From Lobosporangium transversale (Eukaryota; Mortierellomycota; Mortierellomycetes; Mortierellales; Mortierellaceae), in NCBI RefSeq assembly GCF_002105155.1, contig NW_019028984.1, positions 496,001-560,000 on the forward strand: a stretch of DNA of 64,000 bases. The letters are read 5' to 3'. How positions within the stretch are numbered: the stretch's first letter is position 1; each line of letters begins with the position of its first letter. The position numbers and the translations under genes are program-made. Under the pieces are notes generated by a model. That model had not been told where the DNA came from. It searched no databases and worked only from the letters and a program-made list of their open reading frames with translations. Below, one piece after another: positions 1 to 64,000 of this stretch.

Positions 1-36
1 AAAAAAAAAAAAAAAAAAAAAAAAAAACACTAATAG

Positions 37-530
37 GCAATATTGTGCTTCGTTTCTTGAGTCCTGTTGCTTTCTCTGCCTTGGCATTTGGATACTTCTT
101 TCCCGCATCTTCTAATCGTCTTATTGCCCGTGCAAGTCAATCTGATTTTTCAAAGTATATGCCCGTAGAGGTTCAGAAGCAGTTCCGTGAACTTTCGGGA
201 CAGATTAGCAATGCGAATACAGACATCAGCAGTGGAAGCAGCAAATTGATGCATGACACAGAGCAGAAAGTGAGCAAGGCTGTGGAAGAAGTTCGCAAGT
301 TGGTGGAGAAGGATGATGAATCTGTGGTGGACAAGGTCCAAGATGCGATCCAGGACACCATTGCAGTTGCTAAAGAGACTGTTGAAGACGTGAAGGAAAA
401 GGTAGCAGAAGTAAAGAAGGCATTTGTGGAGGAGATGGAGAGCCGAAAGGACATGGCTGAGAAGGCTAAAGAACAAAATGATATTGAGGAGAGAATGGCC
501 AAGATTCGTGCTGAGGATTCAATGAAGCGA

Positions 531-536
<6 letters not shown>
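37..536 (+). CDS. Probable MICOS complex subunit (ApoO/MIC26-MIC27 type), C-terminal exon
   Basis: This is the last exon of a gene that starts left of the window. The open frame runs from a likely acceptor (taatag, AG at 35-36) after a run of 27 A to a TAA at 534-536. The first residues contain an R-x-x-x-P hydrophobic segment (RFLSPVAFSALAFGYFFPAS), which resembles the inner-membrane segment of fungal ApoO-type MICOS proteins, where a similar R-x-x-P-L stretch ends in a proline near T/S-T/S-x-N. The rest, about 120 residues, is highly charged and rich in E, K and V, consistent with a helical tail. Members of this family shape cristae junctions in the mitochondrial inner membrane. The exact 5' edge is uncertain: another AG lies at 60-61. 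The assignment rests on pattern resemblance only; any other small mitochondrial membrane protein with an amphipathic tail would look similar. Confidence 0.55.
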
Positions 537-561
<25 letters not shown>

Positions 562-1489
562 GATGATGAGAAGCAAAAGTTCATAGGAAAATATAATTAG
601 ATAAACAAGACACAGTATGAGAGGGATATATGGTGCCTAGGCATGAATTAAGAAGAAAAAGAGTGCGGATGAAAATAATTGTTGATTATAAAAAAAGCAT
701 ACTGTTACAGTCGCGTTAATACAAATGGAACATAGATTTTTAGTTGCTGCGCAACTCACCATTCATCATCATCTCTTGAGGCGATAGAAACTGGTGGAAA
801 TGCTGGAACTGATAGGAGGATGAATTGTTCCAGCTTTTTACTTGCGTCCTCGATTCTCTTAGAGAACGACCCTTATGTCTCCTCTGTCTCTTGCTCTTTT
901 TATTGTTACTATTATTACAATAAAGACGTTTCTATAAACGACAACCGATCAAAAGACTTGGCTCTTCAGTTATATGTCTAGTTTTATGGAAGAGACAGTG
1001 GAATCACCCATTTAGGACGTAAAGATATTCTAAACACAGTGGCAAGAGGGGCAAATGTGGCTTAAAAGAGTCCACAACCCTTTCCATCGTTTGTATTTGA
1101 ACCCATTCTTCGTTTCTTCCCTTTGTTGTTTGCTCAGCTCCCTCTCTCCCTCTCTCCCTCTCTCTCACACTCTGTATCCCCTTCTTTCTCTCTCTCTCTT
1201 TTAACTTAGTCTTTTGTAAGTAAGGTTTTGCGGTTCCTTCGCACACATGCCTAAACACCCTGTCAATAGCGAGATATCCCTTTAGTTTTAGCGGATTTAA
1301 CAAGTTCTTTTGGGTTTTTGATTTACCGCCTGAAGAGTGGCCGCGACAGTGACGGCCTTGTTAGAGGCTTTCCATGGGTGTATGCCACGTAGCTCATCTT
1401 TTGGTTCTAAATATCTCAATAGAGCTTGCCGTACAATTAGATGCATTTATAGTTTTGCTTTAACTTTCTGACTTCACTTATGGTCCCCG
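537..1489. other. Gene-poor intergenic stretch
   Basis: It begins with a 25-A run directly after the stop codon of the preceding gene, which acts as the 3' flank. It then holds AT-rich sequence with a CT-rich block at 1137-1200 (repeated CTCTCC/TCTCTC). No frame shows coding-like composition on either strand, and I see no RNA gene. Confidence 0.5.
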
Positions 1490-2060
1490 ACAATGTGATG
1501 AGAACCCCCTACCCAGTATTTAATGGCAATACGGATGATTATAAAGGGGGTCGCCCCCTTTCAACATCCACATGGACAGTTACTTTTCCAATGCATCCCT
1601 CTTCAAACACCTTTGCGCCCTCACTATAGGAAGCCTATGATATAGTTCGCACCAATTTGCCCCAGGTTGCAGTATTTCCTATACAAGAACACTGAGCCTA
1701 GTGGCCAATCGGCTCGACGGCCACCCATACCTCAACTATATCAGTTCATGATTGATTGTGTCCCTGGAAAGGAGCATCACGTCGTGGATACTTTATCTCA
1801 ATACCTTCTTCCATTAGTGTTTCTCTATAATAGATTTATCCACCATACATGAGATACATTTGGCTTTATCGATTCGGAAACAGAAAAATGCTTAACGAGG
1901 GACATAACCAACGGCCCGACTCCTTCGAGTAACTCTACAAAAGCCCAAGAGTGGTGATTGCTCTCCCAGGAGAAGAGGCTGAGGTAATTGTCACGTCGCC
2001 AGCGGGCACATCCGGTCTTTAATGACAGCACGGGTGATCGTTAGAGGGATGATCATTCCT
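1490..2060 (+). mobile_element. Ty3/gypsy retrotransposon fossil (RNase H region)
   Basis: The frame at 1667-1852 reads as a short RNase H-like segment containing DCVPGKEHHVVDTLSQYLLP. This matches the highly conserved Ty3/gypsy RNase H end, whose usual form is D-Y-x-P-G-K-x-N-x-x-A-D-x-L-S-R. Here the N, A and final R of that motif are already lost. The preceding residues (TEPSGQSARRPPIPQLYQF) fit the usual T-x-x-x-G-R-x-x-R-W-x-x-x-L-Q-x-Y-x-F spacing, also degraded. Sequence on both sides (about 1490-1660 and 1860-2060) has the same GC-richer texture but no open frame. No LTRs, primer-binding site, integrase or reverse transcriptase are visible, so this is a decayed fragment. The boundaries given are approximate. 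Confidence 0.7.
1543..1561. repeat. Short perfect hairpin
   Basis: Eight base pairs (AAAGGGGG / CCCCCTTT) with a TCG loop, inside the decayed retroelement region. It is unusually GC-rich for its surroundings. No U-run terminator context and no function is evident. Confidence 0.6.
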
Positions 2061-2286
2061 GATTCATCAGCGCTCATATTCTCTTGGCGAATGGTCGCCT
2101 ATACTCCACTTCTTGCTAACTTTAGATAAAACGTAACCCATTCCAATATATGAAGAATATGAAGAATGAGTTTATATTAAGTCTCGCAACCTAAATGAAG
2201 TCATCCCAAAAAGGTCAATGTCGTGATTGTCGTCTTGAAGTCATAAACTTTAATTTAATTTTTGAGAAACGCGTATATAAAAATTA

Positions 2287-2331
<45 letters not shown>

Positions 2332-2722
2332 AACTTTCAAGTTCATGTATACTTTTTAGAATATAATCTCATAATGGTATGTATATATTTTATTTGTTTA
2401 TAAAAATAAAAGAAGAAGAAAAGAAAAAAGGAATACAATGGTAAAAGTGAAAAAAAAAAAAAAAGCATTTACTCAGGGGGGTTTTTCGTTCGTTAAGAGT
2501 AATAAAGTTTCTGTACATTAAAAAGCTTCCCTTTTTTTTTTTTTTTTTTTTTTCTTTGATCTTTTAAAAGGAAATGACGTTATACATTATATAGTTCTGA
2601 AATGAAAAAGCCGGCAAGGAGGGGAAATAAAATAAAATAAAAAATAAAAAAAGGATATCTTATGGACTGGGCCCCATGGTTCATTCTTCGCACAATTTTT
2701 TTTTTCTTTTTTCTTTTTTTTT

Positions 2723-3368
2723 TCACAAGTTTCTGCGCCGACCCCAGACTGAAGTTATTCGCCTTGCAACTTCTTCCTCTGAAAAGGGTTTCGGATATCG
2801 TTGACGAGGGGCAGGCCCCTTGCCACGATGTTCAGCCAAGGGCATGAAAGATGCTTGAGGTCGGTAATGCCCTTGTCCTTCTATCATTCGACAGGAATAT
2901 GATTGTGGGAACCAGTTGAAGGTCACATATCTTGTAAAGCGCTCGCGTATAGACTAAACAATAACAATTATTGATAAGTTAGTAATAGTTAAAAAAAGAA
3001 AAAACCATATTAGTTTTTTTTTTTTTTTTTTTTTTTTTTTACCTGGCCACAAAAGAGTTTAGTAACCGCTCTACTAAAGGCTGCTTGTGATTTAACATAT
3101 GGGTATCGTTGTGCATAATAATCTTTGAAGGCATAGGTGATGCTCCTCAAACTTAAATCTCTGAGCTCAAAGAGTGAGTTGGCCAAAATCACGGCATCAA
3201 GGATTTCATTAGTTTCTCCTATTCCAACATAACATTTAAAAAAAAAAAAAAAAAAAAAAAAAATTAGAGGCGTATAATAGTCTTCACATCCTAGGCTAGC
3301 ACAAGCATAAGCTTGCCGTAGGAAATAACAGAATAACAGTACTCTACCTTGTGCTGACCATGGATGCA

Positions 3369-3409
<41 letters not shown>

Positions 3410-5531
3410 AATAAATAATAAAAATAAATAGTAACAATAATGGATGATTAGCCTCAGATGGAGTAATGAACAATAAGTGATGATGAAAAAGAGTTTTCTG
3501 TCATGGATACGTACAGTATGACAGGCTATGGTTAAAGAGGGGAAGGTAATAAAGGCAGTAAAAGAAGCAATAGTCAGCCAGTTATATTCAGTTTAGCAGA
3601 TTTAGCGGAGCGAAAATAATAATAATAATAATAATAATAATACTCACCATCGCCTAAGAGGACTGTCCGCCCATGGAACCAAGTTTCGTATACTTTCTCT
3701 TCAACGAAGGCCCTTGCCTTCATATTATCTTCTGTAGCATCGACCAATTCACCCATGGTTCCGCCGAAGGGACAGGGCACCTCCCGGAAGCATTTCACTA
3801 CTGGTTCCGTATTCTGAAATCCGAACTCTGATGCTTCTGTGACCTTTGCATTTGCAGCTGTAGCCGGGTCGAGTTCAATCCATAGTGCCCAACAGATTTG
3901 GTCATCTGGGATGTTGACCGCATGCCACTATCTCAATGATCGACAGGATCGAGGTGAGAAAGAGGTTCAGAAAGACATTGTTGTTGAGGTTAGTAGGCGG
4001 GTAAATTTGTGTAATGACAAATGAAAAATAAGTAAATATATACATGTTTTTTTTTTTTTTTTTTTTTAACTTACGCCTTGTCCCTTGGCGCCTACGACTG
4101 TCCGTACATGAACGTATGGATCCTTCAGGCAGTTATATTTCTCTGAGGATAGATGTTGAGCCACTCCTGCAACACAAACAAAATTAGGAGGCGCCTTCTC
4201 TCGATCTGCTTTTGGAAGCAGGTTTTTCCGGGTCAAAATTTTATACATATTGTGCCGGATCCGACTCTGGGTGCCGTCGGCCCCAACGAGGATATCACCA
4301 CAATAAATCGAGTTGTCTGAACAACAGACAGTAACGCCAAACTCATTTTCCTCGTATGACAAAACTTTTTTGTTCATGATGATATTGTCTTTGCTCAGTT
4401 GTGCAAGTATAAGTTCATAAAGGTTTGACCTTGCACAAACCAGTTTTTCATAGCCAGTGCTAATTTTTTTTTTTTTTTTTTTTTTTTAAATAAAAAAGGA
4501 AAAATGCAGATGTTTAACAAAAAAATGCTATAAATCGCACTGTAGCGCGTAACATGTTGTATATTCTGCACATCAATCATTAGCAGCATAATCCACGCGT
4601 GTATGTTGTATATCTTGTTCGTTTGAACTTTGAAAGGTATGCAATGAAGAGGAGGGGAGAGAAGGGAATGGGGAGAATGGAGGAAAAAAGGATTGGAACG
4701 TGCTATTTGTGTGTGAATTAAGGTGAGGACACGAGAGAGAGCATCTGCATGGTGTTTGTGAGGGGGGCGAGGGAGGGGAAGCTTGCAGTTTTCGGTGGAT
4801 TCATTTATTTTTTTTTTTTATTTTTATTTTATTCATTTTATCTTATTTTACTTTACTTACGTTTCTGTCAATGCATTCATAGGAAGAACGCCAAGTTTTT
4901 TTAGGTTCTGGTCATAAAGATCCACGGCTGGACAGGGCATAGAGATACTAGCTACTAAGCTGGCTACGCCCAATTGCTCAAATAGAGGAAGAATGTTTGG
5001 TCCCAATCCAAGTGCGCCTCCTAATAAAGAAGCAAGAAGCAAGAAGACAGAAGCATAGTCAGAGAGGAGTATTGAGGATTGATTAAGTGAGCAAAATGGA
5101 AGCGCATTGAGGGATAGGATTCGTAATGATAGAAAGTGAAGGAAGAGGGGGAGGGGAGAAGGTTGTGAATTGCTCAATTGGGAACGAGTGAGCATTGGGT
5201 GGATGTAACGTTTATAAATTTATTCATAAAGCTGTTTGAACTTGTGTGAACTGCTGTTGATTACTGTGCGCTTTGTATGTCATTGCGGTTGTTGCTTACC
5301 CAGACGCTTGACCTGTAGCCCTCCTTCAAACAGATAGTATGGAATCGAAAGTCGTTCTAGAAGGAGGGCAAGGAAGAGAGCGCCAAAGCCTCCACCTGCG
5401 ATGAGGATACGGGATTCTCTACTGGAGGGAGGTGGCATGCTGCGGTGAAGAGAGCGATCCAGCTTCTCTGTATATTCTGAAGGAAGGGATGAGCGACAGG
5501 AATTCAGGCGATTGACAGATGAAGCAACCAT
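2723..5531 (-). CDS. FAD-dependent monooxygenase, eight exons including an 11-nt microexon
   Basis: Joining 5531-5300, 5020-4861, 4459-4075, 3927-3648, 3525-3515, 3369-3348, 3218-3043 and 2953-2723 gives 1497 nt, an intact 498-aa frame with GT-AG introns and matching phases throughout. The product is a group A flavoprotein monooxygenase. It has the N-terminal dinucleotide-binding fold with AGGGFGA at about 45-51, the DG motif (DILVGADGTQSR) near 186-197 and the second FAD motif GDACHTMHPWSAQG at 351-364. The C-terminal FNWFPQS and YRPQASFMPL segments are typical of fungal members. Such enzymes hydroxylate small aromatic or polyketide-like substrates using NAD(P)H; the substrate cannot be told. 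The GD motif is complete only if the 11-nt exon (3515-3525) and the 22-nt exon (3348-3369) are both spliced in. Introns carry A/T runs, three of them close to splice sites. There is no signal peptide. Confidence 0.88.
3616..3641. repeat. (AAT)n microsatellite inside a monooxygenase intron
   Basis: About nine copies of AAT lie immediately after the donor site of intron 4 of the monooxygenase gene. Confidence 0.9.
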
Positions 5532-8195
5532 GAGGATGAATAGACGATGAATGAAAGTGGAATGAGTGAGAGTAAAGGAAAGAGGGAATGAGAGTTTGGA
5601 AATGAATGGGTATATCTGACGAACAAAGCTGGGTTAATTAAGCATAGTACAACTGGTGGTGAGGGATTGAGTAACGAGAAAGAATGAGAAAGAATGAGAA
5701 TGAACAATGCAAAGTGCGAAATGAGAAAGAAAGAAGAAGAGAGTGTGTTGACACGCGCCTTTGAGGACTCGTCGTTATCTTTTTCCCCTCCCTCTTCTCC
5801 TTTTTTCTTTCCTCGATTGAGCCTTTATTGACTATTGTCGCTTGACGTTGTCGATGTTCTTGTCGTTTTTTTTCTGACGATGGTCGTCTATTGTTCGTGT
5901 TGTTCATCTTTTGACTTTTTTAATTTTTCTTTCAGGAACAAGAACAATTTAAAGTTCAATTGAAAGAAACTTGTTCTCCTTATTGAATGTTTTTGTATTT
6001 TGTATGTCATTTTTATAATATATTCATGACATTGTTAATCAATAACACAAATTATATAATATCCATACTGAACCATGCCATGCAACCAGAACAGCAGCGG
6101 AAAGAAGAAAACAATAACAATAAAAAAAAAACAAAAACAAAAGACAACTCTCATTGCTATTGAACATATCAATGATCGATACCCCATTTTCCGCTTCTAT
6201 AACCCACACTCGCCTCCAATCTTTGCTTCTACTTTGTGCTCCTTTCTTTCATCCTTCTCTATCTCGACAAGTCCTGAAGTTTAGGGCTGACAATATTTAA
6301 TACATAATATATATTAAATATTATTATAATATCAAATCGGTGTCTTACAATCAACAAACTAATAAACCAACAAAAACAATATAAGCCTATAAACCTAGGA
6401 AAGCGTGTGCGTATGTGCTTATGTGCTTATGTGCTTACAGTGTGTGCTTTTGTCTGAAAGGAATTGGAGCAATTGGAACAAATTTGATGGGAAGTGAACA
6501 TAAACTAAAAGATTATTCATTTGAACATGTATACAAATCGTGAATGAACAAAGACAAGACATGTTTATCGTTATTGTTGTGTAATATCGGATACATGAGG
6601 GCTCTTTGTCTTCTTTTTTCTTCCCACCTCATATGATATGAGAGAAAACTGTTGGTTCTTTCCATCAACACAGACATGCTCATCTTTTTTGTGATTTTTG
6701 GGCTGATAATATTGAACAAATCCATCTTTTTTGTGTTTGTGTTCACCATGTGCGCGAACTCTTGTTTTTAAAGACCATACACTTTAAACACACACAAACA
6801 CTACACAATAGCACATTTACAATGATTATGATAGTGATTCTGATGGTGATGGTGCTATTGAGCAAGCATGTTTCTTTTGGAGAGCACACGACTGTATGTA
6901 TGCATGTATATATGATGATATGAACATCTGGTTGGTTAATAAATGATTTCATGTTGCCCATGTTGTTTTATTGTACACCCGTCATATTAATTTTGTACTT
7001 TTTGCCAACTAGTCCTTGTCCCGGATCATCTCATTTTCCCCAAAAGAAAAAAAAAAAAAAAAAAAAAAAACTATGGTGACATGGATCAATCATAATCATG
7101 TTTCTTAATGTCGCAAGAAAAAGAACAAGAAACAAGGTAGCCGTTGCTTTATAAAATTGTAAAGTTGATTACAAGCATGCATGGATGAAGTTTAAAAGAT
7201 CAAACGCACTCGTTGTCTTGTGCATGTAATAATTTAAAGACTTGCTGAGAGACAAAGAATCCATGATCCGCCATCCAAGGTCATGCACATGTCTAAAACA
7301 AACCGAGTTTTCGTTTGAAAGGGAACCGGTGCGTTCATTACTCAATGTTCAACGCTCAATGGCCAATGCCCGATGCCCAATGGGAGGAGGACCTTTGTTG
7401 ATTTAGCAGCTGAAAACCAATATCGTGTGGAGAAAAAGAACAAAAACTGACGGATATCATTTTCTTAATCAAGAAAGCAGGGGGGAAACATTTGCATGCA
7501 CGTAAATCAATGGAGTTAAACATCTTTAATGGAGCATTTTACGACTATCTATTTATTATGTATTATATACATTCATTCACGCTTGAGACATGTTTCCTTT
7601 TGTTCTTGATGTGAAAGACGGTCGTAAGCGTGCACGGGCTCCAAATAATGTTGTTGAGAACAACTTGGAAAAAAAAAAAAAAAAAAAAAGTGGAGCAGAG
7701 AAGAGACATGCTGTGCAAAGAAAATATTAAAAAGTGGATACATGCATCTTTCTGTTTGTTCGAGTCGCGATTACAAACTACTGTTGCAACCAGTATATTC
7801 ATATTCAGTATTTCCTCTCTCCATTATCTACAATGTCTTATCACAACTTGACAAAGAGAACAAACATTCAGCAAAAAAAACAACAACAATAAATGTATTG
7901 AAATATTGAAATAAAATAAAATAATATATATATAGTTCCTTGGAATGATGGGAACGTATTATTGGCGACCAACCTGGGACTTTATAATGAGACCCAGCTC
8001 CCATGTTATGCACCTCATCACAATATGCTCACCATTTATCATTAAAGGAATATGAAGGTTATTATGGTATTGTCGTACCATCTATCGTCTATCGATAGTG
8101 AATGAAATAAAAATTATCTGGCTCTTATCACTCTTCCTGTTCTCGTTTTTCCTCCATTACCCATGTTATTTTCCTTTTATTCCCAGATATTCCTT

Positions 8196-8217
8196 GATCA
8201 TGATCATGATCATGATC
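8196..8217. repeat. (GATCAT)n short tandem repeat
   Basis: Three and a half copies of the self-complementary hexamer GATCAT, so the tract is also a perfect palindrome. Confidence 0.85.
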
Positions 8218-8754
8218 TTCCTAAAGATAAAATTAGGCTGTAAAATAAATATACGTTTATTTGTATATAAATATATTGATATGTAAATATTTGTGTTGTC
8301 CCGTGCTTTGCTCGTGCACGGTTTTTTTCTTCATATGCTCACAAGGAATAACCATGTCGTTTCGAAATATACAATCTTGAGTGTATACAATAAAGTACTC
8401 TAAAGTCCTGGGGCACCTTCACGACTGCTCCAGCCAAGCAAATGTGAGCCACCATCCGATTACTGGTAATGAAATTTGTCTCATTTCCTTAACATTCGAT
8501 AACCATAAATCCTAACATGGGACAATCGAACAATCACATCCAAATGTCTAGTTCTTTATATCCGACCTGGGGATTATCCATCTGCTCACAATAAAGGGAA
8601 AGAAAAAAACAGTTATTATAGACAAATACATCTGTGTTACAGCATAAAGAACGCCAGGCAGTATGGCACCTCTTCAGGTTTCAAATTGACCATACACTGC
8701 TTTGGGATTATTAAAGTGTATCACCATTCGTTTAATTGTTTATGTCAATTCCTT

Positions 8755-8787
<33 letters not shown>

Positions 8788-9171
8788 ATCTGATGAAAGC
8801 ATTCTTACCGGATTGTTTTTATTTTCAGATTTCCCAACAGTAAAAACAACAATGACATTCAAGATTCCTTTAGCAACAACAAAAAGAAATCGATAATGTC
8901 CAAAGCTTTTTTGTTTTTTGTTTTGCTTGTGCGTCTAAACGAGCCCATTGACGACAAAAAAATATTGGATTAATAAAAATGAAAAGAATGATATGATTTA
9001 ATAACTTCTGGGCCATTCGGATCGTATTTTACTAATGAGAGATGTAGAAAGTTGGCAACAGTGGCGTGACACTGTGTGCGGTTCCTTTTTTTTTTTTTTT
9101 TGTTATTATATAAATATATCGTTGTGGTTGTGTATTTGTCAACTGTATTAGACCATACCTCCAATCGGTTT

Positions 9172-9180
9172 TGCTGTTGC

Positions 9181-9211
<31 letters not shown>
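9172..9211. repeat. (TTG)n microsatellite
   Basis: About thirteen TTG units, the first ones varied to CTG. It lies in non-coding sequence; the translated C or N runs on the two strands are by-products. Confidence 0.9.
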
Positions 9212-10156
9212 CTCATGAGCCCGTCTACATATTTCACATATTTCATATTCGTATTCCTTCCGATCTCCCACTTGTTTCTCTCTCTCCAACCTTATGTGCG
9301 CTCCCCTATTATTATTTTTTTTTTCTTTTCGCGTCTTGACATGCTAGTGTGCTAGTGGAGTTCAATGGACGACATGTGTAATCCTTGAGCTAAAAAGTTG
9401 CATGTGCCTGTTCCATGTCAACAGAAGTGATAATTTAGACTTTTTGACAGGATGCATGGAACAGGTTTTTTTTCTTTTACAAACTCATCCATGTCAACAC
9501 CAATATCACATTTTGCGCCGACTATCTGAAACCCCTGCTCAACTTCACTAGCTTCTGCCGTTATGCCGACGTCGTCAAAGAAACAGAACGTTGCATTTAT
9601 TATTATTAAAGAAAAGAGAGAGAGCATTTGCGAGAGATCTTTTTTTTTTTTATACTCGTGTCTATTAAGAAAACGCGTTCAGGCTCTAATGGCTATGGAG
9701 TTCGCGTGGAGTGATGATTCAGACAAATGAAATGAACATGACGGTGGGATTTGCGCCGATCTAAAGTATACGCCAAAGTATCGGCCATAGAGTAGCATTA
9801 ATGTTGATGAATACATGAAAGCCAATCATGATACATTGGACAGAGACACAAACATATCCGAGACAGAACATAGTACAAGGAATAGCACTAAGAGAGCAAA
9901 GTGAGACGGGACCGCATATAATGTGAATAAAGGCAATACCGGCTCCAAGCTCAGATCAACTGGAGGAAGAGGAAGAGAAGTGATGGGAGAGAGTGATGGA
10001 TCTGACTATGTGCAAGTCATGGAATGAATATCAAAAAGAATGTTTGTGAATTGAGTTATCGCTCAAGAAATGGGGCGTACCACCGCTTCGTTGCACATGA
10101 TCGATCCGAGCACCCAATAAACATGTCAGCGACAATGGGTGTCAATGTAATCAACC

Positions 10157-12545
10157 ATGAAGGACAATCATCAACATGCCAGTAACAGCAGCATCAACAG
10201 TGGCTCGAGCAGCCAGACTAAGGATACCAACCAAGGTTTCACCAAAATCCATCCGCTTGTCATTCCAGAGATCCTGCTGAAAACCATGACCTTCTTGGAC
10301 AGACCATCACTCACTGAATGTAGAGAGGTTTCACGTGCCTGGAGGCTCTATGCCACATCTATAATTCAACAGATCCACAGTCTGTATCGAGGACCTTTGT
10401 ACTCCTACGCCTGACTCTCAAAATGCTGGTAGTCGCAATAATGTCGATGGGGACGAAGAGAACAAAGGAAATCATAGCAACTCTGAAAAGCTACAAGAGT
10501 TTTCCCGTATCTGTCCCAAAGTATGGGTTCTTGAGGTAGATATGGGCTGTAATCGCCTGCTCGACCTTGGTATGTGGAAAAGACATGAGGATCAGTTCAT
10601 CTTTAATCGACTAGTCCGCCTCAGCTTTTGCCTCTGCCTTGACCTACCCGACAGACTTTTCAATCTTTTACCCTCGATTGTATCCAAGGCCCAGTGGCTC
10701 AGTGAATTGGAAGTGATAGCAAAGTTTTCTTGCCATCCTTATCGCAGGAATATAAAAATTATATCAATGCTGAAGCCTATAATTGCTGGTAGAAGACCTT
10801 GCTCTGGCACAGAATTATTTAAAGAAATGCGAAGGCCCCTGAAGTGGTTTTTCACTTTTAAAGATGAATTTCGTCAGGACATCTATCTTTTAATGATTTT
10901 TCGAATGCTTTTGAAGACTGCGGAAGATTCACTGCCGGAGTCGAGCAACAACCTCATGAATAGCAGCGATAAAGCCTACAATATCAGCAGCATAGGTAGC
11001 TACAATGCCCTGGAGGAACTGAAAGTCGTCAGCACAAGGAAGTCTGAACCCAACAACTATCCAGAGCTAGATTTCAAGCTTGAATACCGCGATCTTACGA
11101 GTGCTAAATTAGCTACGGTTACACTGCGGTCACTCATCATCATCAACTTTGAGACCCGTACCCTGTACACTATCCGCGCTAATGATACCTACGACTTGGA
11201 TTTCCCCGATGCATTACCAAAACCCAACAGTTCGATTCTCAGCATTCTGGGTCGATGTCCTTTACTAGAAAACCTATGTATATCATTCGACCTTAGTTGT
11301 CTTGATGACAGAACACGTGAGGACGGCATCCAAGAGACTCTCCTAGACCTATTCAATCTAGATCACATTGATGAATGGGTTTGTACTTATCGTAATTTCG
11401 TCACAAAGATGTACGAATACTGTCCTAGGCTAAGGTCAATTGATTTCGCACTCAAGTATCTATGATCTGTCATCTGAACACTGGATCGAAATGATGGATC
11501 GATATGGGCCTCAGTTGGGATCGCTTAATGTGTGTGATATCCGCAATTTCACAGCTAGATCGCTCTTGACCTTGATAGGTCCACCCATCAATCATCCTAT
11601 CCGAATGGCATCGACCGAAAACTGGCACGGTCTGACATCGCTGAATGTCAATGGCAATCATCAGCTGAAAAAGGGCGCCTTCATGATCTTCAGACACTTG
11701 AGGGCACTCAAAGCTCTGCATGCTCGAGAAATCTTCCTAGATGGATCTTTTCTGATTGGATTTGATTGGGTATTCAAGGATATAGAGATACTCGAGATCC
11801 ATGTGGCATTCCAAAACAGCATGAAGAGCCTGACCACGGTTGTCAAAACTACAACTGGAGTGATGATGAAGGTTGTTGGTATCAATGTGAGGATACCTCG
11901 CATAATCATTTTCCAGAATTTCAGGAGAGTTATAGACCAAGGTGGCGGTCTTGCAGTGGCATTTATGTAGGTGATTATATGAGGAGTGCTGTTCATGGGG
12001 AAGAAGAAGAAAGTAACGAAGGATCGAATGCCGATTTCGGCTTGAGCAATCAGGGCTTAGGAGACTATCAAAGATATGTTCAGATCAAGGTTTGTGAGCA
12101 ACTCGGTCGTTTAACTAAGCTCAAGTGGTTGTCATTGGAAGGAGTAGATGGGCACTTTGGCTGCCTGGAGCTGACACTGGAGACGGGTTTGGATCGGCTA
12201 AAGCCTCTGCAAGAGAACTTGGAAAGACTTTATTTGTATCGACTTGACGAGAAGCTTTGTTTAGGCAAAAGGGAAGTTGAGTGGATTGCACAGAATTGGG
12301 TCCATCACAAGAACTAAAAGTGGCTACGAGCACATGCTCCTGTATTGCTTGCACCAGAAGAGAGGGTTCCACCACAAGACGAAGGACGAGATTATTTTTT
12401 CCCATGTCGAAAGTTGCAGCTACTCGCGGGTATCACGGTCCAACATCCTAATGATCCATCTGAGGCTTCTACGCTTTCGAATTTCAGATGGCTATGTGAA
12501 GAATGTCCAAGGCTCGAGATTAGAGCAGATTTAGAGCGTACATAG
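10157..12545 (+). pseudogene. F-box/LRR protein pseudogene
   Basis: The first frame (10157-10414) encodes an N-terminal F-box-like segment (IHPLVIPEILLKTMTFLDRP) followed by CREVSRAW, typical of fungal F-box/LRR adaptors of SCF ubiquitin ligases. The coding potential then continues through different frames: 10417-11465, about 11466-11830, and about 11830-12545. The junctions near 11450-11465 and 11800-11850 leave conserved LRR-like text on both sides with a frame change and no intron signals. The last frame is also cut by an in-frame TAA at 12315-12317, after which it resumes directly (KWLRAHAPVLL) to a TAG at 12543-12545. The change near 10400 could instead be a roughly 50-bp intron (gtatcgag ... 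gctggtag). At least two frameshifts and one nonsense codon make this a broken copy unless the assembly has errors. Confidence 0.75.
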
Positions 12546-12679
12546 CATTGTGCATATAGAGTCAGATGAGGAAGTAATTAAAAAAAAAAAAATGTTCCTT
12601 CTTCGCTCATAAACATTTGGTACATGTGTCTGAATCTATTGCTTTTTATTTGGGTTATATCTATTGCAGATTATGTATT

Positions 12680-15538
12680 CTAATTCTCCTTATTCTTTCG
12701 AAAGTATTCGTCCCTATCCAAAACGCACTTCTCTAACCGAGGCATTCCTTGAATTAAATCACACAACTGATCTTGAAACCTAGACCATCCATATCCGTTT
12801 TTGCCTTCAAACGGATCATATGGTTTGCATAAGAATCTTGGTCTAAATTGCTTCACCGCCACCAATCCTATTCCGTGAAGTTCCAATTCCTTGAGAACAG
12901 GACTGCAGGCCCAAAAAACACCAGACTTAATAGCTGTAGAGGAGATGTATGGCGATGATGGCGAAGACGCAGGAGGAGGGGTAAAAGAAGCAGAACAAAA
13001 TGAAGCAAAGGAAGAAAATAACCTTGAGAAAGGAAATGAGGAGACTATTGGTAACATGGCTTGAACAAGGATTGATACTGGAGCTTGTAATAACGTGCTC
13101 ATGGGCTTCGCTTTACTGATATGGGATTGGCACCTATCCCCCATCTTTGATGGCCAGAACAATGAGAGTGCTCTCTCCTCTGAGATCTCTGGAAGTTCAA
13201 AACGGATATTCAGTTTCTCTAGATGCCCGCATCCACGCAAGAGCCGTTTTAGCTGGTACATATCTCGGCTTGGTCGCAGCTCATTGTATGCTCCCTGCTC
13301 AACTTCTTCTTCTTCTTCGCCCTCTTCATTGCTGTCAGCTTCAACACCATCAAAGTTTCCGTTTTTACTATTGCCGTTATTGTTGTCAGAGTTTTTTCTT
13401 GAGACAAGTTGGCGATGACGGGGAATGTAATCCGTAGTACGATAAACAGTCTCCCCCATAACGTCAAGGCTTAGCGACATCAATGTCGAGGCGTTATCCA
13501 GCACTGCGTCCACGAATTCTGCGCTCAGTACTTGCATCTGTAGTGACAACTCTTTCAGACCCACTCGCACTCGAGGTCCTTGAGGTGGCTTCGTGTAGGC
13601 CATGGAGGAAGCAGAAATAGGAATAGCTGATGGATTAGCCATGGTGGCTATGGGTCCTGGTGCTGCCGCCCGAATGAGCCCCGGATAGGCTCCTTCTTGT
13701 AGCACTGCACGCCCACCCTGTAAGCTCATTGTGGGCGCATTGATAGTCAAGGACTCAAGCTGCGTACAACAACCAGTCTCAAGGTTTTTGATGAGGCGCG
13801 TAACTTGGGCGTCCAGCTCCTCTCTACAGCCAGGGAACAGCCCATTCAGGGACTCTAATGTCAAAGACTGTAGCGCTGGCGTTGCTAGTACGAGATCAAC
13901 GATGTTGCAGGATTTGACTCGGCCGAGAGCAATGGTAAGATGAGTCAGATGAGGGAGGCAGGATGGCTCCCTTCTTATTTTTGATAACCTTGGACGCTGA
14001 CATGAAGAAATGTTATCAGTCTTAGTGCTATTCTGATAACATTGTTCACGGAGGAACGTGCTTGTCGGTGAATATGAGCCATTACTGTTGTTGTCATCAT
14101 TACTATCGTCATTATCCTTGCTGTTGTCCCCTATTTCATAGTCTCCTGTGTTTGTTATTTCCAAGTCATCAATGTCTATACCTGACAGTGCGATAGAGAG
14201 CGTCTGCAGGCCAAGGTTGTTTCGCAGGATGGTCAGGATCTCATCACTGCTAAGAGGAGTGTTGATCAGCTTTAGTTCCGTTAGATTCGTCAGCACCATC
14301 AGCTCTGCTCCCATCTGGGTCTGGCTTCCTGTCTCATGCGTGTGGAATAAATGACCTAATTCCTTGGCTATAAATTTCCATCTCATAAGGTCATCACCCA
14401 ATGGACCAGTGCTGATATCATTGTGGTCATTGATATCATCAATATCCATGCCAGTGTCGTGAGCTAAAGACGGAAGCATACCGTGGACAACAGTGTCTAT
14501 TATAACCATCTGTGTATGATCCTTGGCTGTCCAGTAGAGCTGCCTTATCCCACTCCCTCCTGCTGCTGCTGCTGGCCCGAAGTGTCCAGAGGAACGATTC
14601 TGTCTTAATATCCGGGCACCGAATGTATCATGCCAATCACGAATGGCTAGTACTTTGATATGTGTGGCATTCATGAATTGATGTGGATGACGGTATAATA
14701 GCCTCGATACTTCCTCTCCTCCTTTTACTTTTTTGGTATCTGGGAGCCAGCGTTGGACCTGTTGGTTTCGGTCTAGATGAGATGGTTGTAAAGAGTTGCT
14801 CCTCGTTGTGCTACTGCTTTTGTCTACTGGTATTTCTTCTGCTCCTTCACCAGAAATAAGTGAAGACGGTAGGAAAAGTAACGGTTCAGGCGAGTCACTT
14901 TCACGAAAAGGTCGAAGCCCATGCCCATGAGAAGTGGAAAAGACCCGGATATGGTGCGCATATTTCTGGATGAGTGACACAGTGGCATACTGGTATGGTT
15001 GTATTGTCGCGTCCGAGCCATCCATCTCTGGCTGATAGCTGTCATCACTACTGCTGTGAATGTCATAGGCACCATTACCGTCTTTAGTTAGACGACTCTT
15101 GTTGTTGTTACTGTTGTTACTGTTGTTATTCATATGTTCAATCCTCTGATGAGTATTATAGCTAGCCGTGCCTGGCATCCACTGTTTCTCCCTCAATAAA
15201 GAGATAACTGATGGATTATTCCGTTGTTCATCCGTAAGCCTGATCGCCCTTACAGTACCCAAGTGTTCCATAGCCCCCTCCCGGTAATGAGACCACAACA
15301 CGGGAATAAAACAAGCATGCCAAAGTCTTGAAACCTCCGTACAGGCAATTAGATCCTTGGGGCGGAAGCGTGGAGTCCGACGTTGGTGCCGTCCTTCTGG
15401 CCATACATTGGGTTTATTCCATGGATGTAGATAGTATCCGATCCTGGCAAGAATCTCTGGGATTTCAAGTGGATTTTGCTTCATTGCTGTTGCCTTTGTA
15501 TTTGAGTCTGCACTTATCGGTTTATCTTTTATTGGCAT
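12680..15538 (-). CDS. F-box/LRR protein (952 aa)
   Basis: A single uninterrupted frame of 952 codons. After a short N-terminal tail it has an F-box-like segment (NPLEIPEILARIGYYLHP, then DLIACTEVSRLWHACFIPVLW at about 63-83), with the conserved L-x-x-W pair seen in fungal F-box proteins. The remainder is a long irregular leucine-rich region (for example LTNLTELKLINTPLSSDEIL and PHLTHLTIALGR). It is interrupted by low-complexity inserts: N/S/D-rich near 135-165 and 455-490, and an E-rich patch near 710-725. Such proteins usually bring substrates to an SKP1-cullin E3 ligase; the substrate is unknown. It faces the preceding pseudogene tail to tail, with only about 130 bp between them. Confidence 0.85.
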   Translation of the reverse strand: MPIKDKPISADSNTKATAMKQNPLEIPEILARIGYYLHPWNKPNVWPEGRHQRRTPRFRPKDLIACTEVSRLWHACFIPVLWSHYREGAMEHLGTVRAIRLTDEQRNNPSVISLLREKQWMPGTASYNTHQRIEHMNNNSNNSNNNKSRLTKDGNGAYDIHSSSDDSYQPEMDGSDATIQPYQYATVSLIQKYAHHIRVFSTSHGHGLRPFRESDSPEPLLFLPSSLISGEGAEEIPVDKSSSTTRSNSLQPSHLDRNQQVQRWLPDTKKVKGGEEVSRLLYRHPHQFMNATHIKVLAIRDWHDTFGARILRQNRSSGHFGPAAAAGGSGIRQLYWTAKDHTQMVIIDTVVHGMLPSLAHDTGMDIDDINDHNDISTGPLGDDLMRWKFIAKELGHLFHTHETGSQTQMGAELMVLTNLTELKLINTPLSSDEILTILRNNLGLQTLSIALSGIDIDDLEITNTGDYEIGDNSKDNDDSNDDNNSNGSYSPTSTFLREQCYQNSTKTDNISSCQRPRLSKIRREPSCLPHLTHLTIALGRVKSCNIVDLVLATPALQSLTLESLNGLFPGCREELDAQVTRLIKNLETGCCTQLESLTINAPTMSLQGGRAVLQEGAYPGLIRAAAPGPIATMANPSAIPISASSMAYTKPPQGPRVRVGLKELSLQMQVLSAEFVDAVLDNASTLMSLSLDVMGETVYRTTDYIPRHRQLVSRKNSDNNNGNSKNGNFDGVEADSNEEGEEEEEVEQGAYNELRPSRDMYQLKRLLRGCGHLEKLNIRFELPEISEERALSLFWPSKMGDRCQSHISKAKPMSTLLQAPVSILVQAMLPIVSSFPFSRLFSSFASFCSASFTPPPASSPSSPYISSTAIKSGVFWACSPVLKELELHGIGLVAVKQFRPRFLCKPYDPFEGKNGYGWSRFQDQLCDLIQGMPRLEKCVLDRDEYFRKNKEN

Positions 15539-16613
15539 AAAAAGGAATAAAAAATAAACATGAAAATAAAAATAGAGAAGAGTGGCGCGTGGCGAGAGTG
15601 GAAGAGAAGTAGGGGGAAAAAAGAATGCTGTTGTATTTCTCTATGCAAAGGTAATGGGTAATGCATGAAGAAAAGAAAGAAGAGTGTTAGTCAGTGACAA
15701 AATTACAGAATAAACCAAATTAGTTAGGGGTATTGAGCCTTCATATACGCCCACCCAGCCCAAAGAGACCAACAATCCTCGAGTCATAAAATAACGATGC
15801 TACAGAAACTTTGTTCTTTGAGCCTGCTACTCGTGTAACAACGCCATTCCATTTTACTTAAAGTATATTTTAATTTCATAATTGATATGATATTTCATCT
15901 TGATTAGAATAAATGAATATTTATATATTACATTTGGACAAGTTTATGTGATTCCAAGCCCAAGCTCTTCTGCTTCAATATCCATAAATTACAGTGCTCT
16001 TTTTTTGTTTTTTTTTTGTTTTACACCCTGAATCAAGTCGGTTCTGTATCCAGTTTCACATGAATGATTACAGCACTTTACGCAAATGTGCTTTCTTTTC
16101 TTTCCCGCTCGGTCTGTCATGTCGCTCTGTCGTCCTTATCTATTATATATTGCTGTCGCCATTGCTGCCACTATAACCTACGCTATTACTATGGCCTTTG
16201 ATCTCCTTCCTTGGAAAAGGTTTTCTATCCTAATCAACCGTATCTGGTTGGCTGAACGTGCTAGAAAAGTATAAAAAATATAAAATTCACGAATAAGAAA
16301 GCAAGCCGAAGCGCGATGGATAAGTGTAATGAAACAAACAAACAAAAAACGTTTTGAATATGCTTCTTCTTTCACATCACCTTTCTAATGGCACAGCAAT
16401 GCTCATGTGGTCTATGTTGTAGAAAGCCCTTACTGGCTCTGCATGCTTCCCTAGATTCAAAAAACTTTTTTCCGATCTGTGTTTGAGATCAAACCTTTTT
16501 CTTGGACCTTGTTTATCTTGTTTTTTATTCTCTTTGGAACTTTGTAGCTTGCATGATTAAAATAAAAAGAGGAGGTTTGGTATTTACGCAAAATTTTATT
16601 ATTGAACAATCGA
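15539..16613. other. 1.1-kb intergenic region between two F-box genes
   Basis: It lies between the 5' end of one minus-strand F-box gene and the 3' end of the next, so it should hold the promoter of the former. It is AT-rich, with two short CT-rich patches. No convincing reading frame, RNA gene or repeat was seen. Confidence 0.5.
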
Positions 16614-18785
16614 TTATGCTTCGGGAATAGGGGCTTGCCCACTTAGTAATCCGTTTCTCGGGATACAATACCACCCCGTCCCTAAATTCACCCAGATAAG
16701 ACATGGTAGGTCCCCGAGATAGTTTGAAAGCAAACGTTGAAATTCCAATTGTTCCTCTGATAACTCCTTAAATGCTTCCTGTAGTTGTTGTTCCTGCTTC
16801 AGTTTCATTGCCATTCGTTTTTGTAAAAATATATACTCAGCTGTCGCAGGCGTCCCCATTGTCGTTGACTCGACTAGCCCAGTTCCTTCTACAGCTGTTG
16901 CGGAAGTAGTATTAGTGGCTGTTATACTAGCAGTAATAGTAGAAGGAGAGGAGGAGGAAGATACAGATTCGCTCATGATTTTTGCTCCTTCATTGGCTGC
17001 TTTTTCTAGTGATCCAGATCCAGCCCTAGATTCTGACTCGGTATCATTCAAAATAATGTCAGCAGTACCGTTTTGGATTGCCGCCTTAGCTGACAGGACT
17101 GCCATTCTAGCTTGGCTCATCAACCATCGACCCTTAAAATCCGTCTCTCTGACTGCATTCAGGTCTCGCATGACCTTTTCAATCAAGACTGGAGACATCT
17201 TGAAGATACTCAATCTCAAGACCCTCAGGCCTTTACAAACCCAACCTCTTCCTGGCCCTGAAATTGATTCTTTGACATCTTCCATTGTTGTATTTGAATG
17301 CCCCGTTCGAAGCTGTCGTAGTCGAGGGCAGGTCTCCAAGAATTTTAGGGGCATAAACGTCCGCTCTGCATAATCCGACAAGTTGGCTTCTTCTAGTGTG
17401 GAAGCATGGCATAAGATGGATAAGACTGTGGCAATATCACTGGACCCCCTAAAGACTGTCAACGATGGAAGAACATCTAAGATCGGAGGTAACATCGAGC
17501 ATTCAAACCCTAATGGCCAGAGTTGTGAGAGTCGAGGGCAGTGTTGTTGAATGGATTGACAGAAATCAGACAAAACCTCATGAGGAACAGGTCGGTCGAA
17601 TCGATAGAATTCAAGTGTACGGAGGTTGGGTAATAGGTCCAAGATTGGGTATAGTTGGGCACACATCCTAAAGGTTCGAATACTGTGATGTTGAAAAGAT
17701 GGTACTATGGCTGATTGCTTCGAGTTTAGTTCTGTAGGAGCTGCGGTGGAGGAAGAAGATGATGGAGACGATGATAATAACGTTGGTGATGATGCCGACG
17801 GCGACGTCGAGCTATTGTCGACATGAATAATATGTATTCCAGCTAAGGATAACAGATGTAGAGCTGGGCAAGCCATCAGGATTTGAACTAGCTCTTGTTT
17901 CGTCATGGACCAGTTCTCCAGATATAACGATTGTAAGCTTGGCATGCCACCTATACTTAGGCTAGGGAATTCAAACAGTGGTTCTCCCATCCATGTCGTT
18001 TTTCCCATCGAGGAAGCTCTTATGGCCATTGCAGTTAATGCGGTAGCTGATGCTGTTGTTGATGATGACATGGTTGTATTTGTATTTGTATTTGTATTCG
18101 TAGTTGTAGAAGCTGCTGGTAAAGATGGGATCCCTGCTAGAGAAGACGAAGGCACAAACACTAATGCTGCTCCAGTTGACGCACATCCTCTTATCGGCAT
18201 CCGGCCTTTATCTATTCTAAAAGTCAACCGAAGTTCTCTCAATGTATATCTGTTCCTCTGTAACATTCGTTGAATAGCTGGTTTCTTGTCTGCCTCAATA
18301 TGAATGATCATTTTGACAAGGTTTTCGATAGTGTCACAATCAAAGACTAATCCTGTAGATGGTTCTGCTCGTAGGAGATAATGCTCTGGTACATCTGTAA
18401 AGAACAGAGTTCGGATCAATCCCCCAAAGGTTCGTAAGAGGTTTGGGAGGATTTGTGCATTGTGAGGATTGGGGATCCGGGAACTGATGTTTCGCCAGAG
18501 ATGGGGGGTAAATGAAATAGACCATGATTTGCAGACGATGATAGAGGAGGCAATGTCGGTTTTAGAAAGATTCATTGCTATCATCGAGGCGATCTCGGGT
18601 ATAGCAACGACTGCGACAGGAGCATAGTTGTCCTGTGTCTCTTGAAGATTGATACCGCTAGAAGCCTCCATGATTTGACCTGGCTTTGAATTGGTATTGT
18701 CGTTGTAGTTATCGTTGCTGTTGTCCAGTAAAGAATGGCTGATAAGTCGTTGAACGTGGTATAGAATTGGGTTGAATAAGACCAT
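16614..18785 (-). CDS. F-box/LRR protein (723 aa)
   Basis: A single frame of 723 codons. The F-box-like segment is at about 58-98 (VAIPEIASMIAMNLSKTDIA, then CKSWSISFTPHLWRNI), followed by irregular leucine-rich repeats (LRELRLTF, LQSLYLENWSM, LHLLSLAGI, LRTLEFYRF, LRVLRLSIF). Low-complexity inserts include a TNTNTNT stretch near 225-240 and two serine-rich blocks near 330 and 610. The C-terminal 60 residues are charged and may form a short helix. A later methionine at residue 39 (MEASSG) could be the true start, since the first 38 residues are not conserved in type. The predicted role is substrate recognition in an SCF ubiquitin ligase. It runs head to head with SRP72, which starts 281 bp away. 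Confidence 0.85.
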   Translation of the reverse strand: MVLFNPILYHVQRLISHSLLDNSNDNYNDNTNSKPGQIMEASSGINLQETQDNYAPVAVVAIPEIASMIAMNLSKTDIASSIIVCKSWSISFTPHLWRNISSRIPNPHNAQILPNLLRTFGGLIRTLFFTDVPEHYLLRAEPSTGLVFDCDTIENLVKMIIHIEADKKPAIQRMLQRNRYTLRELRLTFRIDKGRMPIRGCASTGAALVFVPSSSLAGIPSLPAASTTTNTNTNTNTTMSSSTTASATALTAMAIRASSMGKTTWMGEPLFEFPSLSIGGMPSLQSLYLENWSMTKQELVQILMACPALHLLSLAGIHIIHVDNSSTSPSASSPTLLSSSPSSSSSTAAPTELNSKQSAIVPSFQHHSIRTFRMCAQLYPILDLLPNLRTLEFYRFDRPVPHEVLSDFCQSIQQHCPRLSQLWPLGFECSMLPPILDVLPSLTVFRGSSDIATVLSILCHASTLEEANLSDYAERTFMPLKFLETCPRLRQLRTGHSNTTMEDVKESISGPGRGWVCKGLRVLRLSIFKMSPVLIEKVMRDLNAVRETDFKGRWLMSQARMAVLSAKAAIQNGTADIILNDTESESRAGSGSLEKAANEGAKIMSESVSSSSSPSTITASITATNTTSATAVEGTGLVESTTMGTPATAEYIFLQKRMAMKLKQEQQLQEAFKELSEEQLEFQRLLSNYLGDLPCLIWVNLGTGWYCIPRNGLLSGQAPIPEA

Positions 18786-19066
18786 AGTATGAAGAAAAGA
18801 GAATGAGAAGACAAATAAAAAGAGAAGGAAAAAAAGAGAGCCACCTTAGAGAAGGCGCATTGGAAGGGTTGGAAAAAAAAAAAAAAAAAAAAAAAGTTGG
18901 GCATGAAACGACACTTCATGCATGATCACTTGACTCTCAATTTTCATTCATTCCTTTTACGGGAAAGTATATTAAATTATCGTACACGCTGCAATTGATC
19001 GCGTCCTGATTGTATCAAAGCAAAGCTCATCCATCTTTTCATCTCTTCATCAAAGTTCAAGTAACC

Positions 19067-20073
19067 ATGACATCCATCCAACAACTCTTTGGAGAGCTAG
19101 AACGACACATCAAACGAGAGGAGCACGATAAGGTCCTGGTTGTCAGCGACAAGAGTACGTCCCATTCTTTTTCCTTTTTCAAAAAAAAAAAAAAAAAAAA
19201 AAAAAGGGCTTTATCACAGTATCACAGTATCGCAGGATAGTTATCCGTAAATTCCTTAAATATTGATCTAAAAAAACTCTTTTACTGTTTTTTATGAATT
19301 TTTTTTTTAAAAGTCCTCAAAATTGATCCTAAGGATAAAGATGCGCTGCATTGCAAGGCCATCACTTTGATCCGCCTTGAACGCTACACGGATGCTCTTA
19401 CTATCTTGAACCGTCAATTGGATACCTCCAAATTCACCTTCGAGAAGGCTTATTGTCTTTACAGGACCAACCAACTGGCAGATGGCGCACAGCTTATTGC
19501 CAACAAACGTAAAGAGCTTCCATCTTCTTCTCAGCTCTCATGGGACCTTCGTCATCTGGAAGCTCAAATGCTCTATCGTATGGAGCGTTACCAAGATTGT
19601 ATTGAATTGTATGCAAGCATGTTGCAGGACACAGCCGTGGCGGATGATTCCTACAATGATATTTTGACCAACTACAAAGCCTGTAAAGCTGCTGTTTTGT
19701 ATTCAGGACAGTCTCTGGATTCCAAGTGGATGTCCTTGGATGAATCAACCAATTCAAAGACAACGGCACCAACCTCTCAAACCTATGAATTGAGCTTTAA
19801 TGCTGCATGTGCCAAAATTGCTCAGGGTGAATACTCCCAGGCACTTAAACTCTTGGAAGAATCCAAGAGGGTCTGTAGAGAGGCTCTCAAGGATTATGAC
19901 GAAGAAGAGATTGAGCAAGAGTTGGCCATTATTGTTGTTCAGATTGCTTATGTCTACCAGCTAATGGGTAAGACTGAGCAGGCCAAAGAACTTTATCAGA
20001 CAGTCCTCAAGAGCAAGTAAGTATATCCCTATTTACCATCTATTTTATTTATTTGTTTGAATTACTTAATTGA

Positions 20074-20111
<38 letters not shown>

Positions 20112-21489
20112 AAGGGCTCTGGAGGTAACAGTACCTGCTGTGGCGGCCAACAATTTAGTAGTGCTGCAAAAGGATTCAGATCTATTTGATTCAGCCAAGA
20201 AGATCAAGACTGCGACGACGAAGGCTCTGGGTGTGAAGTTCTTTTCTACCCAGAAGCGTACTATTGCTATGAACGAATTATTATTGTCGTTATATCAGAA
20301 CAAATTCGTGGCCTGTCGAGATTCTGCAAAACAACAACTCAAGTCCCATCCGCCATCCGAGTATACCGATGCTCTGTATTTAATCTTGGCAGCCGTTCAG
20401 TACAAGCAACAAAAGAAGGCTTCCAAGGCTCTAGAGGAATTGAGGGAATTTGCAAAGGAAAGACCTCAGAGTGTGGCGATTCAGTTTGCAATCATTCAAT
20501 TACAATTGACAGAAGAGAATGGACGTAATTTCAAGGCTGCGATCGAATCGCTGTCGAACTTCTTGAAGACTTTACCAGAGAAGGAACAGTATCGTCCAGG
20601 GTTTGTGGCATTGTTGGTTTGGTTGTACGATCAGGCTGGTCAAGGTGATAAGGGCATGGATCTGTTGTCAGAAGCTAGTGTTATTTGGGCGAAATCTAAC
20701 AACACCAGTAGTAGTGGTAGTAAAAAACAGGAGGCGGCCGGAACCGCCATGCCTTTGACGTTATTGAAACAAACCGCCGCGTTCAAATTACGCTCACACC
20801 GGTACAAGGACGCTGCCAAGGACTATGAAGAGCTCGTCCGCACGGATCCTTCAGATCCCACTAGCATTGCTGGATTGATCATGGCTTACTCCGAGATTGA
20901 GCCTAGTCTCGCAGAGAAGTACGGTACATCTTTACCAGAAATGGATCGTTCGATGATGCAGTCATTAGATGTAGAAACTCTTGAAAAAGTAGTTCCGGGA
21001 CATAGGAAGGAGTATATTTCCTCAACAGATGCTATCAAAGCTGCTGTAGGCGGTCGTAGACGGCCTGGATCAAGGCTTCGTCGTACAGGTGCCAGGAAGG
21101 CTCACAAGCGTAAGCCTCTGCTTCCAAAGAACTTGGATCCTACTCAATTGGGCAAGAACATTGATCCTGAGCGTTGGTTGCCTAAACGCGACAGAGCTGC
21201 AGCCCGTCTTGCCAGGACTCGCAAGACCGGCGCTGGATCCAAGAAAGAGATGGGTAAGGGGCCTCAGGGAATGAATATGGAAGGTGGTGGCATTGGAGGT
21301 ACTGGAAGTGCTCGAATTGCAGGACGTGAGCATCTGACGACTTCTGCCAAGGCAGTAGCAGTAGAAGACATAAGCATCACAAAGATTGATGAGGCTGTGG
21401 AGTCTCCAACAAGTTCAAAGGCAAAGAGTGGTGGTGGATCATCCAATGCTAGTAAGAAGAAAAAGGGGAAGGGCAAGGGCAAATGGTAG
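19067..21489 (+). CDS. SRP72: Signal recognition particle subunit SRP72
   Basis: Exons 19067-19154, 19314-20016 and 20115-21489 join in phase to 2166 nt (721 aa). The start MTSIQQLFGELERHIK is preferred to an upstream ATG in the same frame because SRP72 proteins begin this way. The N-terminal two thirds consist of tetratricopeptide-like helices (for example LLEESKRVCREALKDYDEEE, AYVYQLMGKTEQAKELY). The C-terminal part holds the SRP72 RNA-binding signature: a basic stretch near 575-600 (RRRRPGSRLRRTG, KAHKRKPLLPKNLDP) followed by DPERWLPKRDR near 612-622, then a disordered lysine/glycine tail. SRP72 forms a dimer with SRP68 and anchors it on 7SL RNA during co-translational targeting to the ER. 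Intron 2 ends in a long T run, A9 and AG, directly abutting the exon. Confidence 0.95.
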
Positions 21490-21793
21490 ATCTCTTCCTT
21501 GAATGAAATTCTGAAAGCTTGAAACATTAAATAAGTAATAGCAAAGGCATTTCAGCCAGCCAATTCTAATAGAATTAGCTTTGGTGTTATTTCTTTATAA
21601 TATAATGAGACAACTATTCGCAGTTCTTATCATTGTCATGCGTCGCAGAAAAAAAAAAGAAAAAAAGAAAAAAAGAAAAAAAAAAAAGGAAAAAGAAAAA
21701 GAAAAAGAAGCGACTCCGAATGGCTAAAGTACAATGCGTTGATGTAGAAGTTACAGGTGATAAAAGAAACTATGTATATAAAATAAAAAAGGT

Positions 21794-21826
21794 AAAATAT
21801 AAAATATAAAATATAAAATATAAAAT
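21794..21826. repeat. 7-bp AT-rich tandem repeat
   Basis: Four to five copies of AAAATAT downstream of SRP72, next to a stretch of A/G-rich simple sequence (21647-21710). Confidence 0.85.
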
Positions 21827-21945
21827 GCAAAAGTAGGTAGAAGTGATATGAGGAGAAATAATAAAAATAGTCATTTGTACATGCAAAAAGCAAATAAAAA
21901 AAAAAATGTAAATGCGAAATCGTTGAAAGCTTGAATGCTCTTGCT

Positions 21946-22066
21946 CAGTGATCACAGTTGGATCCTTTTTTTGGTTAGACTGTTATCAATTACAAGTATT
22001 TTGTTAAGTAAAAGACAAATAGTTGATTTAGTCTAACCAACAAATAACATCCAGTTGTGATCATTG
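21946..22066. mobile_element. 121-bp MITE with 36-bp terminal inverted repeats (hAT-like)
   Basis: The ends are inverted copies of each other: 21946-21981 starts CAGTGATCACAGTTGGATCC and ends GGTTAGACT, and 22030-22066 read in reverse starts CAATGATCACAACTGGAT and ends GGTTAGACT, with a few mismatches and one-base gaps. The element is flanked by a perfect 7-bp direct repeat TCTTGCT (21939-21945 and 22067-22073). A CA(G/A)TG terminus suggests the hAT superfamily, whose usual target duplication is 8 bp, so the superfamily call is tentative. There is no coding capacity. It sits between the 3' ends of two convergent genes. Confidence 0.85.
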
Positions 22067-22091
22067 TCTTGCTTCCTTCGAGCTATATACC

Positions 22092-25000
22092 TCATCCCCA
22101 ATAAATCCGCTGAGTACCGGTCATCCTGACACGGCAAACAATACAGTTTTGCACAAGGTCTGCACAGGAGCCACACATGACTAAATGATGGCACGGGAGT
22201 GCTGCATGTGACAATGCACGCTCATAGCAAATCCGACACTTGGGCATGTCATGGACTCGCTGCTCCATAACCATGATACTGTCTACAAGTTCCGCGTGGC
22301 GCTTTTGTTCCCGCTTCAGATCATTTTCAATATGTCGAATCCGTGTTTTATGTAGAGCAATCCTGTTCTGCAGCTTTTGTTCGTATTGATCCGCATATGC
22401 CTGTGCATCCTTCGTGGCCTCTGCAACCGAAAATTCCAACAAATTTTGAGGGATTCCTTGGATCCCCCACCTGTTAAGGACCTTGATGCTCTGCTCACCC
22501 CAGCAGGGATCATCATATTCATTACCACTGATATTCTTAGCATTAAGGATCTGTTCCGCAATAGTGAGATCGCACCATTCAGGGATTGGCCACTTGTAGA
22601 ATTCAGCTCCTTGTTCTTCTCGTCCATTGATCCTGTCATGCCTTGGACCTGAGCGTGCGTCCATTGTCTCTGTGTACGGCTCTCTGACTTTTATGATCTC
22701 ATCCACGGCTTTAAAAGTTACTCGATGTCCCCATTTCCTTTGCGGACGAATATTTCTATTACAAACAGGTTTCGAAAAGTCCATAGGGTATCGACTCGAG
22801 CTCTTGTTGAGGATCGGCTTGACTTTAGGATCTACAGGATACTGCGGAATGAAGTACGATTCGACTGTGGTACGTGGTTTGAACCATCGATCTAACCAGT
22901 CATCATTAGGGATGATTTGATGCACTGGCTGTTTGCGAGCAGGGAACATGGCTTTACTCATGCGAATGACTTTGTTACAATGTTTGAGTTCTTTTTTTGA
23001 AGGTGCTATTCTATCTTGTAGTTGCAATCCTTCCAACGATAGAGGCGGCCTGGAGGTGCCTGTATCTGCTGATAGGTTGAGAGTACCGTCTCCATCGTTC
23101 CTGCCATTCTGATCACCTTTGTCATTAATGTCATGGTCGCAATCACGACCACAATCATGGCCGTGATCCTTATGGTCTCTATGGTTCTCATGATTAGAAA
23201 TATTGCCGCTCGGTGCTGTATTTGTCCTTCTACGTGAATGGTTCTCTGTATAAGGGCCTTCGTCCAATTGGCTTTGCCATGCATACTTCTTTGGACAAAT
23301 CAAATCATACGGATGCTCCGGTCTCTGATCGGCTCCAGAGTCGTCTGTATTTGGGATGTAAGGTGCCACGACCATAAAACTGCCGCAGTTACATTCGATC
23401 CTGTTGAATGGTACCTTGCGCAAATGGCTGAAAATCCGAGGATCCCAAGCCTCCTTATCATCGTCATTCTCATTGTCCTTGACCTTAGCATCTCCACTCC
23501 CCTTGTTTTCATAGTCACGGGTCTTATTATCTCTTTCCTCGGTCTTTTGTGTTCCTTTGCTCTTGTTCATATGTTCAATGTATAGCCATCGAGTAACAGA
23601 GTAATTAAAGATAGGGCACTGAGCGCGTTTTGTCAACATGACTGTATCTTTATCACTGAGGTGCTGCATTTTATGCCATTCGAGTGCATGCATATGAAAT
23701 CCACAGACTTTGGTTTCCGAGCCAAAAGGTCGACCCAGTTTATCTGTATTAAATCTGTTTGAAGGGGAGTGACTTGGGCTTGAGTGAAAATCAAGGTCGG
23801 AATCTACATTTTCAGGGGGAGGGGTTCTAGGACGTACATTGTCGATACTTAGATGAGATGATGATGCTATTTGGGACTGCTGTATTGGTGCTGCGGCACC
23901 AGGCCTAGGTAACTGCCATTGATTATCTTGCTGTTGTTGCGGTTGCAATTGCTGTGACTCTATTGTTGGCGTTGTAGACGCGATTGTATTCGGCTCGGAT
24001 TTATACATTAGATTAGTATCTTCGATGGGTGCCTCTGCAGCATTATGGGTTGGTATAAAACTCCATGGATCGTCTTCTACTGTAGCAGATCTTGCTACGT
24101 TTGACCAAGTAGTCGTAGCAGGTTCCCATATGGAACTTCTCTTTGACGCTGCTAGAGATGCCTGTGGAGGTGTATTAGAGAATGACGGCTTCAGCTGTCG
24201 ATGGACTGCATCTACACCAGTATTTGTTGATCTAGTTAGATCCACAACGTCTATTCCTTCGTCAAACCATGCAGTTGTCGCAGTTATCTTTTGATAAGAT
24301 CTATTCAAAGGCGATTCGGTTATTTGATAATGGCTGCTATGACTTATTCCGCTATCAACTGTGTCATTATCGCGATAGCCTCGATCAACAGCCTTGCCCT
24401 TATTCCTGAGATCTTCGGTACTGGAGGATGACCCTGCTGCAGATCCTGATAGAGTGGAATGCTGGGATTCGATAAAACCATTTTCATTCTGTCGCTTGTC
24501 GTGGATATTATACGGGTTATAGTAGTTTTCAAGATTTCCAGTAGGAGGTTCTCCCCAAGACTCTTCAAAGGGTTGTGTCCGTGTCATCCAGCGTCCGCGA
24601 GCTTCACCCCACGATTGGACGGTCTAATAAAAATTAGAGTTTTCAAGTAAGAAAGATAGACGAGAGGTCCCGAATAGGGAAAAAAAAAAAAAAAAAAAAA
24701 AAAAGTTTTAATAAACATTAAATTACAAGGTTCGGTGAGATATTAAAACCGCCGAGGACGGGTTGCTATCAACGATAATATTCTTATGACAAGAAAATAT
24801 GCGCAGTATGTGTACATATAAAGCATTATGTGGATGCAGTTTTTTTTATTTTATTTTATTTTTCTCTTCTTTTTTACCTTGGCAATCTTGACAAGTTCCG
24901 CAGTGGTTTCATGTTCCTTCTTGAGTCGATGTGCTTCGGCTTCGATCTGATCGTGTGCACAACCGGCGCAATAGTCTGGTGGAACCATGCCATGCTGTGC

Positions 25001-25495
25001 TGAAGTGAAGTGACATTCATAGACCCAATTGGAAGTCAATAGCGGAGTAGACATCCTTGACTTTTGCTGCTGACGATTGCTCCGTCTGCCCGGAATAGAT
25101 GACTGATTAGAGAAGTATGGGGAGGAGTAGTTCTGATAATAATCGTTATCAAATTCAAAACGGTAACCTTCATCATGTTCATTCTCGAACTGTTCTTGCC
25201 AGTGCACTTGTTGTTTCTGGCCAGTACGAGCCCTCTGGGAAGATTGCCGATCTTCAAAAGAATGTGGATTTGAGTAGTAAGTCGCGTCAGAGGTTGTCCC
25301 TGTGGCTGCGGCTACTCCAGTCCCGTTTATGGTGTCGCGGTGAGAGAGAGTTGACTGAGGCTGGTGTTTTTGCTGCAAGTAAACAGGGGTTGCAATATGC
25401 CCACAGAAGCAGCGAGGACGGCTCAGTCGAACCTTCTTGTATGCCATGGAGTTGTTTGAAGGTGTCATGCAAAATGTAGATGTCCCATGAGGCAT
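22092..25495 (-). CDS. RING-finger protein with CxC/CH zinc-binding-like modules (1049 aa)
   Basis: Two exons, 25495-24878 and 24623-22092, join in phase 0 across a 254-bp intron. The C-terminus is a RING of the C3HC4 type at about 1002-1040: CRICYERALSHAALPCHH, then C-x2-C and CIVC. This is the XIAP/MUL1-like arrangement of E3 ligases in which the domain ends the protein. The preceding 70 residues are a predicted coiled coil (QKLQNRIALHKTRIRHIEND onwards). The N-terminal region has a C-x-C-G ... Y-E-C-H-F ... C-x2-C pattern (CFCGHIATPVYL; NWVYECHFTS; CAGC). A second, similar one follows in the middle (VCGFHMHALEW; ECNCGSFMVV), suggesting a duplicated zinc-binding module. Between them are Q-rich and H/D-rich disordered regions. 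Function inferred: ubiquitin ligase; target unknown. It converges on SRP72. Confidence 0.8.
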
Positions 25496-26036
25496 GCGAT
25501 CTAAACTGAATTACTTTGTAAAAGAAAGAAAATAGAAGAAAAAAAGGAGAAAAGGAGAAAAGGAGAAAGGGAGGGAAAAAGAAAAAAAAAGAAAAGAAAA
25601 AAAAAAGAAGGAGATAGGCTTTTGTTGACAGATGAAGAAGATAGAACAAGAAAAAGAAGAGGAAAGAAATAAGGAAAGAAGAAAAAAAGAAAAGAAAAGG
25701 AGGAATTATTGACGAAGAGGGCAAGAGGGGAAAATAAAATCACTTTCTTTTTTCTTTTTTGGACTGCTATTGCGTTGAACGAGCAAATCCACTCTTCCAA
25801 CATGCACAGCACAAGGATAATATGCAAGCTTTGCCTCTCCTTTATTTTTTATTGGAACAGAGACAAGGTCAATCTCGAGATCTGTACCAGGTACACCTCG
25901 CGTACAATGCAAAAACACACAGAAGGAAACATAAAAACAATAGAACACAGACACACAAATAAAAGGTGCAGTGCAGTAATAGCAATAAAAAAAAGAAAAA
26001 GAAACTAAAAGCTAAAGACAAAATAGCAAACAATAA
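25496..26036. other. Purine-rich 5' flank of the RING gene
   Basis: A 200-bp G/A-rich strand at 25520-25735 (pyrimidine-rich in the transcription direction of the RING gene), followed by unremarkable sequence. The open frames here are by-products of the purine bias. Confidence 0.5.
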
Positions 26037-26113
26037 TGAGCTTGAATAGAGTTTAAAGAGTGCTTCAATGGAGCTTCAATCGAGTTTCAATCGAGTTCGA
26101 ATGGAGCTTGAAT
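26037..26113. repeat. 11-bp degenerate tandem repeat, seven units
   Basis: Seven consecutive 11-mers related to (C/G)GAG(C/T)TTCAAT, for example GGAGCTTCAAT, CGAGTTTCAAT, CGAGTTCGAAT and GGAGCTTGAAT. They lie about 190-270 bp upstream of the sulfurtransferase start, in the intergenic space shared with the RING gene. Confidence 0.85.
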
Positions 26114-26141
26114 GGGAGATTAGAGGTAGGAAAAAGGGGAA

Positions 26142-26208
26142 ACGCGTGTGGTGTGTATAAAAAAAAAACGGTCCAATCAGTTTAAATGGGTTTTCCGATT
26201 ACACGCGT
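26142..26208 (+). promoter_or_regulatory. Promoter elements upstream of the sulfurtransferase gene
   Basis: Two ACGCGT boxes (26142-26147 and 26203-26208) flank a CCAAT box within GTCCAATCAG (26171-26180). They lie 95-160 bp upstream of the ATG at 26303. ACGCGT is the MluI cell-cycle box of ascomycete yeasts and CCAAT is bound by the HAP/NF-Y complex; whether either acts here is inference. Confidence 0.4.
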
Positions 26209-26302
26209 AACATACGCGCCTTCTTTTTAAGCTATTCCACTATTCCGTTACTCCTTTTTTCACCCTTCTTCCCCTTCCTCCTCCTTCCTAATCTTCTTAC
26301 CC

Positions 26303-26729
26303 ATGGCGACCCGCTTGTTCTTTGCTCCTTCGCGCTTCTTTCCTTGCTCTTCTCCTTCGTCTGCCTTTATCCTGCGTCAACAGCATTCGCGAGGTATATA
26401 ATATAACAGTGACATGACCCTTTTTTTTTATTTTATTTATCTAAGCTTCATGGGCATTCAATAAACTCATTTTGCTTTTTTAAATTCATCTCCATTAGCA
26501 ATGTCCTCTGTTCCTTTACTACTGTCAGTAAATGAGCTCAAGAACCAGCTTGGCGGTCCTGTTGTTGTTGATGGAAGCTGGCATATGCCTGCTGCAGGAC
26601 GAGATCCTTACAAAGAGTTCAAAGAGAATGGACATATCCCTGGAGGTATTTTTTGGGTTTTTTTTGGGGGGTTTTTTTTCTACATTCATTCGCACTTCAA
26701 TCCTGCTATTATTTCCATAGCTAACTCTT

Positions 26730-26770
<41 letters not shown>

Positions 26771-27741
26771 CACGATACTTTGATATTGAGTCTATCAAGG
26801 ACAAGACAAATCAGCTGCCACATATGATGCCAACAGCCACTCAGTTTGCTGAACAGGTCGGAGAACTAGGCATTACGAATGATGATCACGTTGTAATTTA
26901 TGACACTGTCGGATTTAGTTCAGCTGGACGTGTATACTGGATGCTCAAGGTAAAGAACAACCGGGATCTGCTTTGATCAGAGATTCGATTAATAAAAAAA
27001 AAAAAAAAGAAAAGAAAAAGAAAATGAACCTGATCAATCAAATGGGACACTATTGCTTTTTATTCCCAGGCATTTGGACATGAGAAAGTCTCTATCTTGA
27101 ACGGTGGTTTTAAAGCATGGACAGCTGCAGGTTATCCAATCGAAAAAGGCGAAGCCAACATTACAGTAAGCTCACACATTCTTTGCTCTTCATTACATTC
27201 ACATTCACACGACTTAACTTTTTCTCAAAGAAACTGACAAACAATGCTTTACTTTTTACTTTTGCATGGTCAATAGCCAAAGAACTATGCTGTCCCAACG
27301 TTAAATAAAAACCGAATCAAATATTATGATCAGGTCCTTGAAATTGTAAAGAGCAACAACGACAAGATCACCATCATCGATGCTCGCCCTGCAGCTCGTT
27401 TCACTGGCGCAGCACCAGAGCCCCGTACTGGGCTCTCATCTGGCCATATGCCAGGCGCAAAGAATGTGCCATTTATGGAACTCTCGGATTTGGAGACAGG
27501 AGAGCTGTACAACAATGAACATCTGTTGGCCGCATTCAAGCGTGCAGGCGTCAATGTGCAACAGTTAAAAGATACGGCAGTAGAGGGCAAGGAGATCATC
27601 TTGACCTGCGGTAGTGGCGTCACTGCTAGTGCACTTTACTTTGCACTCGAGAAACTTGGTGTCAACCACTTGGCTGTATTCGATGGCAGCTGGACAGAAT
27701 ACGCGTCAAGACCTGAAAGTATCATTGTGAAAGACGTTTAA
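26303..27741 (+). CDS. Mitochondrial-type thiosulfate/3-mercaptopyruvate sulfurtransferase (TUM1/MPST family)
   Basis: Exons 26303-26393, 26499-26645, 26771-26949, 27070-27165 and 27277-27741 join in phase to 978 nt (325 aa). Exon 1 encodes an arginine/serine/phenylalanine-rich presequence (MATRLFFAPSRFFPC...RQQHSR), typical of mitochondrial import. Two rhodanese domains follow. The first is inactive, with DGSWHMP, GHIPGARYFD and NGGFKAW. The second has the catalytic loop CGSGVTA (Cys near residue 282), preceded by DARPAARFTG and SGHMPGAKNVPF. The CGSGVTA loop is the form seen in mercaptopyruvate sulfurtransferases and Tum1; these move sulfur from small donors to cyanide, thiols or the tRNA thiolation and Moco pathways. 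Intron 2 ends T8-A(about 34)-G directly before the exon. The total length is normal for the family. Confidence 0.92.
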
Positions 27742-27795
27742 TAAAGTTTTTATTTTTCAATAAAAAAGTTTGAGAAGCTTGAACTCAGCTATTGA

Positions 27796-28107
27796 TTAGG
27801 GTTTGGTGACAATTATGACACCAGTAGGAGTGCACCGGCACACTTCGTTTCCGCCATGACATGGCCATATACAATGGCCTTTGACTTTTTTACAATTATT
27901 AAAATCGTACGGTGGACATCCAATTAGAGTACTCTGTATCCCTTCTGGAGTACACCGACAATAGTTGCAGAGGTCGTCGCAAACAAAGTTAGATCCGTTG
28001 TACGCCTTTAGGCATTTCTCATATGAATAGTCTGACTGCGCGGAGAAAGTGCCAACCAGCAATGCAGAGAGTACAATAAAAGTCCTCATCTTGAACATTT
28101 TGGACAT
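27796..28107 (-). CDS. Small cysteine-rich secreted protein (103 aa)
   Basis: A complete single-exon frame. The N-terminus has a classic signal peptide (MRTFIVLSALLVGTFSAQS), with cleavage likely after FSA. The mature part of about 80 residues holds 11 cysteines in two similar halves: C-x-x-x-C-x-x-C-x-C-T-P-E-G around CDDLCNYCRCTPEG, and CIWPCHGGNEVCRCTPTG. The repeated CRCTP(E/T)G motif suggests an internal duplication with disulphide-bonded modules. I do not recognise the family; small cysteine-rich secreted proteins in fungi include effectors, hydrophobin-like proteins and protease inhibitors, and the cysteine pattern is not that of hydrophobins. It is divergently transcribed from HIS4, with 257 bp between the start codons. 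Two further in-frame ATGs lie just upstream (MSKMFKM). Confidence 0.75.
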   Translation of the reverse strand: MSKMFKMRTFIVLSALLVGTFSAQSDYSYEKCLKAYNGSNFVCDDLCNYCRCTPEGIQSTLIGCPPYDFNNCKKVKGHCIWPCHGGNEVCRCTPTGVIIVTKP

Positions 28108-28220
28108 TTGAATGTTGGAATGACATAACGTACATTTTTATTTAAAAAAAATAAAAAATAAAATAAAAACTTCCGTGACTGCTTGAGCATCATTAAACGA
28201 AATGATGGTCTGTGTCCGAG

Positions 28221-28227
28221 TGAGTCA
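28221..28227 (+). promoter_or_regulatory. Gcn4/AP-1-type site TGAGTCA upstream of HIS4
   Basis: A perfect TGAGTCA lies 138 bp upstream of the HIS4 start codon in the divergent promoter region. In yeast and filamentous ascomycetes, Gcn4/CPC1 binds TGA(C/G)TCA to switch on amino-acid genes, HIS4 among them. The motif match is seen; its use in this fungus is inference. Confidence 0.55.
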
Positions 28228-28364
28228 GTCAAAATAAAAAAAAAAAAAATAAAAAAAAAAGAGATAATAAAAGCAAGGCACATTGTGATCTCATTCTTCA
28301 TTCTCCATTCTACATTGTCTGTTCGCTCCTATTATTCTTACTTGAGAGCGACACCTAACTCAGA

Positions 28365-29274
28365 ATGATCCTTCCTCGTATCGACCTTGCGGCAGACGAC
28401 TATGCCACCACTTTAAAGCAGTTCTCACTTCTGCCTAACCAGATCCTTATCACTCCCACGCCCGACGACTCCCGCCTTCAGAACATCCTTAAGAACCAGA
28501 ACAAGGACGCCTATTGGGTACAGCCTCTTGCCTTTGATCAAAACGATCCCCTTGCTCAGATCCACAGCCTTTTGGACTCTGGTTCTGACAAGGTCATCCT
28601 TCCCTATGCTGCCTTTGCTGCTGGACTGGATGCATACAGCCACATTCCTCAGGAACGCCTTGCCGTCACACTCAATCCTGCAGAGTTTAACAAGGCTGAT
28701 CATCTCTTGAACACTGTCTCGGTCTTCATCCTCAATGTTGACACAACTGAGTCACTCGAGGCTATCAAAGCCGTTGCTCAGGTTGTTCAGAAGAGTCTCT
28801 TACCTCGTGGAGGTGTTAAACGCGTTATTGCCGCCTTTTCCGCCGTACCTGGGCAGCCATCTGTGCCTGCCAACACTCCTGGCTTGCTCGCCATCTCAGA
28901 ATTGGGCCGCATTGGCGTTGATACTTCATTGTCCACCGATGTCCTTTCAATTGATCATCAGGATGGCAAATTAAATTTGGGCGAAGCCTTCATGGCCACA
29001 ATTGTATCTGACCGTCCCGATGGGTTGTTCCCAACTATTGTTGTGGATGAGCAGGGTATCTCGCTCGGATTAGTCTATTCGTCTTTAGAAAGTGTTGTCG
29101 AATCCTTCCGTATTCGCCAAGGAGTCTATTTCTCGAGATCCCGTGGCCTCTGGCATAAGGGTGCTACTTCCGGAGCAACACAGGATTTGATCAAAGTCCA
29201 TGTTGATTGCGACAGCGATGCTCTCCAGTTCACTGTCCATCAGCACGGAGCTGGTAAGTTAATGGCCCAACTGC

Positions 29275-29315
<41 letters not shown>

Positions 29316-31136
29316 TTGCCTATCGAACTTGACTTCATTATTAGCTAACTTATCTTTTAATACCAAAATTAATTAGGTTTCTGTCATAACAATATCCGCG
29401 GATGCTTTGGCCCTTCATCTGGACTTGCTCACCTTAATCAGACACTTCAGAGCCGCAAGCTTTCTGCCCCTGCTGGATCCTACACCCAGCGCCTTTTCAA
29501 AGACAGCAATCTTGTAAAGTCCAAGATCATGGAGGAAGCAGAGGAGTTGTGTGAGGCCAAAACTCCAGAAGAAATCGCCTGGGAGACCGCTGATTTGATA
29601 TACTTTGCTCTCGTCAAGTGTGTTGCTAATGGTGTGACTCTCAGAGATGTTGAACAACAGCTTGAGAATCGATCTCGCAAGATCACTCGCCGACCAGGCA
29701 ATGCTAAGCCAAAATGGGATGTCCGTGCTAAAGAAGCTGCTGCGACTGAAACCCCTGCTACTGCTCCTGCTCCCACCCCAGTTCCTACTCAGAATGGAAA
29801 GGAAAATGTCCGTATTGCTATGAAATCTTACAAGATGAACGCCCTTTCTGCAGATGACCAACGGAAGCTCCTACTTCGTCCTATCATCCAATCCAACGAT
29901 ATTATGGCTCGTGTCAAGCCTATTGTAGATAGTGTTCGCCAATCCGGTGATGCTGCTCTTTTGGAGCTGACTGCCAAGTTTGATGGTGTTCAATTGGACA
30001 AGACTGTTATCTCTGCGCCTTTCACTCCTGAATCCATGGTTCTGGACGAACAGACTCGACGCGCGATTGATCAGGCCTACGATAATATTCAAAAGTTCCA
30101 TGCGGCTCAGTTGCAAGAGAAGGCTCTTGTTGTAGAAACAATGCCAGGGGTTGTATGCACACGATTTGCACGTCCGATTGAGCGAGTCGGATTATATGTT
30201 CCTGGAGGCACCGCTGTCTTGCCCTCCACAACATTAATGCTGGGTATTCCTGCTGCTGTAGCTGGATGCAAAGAGATTGTAATCGCAACACCACCTAGGA
30301 AGGATGGCAGTATTGTTCCTGAAGTTATGTATGTAGCCCATAAGGTTGGAGCGTCGAAGGTTTTAATGGCTGGAGGTGCACAGGCGGTCGCTGCCATGGC
30401 CTATGGAACAGAGTCATGTCCTAAAGTAGACAAGATCTGTGGACCGGGCAACCAATATGTAACAGCTGCAAAGATGTTGACTCAAATCGACAGCTCATCT
30501 TTGGTTTCGATTGATATGCCTGCTGGACCTTCAGAGCTGTTGGTGATTGCAGACATGACCTCCATCCCTGCTTATGTGGCATCTGATCTCCTTTCACAAG
30601 CGGAGCACGGCACGGATTCTCAGGTGGTATTGATTGCTGTTGGATTGACGCCAGAGCACTTGGCTGCGATTGAAGACCAGGTTCATGAGCAAGCAAGCCG
30701 ACTACCACGTGTGGATATTGTGCGTGAGTCGATTCCTAAGAGCTTTATTATAGAGGTGGAGACCATGGAAGAGGCGATGAGGTTCTCGAATGAGTATGCA
30801 CCGGAGCATTTGATTTTACATCTGGAGCAAGCAGAGACGCACGTAGAGAAGGTTATGAATGCAGGAAGTGTCTTTGTAGGTCACTGGTCGCCCGAAAGCT
30901 GCGGTGATTATGCATCGGGTACAAACCATACCTTGCCAACTTATGGATATGCACGCATGTACTCTGGAGTCAACACAGATACATTCCTGAAGCATATTAC
31001 GTCCCAGCAGTTGACACGTGAAGGCTTGGACGCCATTGGAGATACTGTCATGCGATTGGCAGAGATTGAAGGCTTGGAGGCTCACAGGAATGCTGTTGCA
31101 GTACGCATCAATGACATTCGTCAGGGTCGTTCTTAA
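28365..31136 (+). CDS. HIS4: Trifunctional histidine biosynthesis protein HIS4
   Basis: Two exons, 28365-29253 and 29377-31136, join in phase to 2649 nt (882 aa). The order of activities is that of fungal His4. An N-terminal region precedes the phosphoribosyl-AMP cyclohydrolase part (SRGLWHKGATSG near 260, then FCHNN.RGCFG across the splice). The phosphoribosyl-ATP pyrophosphohydrolase part follows (GSYTQRLF, then EEAEELCEAKTPEEIAWETA near 350). Last is histidinol dehydrogenase from about 445, with KICGPGNQYVTAAK, PAGPSEL, the zinc-site LLSQAEHGTDSQ and CGDYASGTNHTLPTYG. It catalyses steps 2, 3 and the last two oxidations of histidine synthesis. A short A/P/T-rich linker separates the second and third parts. 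The intron carries a T-run/A-run pair (29276-29315). Confidence 0.96.
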
Positions 31137-31589
31137 AAGAATAGATTCAAAAGCAAATGGTACCTAGAGAGGATCGATAAATAAAGATTTACAAAGTGCT
31201 TTTATGACTATCATTATGAAGAACATTTAGTGAAGACTAGAGAAATGCTTACGTTAGACAAAATGGACTTAGGCACACAGCTATTCCCGCCCTGAGCTAA
31301 TTGACTATAGGAAATGTAACACCAAAAAAGGGATCTTCATGCTTACAATACAGCCAAAACCCGTCAAGTGTCGGTGGAGGCGAAATAGGGGCATTCTTTC
31401 TTTTTTTTTTCTTTTTTTTTTTTTCCTTTTTCGTTGTATTACTGAACCATTTGCCACATTCTTCAGCTTTATTTGCCCAACTACCGCTTTATCTTTAAAA
31501 AGACGAACCCTCCCTTCTCTTCACTATCACCATCACCATCTGACCTTCTTCTTTTTTCTTCCTTTTCTTAACTCATAAGCGCCATCGTG
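31137..31589. other. Intergenic region between HIS4 and an LRR gene
   Basis: It contains the HIS4 3' flank (AATAAA at 31180-31185) and a T/C-rich block at 31396-31430 and 31550-31570 that probably forms the promoter and leader of the next gene. Nothing else was seen. Confidence 0.5.
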
Positions 31590-33668
31590 ATGTTGAAATT
31601 GAGCTCTACAAGGCTCCTCTCTTTGCACCATTCGCTACCGTCCAAGTGGACTGCACCATTACTATTACTCCGCCCTAAATTTCCTCAACAACGCAGTATC
31701 ATTTCTAACTATGGTACAACCAGAAGAATACACGGTGCAACTTTCAGTACTCAATCAGATCAAGGTGAATACTATGTATGGTAATTCAAAACACAGGTCC
31801 ACTTTAAGAACATTATTAACATGTCATAGCAATGCTACTTGTCCTTATAAAACGAGACAGCTACAGACATGATGGCTCTAGTAGGCGAAGTGATGAGCGA
31901 TCAAGACTGTAAAGAGGCTGATAAAGATTCGAAATTAGCACGCCTGCTGGAGCGCCGACCAGAAGTGCTGCGACGCATGTCCTTTATAGATCCCTCATGT
32001 CGTCCAAACCATTCAACAAGGTCCATTTACACCTCAATTCAAGAAGGCAATGCGCTTCATGTAGCAATACGCCGGCATTTACAGGATATCGAAGAGTTGG
32101 CGATCGCCACGACCTGTGAAAAGGACTTGTTGGATGCATTAGTAGACAAAAAATATACCGGTACTACTACACACCAGGATGAGGTAGCCAGAACATGTAC
32201 CCATTTGAAGGCCCTCCGGGTGGCAAATACTTGTGATGAGGAGTATGCTGAGAAAGTAATTACACTGGTGGAGAATAACCCAAACCTGAGTGAACTTTGG
32301 GTCACTAATCATGTCTTGGCTACCCCTCCTTTGGCTGAGCGATTAGTGTGTTTTCTGAAGACACGCGCTTCGAATCTTAAAGAGTTTAAAATCCATGACA
32401 AAGCCGGAGTGATCCCTCTACCCACTGCGGTCGATGTCATCAACGCTTGTATGCATTTACCATCCTTGGAAAGGCTTGAAATCTCAGCTTGCATTCGCCG
32501 GATTGAAGATATGAACATGGATTACGAGGGTCTTGTTACCCTCATAAGCAAGCTTGATTCTCTTCCTCCCTCTGTCTCCCCCTCTATCCAAGCCTTGAGG
32601 CTGCCTGAAATTTTGCCTCCAGTAATTCAAGTACCAATCCTGAAACGCTGTGGATCCAGCCTAGTAGAATATCTCTCCGATGATCCCTACTCAGTCGATC
32701 GGCACCTTTACCCATATTGGACCGATCACAGGACCATTATTCGAGCCATTCATGACCATTGCCCTAATGTAAAACAGGTGGTTTGGGACAGTTTCCGAAC
32801 AGTTTGGCCCATTGATGGTGCTCCCTCAGTCAAGGATGAATCATTCCTGAAGAGTCTTCTTGATGCTTGTGACAGATCAGGGCTTCGGTCGATCTCTAGC
32901 TTCCTTTTAAGTGATCGATCCCTGGATGCGCTGCTGAATCACCGCAAGACATTGAAGCAACTCAAGTTTTCAATTCATTCACAATTATCGGCTTCAGGCT
33001 TCCAGCAAATCATGACTTCTTGTGAAGAGCTTAGACAACTTGACGCGAGATGGCCACGTTCGATTTGGATGCCTGAAAAAAACAGGATATGCCCCAATCT
33101 CACGTTCCAGGCGCTAATTCAGCCTGGACAGCAGGAGTGGCTGTGCAAGAAGCTCCAATCGCTCGCCATCACCATCAGTATGAATGTAAATGAAGATGAT
33201 CTTTTGAAGTATGGAGGAGAGGCTGGCTGTTTGGAAATCATTTACAGCAGAATCGGAGCTTTGACAGAATTGGAAGAACTAGATATCATGTTTATCTCGT
33301 CAAGAGGAGATGAAGATGAAGATGAAGATGAAGGAACTGAAGAGCAGCAGCAACAACAACAGCAACGATCTCGAATACTTCCTACAATCTTCAGTGTAGA
33401 TTCTGTGTTGAAACATTTGAAACATTTGAAGAATTTGAGGCGTATGAGCGCTCCAGTGGATGCTTGGCAAGGCGTGGGGCAAGCTGAATGTGAGTTTATG
33501 GAAAAAGAATGGCCACTGCTTGAAGAAATTCAATTCATCCCTTGCAGTGATGCAGCAAGGGCCAGTAGTGGCGACGATGAGACAATGGAGCTGATAACCC
33601 AAAAGATAATTGAGCAAGAGCACTGGAAGTTGTTTAAACAGCGTCGTTCTAGGCTGCGGATCAAGTAG
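31590..33668 (+). CDS. LRR protein of the F-box/LRR type with a mitochondrial-like presequence (658 aa)
   Basis: Exon 31590-31764 joins in phase to exon 31867-33668 (1977 nt). The first exon encodes a presequence rich in R, S, L and poor in acid (MLKLSSTRLLSLHHSL, RPKFPQQRSIISNYG, TTRRIHGATFSTQ), a good mitochondrial targeting pattern. The second exon has the irregular leucine-rich layout of the neighbouring F-box/LRR genes (LKALRVANTCDEEYAEKVI, PSLERLEISAC, LKQLKFSIHSQL, LRRMSAP), with a D/E and Q repeat near 530-550. I see no clear F-box. Without exon 1 the protein could start at MMALVGEV. So either this is an LRR protein routed to mitochondria, or exon 1 is a chance upstream frame. The phase match favours splicing. 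Confidence 0.7.
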
Positions 33669-34111
33669 CTAGGAAATGGATATGTAGTTTGTGACTAAAG
33701 TGTTGACAAATATATTACATAAATAAATATCAATGTTTGAACAGTATTCGCAGAGAAAGGCAGGTAATGTAGTCAACATTATATGTCTCGAGTGAGTCAG
33801 TGAGTAGAGCGTCGTGTCGATTAACATTTACATGTCATATATTTGTTTGTGCTCTGGAGGAAGAAGCTTGCTCGTGACAAGATCATCTATTTTGTAGGCA
33901 TAGCGCGACGCAAGGCAACTATGCGTGTACTTTTTGCTTCTCCCCTCCAAGAATTGAGCTAGGATACTCTCAGCAATAACTTAATAAAAAAATAAAAAAA
34001 AATAAAAAAACGTTTTTTGTCTTATGAGATTCTCCTTTTTATTTCATCCTTACCACTCTTCAGCTTATCAGCTAAAAACTATCCCTCTTTTTTTGTTTTC
34101 GTTTTATAATC
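33669..34111. other. Intergenic region
   Basis: AT-rich, with a TGAGTCA heptamer at 33792-33798 and a T/C-rich leader-like block before 34112. No gene was seen. Confidence 0.4.
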
Positions 34112-34290
34112 ATGAAGTCTTCAATCGTCGCCGTTGCCGTCCTCGGTCTCATTTCCTCCTCTGCCTCGGTTGCCTCCACTGTGTCTATCCTGTGCCTAAA
34201 AGCCGGGGTTAGAAGATCGGTTTCTTCTGTCCTCGATAAGTCTACTTGAAGACCTGTGCCTTCAAACCCAACTCACCTGACAATGTCTAA
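34112..34290 (+). pseudogene. Broken small secreted-protein gene
   Basis: The ATG at 34112 opens a signal-peptide-like frame (MKSSIVAVAVLGLISSSASV) that ends early at a TGA (34247-34249), giving only 45 residues. Directly across the stop, the +1 frame reads YLKTCAFKPNSPDNV and ends at a TAA (34288-34290), giving a plausible cysteine-containing C-terminus for a small secreted protein. A one-base loss near 34243 would explain both halves. No splice sites fit the gap. Alternatively, the short 45-aa product is real, or the sequence has a base error. Confidence 0.45.
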
Positions 34291-34483
34291 AATCTAACTC
34301 ATGAGCACCTGATGTGATGGTGCACGGTCATTCCCTGCTTAATGTGCAAGATTATGATTTGTTTATTTATAAACTTTGTGTGCAACCACACCATACAAAG
34401 CATAAAAAATAAAATTACAGGCTTTTTTAATCGCTACATCCATGCATCCATGACCATGTCATGTCACCCTTAATAAAAGTTTA

Positions 34484-35725
34484 TCAGCAACAACCTCTGG
34501 ATCTCTTTCGTGCCTCAGAATCTGCTTCCCAATCTAGCCTTGTGGAGGCAGGCCCATTGCCAACCATATCCAGCTCCATCTGTGGTATCCTGACGGTCTT
34601 TGCTATATATATGAATGCATCTTCAACATGGATACCATCTTTTGCTGACGCCTCAAAACATGGCATCTCAGTTTTAGCGCCTGTCAAAATACTATGTTCC
34701 CGTGCAAATCCTCGAGCCTGTCTCCTGGATACGACACGTTCATCAATGTCTATCTTATTACCAAGAAGGACAAATGGAAAATCTGGATTGCTGTCTCCGA
34801 TACCAGCCTGGTTCAAAAATTCTCTCCGCCACTTCGCCAAATGCTCAAAGGTGAGATAGTTGGTAACATCATAACAGAGTATACAGGCATCCGCGCCTCT
34901 ATAGAAAGCAATCCCTAGCGATTGAAATCGCTCTTGCCCTAGTAGCAGTCAGTGTGAGAGGCAGTTTGTGTGTGAATAGATGAGCTCTAAGCGATTTGTT
35001 CTGTAAAAAAAAAAAAAAAAAAAAAAAAAATCGAAAGGAATGAATAAACACTAAATGCTGACTGGGACAATTGGTTCCCTTTATGTTTCTGTCCCCACAT
35101 CCACTAGCATGTGTTTGTGGGTCGATTGGAAATTGTTGAGAGCCAATGTGTATCATGAATAAGAACATTTCAATTCCTGGATGCAGGTCATGCCCGCTAC
35201 GTGCGAAACTTTTGCTTCAACGCATATTTCAAGTTCTCAAGCCGCCATCCGTACACCAAAAACCGCTGTTGAAACTCATAAGCTCAAGAGCAAGCCCATT
35301 TATATGTACCTGCAGTGTCCCAGATTTGAAGCGAGACCCTTTTGCCATCTCCCAGCTCGATTTCCTTCGTAATAAAGTCTGCTCCAATAGTGGCCTTGTA
35401 GGCGTTGGTAAATCTCTTATGGATAAACTAACCGATAGACATAGTAAGTAGAATGATTGAAAAACATGCTTTGTTAAAAAAATTGCATAGACCGTAGGAG
35501 TAAGGCTGGAATGATTGTTTAAATTTGTTCATTGTACTGAATTTGCTGATGTTGCTCTGCATCCTGATATTGATATAGTGAGTATCTTCTGTCGTCATCG
35601 TCTTCCGTGAACTGTTATCCTGCCTGTTGAACAATTTGATATGGTGCAATAGATCTACCTGATTACGTAGAGAAGTCTGATTGTTGTAAAGAGGGTTTTC
35701 GTTGGTTTGCAGTCGTTAATCGCCG

Positions 35726-35762
<37 letters not shown>

Positions 35763-35965
35763 TGGTCAGTTCGAACTTTTTCTTATTACATTGCAAAAAA
35801 AAAAAACATCAACAATGCTGTGAGCGGAGACATGAAATTTCTGAATGCTTTCCAATGAATAAGTTCAAACATTCAAACAACTTTCTGTTGTCGTACACGT
35901 GAGACTTTTACCTTGCCTACACCACCGTCTCCAATGAGAACAACTTTGAGTAGCTGTTTTGTCAT
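34484..35965 (-). CDS. Rab7/Ypt7-like small GTPase, four exons including an 18-nt microexon
   Basis: Exons 35965-35912, 35676-35659, 35427-35310 and 34938-34484 join in phase to 645 nt (214 aa). The G1 loop GDGGVGKTS is completed across the first intron: exon 1 ends at the P-loop lysine and the 18-nt microexon supplies TSLRNQ. Then follow the effector region [32 protein letters not shown] (G3), GNKID (G4) and EASAKDG (G5), and a C-terminal double cysteine (RGCC) for geranylgeranylation. The switch and flanking text is closest to Rab7, which controls late endosome/vacuole fusion. Differences from typical Rab7 (SLRNQ where SLMNQ is usual, and a short variable tail) suggest a diverged paralogue. 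A/T runs lie in introns 1 and 3. Confidence 0.92.
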
Positions 35966-36664
35966 GGAAGCTAATCCTAGGTTGTAAAAATGGGATGAGA
36001 TTAATGAGTGAATGAAATAATGTCAATTAAAGAAGTGTAGACTACATCACAGACAAACAACAGACAGACATGTCAATAGATTGGGAATATAAACAATACT
36101 ACTCTTCTCTTACGAACTTTTTATTTTTTTGTTTTTCAAAAATATAAAATGCGTATGCAGGGCAAAATGTGCATATATTTGAGATGTTTGCGTGTAGATG
36201 TAAGGTGTGATGGATAGCCAAAGAGAAAGAGAAAGGGAAAGGGAAAGGGAAAGGGAAAGAGATTGATATAGAGAGAGATGGAGAAAGAGAGAGATTAGAT
36301 ATAACTGAACAGACGAAAAGAAGCGAGAGGTGAAAAAGAGGAGCAACATCGTGTCAGGGGACAAGCACAGAAACCACTGATATTCCATGATTGGCTGAAA
36401 ATTATAACAATCCTGTTACTTCTTCAACATCAGCTTGCGACCACCTCTCGTCTTTCATGTTTACAACACTACACCACATTGGCATTCAGTAATTTGAATC
36501 GCAAACATTAATCATTTTCAGAAGAATGCACATAAACTCAAATGGGATCTCAACGTCCTTTGGCTCTATATCTATGACATGTCTCCTCAAAAACGAAAAG
36601 ACGCCCAATAAAAAACGCGCTACTTTCTCAGCGCGAGGACACCGCGCTCCGGCTCCTTTCTAGC
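35966..36664. other. Region between the Rab gene and the inverted duplication
   Basis: It holds the Rab promoter side, a (GGGAAA)n tract at 36221-36260 and, just outside the left arm, three short arms CGCGCT (36616-36621), AGCGCG (36630-36635) and CGCGCT (36643-36648) that can form alternative hairpins. No coding frame was seen. Confidence 0.55.
36221..36260. repeat. (GGGAAA)n simple repeat
   Basis: About five to six purine-only hexamers, grading into GAGAAA units at the left. Confidence 0.9.
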
Positions 36665-37407
36665 GATGCCCTTTTCCCATACGCTCAACACCACCATTTG
36701 ACTTGACTACGTCTCAATTTTATATTATGTGCTCCGATCATCCTTAGTATGATAATGGAATGGATCCAAGCAAGGATAGTACCACTATAGACCTTTTCGA
36801 GTAGCCCGGAGCGCATGTGGACGTGATCGGCATGCTCTTCTCACAATGACACTTGCTACGGCACTGTTGAAACATCGCCATTGTTGAAGGAGACGTAAAA
36901 AACGCCTCTCTGATCCTGTTACTGTCCCTTCCACCTCATTCTTCAACAGCACCATTGCTTCTCCTATAGTACATCTCCTACCAAAGTACCATCACTTATG
37001 GCACCACGCCAGTCAATATCACGAAACACTTCATCGGCGCTGAAGGATGTCTGGCCAAAGATAAGCCCCTACTGCAGCAGCATCGATTTTAGCATCTGCA
37101 TCAACAATAGCACCACCAAGAGCATCGGTGGCACAGCATCAGCAGTGACTTTAGCCTTCGAGCCATAGTTTCAAAGGAGAAGCACTATAGAGCAAGTTTC
37201 AACAGTACCAGGGAAAGACAGTTCCGACATGGTGTTCCATCTCCATATCCTCCACCGAGGTAAGTCCTTGTTCCAAACAAACCATATGACTAATACATCG
37301 AAACAGAAAGGCAAGGAGGAGTCTGGGTAGCTGCACACAAAAAGTGATCAATCTCATCAACCAATGATTTTTATGACGAAATCAAACCTTTTATTTCTAC
37401 AAAACAA

Positions 37408-39093
37408 TCAGGTGTGACTAACATGGTTTAATATGCATTTAGATGGACTCTCGTCATCTCTGGGTCGTTTAGGGCTTTTAGTCCTTGCATCTGCATCTGC
37501 GTCTGCTGAAGCTTTTCGCTTACATCCTTGATTTTCATTTGGAACGTCGTTCTTTGCGAAAAGCTTTGTAGCCCTCTTTCCCCAAGAAAGACGTCCTGCC
37601 TGATGGACATCCGATTTGCTCCTTAGTTTAGGAATGTTCGAAAACATCCAGGAGCAATCGAATTCAAGCTCCATGTCCTCTTGGGCCACAAAGCGATAAG
37701 TGTCAGTGCTCTCAGACTTGAGAGGCCTCTGCACTATATCACCTTGCTTTAGAATGGATCGAAGGCTTTTTCCCTTAGTGGTCTCGTGCGATTCTTCTAA
37801 AGTGGAAGAACTACTGTCGACTCTGAGATTCTCTACAGCCTCTGCGGGATCCCAGCTCTCTTTCACTTCATCGCTTCGCTCAAGGCCTTTAGTGTACGCA
37901 GCATCTGCAGATGCCTCTGCTTTTGCATGTCTAAGCGCTTCGTTGCGCAAAAGATTGGTGCGCAGGCCTTCCGACTTCTCACCTGGGAGCTTCTTTGCTA
38001 AGGCCTTGGCCCTCCTATACGCTCTGCCATTTGGATAGTTAGATTCTTCTAGAAGCACCTGCACAATTGGGACCTTCAAGTCCCTTGCAACAGAAGCAAT
38101 CGCCTCATTTGCCTGGTCTGCTACACTTTCCAACATGCAGATCTTCAAATAAGTGTTGGCGTTGACCTTCTTTGAGGGAGTATATTTCATCTTTCTTTTC
38201 AGCTCCATTTGCTCCTCTGCTACGGTCCTCGAGATTTTCTCCAAGATGCGAGGGTTGTATTGTGCTTGCTGGAAAAGGTCGTGCCGCCGAACCTTCCATT
38301 GATCCCTGAGCTGCAATTGGAATTTAAGTAGCCTTTGTACATCTTTCTCATTAGCCACCGGCTTTTCACTTGATGAAGCTGTCCCGACTTCAGACTTGAA
38401 GTGGCTTCGAGCCAGTTTCACCATTTCCGAGGCCTTGCGTCGGGCCTTTGCCTTTTGAGCCTTTTTCTGATTCTTACTCAGCCTGTGCACTGGTTCGGAA
38501 GATGATGTCTCTGTGGCCCCTGTAGTCGTTGTAGTTGCTGTAGTCTCGGTAGTCTCCGTAACCTTCGTAGTCTCTGCAACCTTCGTAGTCTCCGTAGTCT
38601 CCGTAGTCTCCGTAGTCTCTGCGGCTATTACCGTTGGTTGAGTGTGCTTTGAAGTACCAGACATAGGAATATTCATACTGCTCATGAGATCGAGTACTTT
38701 AGAATAAAACTGAGGCGTGTTGAGCATGATGGCCGAGATGGTTTCGACAGTCTCCTTGGTCGCTGGAGGCCTTGCATCAGTAGATCCAGTAGATGGTGAC
38801 GTGCTTGTTTGAGGTCGTGCAGTTATAGACGGGAGCTGTGGGGCTGTGGTGGCGCGCTCAAGTTTCTGAAGCTGCTCAAGTGTTGGTGGCGGAGCGAGCA
38901 CTGGTGCCATAGCATGAGATACAGTCCATGATGTAGATGATATGCCTGGTGGCGCAATGGTCTGTTTGAGAGAAGTGTGATGATGGAAAGGGGGCGGTGG
39001 TGGTGGTCGGTATGAAGAAGAAGGGAGACGTGGAGGGAAATAAGGAGAATATGTAGGCCGTTGCTGTTGCTGATTCAAACGCTTGGGTGTCAT
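37408..39093 (-). CDS. Unrecognised 561-aa basic protein, left-arm copy
   Basis: A single complete frame, with the same predicted protein as the right-arm copy. Features in order: an N-terminal Q- and P-rich segment (poly-Q near 8-11, poly-P near 31-36); a region with the short segment TISAIMLNTPQFYSKVLDLM near 117-136; T-E-T repeats (about 160-195); a strongly basic stretch KNQKKAQKAKARRK near 210-223; a charged, probably helical middle (DVQRLLKFQLQLRDQWKVRR and onward) to about 420; and a C-terminal basic, nuclear-signal-like stretch (CKRKAS, KSPKRPRDDE). There are no zinc knuckle, protease, polymerase or transposase motifs. It could be a nucleic-acid-binding accessory protein of a mobile element, or a host gene caught in the duplication. 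I do not recognise the family. Confidence 0.7.
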   Translation of the reverse strand: MTPKRLNQQQQRPTYSPYFPPRLPSSSYRPPPPPPFHHHTSLKQTIAPPGISSTSWTVSHAMAPVLAPPPTLEQLQKLERATTAPQLPSITARPQTSTSPSTGSTDARPPATKETVETISAIMLNTPQFYSKVLDLMSSMNIPMSGTSKHTQPTVIAAETTETTETTETTKVAETTKVTETTETTATTTTTGATETSSSEPVHRLSKNQKKAQKAKARRKASEMVKLARSHFKSEVGTASSSEKPVANEKDVQRLLKFQLQLRDQWKVRRHDLFQQAQYNPRILEKISRTVAEEQMELKRKMKYTPSKKVNANTYLKICMLESVADQANEAIASVARDLKVPIVQVLLEESNYPNGRAYRRAKALAKKLPGEKSEGLRTNLLRNEALRHAKAEASADAAYTKGLERSDEVKESWDPAEAVENLRVDSSSSTLEESHETTKGKSLRSILKQGDIVQRPLKSESTDTYRFVAQEDMELEFDCSWMFSNIPKLRSKSDVHQAGRLSWGKRATKLFAKNDVPNENQGCKRKASADADADARTKSPKRPRDDESPSKCILNHVSHT

Positions 39094-39438
39094 TGGAGCA
39101 ATTGATAATTCGGTGTCTGTGGCGTAGAAAATAGAGTTTGTGGATCAAAATTCGTTTTCTGTTTACGACGTAGAAAATAAAGTTGGTGAATTAGAATGTG
39201 CATCTGTTTATGGAGCTGGTGAATCAGAATGTCAGAATAGATTAGATGTGTATTGGAATTAATTAAATGTCTGTGCTGAGGTGAATTCAATGTCTATGTT
39301 GAAGTGAATTAGATGAGTATGTCAAGGTGAATTAGATGTTTATATTGAGGTGAATCAGATGGTCTATGCTGAATGATTAAGACAAGGTAATGAACAGAAA
39401 AAGAAAAGAAGAGAAAGAGGGAAAAGACCGTTGGTGTT

Positions 39439-39481
39439 GTTTATAAAGGCAGCCGAAATGGCGCCACAAATGAGTGACGTA
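39439..39481 (-). promoter_or_regulatory. TATA box and CRE-like element of the left-arm 561-aa gene
   Basis: This is the mirror of the right-arm promoter: TTTATAAAC (reverse strand, 39439-39447) and TACGTCA (39475-39481), about 350-390 bp upstream of the ATG. The leader between them and the ATG is CT-rich and then carries degenerate ATCTAATTCACCT repeats. Confidence 0.5.
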
Positions 39482-40937
39482 GTGTGCTGCCGTTGAAGCT
39501 GAGGAGGGCTAAGTGATATTCAAAGCACTGCTGAGGAAGGAGCGAGTGATGCTCGTGAAAGTCAGTACTTTGACATCAAAAGCACTGACTGAGTGCTGTA
39601 GTAAAAGACAATGCATGGGTGTACCTTGTTCTCTTATGGCCTAAAGTGAGACTAGTTTCTAAACAGTGGCAAAAAGAAATCCAGAATATGTCTCGATGCT
39701 TTGCAAAGCGTAAAAATTGACTTTATTCATTACTCTTCATACACCTACAAAGTAGAAGAAGGGAAAGTGTTGAAAAAGCCCTCATGGGTGGGGGAAACTC
39801 AGCTTCAAGATCAGGATGTTTCGTTGCATTGTCTGCGGTGCCTTGGAGCTTCTACCCTCTCCTATGATTGTTACCCTCGCTTCTCCAAGCAGAACCTCCA
39901 TTGCAGTAGCCTATCGAACGACTAGGACCTCAATTTGGCCAGTAAATATATCATCCAGGAGTTAATAGTGGATTGCTTCCAAGAGTCGAAAGCAGGTTAC
40001 ACCTAAGAGTTGATGCCATCTTATGTTCTTGGCAAAAATGATAAAGAGCTCTTATCTCCAAGTGCCGGGGCGATGAGCGGAGGGGATGTTAATCAATCAC
40101 AAACAATGCGAGCACGAGCCACAATATTTTCGATTTAGTTATTTTTCTCCAATGGTGAGGCGGTGCAACAAAGTGGAGAGATTGGTTTTTTTAAAAAAGC
40201 GAATAAGGCCCAGAGCACGGGTAAATTGACATCCATATATTATACACTTTTGGCCACAAGCAACAAGCTTTGGTTGGTTTAGCTGGAAGTAGAATCCAAG
40301 ACGGCGCTTTGTTCCTTTATTTCTTCATCCTTTCTTTCCCACCAAGGGCTGGAGCATTAGTGTAGGAGTTTTCTATATAAGTATATATTTGTTTTCCATA
40401 GCGGGCCTTGCCACAACAAGTAGGGCTTGGGACCAAAGCTGTGTATTCCTTCAGGAATGACACGTCGATTTCTTAATAAAAAACTGCATATGCAGATCCT
40501 CAATATGCTTTGTTGCTTTGATTAGATGACCGATTGAATATTTTTTTTTATTTTTTTACTTTATTAAGAGATTGTTTGCTATCTAGCTATCTAGCTTACC
40601 TGGTTACTATTCTAAGCTACAAGAAGCCAGACTCTTAGCCACCTTGGAGAGTGCTTTCCTTTATCATCATCGAAAAGACTCTCCAAGATGTTGTCCGGAG
40701 CACACCACGTGGAGGTGGTCTGGCATATCGTGCTCCGTTGGTCAGGCCCCATGGCCTTGCAAACGCCCGCACACACACACGTTTATTTACCCATGCCCAT
40801 TCCCATTCCCATTCCCAATCGAAGGGGCTCCGCCACCGCATGGCTCATTGAAGAACCAACGTAGGCTCATGCCCGTTCGGACTTATCTTGGATATGCATT
40901 GTTGCTATATTAAAGGGTGTTAGTATGAGTTTACTTT

Positions 40938-41322
40938 TTTTTTTTTTTTTTTTTTTTTGCATTATTTGTTTTTTATCATTGGCTTATTTTTTTTCTTTTT
41001 TTTTCTTTTTTTTTTTTTCTTCGAGTTATTTTTTCTTTGTCTTTGTTTTTTATCTTTAGTTTTGTTCTATTTGTTTTTTTATCGTCTGCTTTTTTAATCG
41101 TTGTTTTTTTTTTTTTTTTTTTTTTTTTTAGGCTTGGCTTTTTTTTTTTTTTTTTTTTTTTTAGGCTTGGCTTTTTTTTTTTTTTTTTTTTCTTTTTTGG
41201 CTTTTTCTTTTTTTGACTTTCTCTTTTTTTATTTTTTCTTATGGCTTTTTTTTTTTTTTTTTTTTTTTCTTTTGGCTTTTTTGTTTCTTTGTGATTTTTT
41301 TTTTTTTTTTTTTTGAAGGCAT
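40938..41322. repeat. T-rich tract with spaced GGCTTGGC cores, left arm
   Basis: Nearly 400 bases of T with short interruptions (GGCTTGGC, GGCTTTT, GACTTTC). Some 20- to 28-base pure T runs are joined by the same 8-base core. The complementary strand would read as a lysine-rich frame, which I treat as an artefact of composition. Confidence 0.85.
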
Positions 41323-41893
41323 TTGTTTTTGTCTTGATGATTTGTTCGGCCTTCAACTGGTAGCGCAGAGCTCTCAGTGCCAGCGCCTTCCAAAGTACAC
41401 CGTGGAATAGCCTGGTCGTTATGATCTGGAGTTATTCGAGAAGCCCCGACCATCATGCTCAGGAGGAGGCGGACTAGCCATTTGACCATGGGGAGGGCCC
41501 GGCCATTGGAGTGAGGCCGTTCGAGTGCGACTGTTTGGGCGCGGTTGTTTGAGCACGGCTATTTGGATATGGGCCTTTGAGTGTGGCTAGCCGAGTGTGG
41601 GCGTTTGGGTGTAGTAGCTCGGCCGTGAGCTATGAAGCTCTGGTTAGTTTAGACGACTTCATGTCGCTACAGTCTAATCATGGAATGAAAAGGGAGAGGT
41701 AGGCAGAAAAAGAAAAATTAGAACAAGAATATTGTAGCACAGAGCAAGTGTTGAGAACTTCAGTAGGAGTGAATGTTTGGGAGTGTTGCTTACCTTTCGT
41801 CTTGGTCGAGGAGGCCTATGGTCGAGAAGACCGAGGAGAAAAAGAAGAGGAAAGAAAAAAAAAGAAGAGAGTCAAAATTAGTCCTTTTATATT

Positions 41894-41925
<32 letters not shown>

Positions 41926-42622
41926 GCTTGACATGCGCTGAGTGACTTCTAAAGGCGCAATATTGGGTAATGGATATAATAAGTATATACATGTAGCTTG
42001 CTTGTTGTACGCTCAAGAGCGACCAATAAAAATGTACAAAAAAAAAAAAAAGAAAAAGAAAAAAGCGGCATGAGGCTATCTGCGCGCTTTTTTACGTCAT
42101 TCATCGTATTTCACATGAAGAATAAGAAAACCCTTGCGGCTGGACGTGGGTATACAACTCTATCTTCAACGCCTGTAAGCTCATACAAGCAGCATTCTGT
42201 CCATAACAGCTAGAGTGCGAGCTCCACTGCTCTCGAATCACTTATTCTTGTTAACAAAGCAGATCATCTTTATTCTCTTCGTCCATTCCCTCTCTCCACT
42301 CCTGTCAAGAAATGGGTGGGCTATCATGGAAACTGTGCTTCAGCAGCCTGCCTTTTTTTCCAGAATGTGATAGAAAATAACACATGACAATCCTCAGAAT
42401 ACCGCTGCGCCTTTTTTTTTTTTCTTCTTCATGCAATGCAATACAATGTAAAATAATATAATGCAGGACATTATAGTTGATTGGGATAAGCATTTGTGAT
42501 TTCATTATTTGAAGGTGAAACTAAGTATTAACGCTTGTATGTGGACCAATAAAAAGCACACCAGCGTGCCGGAAAACTACATGTCTCACTTTTGCCGCGT
42601 TCTGAAAAAAATAAAGAAAGGG

Positions 42623-42653
<31 letters not shown>

Positions 42654-43926
42654 GAGCTGGATACGACCTGCTACGGTACAGTTTCCACGATAGTCTTCCC
42701 CACCTCTTTCTAGGGTGAAGAGGGAGAATATAACAAGAGAGCTAAGAAGCAAGCTTGACTGGTAGTGCCTGATAAACCCCATTACTAAGGATCAAGAGGC
42801 ACTCGAGCTTAATCTTGGCAAAACGAGAGTATGCAAGTGCTAATATGTTTGTGTTCTGGAGCTCGCCTTTTTACTTCAGCTGCATCACTGTAAATGGATC
42901 AATGTTGCACCACAACTTTGCCTACCCACAAACAAGAGCACGGGCCACATTGCACTCTGCATGGTGTATGAATTTGCAGATCTTGAAGATGGTTGTTATT
43001 AATGCTATTCTCACCTCCAGCCGTGAGAATCTTCTCTTTCTCCACCTTGCAAGCATATGGAAAATGACGGATGATATCATAGCTGCGCAGACTACCTATT
43101 TTCAATTTCCGTTATGCCGCTTTTTTTTTTTTTTTTTTTTTTTGCACAACGCGGAAAAAGCAAGATACCGAATATACATATATATATTCAATACTTTTGA
43201 AATCACAAATTGGTTTCACTTACCATTTCCCCTTAATAAAGGCTTCTTTTCTCTTCTTTCTCTTTGATCAGCATGAAAGGAAAGCAACTCCTCAAACAGC
43301 CACTCCTACTGAATTTCCTGGCTCTCCCGCTCCACGCTGTACTGTTCTTCTTCTGGCTTTCCATTTTCTGCCTATCTCTCTCTCTTTCATACTATTATTA
43401 GGTTGCAAATCGAACAAACCCCTAGCCTGCTGTAGAACAAAAAACAAACTCGAGCAATCCAATAGCACAAAAGAAACAAACAAACAAGCTCCTTCATACC
43501 AGAAAAAGCACCATCCACTAAAGAGCCCTCGTCGTTGACAACAAGTATTGCATGGCTTCGTTTCGTCTTGCTTGTGAACATCTATTATTTATCCTATTAC
43601 TAAATAAACTCAGCATATTTACTAAACTATTCTCGTTCCTTCTTTGCCTTCTCTTTCCTAACTGTAACAAGGATCACTGACCCTAGATCCTCGCCGACGA
43701 TCATCCCAAAGCCTCCCATACAGGCATACTGTGCTTATAGAAATGGGATGAAAGCGGAACTGTAAGTACACTATCTTATGGAATATATATCGTACTTTTC
43801 TGTCCTTTATTGTCCTTTGCCGTGCTGTGCTGTGTTATCCTTGGTACTGGGATGCATTCTGCTGTATCCTGCTCGCCAAATATCCTAACTGTGTATTTTT
43901 TTTTCCCCTCATCTTCTATCCTTAGA

Positions 43927-44373
43927 GGCTCATCCGCTTGGGCTATAACCCGTTGGGCCCTCCACTGGCCCGCCCACCGACCCCCTCCATCGACTTCTCA
44001 TAGCTCCCTTAGGAGGGACCACTGTAGCAGCTCTAGAGGGCTTCTGGTCTCTGGATCTCGCTTTGATCCGAGTGCCTTTGGGGATGTCGTGTAAGAAATG
44101 GATGACACACAGTTGTGGTCATCTAAGAATGGCAAGTCAGTAGCGATCTGTTATTCATTGGACCCTATAGAGCGCGAGCCTCGGCCTTCGAGAAGGTCCT
44201 CCCTTCAGCAGGAGCAGGGTCAGGGTCAGATGTTATCAAGGCCTGGCAACATCTCAGGTGAGTATATATGTATATATAAACACAAAGAGCATATTAACTT
44301 GGTTTTACCATTGCTTTGTTCTCTCTATTTAGGTGGGATCTTTGGCAGCTCGGTGCTCTATAGGCTCTTTTGA
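43927..44373 (+). pseudogene. Possible spliced gene remnant in the spacer
   Basis: After an acceptor-like cttag (AG at 43925-43926), a frame reads GSSAWAITRWALHWPAHRPP and on to a TAA at 44092-44094. It resumes in the same frame at 44098 (MDDTQLWSSKNGKSVAICYS) and reaches a good donor near 44260 (ATCTCAG/gtgagt). The following intron ends tttag at about 44330-44333 and continues in phase (GIFGSSVLYRLF, stop at 44371-44373). Correct splicing phase suggests a former gene, but the internal stop and lack of recognisable motifs leave it unassigned. Confidence 0.3.
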
Positions 44374-45084
44374 ATAGCTCATTGTTACTGACATCATTCT
44401 TAGATCACCCCAATTAGCGAAGCTGCGCCAGGGGTGCCTGGACGTAGTGTATAGTGCATGGCGTAGAGGCGTCATGCTGTGTGATCCTGTTTCTTGCCGC
44501 TTGAACCAAAGGCACTTTGGTCAAAGTGAGGCTTCATTGGCTAGCCGTTCAATAGTCTACTGCAATGGGAGCTCAGGTTGGAGAAGCGAGAGCAAGGATC
44601 ATAAGGAGAGGGCTCTAAGTCAAAACATTAGATCGAGGAACACCATGCTTCTAATGCGGCTCGAAGCGCAGAGCCACGCTGCAGCAACCGTTCGCGGCGA
44701 GTCAAAAGCTAAAAGCCATCAGCAAAAAAAAAAAAAAAAAAAAAAACACAAACACAAACACAAACTCGATGCAAAAAAAAAAAAAAAAAAAAAAAAAGCA
44801 AATGTCCAAAGAAAATGACAACAATAACAAATAAGAGCAATAGCCAAAGGAAACAACAGCAACAAAAAAAAGCATATAACCAAAAACAATATCAAACCCA
44901 CTCATACTCAATTCAAGCCCGCATCAACTGAAGCCAATGTCAGTCAAAGCAAACATTGCATCCACAGCCAGGTCAGGCACAGGCAGCCTCGACCAAAGTC
45001 TATAACAGGTTGCCTCGATCGAAGCAAAGCTGTATAATCTTAATCAAGCCAACCAAAGACAGTCCAAAATAATCCAGAAAACCA

Positions 45085-45168
45085 AAGCCTGGTAATCGAA
45101 GCCTGGTAATCGAAGCCTGGTAATCGAAGCCTGGTAATCGAAGCCTGGTAATCGAAGCCCGACAACCG
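45085..45168. repeat. 14-bp tandem repeat
   Basis: Five perfect copies of AAGCCTGGTAATCG and one imperfect copy, embedded in a strand-biased, A-rich field of degenerate AAAGTCAGTCAA-like units (44940-45320). Confidence 0.92.
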
Positions 45169-45835
45169 AAGCCAGCCAAACAAAGGCAGTTAAATAAAGA
45201 CAGTCAAACAAAGGCAGCCAAATAAAGACAGTCATCCATAGACATTCAAACAAAGGAAAGCAACCAAAGTCAGTCAATGAAAGTCAGTCAACGAAAGTCA
45301 GTCAATCAAAGGCTACCAAAGTCAACCATCCAAGGCATCGTCAAAGGATATGCCAAAAGCATCTTCAAAGAGACTCAAATACAATTAAAGGCAACCAACA
45401 AACAGGCAGTAATTCACACAATTCAAGGCTGTCTACTTCTAAAAATCAAAACAAACCTTCCTTCAGCTAAGAACCTGGCCATCCTTGTAATAGACTGCAG
45501 CTTGGAAGCAGTAATTAGCAATAAACGCTGTTTATCTGAAAAGTTGGCAGATGGATATCCTTGATCACTGTACTTGCAGTTATTCTTGGATGCAAATTAA
45601 AATTCCTGTAGAGAAATCAATGGATTAACTGTAGTAGCAAGTCACTGAAGTAGCTCGTAACTAGACCGCACCTAAGTATCAACGCTTGAAGGCACTCAAG
45701 CAATTACACACAACAAAATGAGGTCCAAATAAGGCTCAAAGACTTTTGAATAATTTTCCTGTCCACCATGATCGCCTTGGTCTTTGCACCGCTGACTCAT
45801 TTATCAGCTCCCTTATCTGTTTTATTCTTTATCAG

Positions 45836-45869
<34 letters not shown>

Positions 45870-47154
45870 CCTGATGTATATTCAATAATCCGCAATTTGA
45901 GAGATTGGGCGAAATTCAATTATTTTCTCCTCTATGAATAAAAGTTTCCATGTTGATATATTGATATAACCCCAGAGCCAATTTAAAGGCACCACACGCA
46001 TCATAGCAGAAGAGTTTCGTGGAAAGACGGCGGGTGATAATAGCATCGATTCCATATCTCACGACTTTCGGTCGGTGAGATGATCCAATGAAGCAACTGG
46101 AGAGCACCTTTAATCTTCAACTTGCCTGCTGGAGTTTTCTCTTTATTAGCGACTGTAAATATCTACATAAACTTAACCGAAACGTAGATACGATATGTGT
46201 TTCTTGGCATGAAGCTCGATACAAGCTTTACATTAGTTCACGATGGGGTGCTTAGAGCTCCCAAAACCAAATCCTCAGGCGTAGCAACTCTTTGGAATGT
46301 AATATTCTGCCAGAGAGCATTATTTAACACATTCTTTTATCCTTAAGTCAGTTAGAAAACAGATTTCGTCCGTCTATTGGATAGCGAAGACGACAAAGGA
46401 AGTCTTACGCTCATTATCCGTACCAGCGACCCTTTCCTGTGTGATCTTTCTCTTTAATAAATCTCGAGCTACAGAACTACATATCTATCTGACATGGGCT
46501 CATCCAGAAAATCCTCATGTCAATGATTTATCGCGTCTTTGTGCGACGCGTTATTGCCACTAATTTCTACTGCTAACTTTTTGGCAGGTTGATTTTAGTT
46601 GGAAATTTCTCTTGTGTGTTTTTTAGCATCTTTCAGTTCTTTAACCAGGTCATTATTATATTGCATACTGAAATACACAACAATCTACAACTTGATGACG
46701 AGATCAATTTTAACCAATCAAGATTTTACGCATTTGCACACTCAGATTCTTGACGGTTCTTGGGCCGTGGTTTTTTGTTGAGGGACCTGGATGGGGTGCT
46801 GTCCTCTCCCACCACATACACAAAGAAAAAACTACTCTCGCCTACTCAAACGAAGAAAAGTCTCTCTTGGACGCAGCAATCAATTTGTGCTTCGACTATT
46901 TTGCCGTGTTGTCAACACTCCTCATCTCACCATGTCAGACCTTGGCCAACATAATTGTTGTGTGTGGTGAATATCTCGAATTTGACTTGTAGTTCTTGTG
47001 GAAGAGCTGTTATTCACGTTTAACAAAAACAAAATAAAATAAAAAGACGAGAAAAGAGAAAAGAGAGAAAAAAAAAGAGTTATTCACTCCTTTCACGTCA
47101 TTCAATAAAGCTCTCTTTCTTTTTATGAAACTCCCTTTCGCACCATTTAACGAT

Positions 47155-47384
47155 GAATAAGATGTGGGAACACACATCACATCCATGCGGTATTTATTCA
47201 AAATCGTATCTATGTGTAACTACAAGTTTGTCTACGGGCACCATACGTTAAGTAACCATGGTGCAAGCGTGTATAATTACTACGCCCTCACTACGCTCGC
47301 ACTGCACCCCCATCTGCTTGTTACTATTTACACATGGGGCGTGTTTTTATCACGTTCAACTGTTTGTACATATTATTTTGTGCA
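47155..47384 (+). repeat. Diverged direct repeat, copy 1
   Basis: It begins GAATAAGATGTGGGAACACA and ends TATTATTTTGTGCAC. It matches 47712-47894 in the same order, with a deletion of about 45 bp in the second copy. No coding content. Confidence 0.8.
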
Positions 47385-47449
47385 CAGATATTAATTATTA
47401 TGCAACACGTGTTCTGTAAAAGCAACAAAGCTCCCTTTCACGCCATTTA

Positions 47450-47524
47450 ATGAAACTCCCTCTCACGCCATTTAATGAAACTCCCTCTCACGCCATTTAA
47501 TGAAACCCCCTCTCACGCCATTCA
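47450..47524. repeat. 25-bp tandem repeat
   Basis: Three adjacent units of ATGAAACTCCCTCTCACGCC plus ATTTA, the third with two changes. Isolated relatives lie at about 47126-47151, 47430-47449, 47628-47646 and 48010-48030, so the unit is a dispersed motif of this spacer region. Confidence 0.88.
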
Positions 47525-47711
47525 AGAACTCCTCCCTCCCTTTCACACTTTCTCTTTCTTTTGTGGAACTTGTCAGTAGTTATCAATTAGAGATTCATTC
47601 ATATTGTTCACCACATACTCCTCAGAACTCCCTTTCACGCTATTAAATATGGCAATTGAAAAATTTTAAACAGACAAGTAGTAATCAGGGACAGAAGCAA
47701 GTGAGAATAAG

Positions 47712-47894
47712 AGAATAAGATGTGGGAACACACATCACGTCCTTGTCTACGGGTACCATACATGGAGTAGCCATGGTGCAAACGTGTATAATCACCACGC
47801 CCCTTCAATGCTCGCATCGTGCTCCCTGATCGTTACTATTTACACATGGGGCGAGGTTTTATGATACAAAGTCATTTGTGTATTATTTTGTGCA
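47712..47894 (+). repeat. Diverged direct repeat, copy 2
   Basis: Second copy of the 47155-47384 unit. Conserved islands include GTCTACGGGTACCATAC, CCATGGTGCAA and TTACTATTTACACATGGGGC. Confidence 0.8.
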
Positions 47895-49269
47895 TGAAAC
47901 AGATCTCGTATTCAAAAACTCCATTATCTTTTTTCATGAGCACACATATTAATTTATTAATTTTAATTTTAATGTTTCCCGTGAACTATGAAATATGCAA
48001 CAACGATGAATGAAATTCCTTTCACACCACTGCCCGGTGAAAAACCAAAAAAAAAAAAAAAAAAAAAAAAAAAAAGCGGCATAACGGAAATTGAAAATAG
48101 GTAGTCTGCGCAGCTATGATATCATCCGTCATTTTCCATATGCTTGCAAGGTGGAGAAAGAGAAGATTCTCACGGCTGGAGGTGAGAATAGCATTAATAA
48201 CAACCATCTTCAAGATCTGCAAATTCATACACCATGCAGAGTGCAATGTGGCCCGTGCTCTTGTTTGTGGGTAGGCAAAGTTGTGGTGCAACATTGATCC
48301 ATTTACAGTGATGCAGCTGAAGTAAAAAGGCGAGCTCCAGAACACAAACATATTAGCACTTGCATACTCTCGTTTTGCCAAGATTAAGCTCGAGTGCCTC
48401 TTGATCCTTAGTAATGGGGTTTATCAGGCACTACCAGTCAAGCTTGCTTCTTAGCTCTCTTGTTATATTCTCCCTCTTCACCCTAGAAAGAGGTGGGGAA
48501 GACTATCGTGGAAACTGTACCGTAGCAGGTCGTATCCAGCTCGCCTTTTTTTTTTTTTTTTTTTTTTTTTTTCCCTTTCTTTATTTTTTTCAGAACGCGG
48601 CAAAAGTGAGACATGTAGTTTTCCGGCACGCTGGTGTGCTTTTTATTGGTCCACATACAAGCGTTAATACTTAGTTTCACCTTCAAATAATGAAATCACA
48701 AATGCTTATCCCAATCAACTATAATGTCCTGCATTATATTATTTTACATTGTATTGCATTGCATGAAGAAGAAAAAAAAAAAAGGCGCAGCGGTATTCTG
48801 AGGATTGTCATGTGTTATTTTCTATCACATTCTGGAAAAAAAGGCAGGCTGCTGAAGCACAGTTTCCATGATAGCCCACCCATTTCTTGACAGGAGTGGA
48901 GAGAGGGAATGGACGAAGAGAATAAAGATGATCTGCTTTGTTAACAAGAATAAGTGATTCGAGAGCAGTGGAGCTCGCACTCTAGCTGTTATGGACAGAA
49001 TGCTGCTTGTATGAGCTTACAGGCGTTGAAGATAGAGTTGTATACCCACGTCCAGCCGCAAGGGTTTTCTTATTCTTCATGTGAAATACGATGAATGACG
49101 TAAAAAAGCGCGCAGATAGCCTCATGCCGCTTTTTTCTTTTTCTTTTTTTTTTTTTTGTACATTTTTATTGGTCGCTCTTGAGCGTACAACAAGCAAGCT
49201 ACATGTATATACTTATTATATCCATTACCCAATATTGCGCCTTTAGAAGTCACTCAGCGCATGTCAAGC

Positions 49270-49302
<33 letters not shown>

Positions 49303-49879
49303 AATATAAAAGGACTAATTTTGACTCTCTTCTTTTTTTTTCTTTCCTCTTCTTTTTCTCCTCGGTCTTCTCGACCATAGGCCTCCTCGACCAAGACGAA
49401 AGGTAAGCAACACTCCCAAACATTCACTCCTACTGAAGTTCTCAACACTTGCTCTGTGCTACAATATTCTTGTTCTAATTTTTCTTTTTCTGCCTACCTC
49501 TCCCTTTTCATTCCATGATTAGACTGTAGCGACATGAAGTCGTCTAAACTAACCAGAGCTTCATAGCTCACGGCCGAGCTACTACACCCAAACGCCCACA
49601 CTCGGCTAGCCACACTCAAAGGCCCATATCCAAATAGCCGTGCTCAAACAACCGCGCCCAAACAGTCGCACTCGAACGGCCTCACTCCAATGGCCGGGCC
49701 CTCCCCATGGTCAAATGGCTAGTCCGCCTCCTCCTGAGCATGATGGTCGGGGCTTCTCGAATAACTCCAGATCATAACGACCAGGCTATTCCACGGTGTA
49801 CTTTGGAAGGCGCTGGCACTGAGAGCTCTGCGCTACCAGTTGAAGGCCGAACAAATCATCAAGACAAAACAAATGCCTT

Positions 49880-50255
49880 CAAAAAAAAAAAAAAAAAAAA
49901 TCACAAAGAAACAAAAAAGCCAAAAGAAAAAAAAAAAAAAAAAAAAAAGCCATAAGAAAAAATAAAAAAAGAGAAAGTCAAAAAAAGAAAAAGCCAAAAA
50001 AGAAAAAAAAAAAAAAAAAAAGCCAAGCCTAAAAAAAAAAAAAAAAAAAAAAAAAGCCAAGCCTAAAAAAAAAAAAAAAAAAAAAAAAACAACGATTAAA
50101 AAAGCAGACGATAAAAAAACAAATAGAACAAAACTAAAGATAAAAAACAAAGACAAAGAAAAATAACTCGAAGAAAAAAAAAAAAAGAAAAAAAAAGAAA
50201 AAAAATAAGCCAATGATAAAAAACAAATAATGCAAAAAAAAAAAAAAAAAAAAAA
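49880..50255. repeat. A-rich tract with spaced GCCAAGCC cores, right arm
   Basis: Mirror of the T-rich tract at 40938-41322. It consists of long A runs joined by GCCAAGCCT, AAAGCCATAAG and similar short cores. Run lengths differ slightly between the arms. Confidence 0.85.
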
Positions 50256-51708
50256 GTAAACTCATACTAACACCCTTTAATATAGCAACAATGCATATCC
50301 AAGATAAGTCCGAACGGGCATGAGCCTACGTTGGTTCTTCAATGAGCCATGCGGTGGCGGAGCCCCTTCGATTGGGAATGGGAATGGGAATGGGCATGGG
50401 TAAATAAACGTGTGTGTGTGCGGGCGTTTGCAAGGCCATGGGGCCTGACCAACGGAGCACGATATGCCAGACCACCTCCACGTGGTGTGCTCCGGACAAC
50501 ATCTTGGAGAGTCTTTTCGATGATGATAAAGGAAAGCACTCTCCAAGGTGGCTAAGAGTCTGGCTTCTTGTAGCTTAGAATAGTAACCAGGTAAGCTAGA
50601 TAGCTAGATAGCAAACAATCTCTTAATAAAGTAAAAAAATAAAAAAAAATATTCAATCGGTCATCTAATCAAAGCAACAAAGCATATTGAGGATCTGCAT
50701 ATGCAGTTTTTTATTAAGAAATCGACGTGTCATTCCTGAAGGAATACACAGCTTTGGTCCCAAGCCCTACTTGTTGTGGCAAGGCCCGCTATGGAAAACA
50801 AATATATACTTATATAGAAAACTCCTACACTAATGCTCCAGCCCTTGGTGGGAAAGAAAGGATGAAGAAATAAAGGAACAAAGCGCCGTCTTGGATTCTA
50901 CTTCCAGCTAAACCAACCAAAGCTTGTTGCTTGTGGCCAAAAGTGTATAATATATGGATGTCAATTTACCCGTGCTCTGGGCCTTATTCGCTTTTTTAAA
51001 AAAACCAATCTCTCCACTTTGTTGCACCGCCTCACCATTGGAGAAAAATAACTAAATCGAAAATATTGTGGCTCGTGCTCGCATTGTTTGTGATTGATTA
51101 ACATCCCCTCCGCTCATCGCCCCGGCACTTGGAGATAAGAGCTCTTTATCATTTTTGCCAAGAACATAAGATGGCATCAACTCTTAGGTGTAACCTGCTT
51201 TCGACTCTTGGAAGCAATCCACTATTAACTCCTGGATGATATATTTACTGGCCAAATTGAGGTCCTAGTCGTTCGATAGGCTACTGCAATGGAGGTTCTG
51301 CTTGGAGAAGCGAGGGTAACAATCATAGGAGAGGGTAGAAGCTCCAAGGCACCGCAGACAATGCAACGAAACATCCTGATCTTGAAGCTGAGTTTCCCCC
51401 ACCCATGAGGGCTTTTTCAACACTTTCCCTTCTTCTACTTTGTAGGTGTATGAAGAGTAATGAATAAAGTCAATTTTTACGCTTTGCAAAGCATCGAGAC
51501 ATATTCTGGATTTCTTTTTGCCACTGTTTAGAAACTAGTCTCACTTTAGGCCATAAGAGAACAAGGTACACCCATGCATTGTCTTTTACTACAGCACTCA
51601 GTCAGTGCTTTTGATGTCAAAGTACTGACTTTCACGAGCATCACTCGCTCCTTCCTCAGCAGTGCTTTGAATATCACTTAGCCCTCCTCAGCTTCAACGG
51701 CAGCACAC

Positions 51709-51751
51709 TACGTCACTCATTTGTGGCGCCATTTCGGCTGCCTTTATAAAC
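51709..51751 (+). promoter_or_regulatory. CRE-like element and TATA box of the right-arm 561-aa gene
   Basis: TACGTCA at 51709-51715 and TTTATAAAC at 51743-51751, followed by a CT-rich stretch, as expected for a fungal core promoter. The leader to the ATG (about 340 bases) contains degenerate ATCTAATTCACCT(CA) repeats at 51832-51990. Confidence 0.5.
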
Positions 51752-52096
51752 AACACCAACGGTCTTTTCCCTCTTTCTCTTCTTTTCTTTTTCTGTTCAT
51801 TACCTTGTCTTAATCATTCAGCATAGACCATCTGATTCACCTCAATATAAACATCTAATTCACCTTGACATACTCATCTAATTCACTTCAACATAGACAT
51901 TGAATTCACCTCAGCACAGACATTTAATTAATTCCAATACACATCTAATCTATTCTGACATTCTGATTCACCAGCTCCATAAACAGATGCACATTCTAAT
52001 TCACCAACTTTATTTTCTACGTCGTAAACAGAAAACGAATTTTGATCCACAAACTCTATTTTCTACGCCACAGACACCGAATTATCAATTGCTCCA

Positions 52097-53782
52097 ATGA
52101 CACCCAAGCGTTTGAATCAGCAACAGCAACGGCCTACATATTCTCCTTATTTCCCTCCACGTCTCCCTTCTTCTTCATACCGACCACCACCACCGCCCCC
52201 TTTCCATCATCACACTTCTCTCAAACAGACCATTGCGCCACCAGGCATATCATCTACATCATGGACTGTATCTCATGCTATGGCACCAGTGCTCGCTCCG
52301 CCACCAACACTTGAGCAGCTTCAGAAACTTGAGCGCGCCACCACAGCCCCACAGCTCCCGTCTATAACTGCACGACCTCAAACAAGCACGTCACCATCTA
52401 CTGGATCTACTGATGCAAGGCCTCCAGCGACCAAGGAGACTGTCGAAACCATCTCGGCCATCATGCTCAACACGCCTCAGTTTTATTCTAAAGTACTCGA
52501 TCTCATGAGCAGTATGAATATTCCTATGTCTGGTACTTCAAAGCACACTCAACCAACGGTAATAGCCGCAGAGACTACGGAGACTACGGAGACTACGGAG
52601 ACTACGAAGGTTGCAGAGACTACGAAGGTTACGGAGACTACCGAGACTACAGCAACTACAACGACTACAGGGGCCACAGAGACATCATCTTCCGAACCAG
52701 TGCACAGGCTGAGTAAGAATCAGAAAAAGGCTCAAAAGGCAAAGGCCCGACGCAAGGCCTCGGAAATGGTGAAACTGGCTCGAAGCCACTTCAAGTCTGA
52801 AGTCGGGACAGCTTCATCAAGTGAAAAGCCGGTGGCTAATGAGAAAGATGTACAAAGGCTACTTAAATTCCAATTGCAGCTCAGGGATCAATGGAAGGTT
52901 CGGCGGCACGACCTTTTCCAGCAAGCACAATACAACCCTCGCATCTTGGAGAAAATCTCGAGGACCGTAGCAGAGGAGCAAATGGAGCTGAAAAGAAAGA
53001 TGAAATATACTCCCTCAAAGAAGGTCAACGCCAACACTTATTTGAAGATCTGCATGTTGGAAAGTGTAGCAGACCAGGCAAATGAGGCGATTGCTTCTGT
53101 TGCAAGGGACTTGAAGGTCCCAATTGTGCAGGTGCTTCTAGAAGAATCTAACTATCCAAATGGCAGAGCGTATAGGAGGGCCAAGGCCTTAGCAAAGAAG
53201 CTCCCAGGTGAGAAGTCGGAAGGCCTGCGCACCAATCTTTTGCGCAACGAAGCGCTTAGACATGCAAAAGCAGAGGCATCTGCAGATGCTGCGTACACTA
53301 AAGGCCTTGAGCGAAGCGATGAAGTGAAAGAGAGCTGGGATCCCGCAGAGGCTGTAGAGAATCTCAGAGTCGACAGTAGTTCTTCCACTTTAGAAGAATC
53401 GCACGAGACCACTAAGGGAAAAAGCCTTCGATCCATTCTAAAGCAAGGTGATATAGTGCAGAGGCCTCTCAAGTCTGAGAGCACTGACACTTATCGCTTT
53501 GTGGCCCAAGAGGACATGGAGCTTGAATTCGATTGCTCCTGGATGTTTTCGAACATTCCTAAACTAAGGAGCAAATCGGATGTCCATCAGGCAGGACGTC
53601 TTTCTTGGGGAAAGAGGGCTACAAAGCTTTTCGCAAAGAACGACGTTCCAAATGAAAATCAAGGATGTAAGCGAAAAGCTTCAGCAGACGCAGATGCAGA
53701 TGCAAGGACTAAAAGCCCTAAACGACCCAGAGATGACGAGAGTCCATCTAAATGCATATTAAACCATGTTAGTCACACCTGA
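52097..53782 (+). CDS. Unrecognised 561-aa basic protein, right-arm copy
   Basis: A complete frame coding for the same protein as the left-arm copy, residue for residue as far as I can see. The gene has its own promoter-like elements (TATA at 51743) and an AATAAA at 53794-53799, shortly after the stop, so it looks like a whole transcription unit rather than a fragment. Codon use is like that of the neighbouring genes, without the extreme A/T bias of the surrounding arm. The lack of disabling changes in either copy means selection, very recent duplication or gene conversion. The domain layout is described under the left-arm copy. It reads towards TOM40. Confidence 0.72.
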   Translation: MTPKRLNQQQQRPTYSPYFPPRLPSSSYRPPPPPPFHHHTSLKQTIAPPGISSTSWTVSHAMAPVLAPPPTLEQLQKLERATTAPQLPSITARPQTSTSPSTGSTDARPPATKETVETISAIMLNTPQFYSKVLDLMSSMNIPMSGTSKHTQPTVIAAETTETTETTETTKVAETTKVTETTETTATTTTTGATETSSSEPVHRLSKNQKKAQKAKARRKASEMVKLARSHFKSEVGTASSSEKPVANEKDVQRLLKFQLQLRDQWKVRRHDLFQQAQYNPRILEKISRTVAEEQMELKRKMKYTPSKKVNANTYLKICMLESVADQANEAIASVARDLKVPIVQVLLEESNYPNGRAYRRAKALAKKLPGEKSEGLRTNLLRNEALRHAKAEASADAAYTKGLERSDEVKESWDPAEAVENLRVDSSSSTLEESHETTKGKSLRSILKQGDIVQRPLKSESTDTYRFVAQEDMELEFDCSWMFSNIPKLRSKSDVHQAGRLSWGKRATKLFAKNDVPNENQGCKRKASADADADARTKSPKRPRDDESPSKCILNHVSHT

Positions 53783-54837
53783 TTGTTTTGTAGAAATAAA
53801 AGGTTTGATTTCGTCATAAAAATCATTGGTTGATGAGATTGATCACTTTTTGTGTGCAGCTACCCAGACTCCTCCTTGCCTTTCTGTTTCGATGTATTAG
53901 TCATATGGTTTGTTTGGAACAAGGACTTACCTCGGTGGAGGATATGGAGATGGAACACCATGTCGGAACTGTCTTTCCCTGGTACTGTTGAAACTTGCTC
54001 TATAGTGCTTCTCCTTTGAAACTATGGCTCGAAGGCTAAAGTCACTGCTGATGCTGTGCCACCGATGCTCTTGGTGGTGCTATTGTTGATGCAGATGCTA
54101 AAATCGATGCTGCTGCAGTAGGGGCTTATCTTTGGCCAGACATCCTTCAGCGCCGATGAAGTGTTTCGTGATATTGACTGGCGTGGTGCCATAAGTGATG
54201 GTACTTTGGTAGGAGATGTACTATAGGAGAAGCAATGGTGCTGTTGAAGAATGAGGTGGAAGGGACAGTAACAGGATCAGAGAGGCGTTTTTTACGTCTC
54301 CTTCAACAATGGCGATGTTTCAACAGTGCCGTAGCAAGTGTCATTGTGAGAAGAGCATGCCGATCACGTCCACATGCGCTCCGGGCTACTCGAAAAGGTC
54401 TATAGTGGTACTATCCTTGCTTGGATCCATTCCATTATCATACTAAGGATGATCGGAGCACATAATATAAAATTGAGACGTAGTCAAGTCAAATGGTGGT
54501 GTTGAGCGTATGGGGAAAGGGCATCACTTCACAAGCGCGTTTTATACTACAAAGAGGGTATTGGGGAAGTATCCGATTACCCATGGTTGGCTAATGATGA
54601 TGGTTATCTCCAACTATGACTGGACATGCTCATATGCGCCGTGTTGAGTGAAAAGACATTCCTGACTGGCGTCTCATTTTGGCTCAAAAATGTCTCATAA
54701 AAACGTGATCGAACCTTTGTTTGGTTGATCAGAGCAGTCATGCTTCCTTGCCTTTCTTGATTGACTTCGGGTCTGCATCGTCGGCTGTCATTGCACATTC
54801 TTACGCTCACAAACACTCGCAGATAGATTCATCCGTT

Positions 54838-56545
54838 ATGGCTGCTCCTCTCAAAACTCCTCTGGGCTTCAATCCTATCCCAGCTACTCCCTCTCTCGCT
54901 GCGCCCGTAGAGTCCGCAGCTCCATCTGGATTGTTGGGCCAGGCAAAGGCTACGTTCGCAAAGGTCCAGAAGTTCCGGGAAGTCTTGAACCTGCCCAACC
55001 CCGGCACATATGAAGGCGTCAACCGTGAAGTCAAAAGTATGCAACGACATGTCCGATGAAGTCCACTTTTTTAAGAATGGATAAGAATGATTACCCTGGA
55101 GTATAAGATCCGCATGCATGGGAAACCGATCGTCAACATGGCTTCAAAGCACATTCGAAATGGGAACAACCATACATTTCTATTCGGATTTAGCTGATTG
55201 AAACACCGGTCAAGGGTTCTTTGGAGCTCCTTCGGATACTATTATAACTTAGAGGGGTAGAAAGTGTTAATATGACAGGAAAAGTAACAATAGTGATAGT
55301 AATAGAGCAGGACCTTGAATTACACAGACTCCATGCTCAGGAAATGGATTCAGGATAAAGATGTGACATATTTGTTGTTATGTCATCAACGTTCAATATA
55401 ACACACAAAGATTGGTCTAGTTAGCGAATTTTCAGACTTGAGAGCACCTCATTTATTCATTTATTGGCCTTCGATCTGATAAACCCGACCATACTGAGTT
55501 CTCTTTTTTCCGCTTTTACTTTTTTATCTTTGCTTCATTAGACACTTTTTTAACCAACCATATTTTTGATGGTGCCCGCTGTGACATTACCAAGGTCTTG
55601 ACTCCCAACTTTCAGGTCACTCATTCTTTTGCAATGGGTTCTGCTGTCGCTCCTTCGAGTTATAATTTTGGGACCGCATTCATTGGACAGCAGGTATAAA
55701 TTTAGAGGCTTCAGGAAACTACTGGTCTTTTAATCTTGATGTACTAACTTTGAAAATGAATCGTTTGTTTCTTGTCTTCATTTGATCAGTCATTCCTTTC
55801 TGGAAACTTGGATACTGATGGAAACGTGCAGGCTAGAGCAAACTATGCATGGAACAGCGGTAATGTCTCTAAAGTCCAGGCACAGGTAAGACGCCTTTTT
55901 TTTTTTTTTTTTTTTTTTTTCCTGAATCTGTTTTTACTGCGAGCTGACAGTGGGTTCTTCTTGGTACTGTCAACTATGATGTCATAGCTCTCCAACACTC
56001 CTGGGCATTCAATGCTGCAAGTAGAGCAAGACTATAATGGACGCGACTTTAACCTTAATATTAAGGGCGTCAACCCTTCCCCTATCGATGGTACTGGAAT
56101 TTTTATTGGATCATACCTCCAATCCGTCTCTCAACACCTCGCCCTTGGCGCTGAAGCTCTCTACCAGCGTCCCACGCCCGGTCAGGAAGAAACTACGCTT
56201 TCTTATGTTGCGAAGTATACTGGAAACGACTACATTGCAACCGCACAATGGCAAGGCTTTGGCGCCCTCTCAGCTGCATACTACCTGCGCTATTCCGAGA
56301 AAGTTGACTTTGGTACAGAGATCCAAATTTTGACTGCAGGAGGTCGTCGTGATGCTGTGGCAACGGTTGGAGGCAAGTTTGAGTTCAGACGCTCGACCTT
56401 CCGTGGGCAGGTTGATACGACAGGCAAGGTCTCTGCCGTATTAGAGGAGAAGATTGTCCCGGGCTTTTCGTTCTTGATCAGTGGAGAAATGGATCATGGG
56501 AAGGGACAGAGCAGGTTCGGTCTTGGCATGATGTGGGAGGTCTAA
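54838..56545 (+). CDS. TOM40: Mitochondrial import receptor subunit TOM40
   Basis: Exons 54838-55036, 55542-55693, 55790-55885 and 55988-56545 join in phase to 1005 nt (334 aa). The protein has a proline-rich N-terminal arm, a short helix (GLLGQAKATFAKVQKFREVL), NPGTYEGVNREVK, then the beta-barrel starting FDGARCDITKVL, with strand text such as FQVTHSFAMGS, YNFGTAFIG and RANYAWN. The C-terminal strand region has VEFRRSTFRGQVDTTGKV-like text and ends GKGQSRFGLGMMWEV, where eukaryotic porins carry their sorting signal. TOM40 is the channel of the outer-membrane translocase. The start context and length fit fungal TOM40. Intron 1 is long for this window (505 bp). The inverted duplication ends only 312 bp upstream, so its right end may touch the promoter. 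Confidence 0.94.
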
Positions 56546-56974
56546 AAAGAGAAGCTTTCCTTTTATTACTATTATTGTTATTATTATTTGGTTGACATCG
56601 ACAGGAGAAAGTATTGCACACATTTTTTTTATAACTGGAATGCATGCATGAGGATTTATCTACTCAGCGCAATAGGCTGCACCAAAGACAACAGCCACAA
56701 TAACGATATGAGAGGATTTTTTTTATTCTTTTAAATATTGATAGACATCATCATCACAGTACTATTACAATTCCAATATTATTACATTTTCTCTGCTCTG
56801 TAGTTCTAACAAAATATTCTATTATCCTCCAAATAAATAAACAGATCTGTGCGGACGGGAAAATTAGGCTTGTCAATCATCCGGAAAATTGCTGTAGACC
56901 CACAAGTAATAAACAACTTTAGAAGAACGAATTAATTTTTCAGCCATTCGCTTGTTTTGTCCACATTCTGTTAG
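56546..56974. other. Intergenic region between TOM40 and an F-box gene
   Basis: AT-rich, with (ATT)n-like stretches at 56563-56590. It carries the 3' flank of TOM40 and the promoter side of the next gene. Nothing else was seen. Confidence 0.45.
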
Positions 56975-59086
56975 ATGCCTGAAGCAAAGATTTACGCAGC
57001 GTTGCATGTGGCGGAGATTTTGTTCTCCATCGCACTACATCTCTCACGGAATGACTTTTTGTGTACACTTCGCGTCTGTCGTTTTTGGCATGCTCATCTA
57101 CTCCCTCTTCTTTGGCACACCATAAGACTACCACCACGCCTGCCAGCCTTACGAGCTTTAAGTAGCTTTGAAATAGGCGCCACTAGCAACAACGCCAATA
57201 TTAATGATGACAACAACGATGGCTCGCCATCCCTGCCAGGATTCCCCAGCACCGGTATCTTTCAAGAACGCGCTCACTTGATCCGTTCTTTGAATTGCAA
57301 TAACATCCAGTACCATCAGCGGTATCTTATACCCTATTGCAACCAATTGACGAGACTAGAGATCGTAGACCTCACAGAGGAAGCGTTGCCGTTTCTTAGG
57401 TTGAATATGAAAACCTTAGTATCAATTGACTTTGTACGTGAGCGCAATCTGGTTCGAAGACCGTTCGAAATCTTGAATTTTTTGCGGACCCTTGATCAAG
57501 CCCCATCTTTGGATCAAATGAGGCTAGAAAATGTTTCGATCGATGGACCCTTGGATGAAGAAAATGCAGAGGAATATATAGCTCAGCGGAGAAGAGACAA
57601 CATGGATAGAAGACGGCCCATGCCACCACTTTCTCTTCCTTCTCCGGTTTCACCAACCTCCTTACCATTTTCCTCTTCATCGCTATCCTCATCGCAGGTA
57701 TCGACTACAGCAGCAATAGGAGCGCCTATCATCATCAGAACAATGGAAGAAAAAGCAGAAGCGATTGCATTGTTCTACCAAATTTTACATCGCCTATCTG
57801 TAGTGGAGCTAATTGGGGCCGTCATTGAAACACCTCCACCCATCGAAAGCGATATTTTTTATCGAATTCGGCGATTGACAATACGAAAAAGTACCATGAG
57901 CATCCGAGGCCAGCTCCAGATCATCAGTCAATGTCAGTATCTAACGCATCTCACTTTACAACTCATCGGCGAAAATAACAGTCATAGCCATAATAATGAT
58001 GGTCTACTTCGCTCAAGATCAAGATCAGAGCTCAGTCTGGAAGAGGAACTCGAGATTGAGCGGTTGGAGAGCTGCTGTCCTCATATAACGCATTTGGATG
58101 TGTCATTATCAACGATCAGGGATCGGGAGCTTGCAGCCCTAGTGCGGCAGCTACCAGGTTTAATTTCATTACGGGCACAGGTGACAAATATGGCTCAGGA
58201 AACAGTGGAGACATTGATAGGCCCAAAATCGAGGGTCCGTGAACAGCTGCAAGAGTTGGATGTAGTGGATGCCCGACCGATGCAGACGGATTTGACTCAG
58301 CGGATTTTGTGCTCTTGCACAAGGTTGAAACGGTTCAGAGGATCATACGTTCATGTTCATCAGTTGATAAGATCCTTGAAGGAGGATTTGACGCATACAT
58401 CAACGACAGCAACACAGATAACGAATGATATGGTGAAAAACTCGCCATCCACTTCTACCAATTCAATAATGTCATCGTTTCCATCATTCTTGTCGCTCGG
58501 CTGGGTCTGTCTTGAGTTAGAAGAGCTCCAGCTCAGTTTCATTGGTATTGGCGATTTAAGCCCTGATGAAGACGAAATAGTAGAACCAGAAGCACGAAGG
58601 CAGCTTAAATTACAGGAACAGCTTAATGTGTATAATCAATTGTCCAAACTTCGACGACTTAGAGTCTTACACTTGGGTGGGAATAACAATTCAACATGGC
58701 GTCGAACCATGACATTCACGCTATCGTTAAAAAGTGGATTTGAAACCCTCGAGACACTAAAAGAGTTGAGAGAGTTTTCTTTCAACTATATGTTCCATCA
58801 ACTTGGGTTAGAGGAAATTGAATTCATGGTGAAACATTGGCCCAAACTTCGCAAAGTCGTCGGCATCCTCCGTGTGGTTGATCCTCTCCCCTCCAATACT
58901 TCATCAGAGTCTACGGCGCAGCAGCAAGAAGTAGCAAAAGGAAAAGAGGTCTCCACTGCGTCTATAGCAACAACTGCAAGTAGCGGATATGCAAATGGGA
59001 ATATCAGGAAGTCAAGGTTTCATGTAGAGCGGCCAGATATCTATTTACGTCGAAAGTATCCTCTCATAGAGTTTTTAGACAGATGA
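56975..59086 (+). CDS. F-box/LRR protein (703 aa)
   Basis: A single frame of 703 codons. The F-box-like segment is at the N-terminus (LHVAEILFSIALHLSRNDFL, then CRFWHAHLLPLLWHTI at about 34-50). It is followed by leucine-rich text (LTRLEIVDLTEEALPFLRL, LVSIDFVRERNLV, LTHLTLQLIGE, ITHLDVSLSTIRDRELAALV, LRRLRVLHLGGNN). Low-complexity inserts are an N/D patch near 73-82 and a long serine/proline block near 215-245. The C-terminus has a short basic end. It is probably a substrate adaptor of an SCF ubiquitin ligase. The start at 56975 gives a very short tail before the F-box, which is normal for this group. It lies 429 bp downstream of TOM40 on the same strand and shows no operon-like link. Confidence 0.85.
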   Translation: MPEAKIYAALHVAEILFSIALHLSRNDFLCTLRVCRFWHAHLLPLLWHTIRLPPRLPALRALSSFEIGATSNNANINDDNNDGSPSLPGFPSTGIFQERAHLIRSLNCNNIQYHQRYLIPYCNQLTRLEIVDLTEEALPFLRLNMKTLVSIDFVRERNLVRRPFEILNFLRTLDQAPSLDQMRLENVSIDGPLDEENAEEYIAQRRRDNMDRRRPMPPLSLPSPVSPTSLPFSSSSLSSSQVSTTAAIGAPIIIRTMEEKAEAIALFYQILHRLSVVELIGAVIETPPPIESDIFYRIRRLTIRKSTMSIRGQLQIISQCQYLTHLTLQLIGENNSHSHNNDGLLRSRSRSELSLEEELEIERLESCCPHITHLDVSLSTIRDRELAALVRQLPGLISLRAQVTNMAQETVETLIGPKSRVREQLQELDVVDARPMQTDLTQRILCSCTRLKRFRGSYVHVHQLIRSLKEDLTHTSTTATQITNDMVKNSPSTSTNSIMSSFPSFLSLGWVCLELEELQLSFIGIGDLSPDEDEIVEPEARRQLKLQEQLNVYNQLSKLRRLRVLHLGGNNNSTWRRTMTFTLSLKSGFETLETLKELREFSFNYMFHQLGLEEIEFMVKHWPKLRKVVGILRVVDPLPSNTSSESTAQQQEVAKGKEVSTASIATTASSGYANGNIRKSRFHVERPDIYLRRKYPLIEFLDR

Positions 59087-59298
59087 AGGAATAAATGACA
59101 ATAGAAACGATAGTAGTAAGGCAGAATTAAACTGCTCAGCTGTTCATACCCATATACTCACAATTACAATGTGACATATTCAGTTCTGGAAAAAGATGGG
59201 TGTTAAGTCTGAAGCAGACCCAAATGTTGAAGATAGGACATAACTGAAAAATCGACACAGAGATCAAGTATTTTGCTAGATCACTGATTAGGAAGACC

Positions 59299-59329
<31 letters not shown>

Positions 59330-59387
59330 ATATTGGTGTACGATTATGACATACAAAACTATTATTTTTTTATTGTCCTCCATGTTT
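59087..59387. other. Intergenic stretch between convergent genes
   Basis: It holds the 3' flanks of the F-box gene and of the CWC24-type gene, with a 27-A run at 59299-59325. No gene was seen. Confidence 0.5.
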
Positions 59388-60823
59388 CTAGTCGCTGTCA
59401 TCATCATCACTATCATCACTTGCACCTGGTGGGAGATTGGGTACTCCACCCATCCCTACGACACTCAAATCTTCGATCATTCCAGTATCTTCCTCTCTAT
59501 CGCCTGTTGTTGCTGGCGCGCTCAAATCTTCTGGATTCGCTGTTTCTGCAGCATCTGCAATGGCACTGACATCAGCAGCATCCTCGTCTCGCCGGCGATT
59601 TGATTCCTCGATCTTTGCTTTGCGCTCTGCAACCTTTTTAAGGAAATCCTTCGGTACGGGGTTGAAGATGCCTCCGGTAGGAGCTTGACAAGCTGCACAT
59701 TTAGGGCTTTTGCGATATCGCTTCAGGGCACATGATTCACAAAAATAATGGTTACATCTATTCAAGGAATGAGTAGGAAAAGAAAGGGATAAAAATATGT
59801 CGTCAGTACATATTTACAAAAGATAGCAATGGAAATTTTCGAACCACAAATGGGGCCAAGGCCTATGCGACTTCTTACTTGGTAACGATTGGATGCTTGA
59901 ATTCTTCGCGACAAATCAGGCATGCAAATGGAACGTCATCGTCGTCGCTTGAACTCTCTGCCTCTTCATCCAGTCCCTCGATCAGTGCCAGCTTCTTGGC
60001 CCGTTGCTCAGCTTCCCATTCCTGATCCAGCTGCCATCCTGCTTTGTAATCACCACGATCATGCATGTAGATACATGAATCACCATAGCCACAGTATCCG
60101 GTTTCCTTGTAGTCTTTGCAAATGTCTGGTTGATAATCGAAACGGTTAGTGACTCTGATGTTCGCTGATGCCCGCATAGGACCGATTCTAGAAGTACAAT
60201 AAATTAAAAAAAAAAAAAAAAAAAAAAAGTAAGATTCTAAGTTCTCTGCAATACAATTTTTCAGATCTCGAGGGATCTAGGACATGGTTGCAAGGGGAAA
60301 TGAAAACACAATACCTAATTTTTGAGTTAGTAGTTTCTCCTTTTTTTATATGCGATTTGTAAGCTGCCATGCCCTTGTAGAGTCCATCATCTAAATCATC
60401 CAGTCCGTTTTCTACTGCTCGCATGTGTCTGTCAATGACAGCCTGAGCATCCCGATCATGTGCAGTATCGATCTCTTGTGTCCTTGTAGCGTCATCAATT
60501 CTGATATTGCCTTCTAGCGTAGCTTTATAAGAGATTCCGACTGTCTTGTCGTCATCATCTTTGGATGCGAGGCGGTTGGCTGCACTGGTAGACGAAGCCT
60601 GTAAAATATCAGAGTGAGATGTCTGTGGTGCTCTTTTGGCGCTGCGCTTTTTGGAGACAGAAGAAAGAGCGCTGTGGTTGTCATTAGCGATTGGTTTACT
60701 ATTGGTTGCTTCGGCCTCATCATCAGAAAGATTGCGCTTGCGAACGTTCTTCTTCTGATTACGTTTCTTGAAAAAGGGTACATTAGGCGCTGAAGTGGAG
60801 GTAGTGGTCGTTGAGTCTGACAT
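59388..60823 (-). CDS. CWC24: Pre-mRNA splicing factor CWC24 / RNF113 (CCCH and RING)
   Basis: Exons 60823-60315, 60187-59879 and 59757-59388 join in phase to 1188 nt (395 aa). The start is [15 protein letters not shown]; an upstream in-frame ATG is less likely. The order is that of CWC24/RNF113: a basic N-terminal region ([18 protein letters not shown]), the conserved [20 protein letters not shown], a CCCH zinc finger C-x8-C-x5-C-x3-H near 193-212, and a RING from about 262 split by intron 2 (C-L-I-C ... [10 protein letters not shown] ... C-A-A-C). The C-terminus is acidic (DDSDDDDSD). CWC24 acts at the 5' splice site during spliceosome activation; animal RNF113A also serves as an E3 ligase in alkylation repair. 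Intron 1 contains a 24-A run. Confidence 0.93.
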
Positions 60824-61031
60824 GATCGAGGAAAGAAATTCTTTTTTGTACGGTTTTGTTGCTGTCGTTGCTTTTGGCTTTCTGATTTTCGTAATAAAGA
60901 TATAAGTTCCAGTAGAAAAAGGATATTGAAGTTGAATGTGTTCAAAGTGACCGAGCGATTTGTAATGAAGAAAATGAAGAAGCAATCCATCAAAATGTAA
61001 GATCAGGCTTTATCTGAAAGGTCGTCACGTT

Positions 61032-62432
61032 TTAGGTTTTCTGAGCGAAATTTGGCCAATGCTCACGAAACCATTCTCGCTCGGCTTCACCAATAACATT
61101 GCCATACACCCTCCCTATTGTAAATTTCTTCAGCTTTTGCAACGTTTCAAGGCGTCTTAATCCATGGGACAAAGACAAATCCATCCAGTCATAAGTAGTT
61201 GCAGGTACATACTCCACATTCCCCAGTTCCAAGACACTCAGATCCGTCAATGAAGCCAACTGACTGTACATCCGTTCATGGTCCTGGATCCTAGCTTCGA
61301 CAGGGCCAGTGTTCATGATACTGATGCTTAGCTTCTTAATCCGGGTGCACACCCATGGTTGCCCCTCCACGATATCCTGTATATCAAACACATCTCCTTC
61401 AAATGTCTCTAGATCCTTGCAATTCGACAACAGCAATTGAACCATGGTTGAGTTAATTCTTCGGCAGCCTCGAATATCTAGTTCGCGTATTCCACTTCTG
61501 AATTGAATAATCGCTTGCACAGACTGATCTGCAAAGTTGCTGTTCCTTGCATCCAGACTAACTAATGCCGGGAGTGATTTGATTAAGGCTTCAATGTCCA
61601 GATCCACCAATGCTGCTAGAAAAAGTATGAGAGTGTGAAGATATTCAAGTCGAGGGTCAAATAGCTCTTGGAGGTGTGGCTGTTGGTCCTCACTCAATGA
61701 ACTAGTTGGCTGCCAATGAAAACGCTGCAGGTTGGGACACCGAGACACAAACTCGATTTCTTCAAGAGGCAACATTTTGTTCTTGATAAAGATCAGCTCT
61801 TGTATTCCTGAAAATACTACTGGGTTTGAACTTGGTAGATCCCATATTGAGGCTGATAGGTGCAGGAGATGAAGTCGCTGGCAAATCGTTGTAAAATATT
61901 CGACCTCATTTAAATTGACCTCGAACAGACCTAATCGTAGCTCTCGGAGTTGATTCAATGTTGCCATAGCCGCTGTCAGTTTATTCAGACGATAAGCACT
62001 CGTTTCTGGTTGATGCACATTAGGGCGTCTGCTTAACGACCGAAGCGATTGCGCATTTTGCAGGACGAGCGCAGTGCTCTTGAGACTGATAAGGGATAAT
62101 TCAAGCTCGTAAAGATAACAGCAATTGGGCAAAAGAGCATCTATGAGAGTGTCGTCTGGGCATAAAAGGATTCGGATAAAATGACAGTTGTTTTGTAGAT
62201 ACGTCCTGGAGAGAGGCTGAGTTCGCAGCCTCTCCATAGCCCACCCTGAGGGAAGCTGGACAAAATACCAGAAACGGTGCTGAAGGACAACATTCCAGGT
62301 TTTATTCACACGTAACGCATTGGTCAGGCTGTTCCGGTCCAGATGATTTCCGATGAGGCTGATAATTTCTGGCAGGTTAAGTGGATTAGAGGAAGAATCA
62401 TGATTAAATGCTTCTGTAGCAATATTTTGCAT
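61032..62432 (-). CDS. F-box/LRR protein (466 aa)
   Basis: A single complete frame, shorter and more compact than the other F-box genes here. The F-box is near 19-60 (LNLPEIISLIGNHLDRNSLT, then LRVNKTWNVVLQHRFWYFVQL), close to the usual fungal pattern. Regular leucine-rich repeats follow (LYELELSLISLKSTALVL, LRELRLGLFEVNL, LHLLHLSASIWDL, IRELDIRGCRRINSTMVQLL, LSVLELGNVEY). The GCRRIN text is the cysteine-containing LRR type of SCF adaptors such as yeast Grr1. It ends with EREWFREHWPNF, an end shared in style with the other loci here. It lacks low-complexity inserts, so it may be the least derived paralogue. Predicted role: substrate recognition in an SCF ligase. Confidence 0.88.
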   Translation of the reverse strand: MQNIATEAFNHDSSSNPLNLPEIISLIGNHLDRNSLTNALRVNKTWNVVLQHRFWYFVQLPSGWAMERLRTQPLSRTYLQNNCHFIRILLCPDDTLIDALLPNCCYLYELELSLISLKSTALVLQNAQSLRSLSRRPNVHQPETSAYRLNKLTAAMATLNQLRELRLGLFEVNLNEVEYFTTICQRLHLLHLSASIWDLPSSNPVVFSGIQELIFIKNKMLPLEEIEFVSRCPNLQRFHWQPTSSLSEDQQPHLQELFDPRLEYLHTLILFLAALVDLDIEALIKSLPALVSLDARNSNFADQSVQAIIQFRSGIRELDIRGCRRINSTMVQLLLSNCKDLETFEGDVFDIQDIVEGQPWVCTRIKKLSISIMNTGPVEARIQDHERMYSQLASLTDLSVLELGNVEYVPATTYDWMDLSLSHGLRRLETLQKLKKFTIGRVYGNVIGEAEREWFREHWPNFAQKT

Positions 62433-63000
62433 GGTTACAGGCTTATAACATACAATTTTCTTGAGAAGTGGGTAAGATAAGAAAAGGTCAAGATGATGTG
62501 ATGACTGTTATTGAAGTTGCAACTTGCCACCATTTGATAAAATGATTCAGCCACTGCTTTCCTTAATTCTATATTTCAAGCACACGAAATTTATTTTAAA
62601 GGGTATCCTGACATTATAGGGTCCATTTTCAGTACCCAGAAACCATTTTTTAAGGCTTATTGATTCTTTATGCTATGGCGGATCTTTTCAGTAGCGATTC
62701 GTCAAAATTTACCTACAAACTGAAATACTACATATTTATAGCGATAAGTGCTGCCTATTCACTATTCCTGTATTAAAAGTATCCCACCCAATAATGTTTT
62801 TGGTTGACAATTCTCCCACATGCAAATGTTTCACTCTCGACCGTTACGCAGTTTTTCTCGCACTGATTTTTAGCTCCAAGCTCTACTCCGCCACTACTAC
62901 TTAAGGTGCCATCTGTCATTTTTCCTTTGCCTTCCGCCATCTTTTCCTTTGTCTTTCTTTATCTTTTAACTTCTTCCCCCTTTATCGAGCTTCACTAAAA
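62433..63000. other. Divergent promoter region
   Basis: It separates the start codons of a minus-strand F-box gene and a plus-strand gene. The 120 bases before 63001 are T/C-rich (TTTTCCTTTGTCTTTC), a common fungal core-promoter texture. No further elements were identified. Confidence 0.5.
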
Positions 63001-63906
63001 ATGCCAAAAATGGCTCTAGAATGCACTAGTACGTTCTGTGTTCTAGGAATTAACTTCAACGCCTCGCTATCAAAGAATGAAAGAGTTCATCAGAGAGAAT
63101 ACCATATATCCGTCTTGAGAATGAATCTCGGAGAGCCGAAATGCATCGTGGAGATAAGTCGACAAAGTTTGTTGGGAGGAGACTTCAGGTGTTCGTGCGG
63201 CGGCAGATATAAAGCTGCCCGGAGCATGCGTAATCACTGTTACCAATGTCTATTTATAAAAGACGTAGCCTCCTTTGCAGTCAAGAATGGAACAGATGTT
63301 ACCACCTCTTATATAACAGTGAAGCTATCGCCAACATCAACTCATTTCGATCGAGATCCCGCAGAGACCATTCAGCAAAAAAGACAAAGAAAGGGGACAG
63401 ATGAATATGAGGAATATCATGGAATTGAAGATAGGGTGCAGAAAGATGAGATACAGGGAAATGAGATACAGGAAGATGAGATACAGGAAGATGAGATACA
63501 GGGAAATAAGGTACAGAAAGATGGAATACAGGAAGATGGGCATCGTAAGGTTAAGCAGAAGGCGAAAAGTACTCGCGCCGACAGGGCAATATATCTTCTA
63601 GAACAACTCCTAAAAGAAGCCCAAAAACAGAATGAGCGCCTAGCAACAATAGACGCCCGGGTAGATAACACACTCAATGGTATGACGATAATCGTCAAAG
63701 ACGTCGTCCAGATCATCAAGGATGAGGTTCAAATCGTCAAGGATGCAGTACAGGCCATCAATGCCGTCAAGAATGACGTCAAGCTCGTCAAAAATGAGAT
63801 CAACGAGATGTCTATGCTCCCCATCCCGTCAAGGAAGAGATCCAGATCATCAAGGAGGAGGTCTAGATCCTCGAGCACTATCGACAAGGTGTGTCAAACT
63901 TTTTAG
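63001..63906 (+). CDS. Unrecognised 301-aa protein with pentapeptide repeats and coiled coil
   Basis: A complete frame ending at a TAG. Residues 1-95 look globular and include a short cysteine/histidine cluster (RCSCGGRYKAARSMRNHCYQC) that could bind one zinc ion in a C-x-C ... H-x2-x-C style. Residues 144-178 are seven 5-residue repeats of the D-E-I-Q-(E/G) kind, made by a 15-bp tandem repeat. Residues 200-270 form a likely coiled coil with heptad-like repeats (VKDVVQIIKDEVQIVKDAVQ). The tail is R/S-rich (SRKRSRSSRRRSRSSS), like a nuclear or RNA-binding SR segment. I do not recognise the family. The first ATG is followed by a second at codon 4; the TC-rich leader supports a start here. Confidence 0.65.
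   Translation: MPKMALECTSTFCVLGINFNASLSKNERVHQREYHISVLRMNLGEPKCIVEISRQSLLGGDFRCSCGGRYKAARSMRNHCYQCLFIKDVASFAVKNGTDVTTSYITVKLSPTSTHFDRDPAETIQQKRQRKGTDEYEEYHGIEDRVQKDEIQGNEIQEDEIQEDEIQGNKVQKDGIQEDGHRKVKQKAKSTRADRAIYLLEQLLKEAQKQNERLATIDARVDNTLNGMTIIVKDVVQIIKDEVQIVKDAVQAINAVKNDVKLVKNEINEMSMLPIPSRKRSRSSRRRSRSSSTIDKVCQTF
63430..63534 (+). repeat. 15-bp coding tandem repeat
   Basis: Seven units of GATGAGATACAGGAA with scattered changes, in frame with the 301-aa protein, so that copy-number changes keep the reading frame. Confidence 0.9.
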
Positions 63907-64000
63907 CTAATCACTAGTGCAGCAGCAAGGTTTCTTCTCTGATAACAGGACATCTGCAACTCATTCTATACTCTAACCCAAGGCGATGAACCAAGAAATG

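Follow-up and report, generated by a model that had tools for sequence, protein, structure and literature searches.

An inverted duplication of Lobosporangium transversale and its dispersed family of inverted repeats carrying HDV-like ribozyme candidates

What places two almost identical arms of 6.5 kb in inverted orientation within one stretch of the Lobosporangium transversale genome, and what keeps them alike? We analysed a window of 64,000 nucleotides, which belongs to contig C84 (994,324 bases), and searched the 42.7 Mb of the genome for relatives of its repeat. By BLASTN, the left arm (36665-43143, plus strand) aligns with the right arm (54525-48053, minus strand) over 6481 columns with 99.83% identity, one mismatch and nine gap openings. 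The right arm (48047-54525, minus strand) can be taken to start at 48047 or at 48053, since its inner edge lies within a T run. A global alignment of the arms shows 13 differences. One of them is a clear base substitution, with T at 36675 facing C at 54515, 10 bp inside the outer edge; the remainder are T/A-run lengths or shifts. Most of the run-length differences fall in a T-rich tract (40935-41314, plus strand; mirror 49881-50255). These results bear out a sequence-only reading, made before this analysis, of a near-perfect inverted duplication whose arms differ mainly in homopolymer lengths. The length and identity of the BLASTN match rule out a chance or low-complexity origin. Other self-matches of the window are only 36-41 bp long and consist of T/A runs.

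The same reading took the whole 6.45 kb as a single unit, and here our results depart from it. Each arm consists of a 2.6-kb part belonging to a dispersed family (40541-43143, plus strand; mirror 48053-50650, minus strand) and a 3.9-kb outer part (36665-40540, plus strand; mirror 50650-54525, minus strand), which is found in the genome only within the two window arms. The search for other copies that it had proposed gave a divided answer: for the inner 2.6 kb, numerous genomic relatives were found, about 64-89% identical to it, whereas the outer part has no third copy among the candidates scored by the DNA search. Family copy numbers are lower bounds, because this search skips common words and scores the best candidates only.

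As the earlier reading had claimed, each arm holds a whole gene, in the form of an identical open reading frame of 561 codons, intact in both copies (37408-39093, minus strand; 52097-53782, plus strand). This 561-aa ORF is an orphan: no relative was found by Pfam, in PDB or in the rest of the L. transversale genome, nor in the protein database (8000 candidates scored in one search, all 5251 in a second). The repeat sits between a leftward-reading Ras gene and a rightward-reading Porin_3 gene, as assigned by Pfam; by eye, we take the left neighbour to be Rab7 and the right neighbour to be Tom40 or VDAC. Elsewhere in the window, weak F-box/LRR matches, mostly below the Pfam cut-offs, occur in the ORFs at 12680-15538, 16614-18785 and 56975-59086, and another ORF matches a portion of the L. 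transversale histidinol dehydrogenase with 100% identity. No tRNA or other Rfam family reached its gathering score in the window.

To describe the family, we compared 13 regions, the window included. Inverted pairs are present in 11 of them; C39 holds a single arm, and C118:1-8000 shows no pair within the piece. The inverted pairs observed lie on separate contigs, with no more than one intact pair on each, and solo or decayed arms are numerous. Arm ends vary from locus to locus. Homology between loci stops outward at an A run after AATAAA in 38 of 39 copies, in a context of A-rich DNA; in the window, this AATAAA marks the outer edge of the family part at 40560-40565 (minus strand) and 50625-50630 (plus strand). 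A splice-donor-like AGGTAAG is found in 35 of the 39 copies just 3' of the ribozyme candidate described below (40595-40601, minus strand; 50589-50595, plus strand). The A-type loci C56 and C1 additionally share outer arms (92-93%) and spacer (95-96%). The first 1.5 kb of the window spacer (43144-48046) is 70% like the spacer of C108 and, over part of its length, 78% like C39. In the spacer of the C4 pair we observed a 1057-aa ORF with RVT, RNase H and integrase in Ty3-type order (C4:28836-32006).

We then compared the arms within and between loci. Arm identity is 97.7-99.8% at 10 of the 11 measured inverted pairs; the arms of C76, at a contig start, reach only 95 and 91% in two pieces. Extended alignments give 7.7 kb with one mismatch and 11 gaps at C56 and 3.2 kb with one mismatch at C78, and the C4 arms differ by 22 mismatches. 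For the arm tree, ten loci were aligned and A/T-rich columns removed, leaving 1654 columns; C78 was excluded, with only about 470 bp per arm shared. In the kept columns, left arms are 74-87% identical between subfamilies and 98-100% identical within the A group (C1, C4, C56, C62, C76). The arms are thus far more alike within loci than between subfamilies, which shows that they evolve in concert.

In agreement with this, the two arms are each other's nearest relatives at seven of the ten loci in the tree (C4, C56, C62, C108, C36, C118 and the window). A single clade unites the C1 arms and the left arm of C76, which is identical; the two C76 arms do not group together, and the C63 arms share a clade with those of C118. 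Arms cluster by locus, without the side-specific lineages expected of mere jumping, which points to conversion or rebuilding within loci. Two of the possibilities raised from the window letters therefore fit these data: a fold-back element, in that the family is dispersed and has inverted arms, and an inverted duplication whose arms gene conversion keeps similar, in that arms are closest relatives at most tree loci.

The third possibility, a local assembly product in which a single outer part was placed twice, becomes less likely. It would readily account for one substitution in 6.5 kb, and contigs C1, C76, C4 and C118 end near family loci, indicating that such repeats do trouble assembly. However, both outer junctions of the window arms enter different unique DNA, the spacers are not palindromic (that of the window locus, of about 4.9 kb, included), and the window arms do differ, in one substitution and in run lengths. 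Many other loci independently show the same plan, some of them with more differences between arms, as the mismatches at C4 illustrate, and we consider an assembly origin improbable.

The origin of the outer part is informed by C78, which provides a direct record of an inverted repeat extending into a gene. There, a 1068-codon LRR ORF is complete on the right side (66586-69789) and enters the right arm at 67351, while the left arm contains only its last 255 codons or so, followed by unrelated DNA. The assignment is by Pfam, which finds LRR in the piece of the ORF outside the arm. Because the ORF is whole on the right and truncated on the left, neighbouring DNA has been copied from right to left beside the family part, and arms that take in the end of a gene are able to grow into adjoining DNA. 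We infer that the outer part of the window arms is likewise copied neighbouring DNA. The outermost 10 bp, which are the same on both arms up to the T/C substitution, could represent a microhomology at a template switch.

Alternatively, the outer part could belong to an inserted unit instead of being a copied flank. The main rival for its origin is insertion of the whole, a 17.9-kb unit between the Rab-like and porin-family genes. Such a unit would be a non-autonomous DNA transposon whose terminal inverted repeats (TIRs) are very long, and the 561-aa ORF would encode either cargo or a protein of the transposon itself. Dispersal of the family, the outer arms and spacer shared by C56 and C1, and the position of the window copy between genes that read outward are all consistent with such a unit, and an ORF without relatives in the searches made is unlike an old host gene. 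On the other hand, no target-site duplication (TSD) was seen by eye at the printed edges of six loci (C56, the window, C62, C36, C108 and C118), in line with what had been noted earlier for the window. Likewise, the remark that no transposase or reverse transcriptase (RT) is visible holds for the 14 unspliced window ORFs given to Pfam; from other copies, two spacer ORFs were given to it, one set being C1 and C62, and these too showed no transposase family. In addition, the position of the arm ends is not the same at all loci, the tree does not separate left arms from right arms as two lineages, and the C78 arm includes part of a neighbouring gene. Taken with these observations, a TIR transposon appears unlikely.

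The best-conserved stretch of the arm is an HDV-like ribozyme candidate, one per arm and both facing outward. The left candidate lies at 40627-40736 on the minus strand, with a predicted cut between 40737 and 40736, and the right one at 50454-50563 on the plus strand, with a predicted cut between 50453 and 50454. In the 21.5 kb searched, RF02682 matched with 36 bits (E 0.0018) and RF00094 with 34.8 bits (E 0.093), below the respective Rfam gathering scores of 44 and 50. The Rfam alignment matches L3 (CACCUC), CAAC and the GGCUAAG core, and the J4/2 core motif with the catalytic C, TGGCYAAGAGTCTGG, is present in all 39 copies. A nested double pseudoknot of P1, P2, P3, P1.1 and P4 fits the family: counting 28 pairs in six helices, including the P1/P2 pseudoknot, over 20 aligned copies of the 39 located, 98.2% of 543 pair cells are paired. 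Slid-structure controls reach 28.7-49.4%, a comparison biased towards the unslid structure, which was derived from the window sequence.

Two pairs are changed on both sides among the aligned copies. Covariation is not significant: of 500 shuffles, 53 attain the paired percentage and 45 the covariation score. This is explained by a ribozyme sequence that hardly varies. Ungapped identity among five subfamily arms is 96.2% within the ribozyme as opposed to 76.3% outside, and with gaps counted the values are 95.5% and 46.9% elsewhere. This constancy, while the remaining arm drifts, suggests from sequence comparison that the candidate is probably under selection as RNA. Decayed copies also occur: those of C58, C48 and C50 are without P3/L3, and that of C78 has two broken P1 pairs. 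A second conserved block of the arm, at 41791-41840, is 90% identical over 50 bp in five subfamilies, and its outward strand holds AAAGGTAAGC.

Across the genome, a 22-letter ribozyme core gave 61 matches and its reversed control none. By hand count, 33 of these cores end in TGTG, as in the window family (class 1), and 28 in TGCG (class 2). Class 2 differs from class 1 in letters of P1 and P4. A class-1 model finds six of the six class-2 copies taken, with E values of 5e-9 to 1e-12; it also yields antisense P4 matches and a weak match at window position 29183 (E 0.23). The joint alignment of both classes misplaced P1 of class 2, since the P1-P2 linker differs in length between them, and was left out of the pair counts. 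A loose RF00094 search of the genome gave 42 matches, none above the cut-off, and had matches in four of 14 control genomes as well.

A second inverted duplication lies at C64:25000-39000. Its arms, at least 6.0 kb long, are 98.5% identical (78 mismatches), and in each of them a class-2 candidate precedes an LRR ORF some 1000 aa in length. Together with the window family, this locus shows that ribozyme candidates and inverted duplications coincide more than once. Sequence resembling the inner arm (C62:384600-385131) precedes a class-2 candidate by about 500 bp, and 4 kb downstream there is an RNase H piece of a LINE-like ORF. Class-2 cores are also paired outward, 3.8 kb apart, at C52:428443-432267 and C64:116020-119867; each of these pairs is perhaps another ribozyme-bounded element.

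Could the ribozyme instead show where retroposed DNA has its 5' end, as it does in R2 and L1Tc, with the arms being two retroposons in opposite orientation? HDV-like ribozymes are described at the 5' ends of R2 and L1Tc/ingi retrotransposons (PMC3774820; PMC4035085), and the AATAAA and A run some 60-80 nt 3' of our candidate would suit a retroposed tail end. However, homology between copies extends as much as 2.6 kb beyond the predicted cut on its upstream side, so that the ribozyme is not at the 5' terminus, and no RT is found among the ORFs tested in the window copy. Nor can a single event yield near-identical arms at many loci, and we regard paired retroposons as very improbable.

With a core of a few kb, flanked by inverted repeats that resemble each other more than they resemble those of other loci, the plan also recalls centromeres. 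Core size, arm size and within-locus likeness match the description of Candida tropicalis centromeres, which have cores of 2-5 kb, inverted repeats of 2-5 kb and a likeness higher within than across centromeres (PMC4741521). By this analogy, the C4 core would have been enlarged by its Ty3-type retroelement, and intact pairs on separate contigs, at most one on each, would be as expected. Telomere repeats were not found near the family in the 13 regions. Against this analogy, solo or decayed arms are many, the window locus lies in gene-bearing DNA, and some long contigs, such as C40, have none among the matches listed. A conserved ribozyme is not expected in a centromere either, and we judge that these loci are most unlikely to be candidate centromeres.

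Our preferred explanation, which we hold with somewhat better than even confidence, is that the window locus belongs to a fold-back-like family bearing ribozymes, in which recombination between the inverted repeats both homogenises the arms and makes them longer. Inverted arms would supply homology within one chromosome, so that a break in one arm may be repaired from the other. Either gene conversion or break-induced copying that starts within an arm would then keep the arms of a locus alike, and copying beyond the family edge would lengthen them into adjoining DNA. At the window locus, such copying would have duplicated 3.9 kb of DNA, the 561-aa ORF included, from one side to the other. We infer the direction and date of this copying, and the way in which copies spread.

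The repeat family is apparently non-coding, and if it is transcribed and its RNA cleaves itself, the arrangement of the ribozymes would matter. As both face outward, an outward or crossing transcript from either strand is predicted to meet exactly one sense copy, with a cut near the outer edge of the family part; the cut would part the palindromic RNA from downstream sequence. One may go further and propose a new class of eukaryotic element, in which paired outward ribozymes would cut crossing transcripts to yield a long hairpin RNA whose 3' end is defined and has no tail, while arm-to-arm copying would preserve the palindrome and take up neighbouring genes. We put this forward tentatively and regard it as doubtful. 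In L. transversale, one ribozyme core is matched at least 61 times, and roughly half of the matches lie within long, self-homogenising inverted-repeat arms. If active, these ribozymes would offer a test case for the role of self-cleaving RNA in a non-coding palindrome.

Homogenised inverted repeats are already known, as are HDV-type ribozymes within mobile elements; to our knowledge, no described family joins the two in this way. HDV-like ribozymes are known mostly at the 5' ends of retroelements. In the literature searched, mostly without subscription papers, we found no work linking Lobosporangium to centromeres or ribozymes, and none on self-cleaving ribozymes of Mortierella or on HDV-like ribozymes in inverted repeats. 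Fold-back (FB-like) elements are dispersed and have long inverted arms, a variable spacer and no obvious transposase. The family shares the first three of these features and shows no transposase in the ORFs tested, but differs in having no TSD seen, arms homogenised within loci, a ribozyme candidate and arms that reach into neighbouring genes. The palindromes of the human Y chromosome likewise have arms homogenised with each other and genes inside them, but are not a dispersed, ribozyme-bearing family.

Candida tropicalis centromeres (PMC4741521) share the few-kb core and the inverted repeats more alike within loci, whereas our family has many solo arms and a ribozyme candidate. With the ribozymes of R2 and L1Tc/ingi (PMC3774820; PMC4035085), the candidates share the double-pseudoknot helices, the L3 and J4/2 core and dispersal in repeats; they differ in that two are predicted per locus, inverted and outward, with homology upstream of the cut and no RT seen. 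Finally, retrozymes as described (PMC7761336) carry hammerhead ribozymes in direct repeats and give rise to small circular RNAs. Like them, the present family consists of non-coding dispersed repeats with self-cleaving ribozyme motifs, but these are HDV-like candidates in inverted arms instead of hammerheads in direct repeats.
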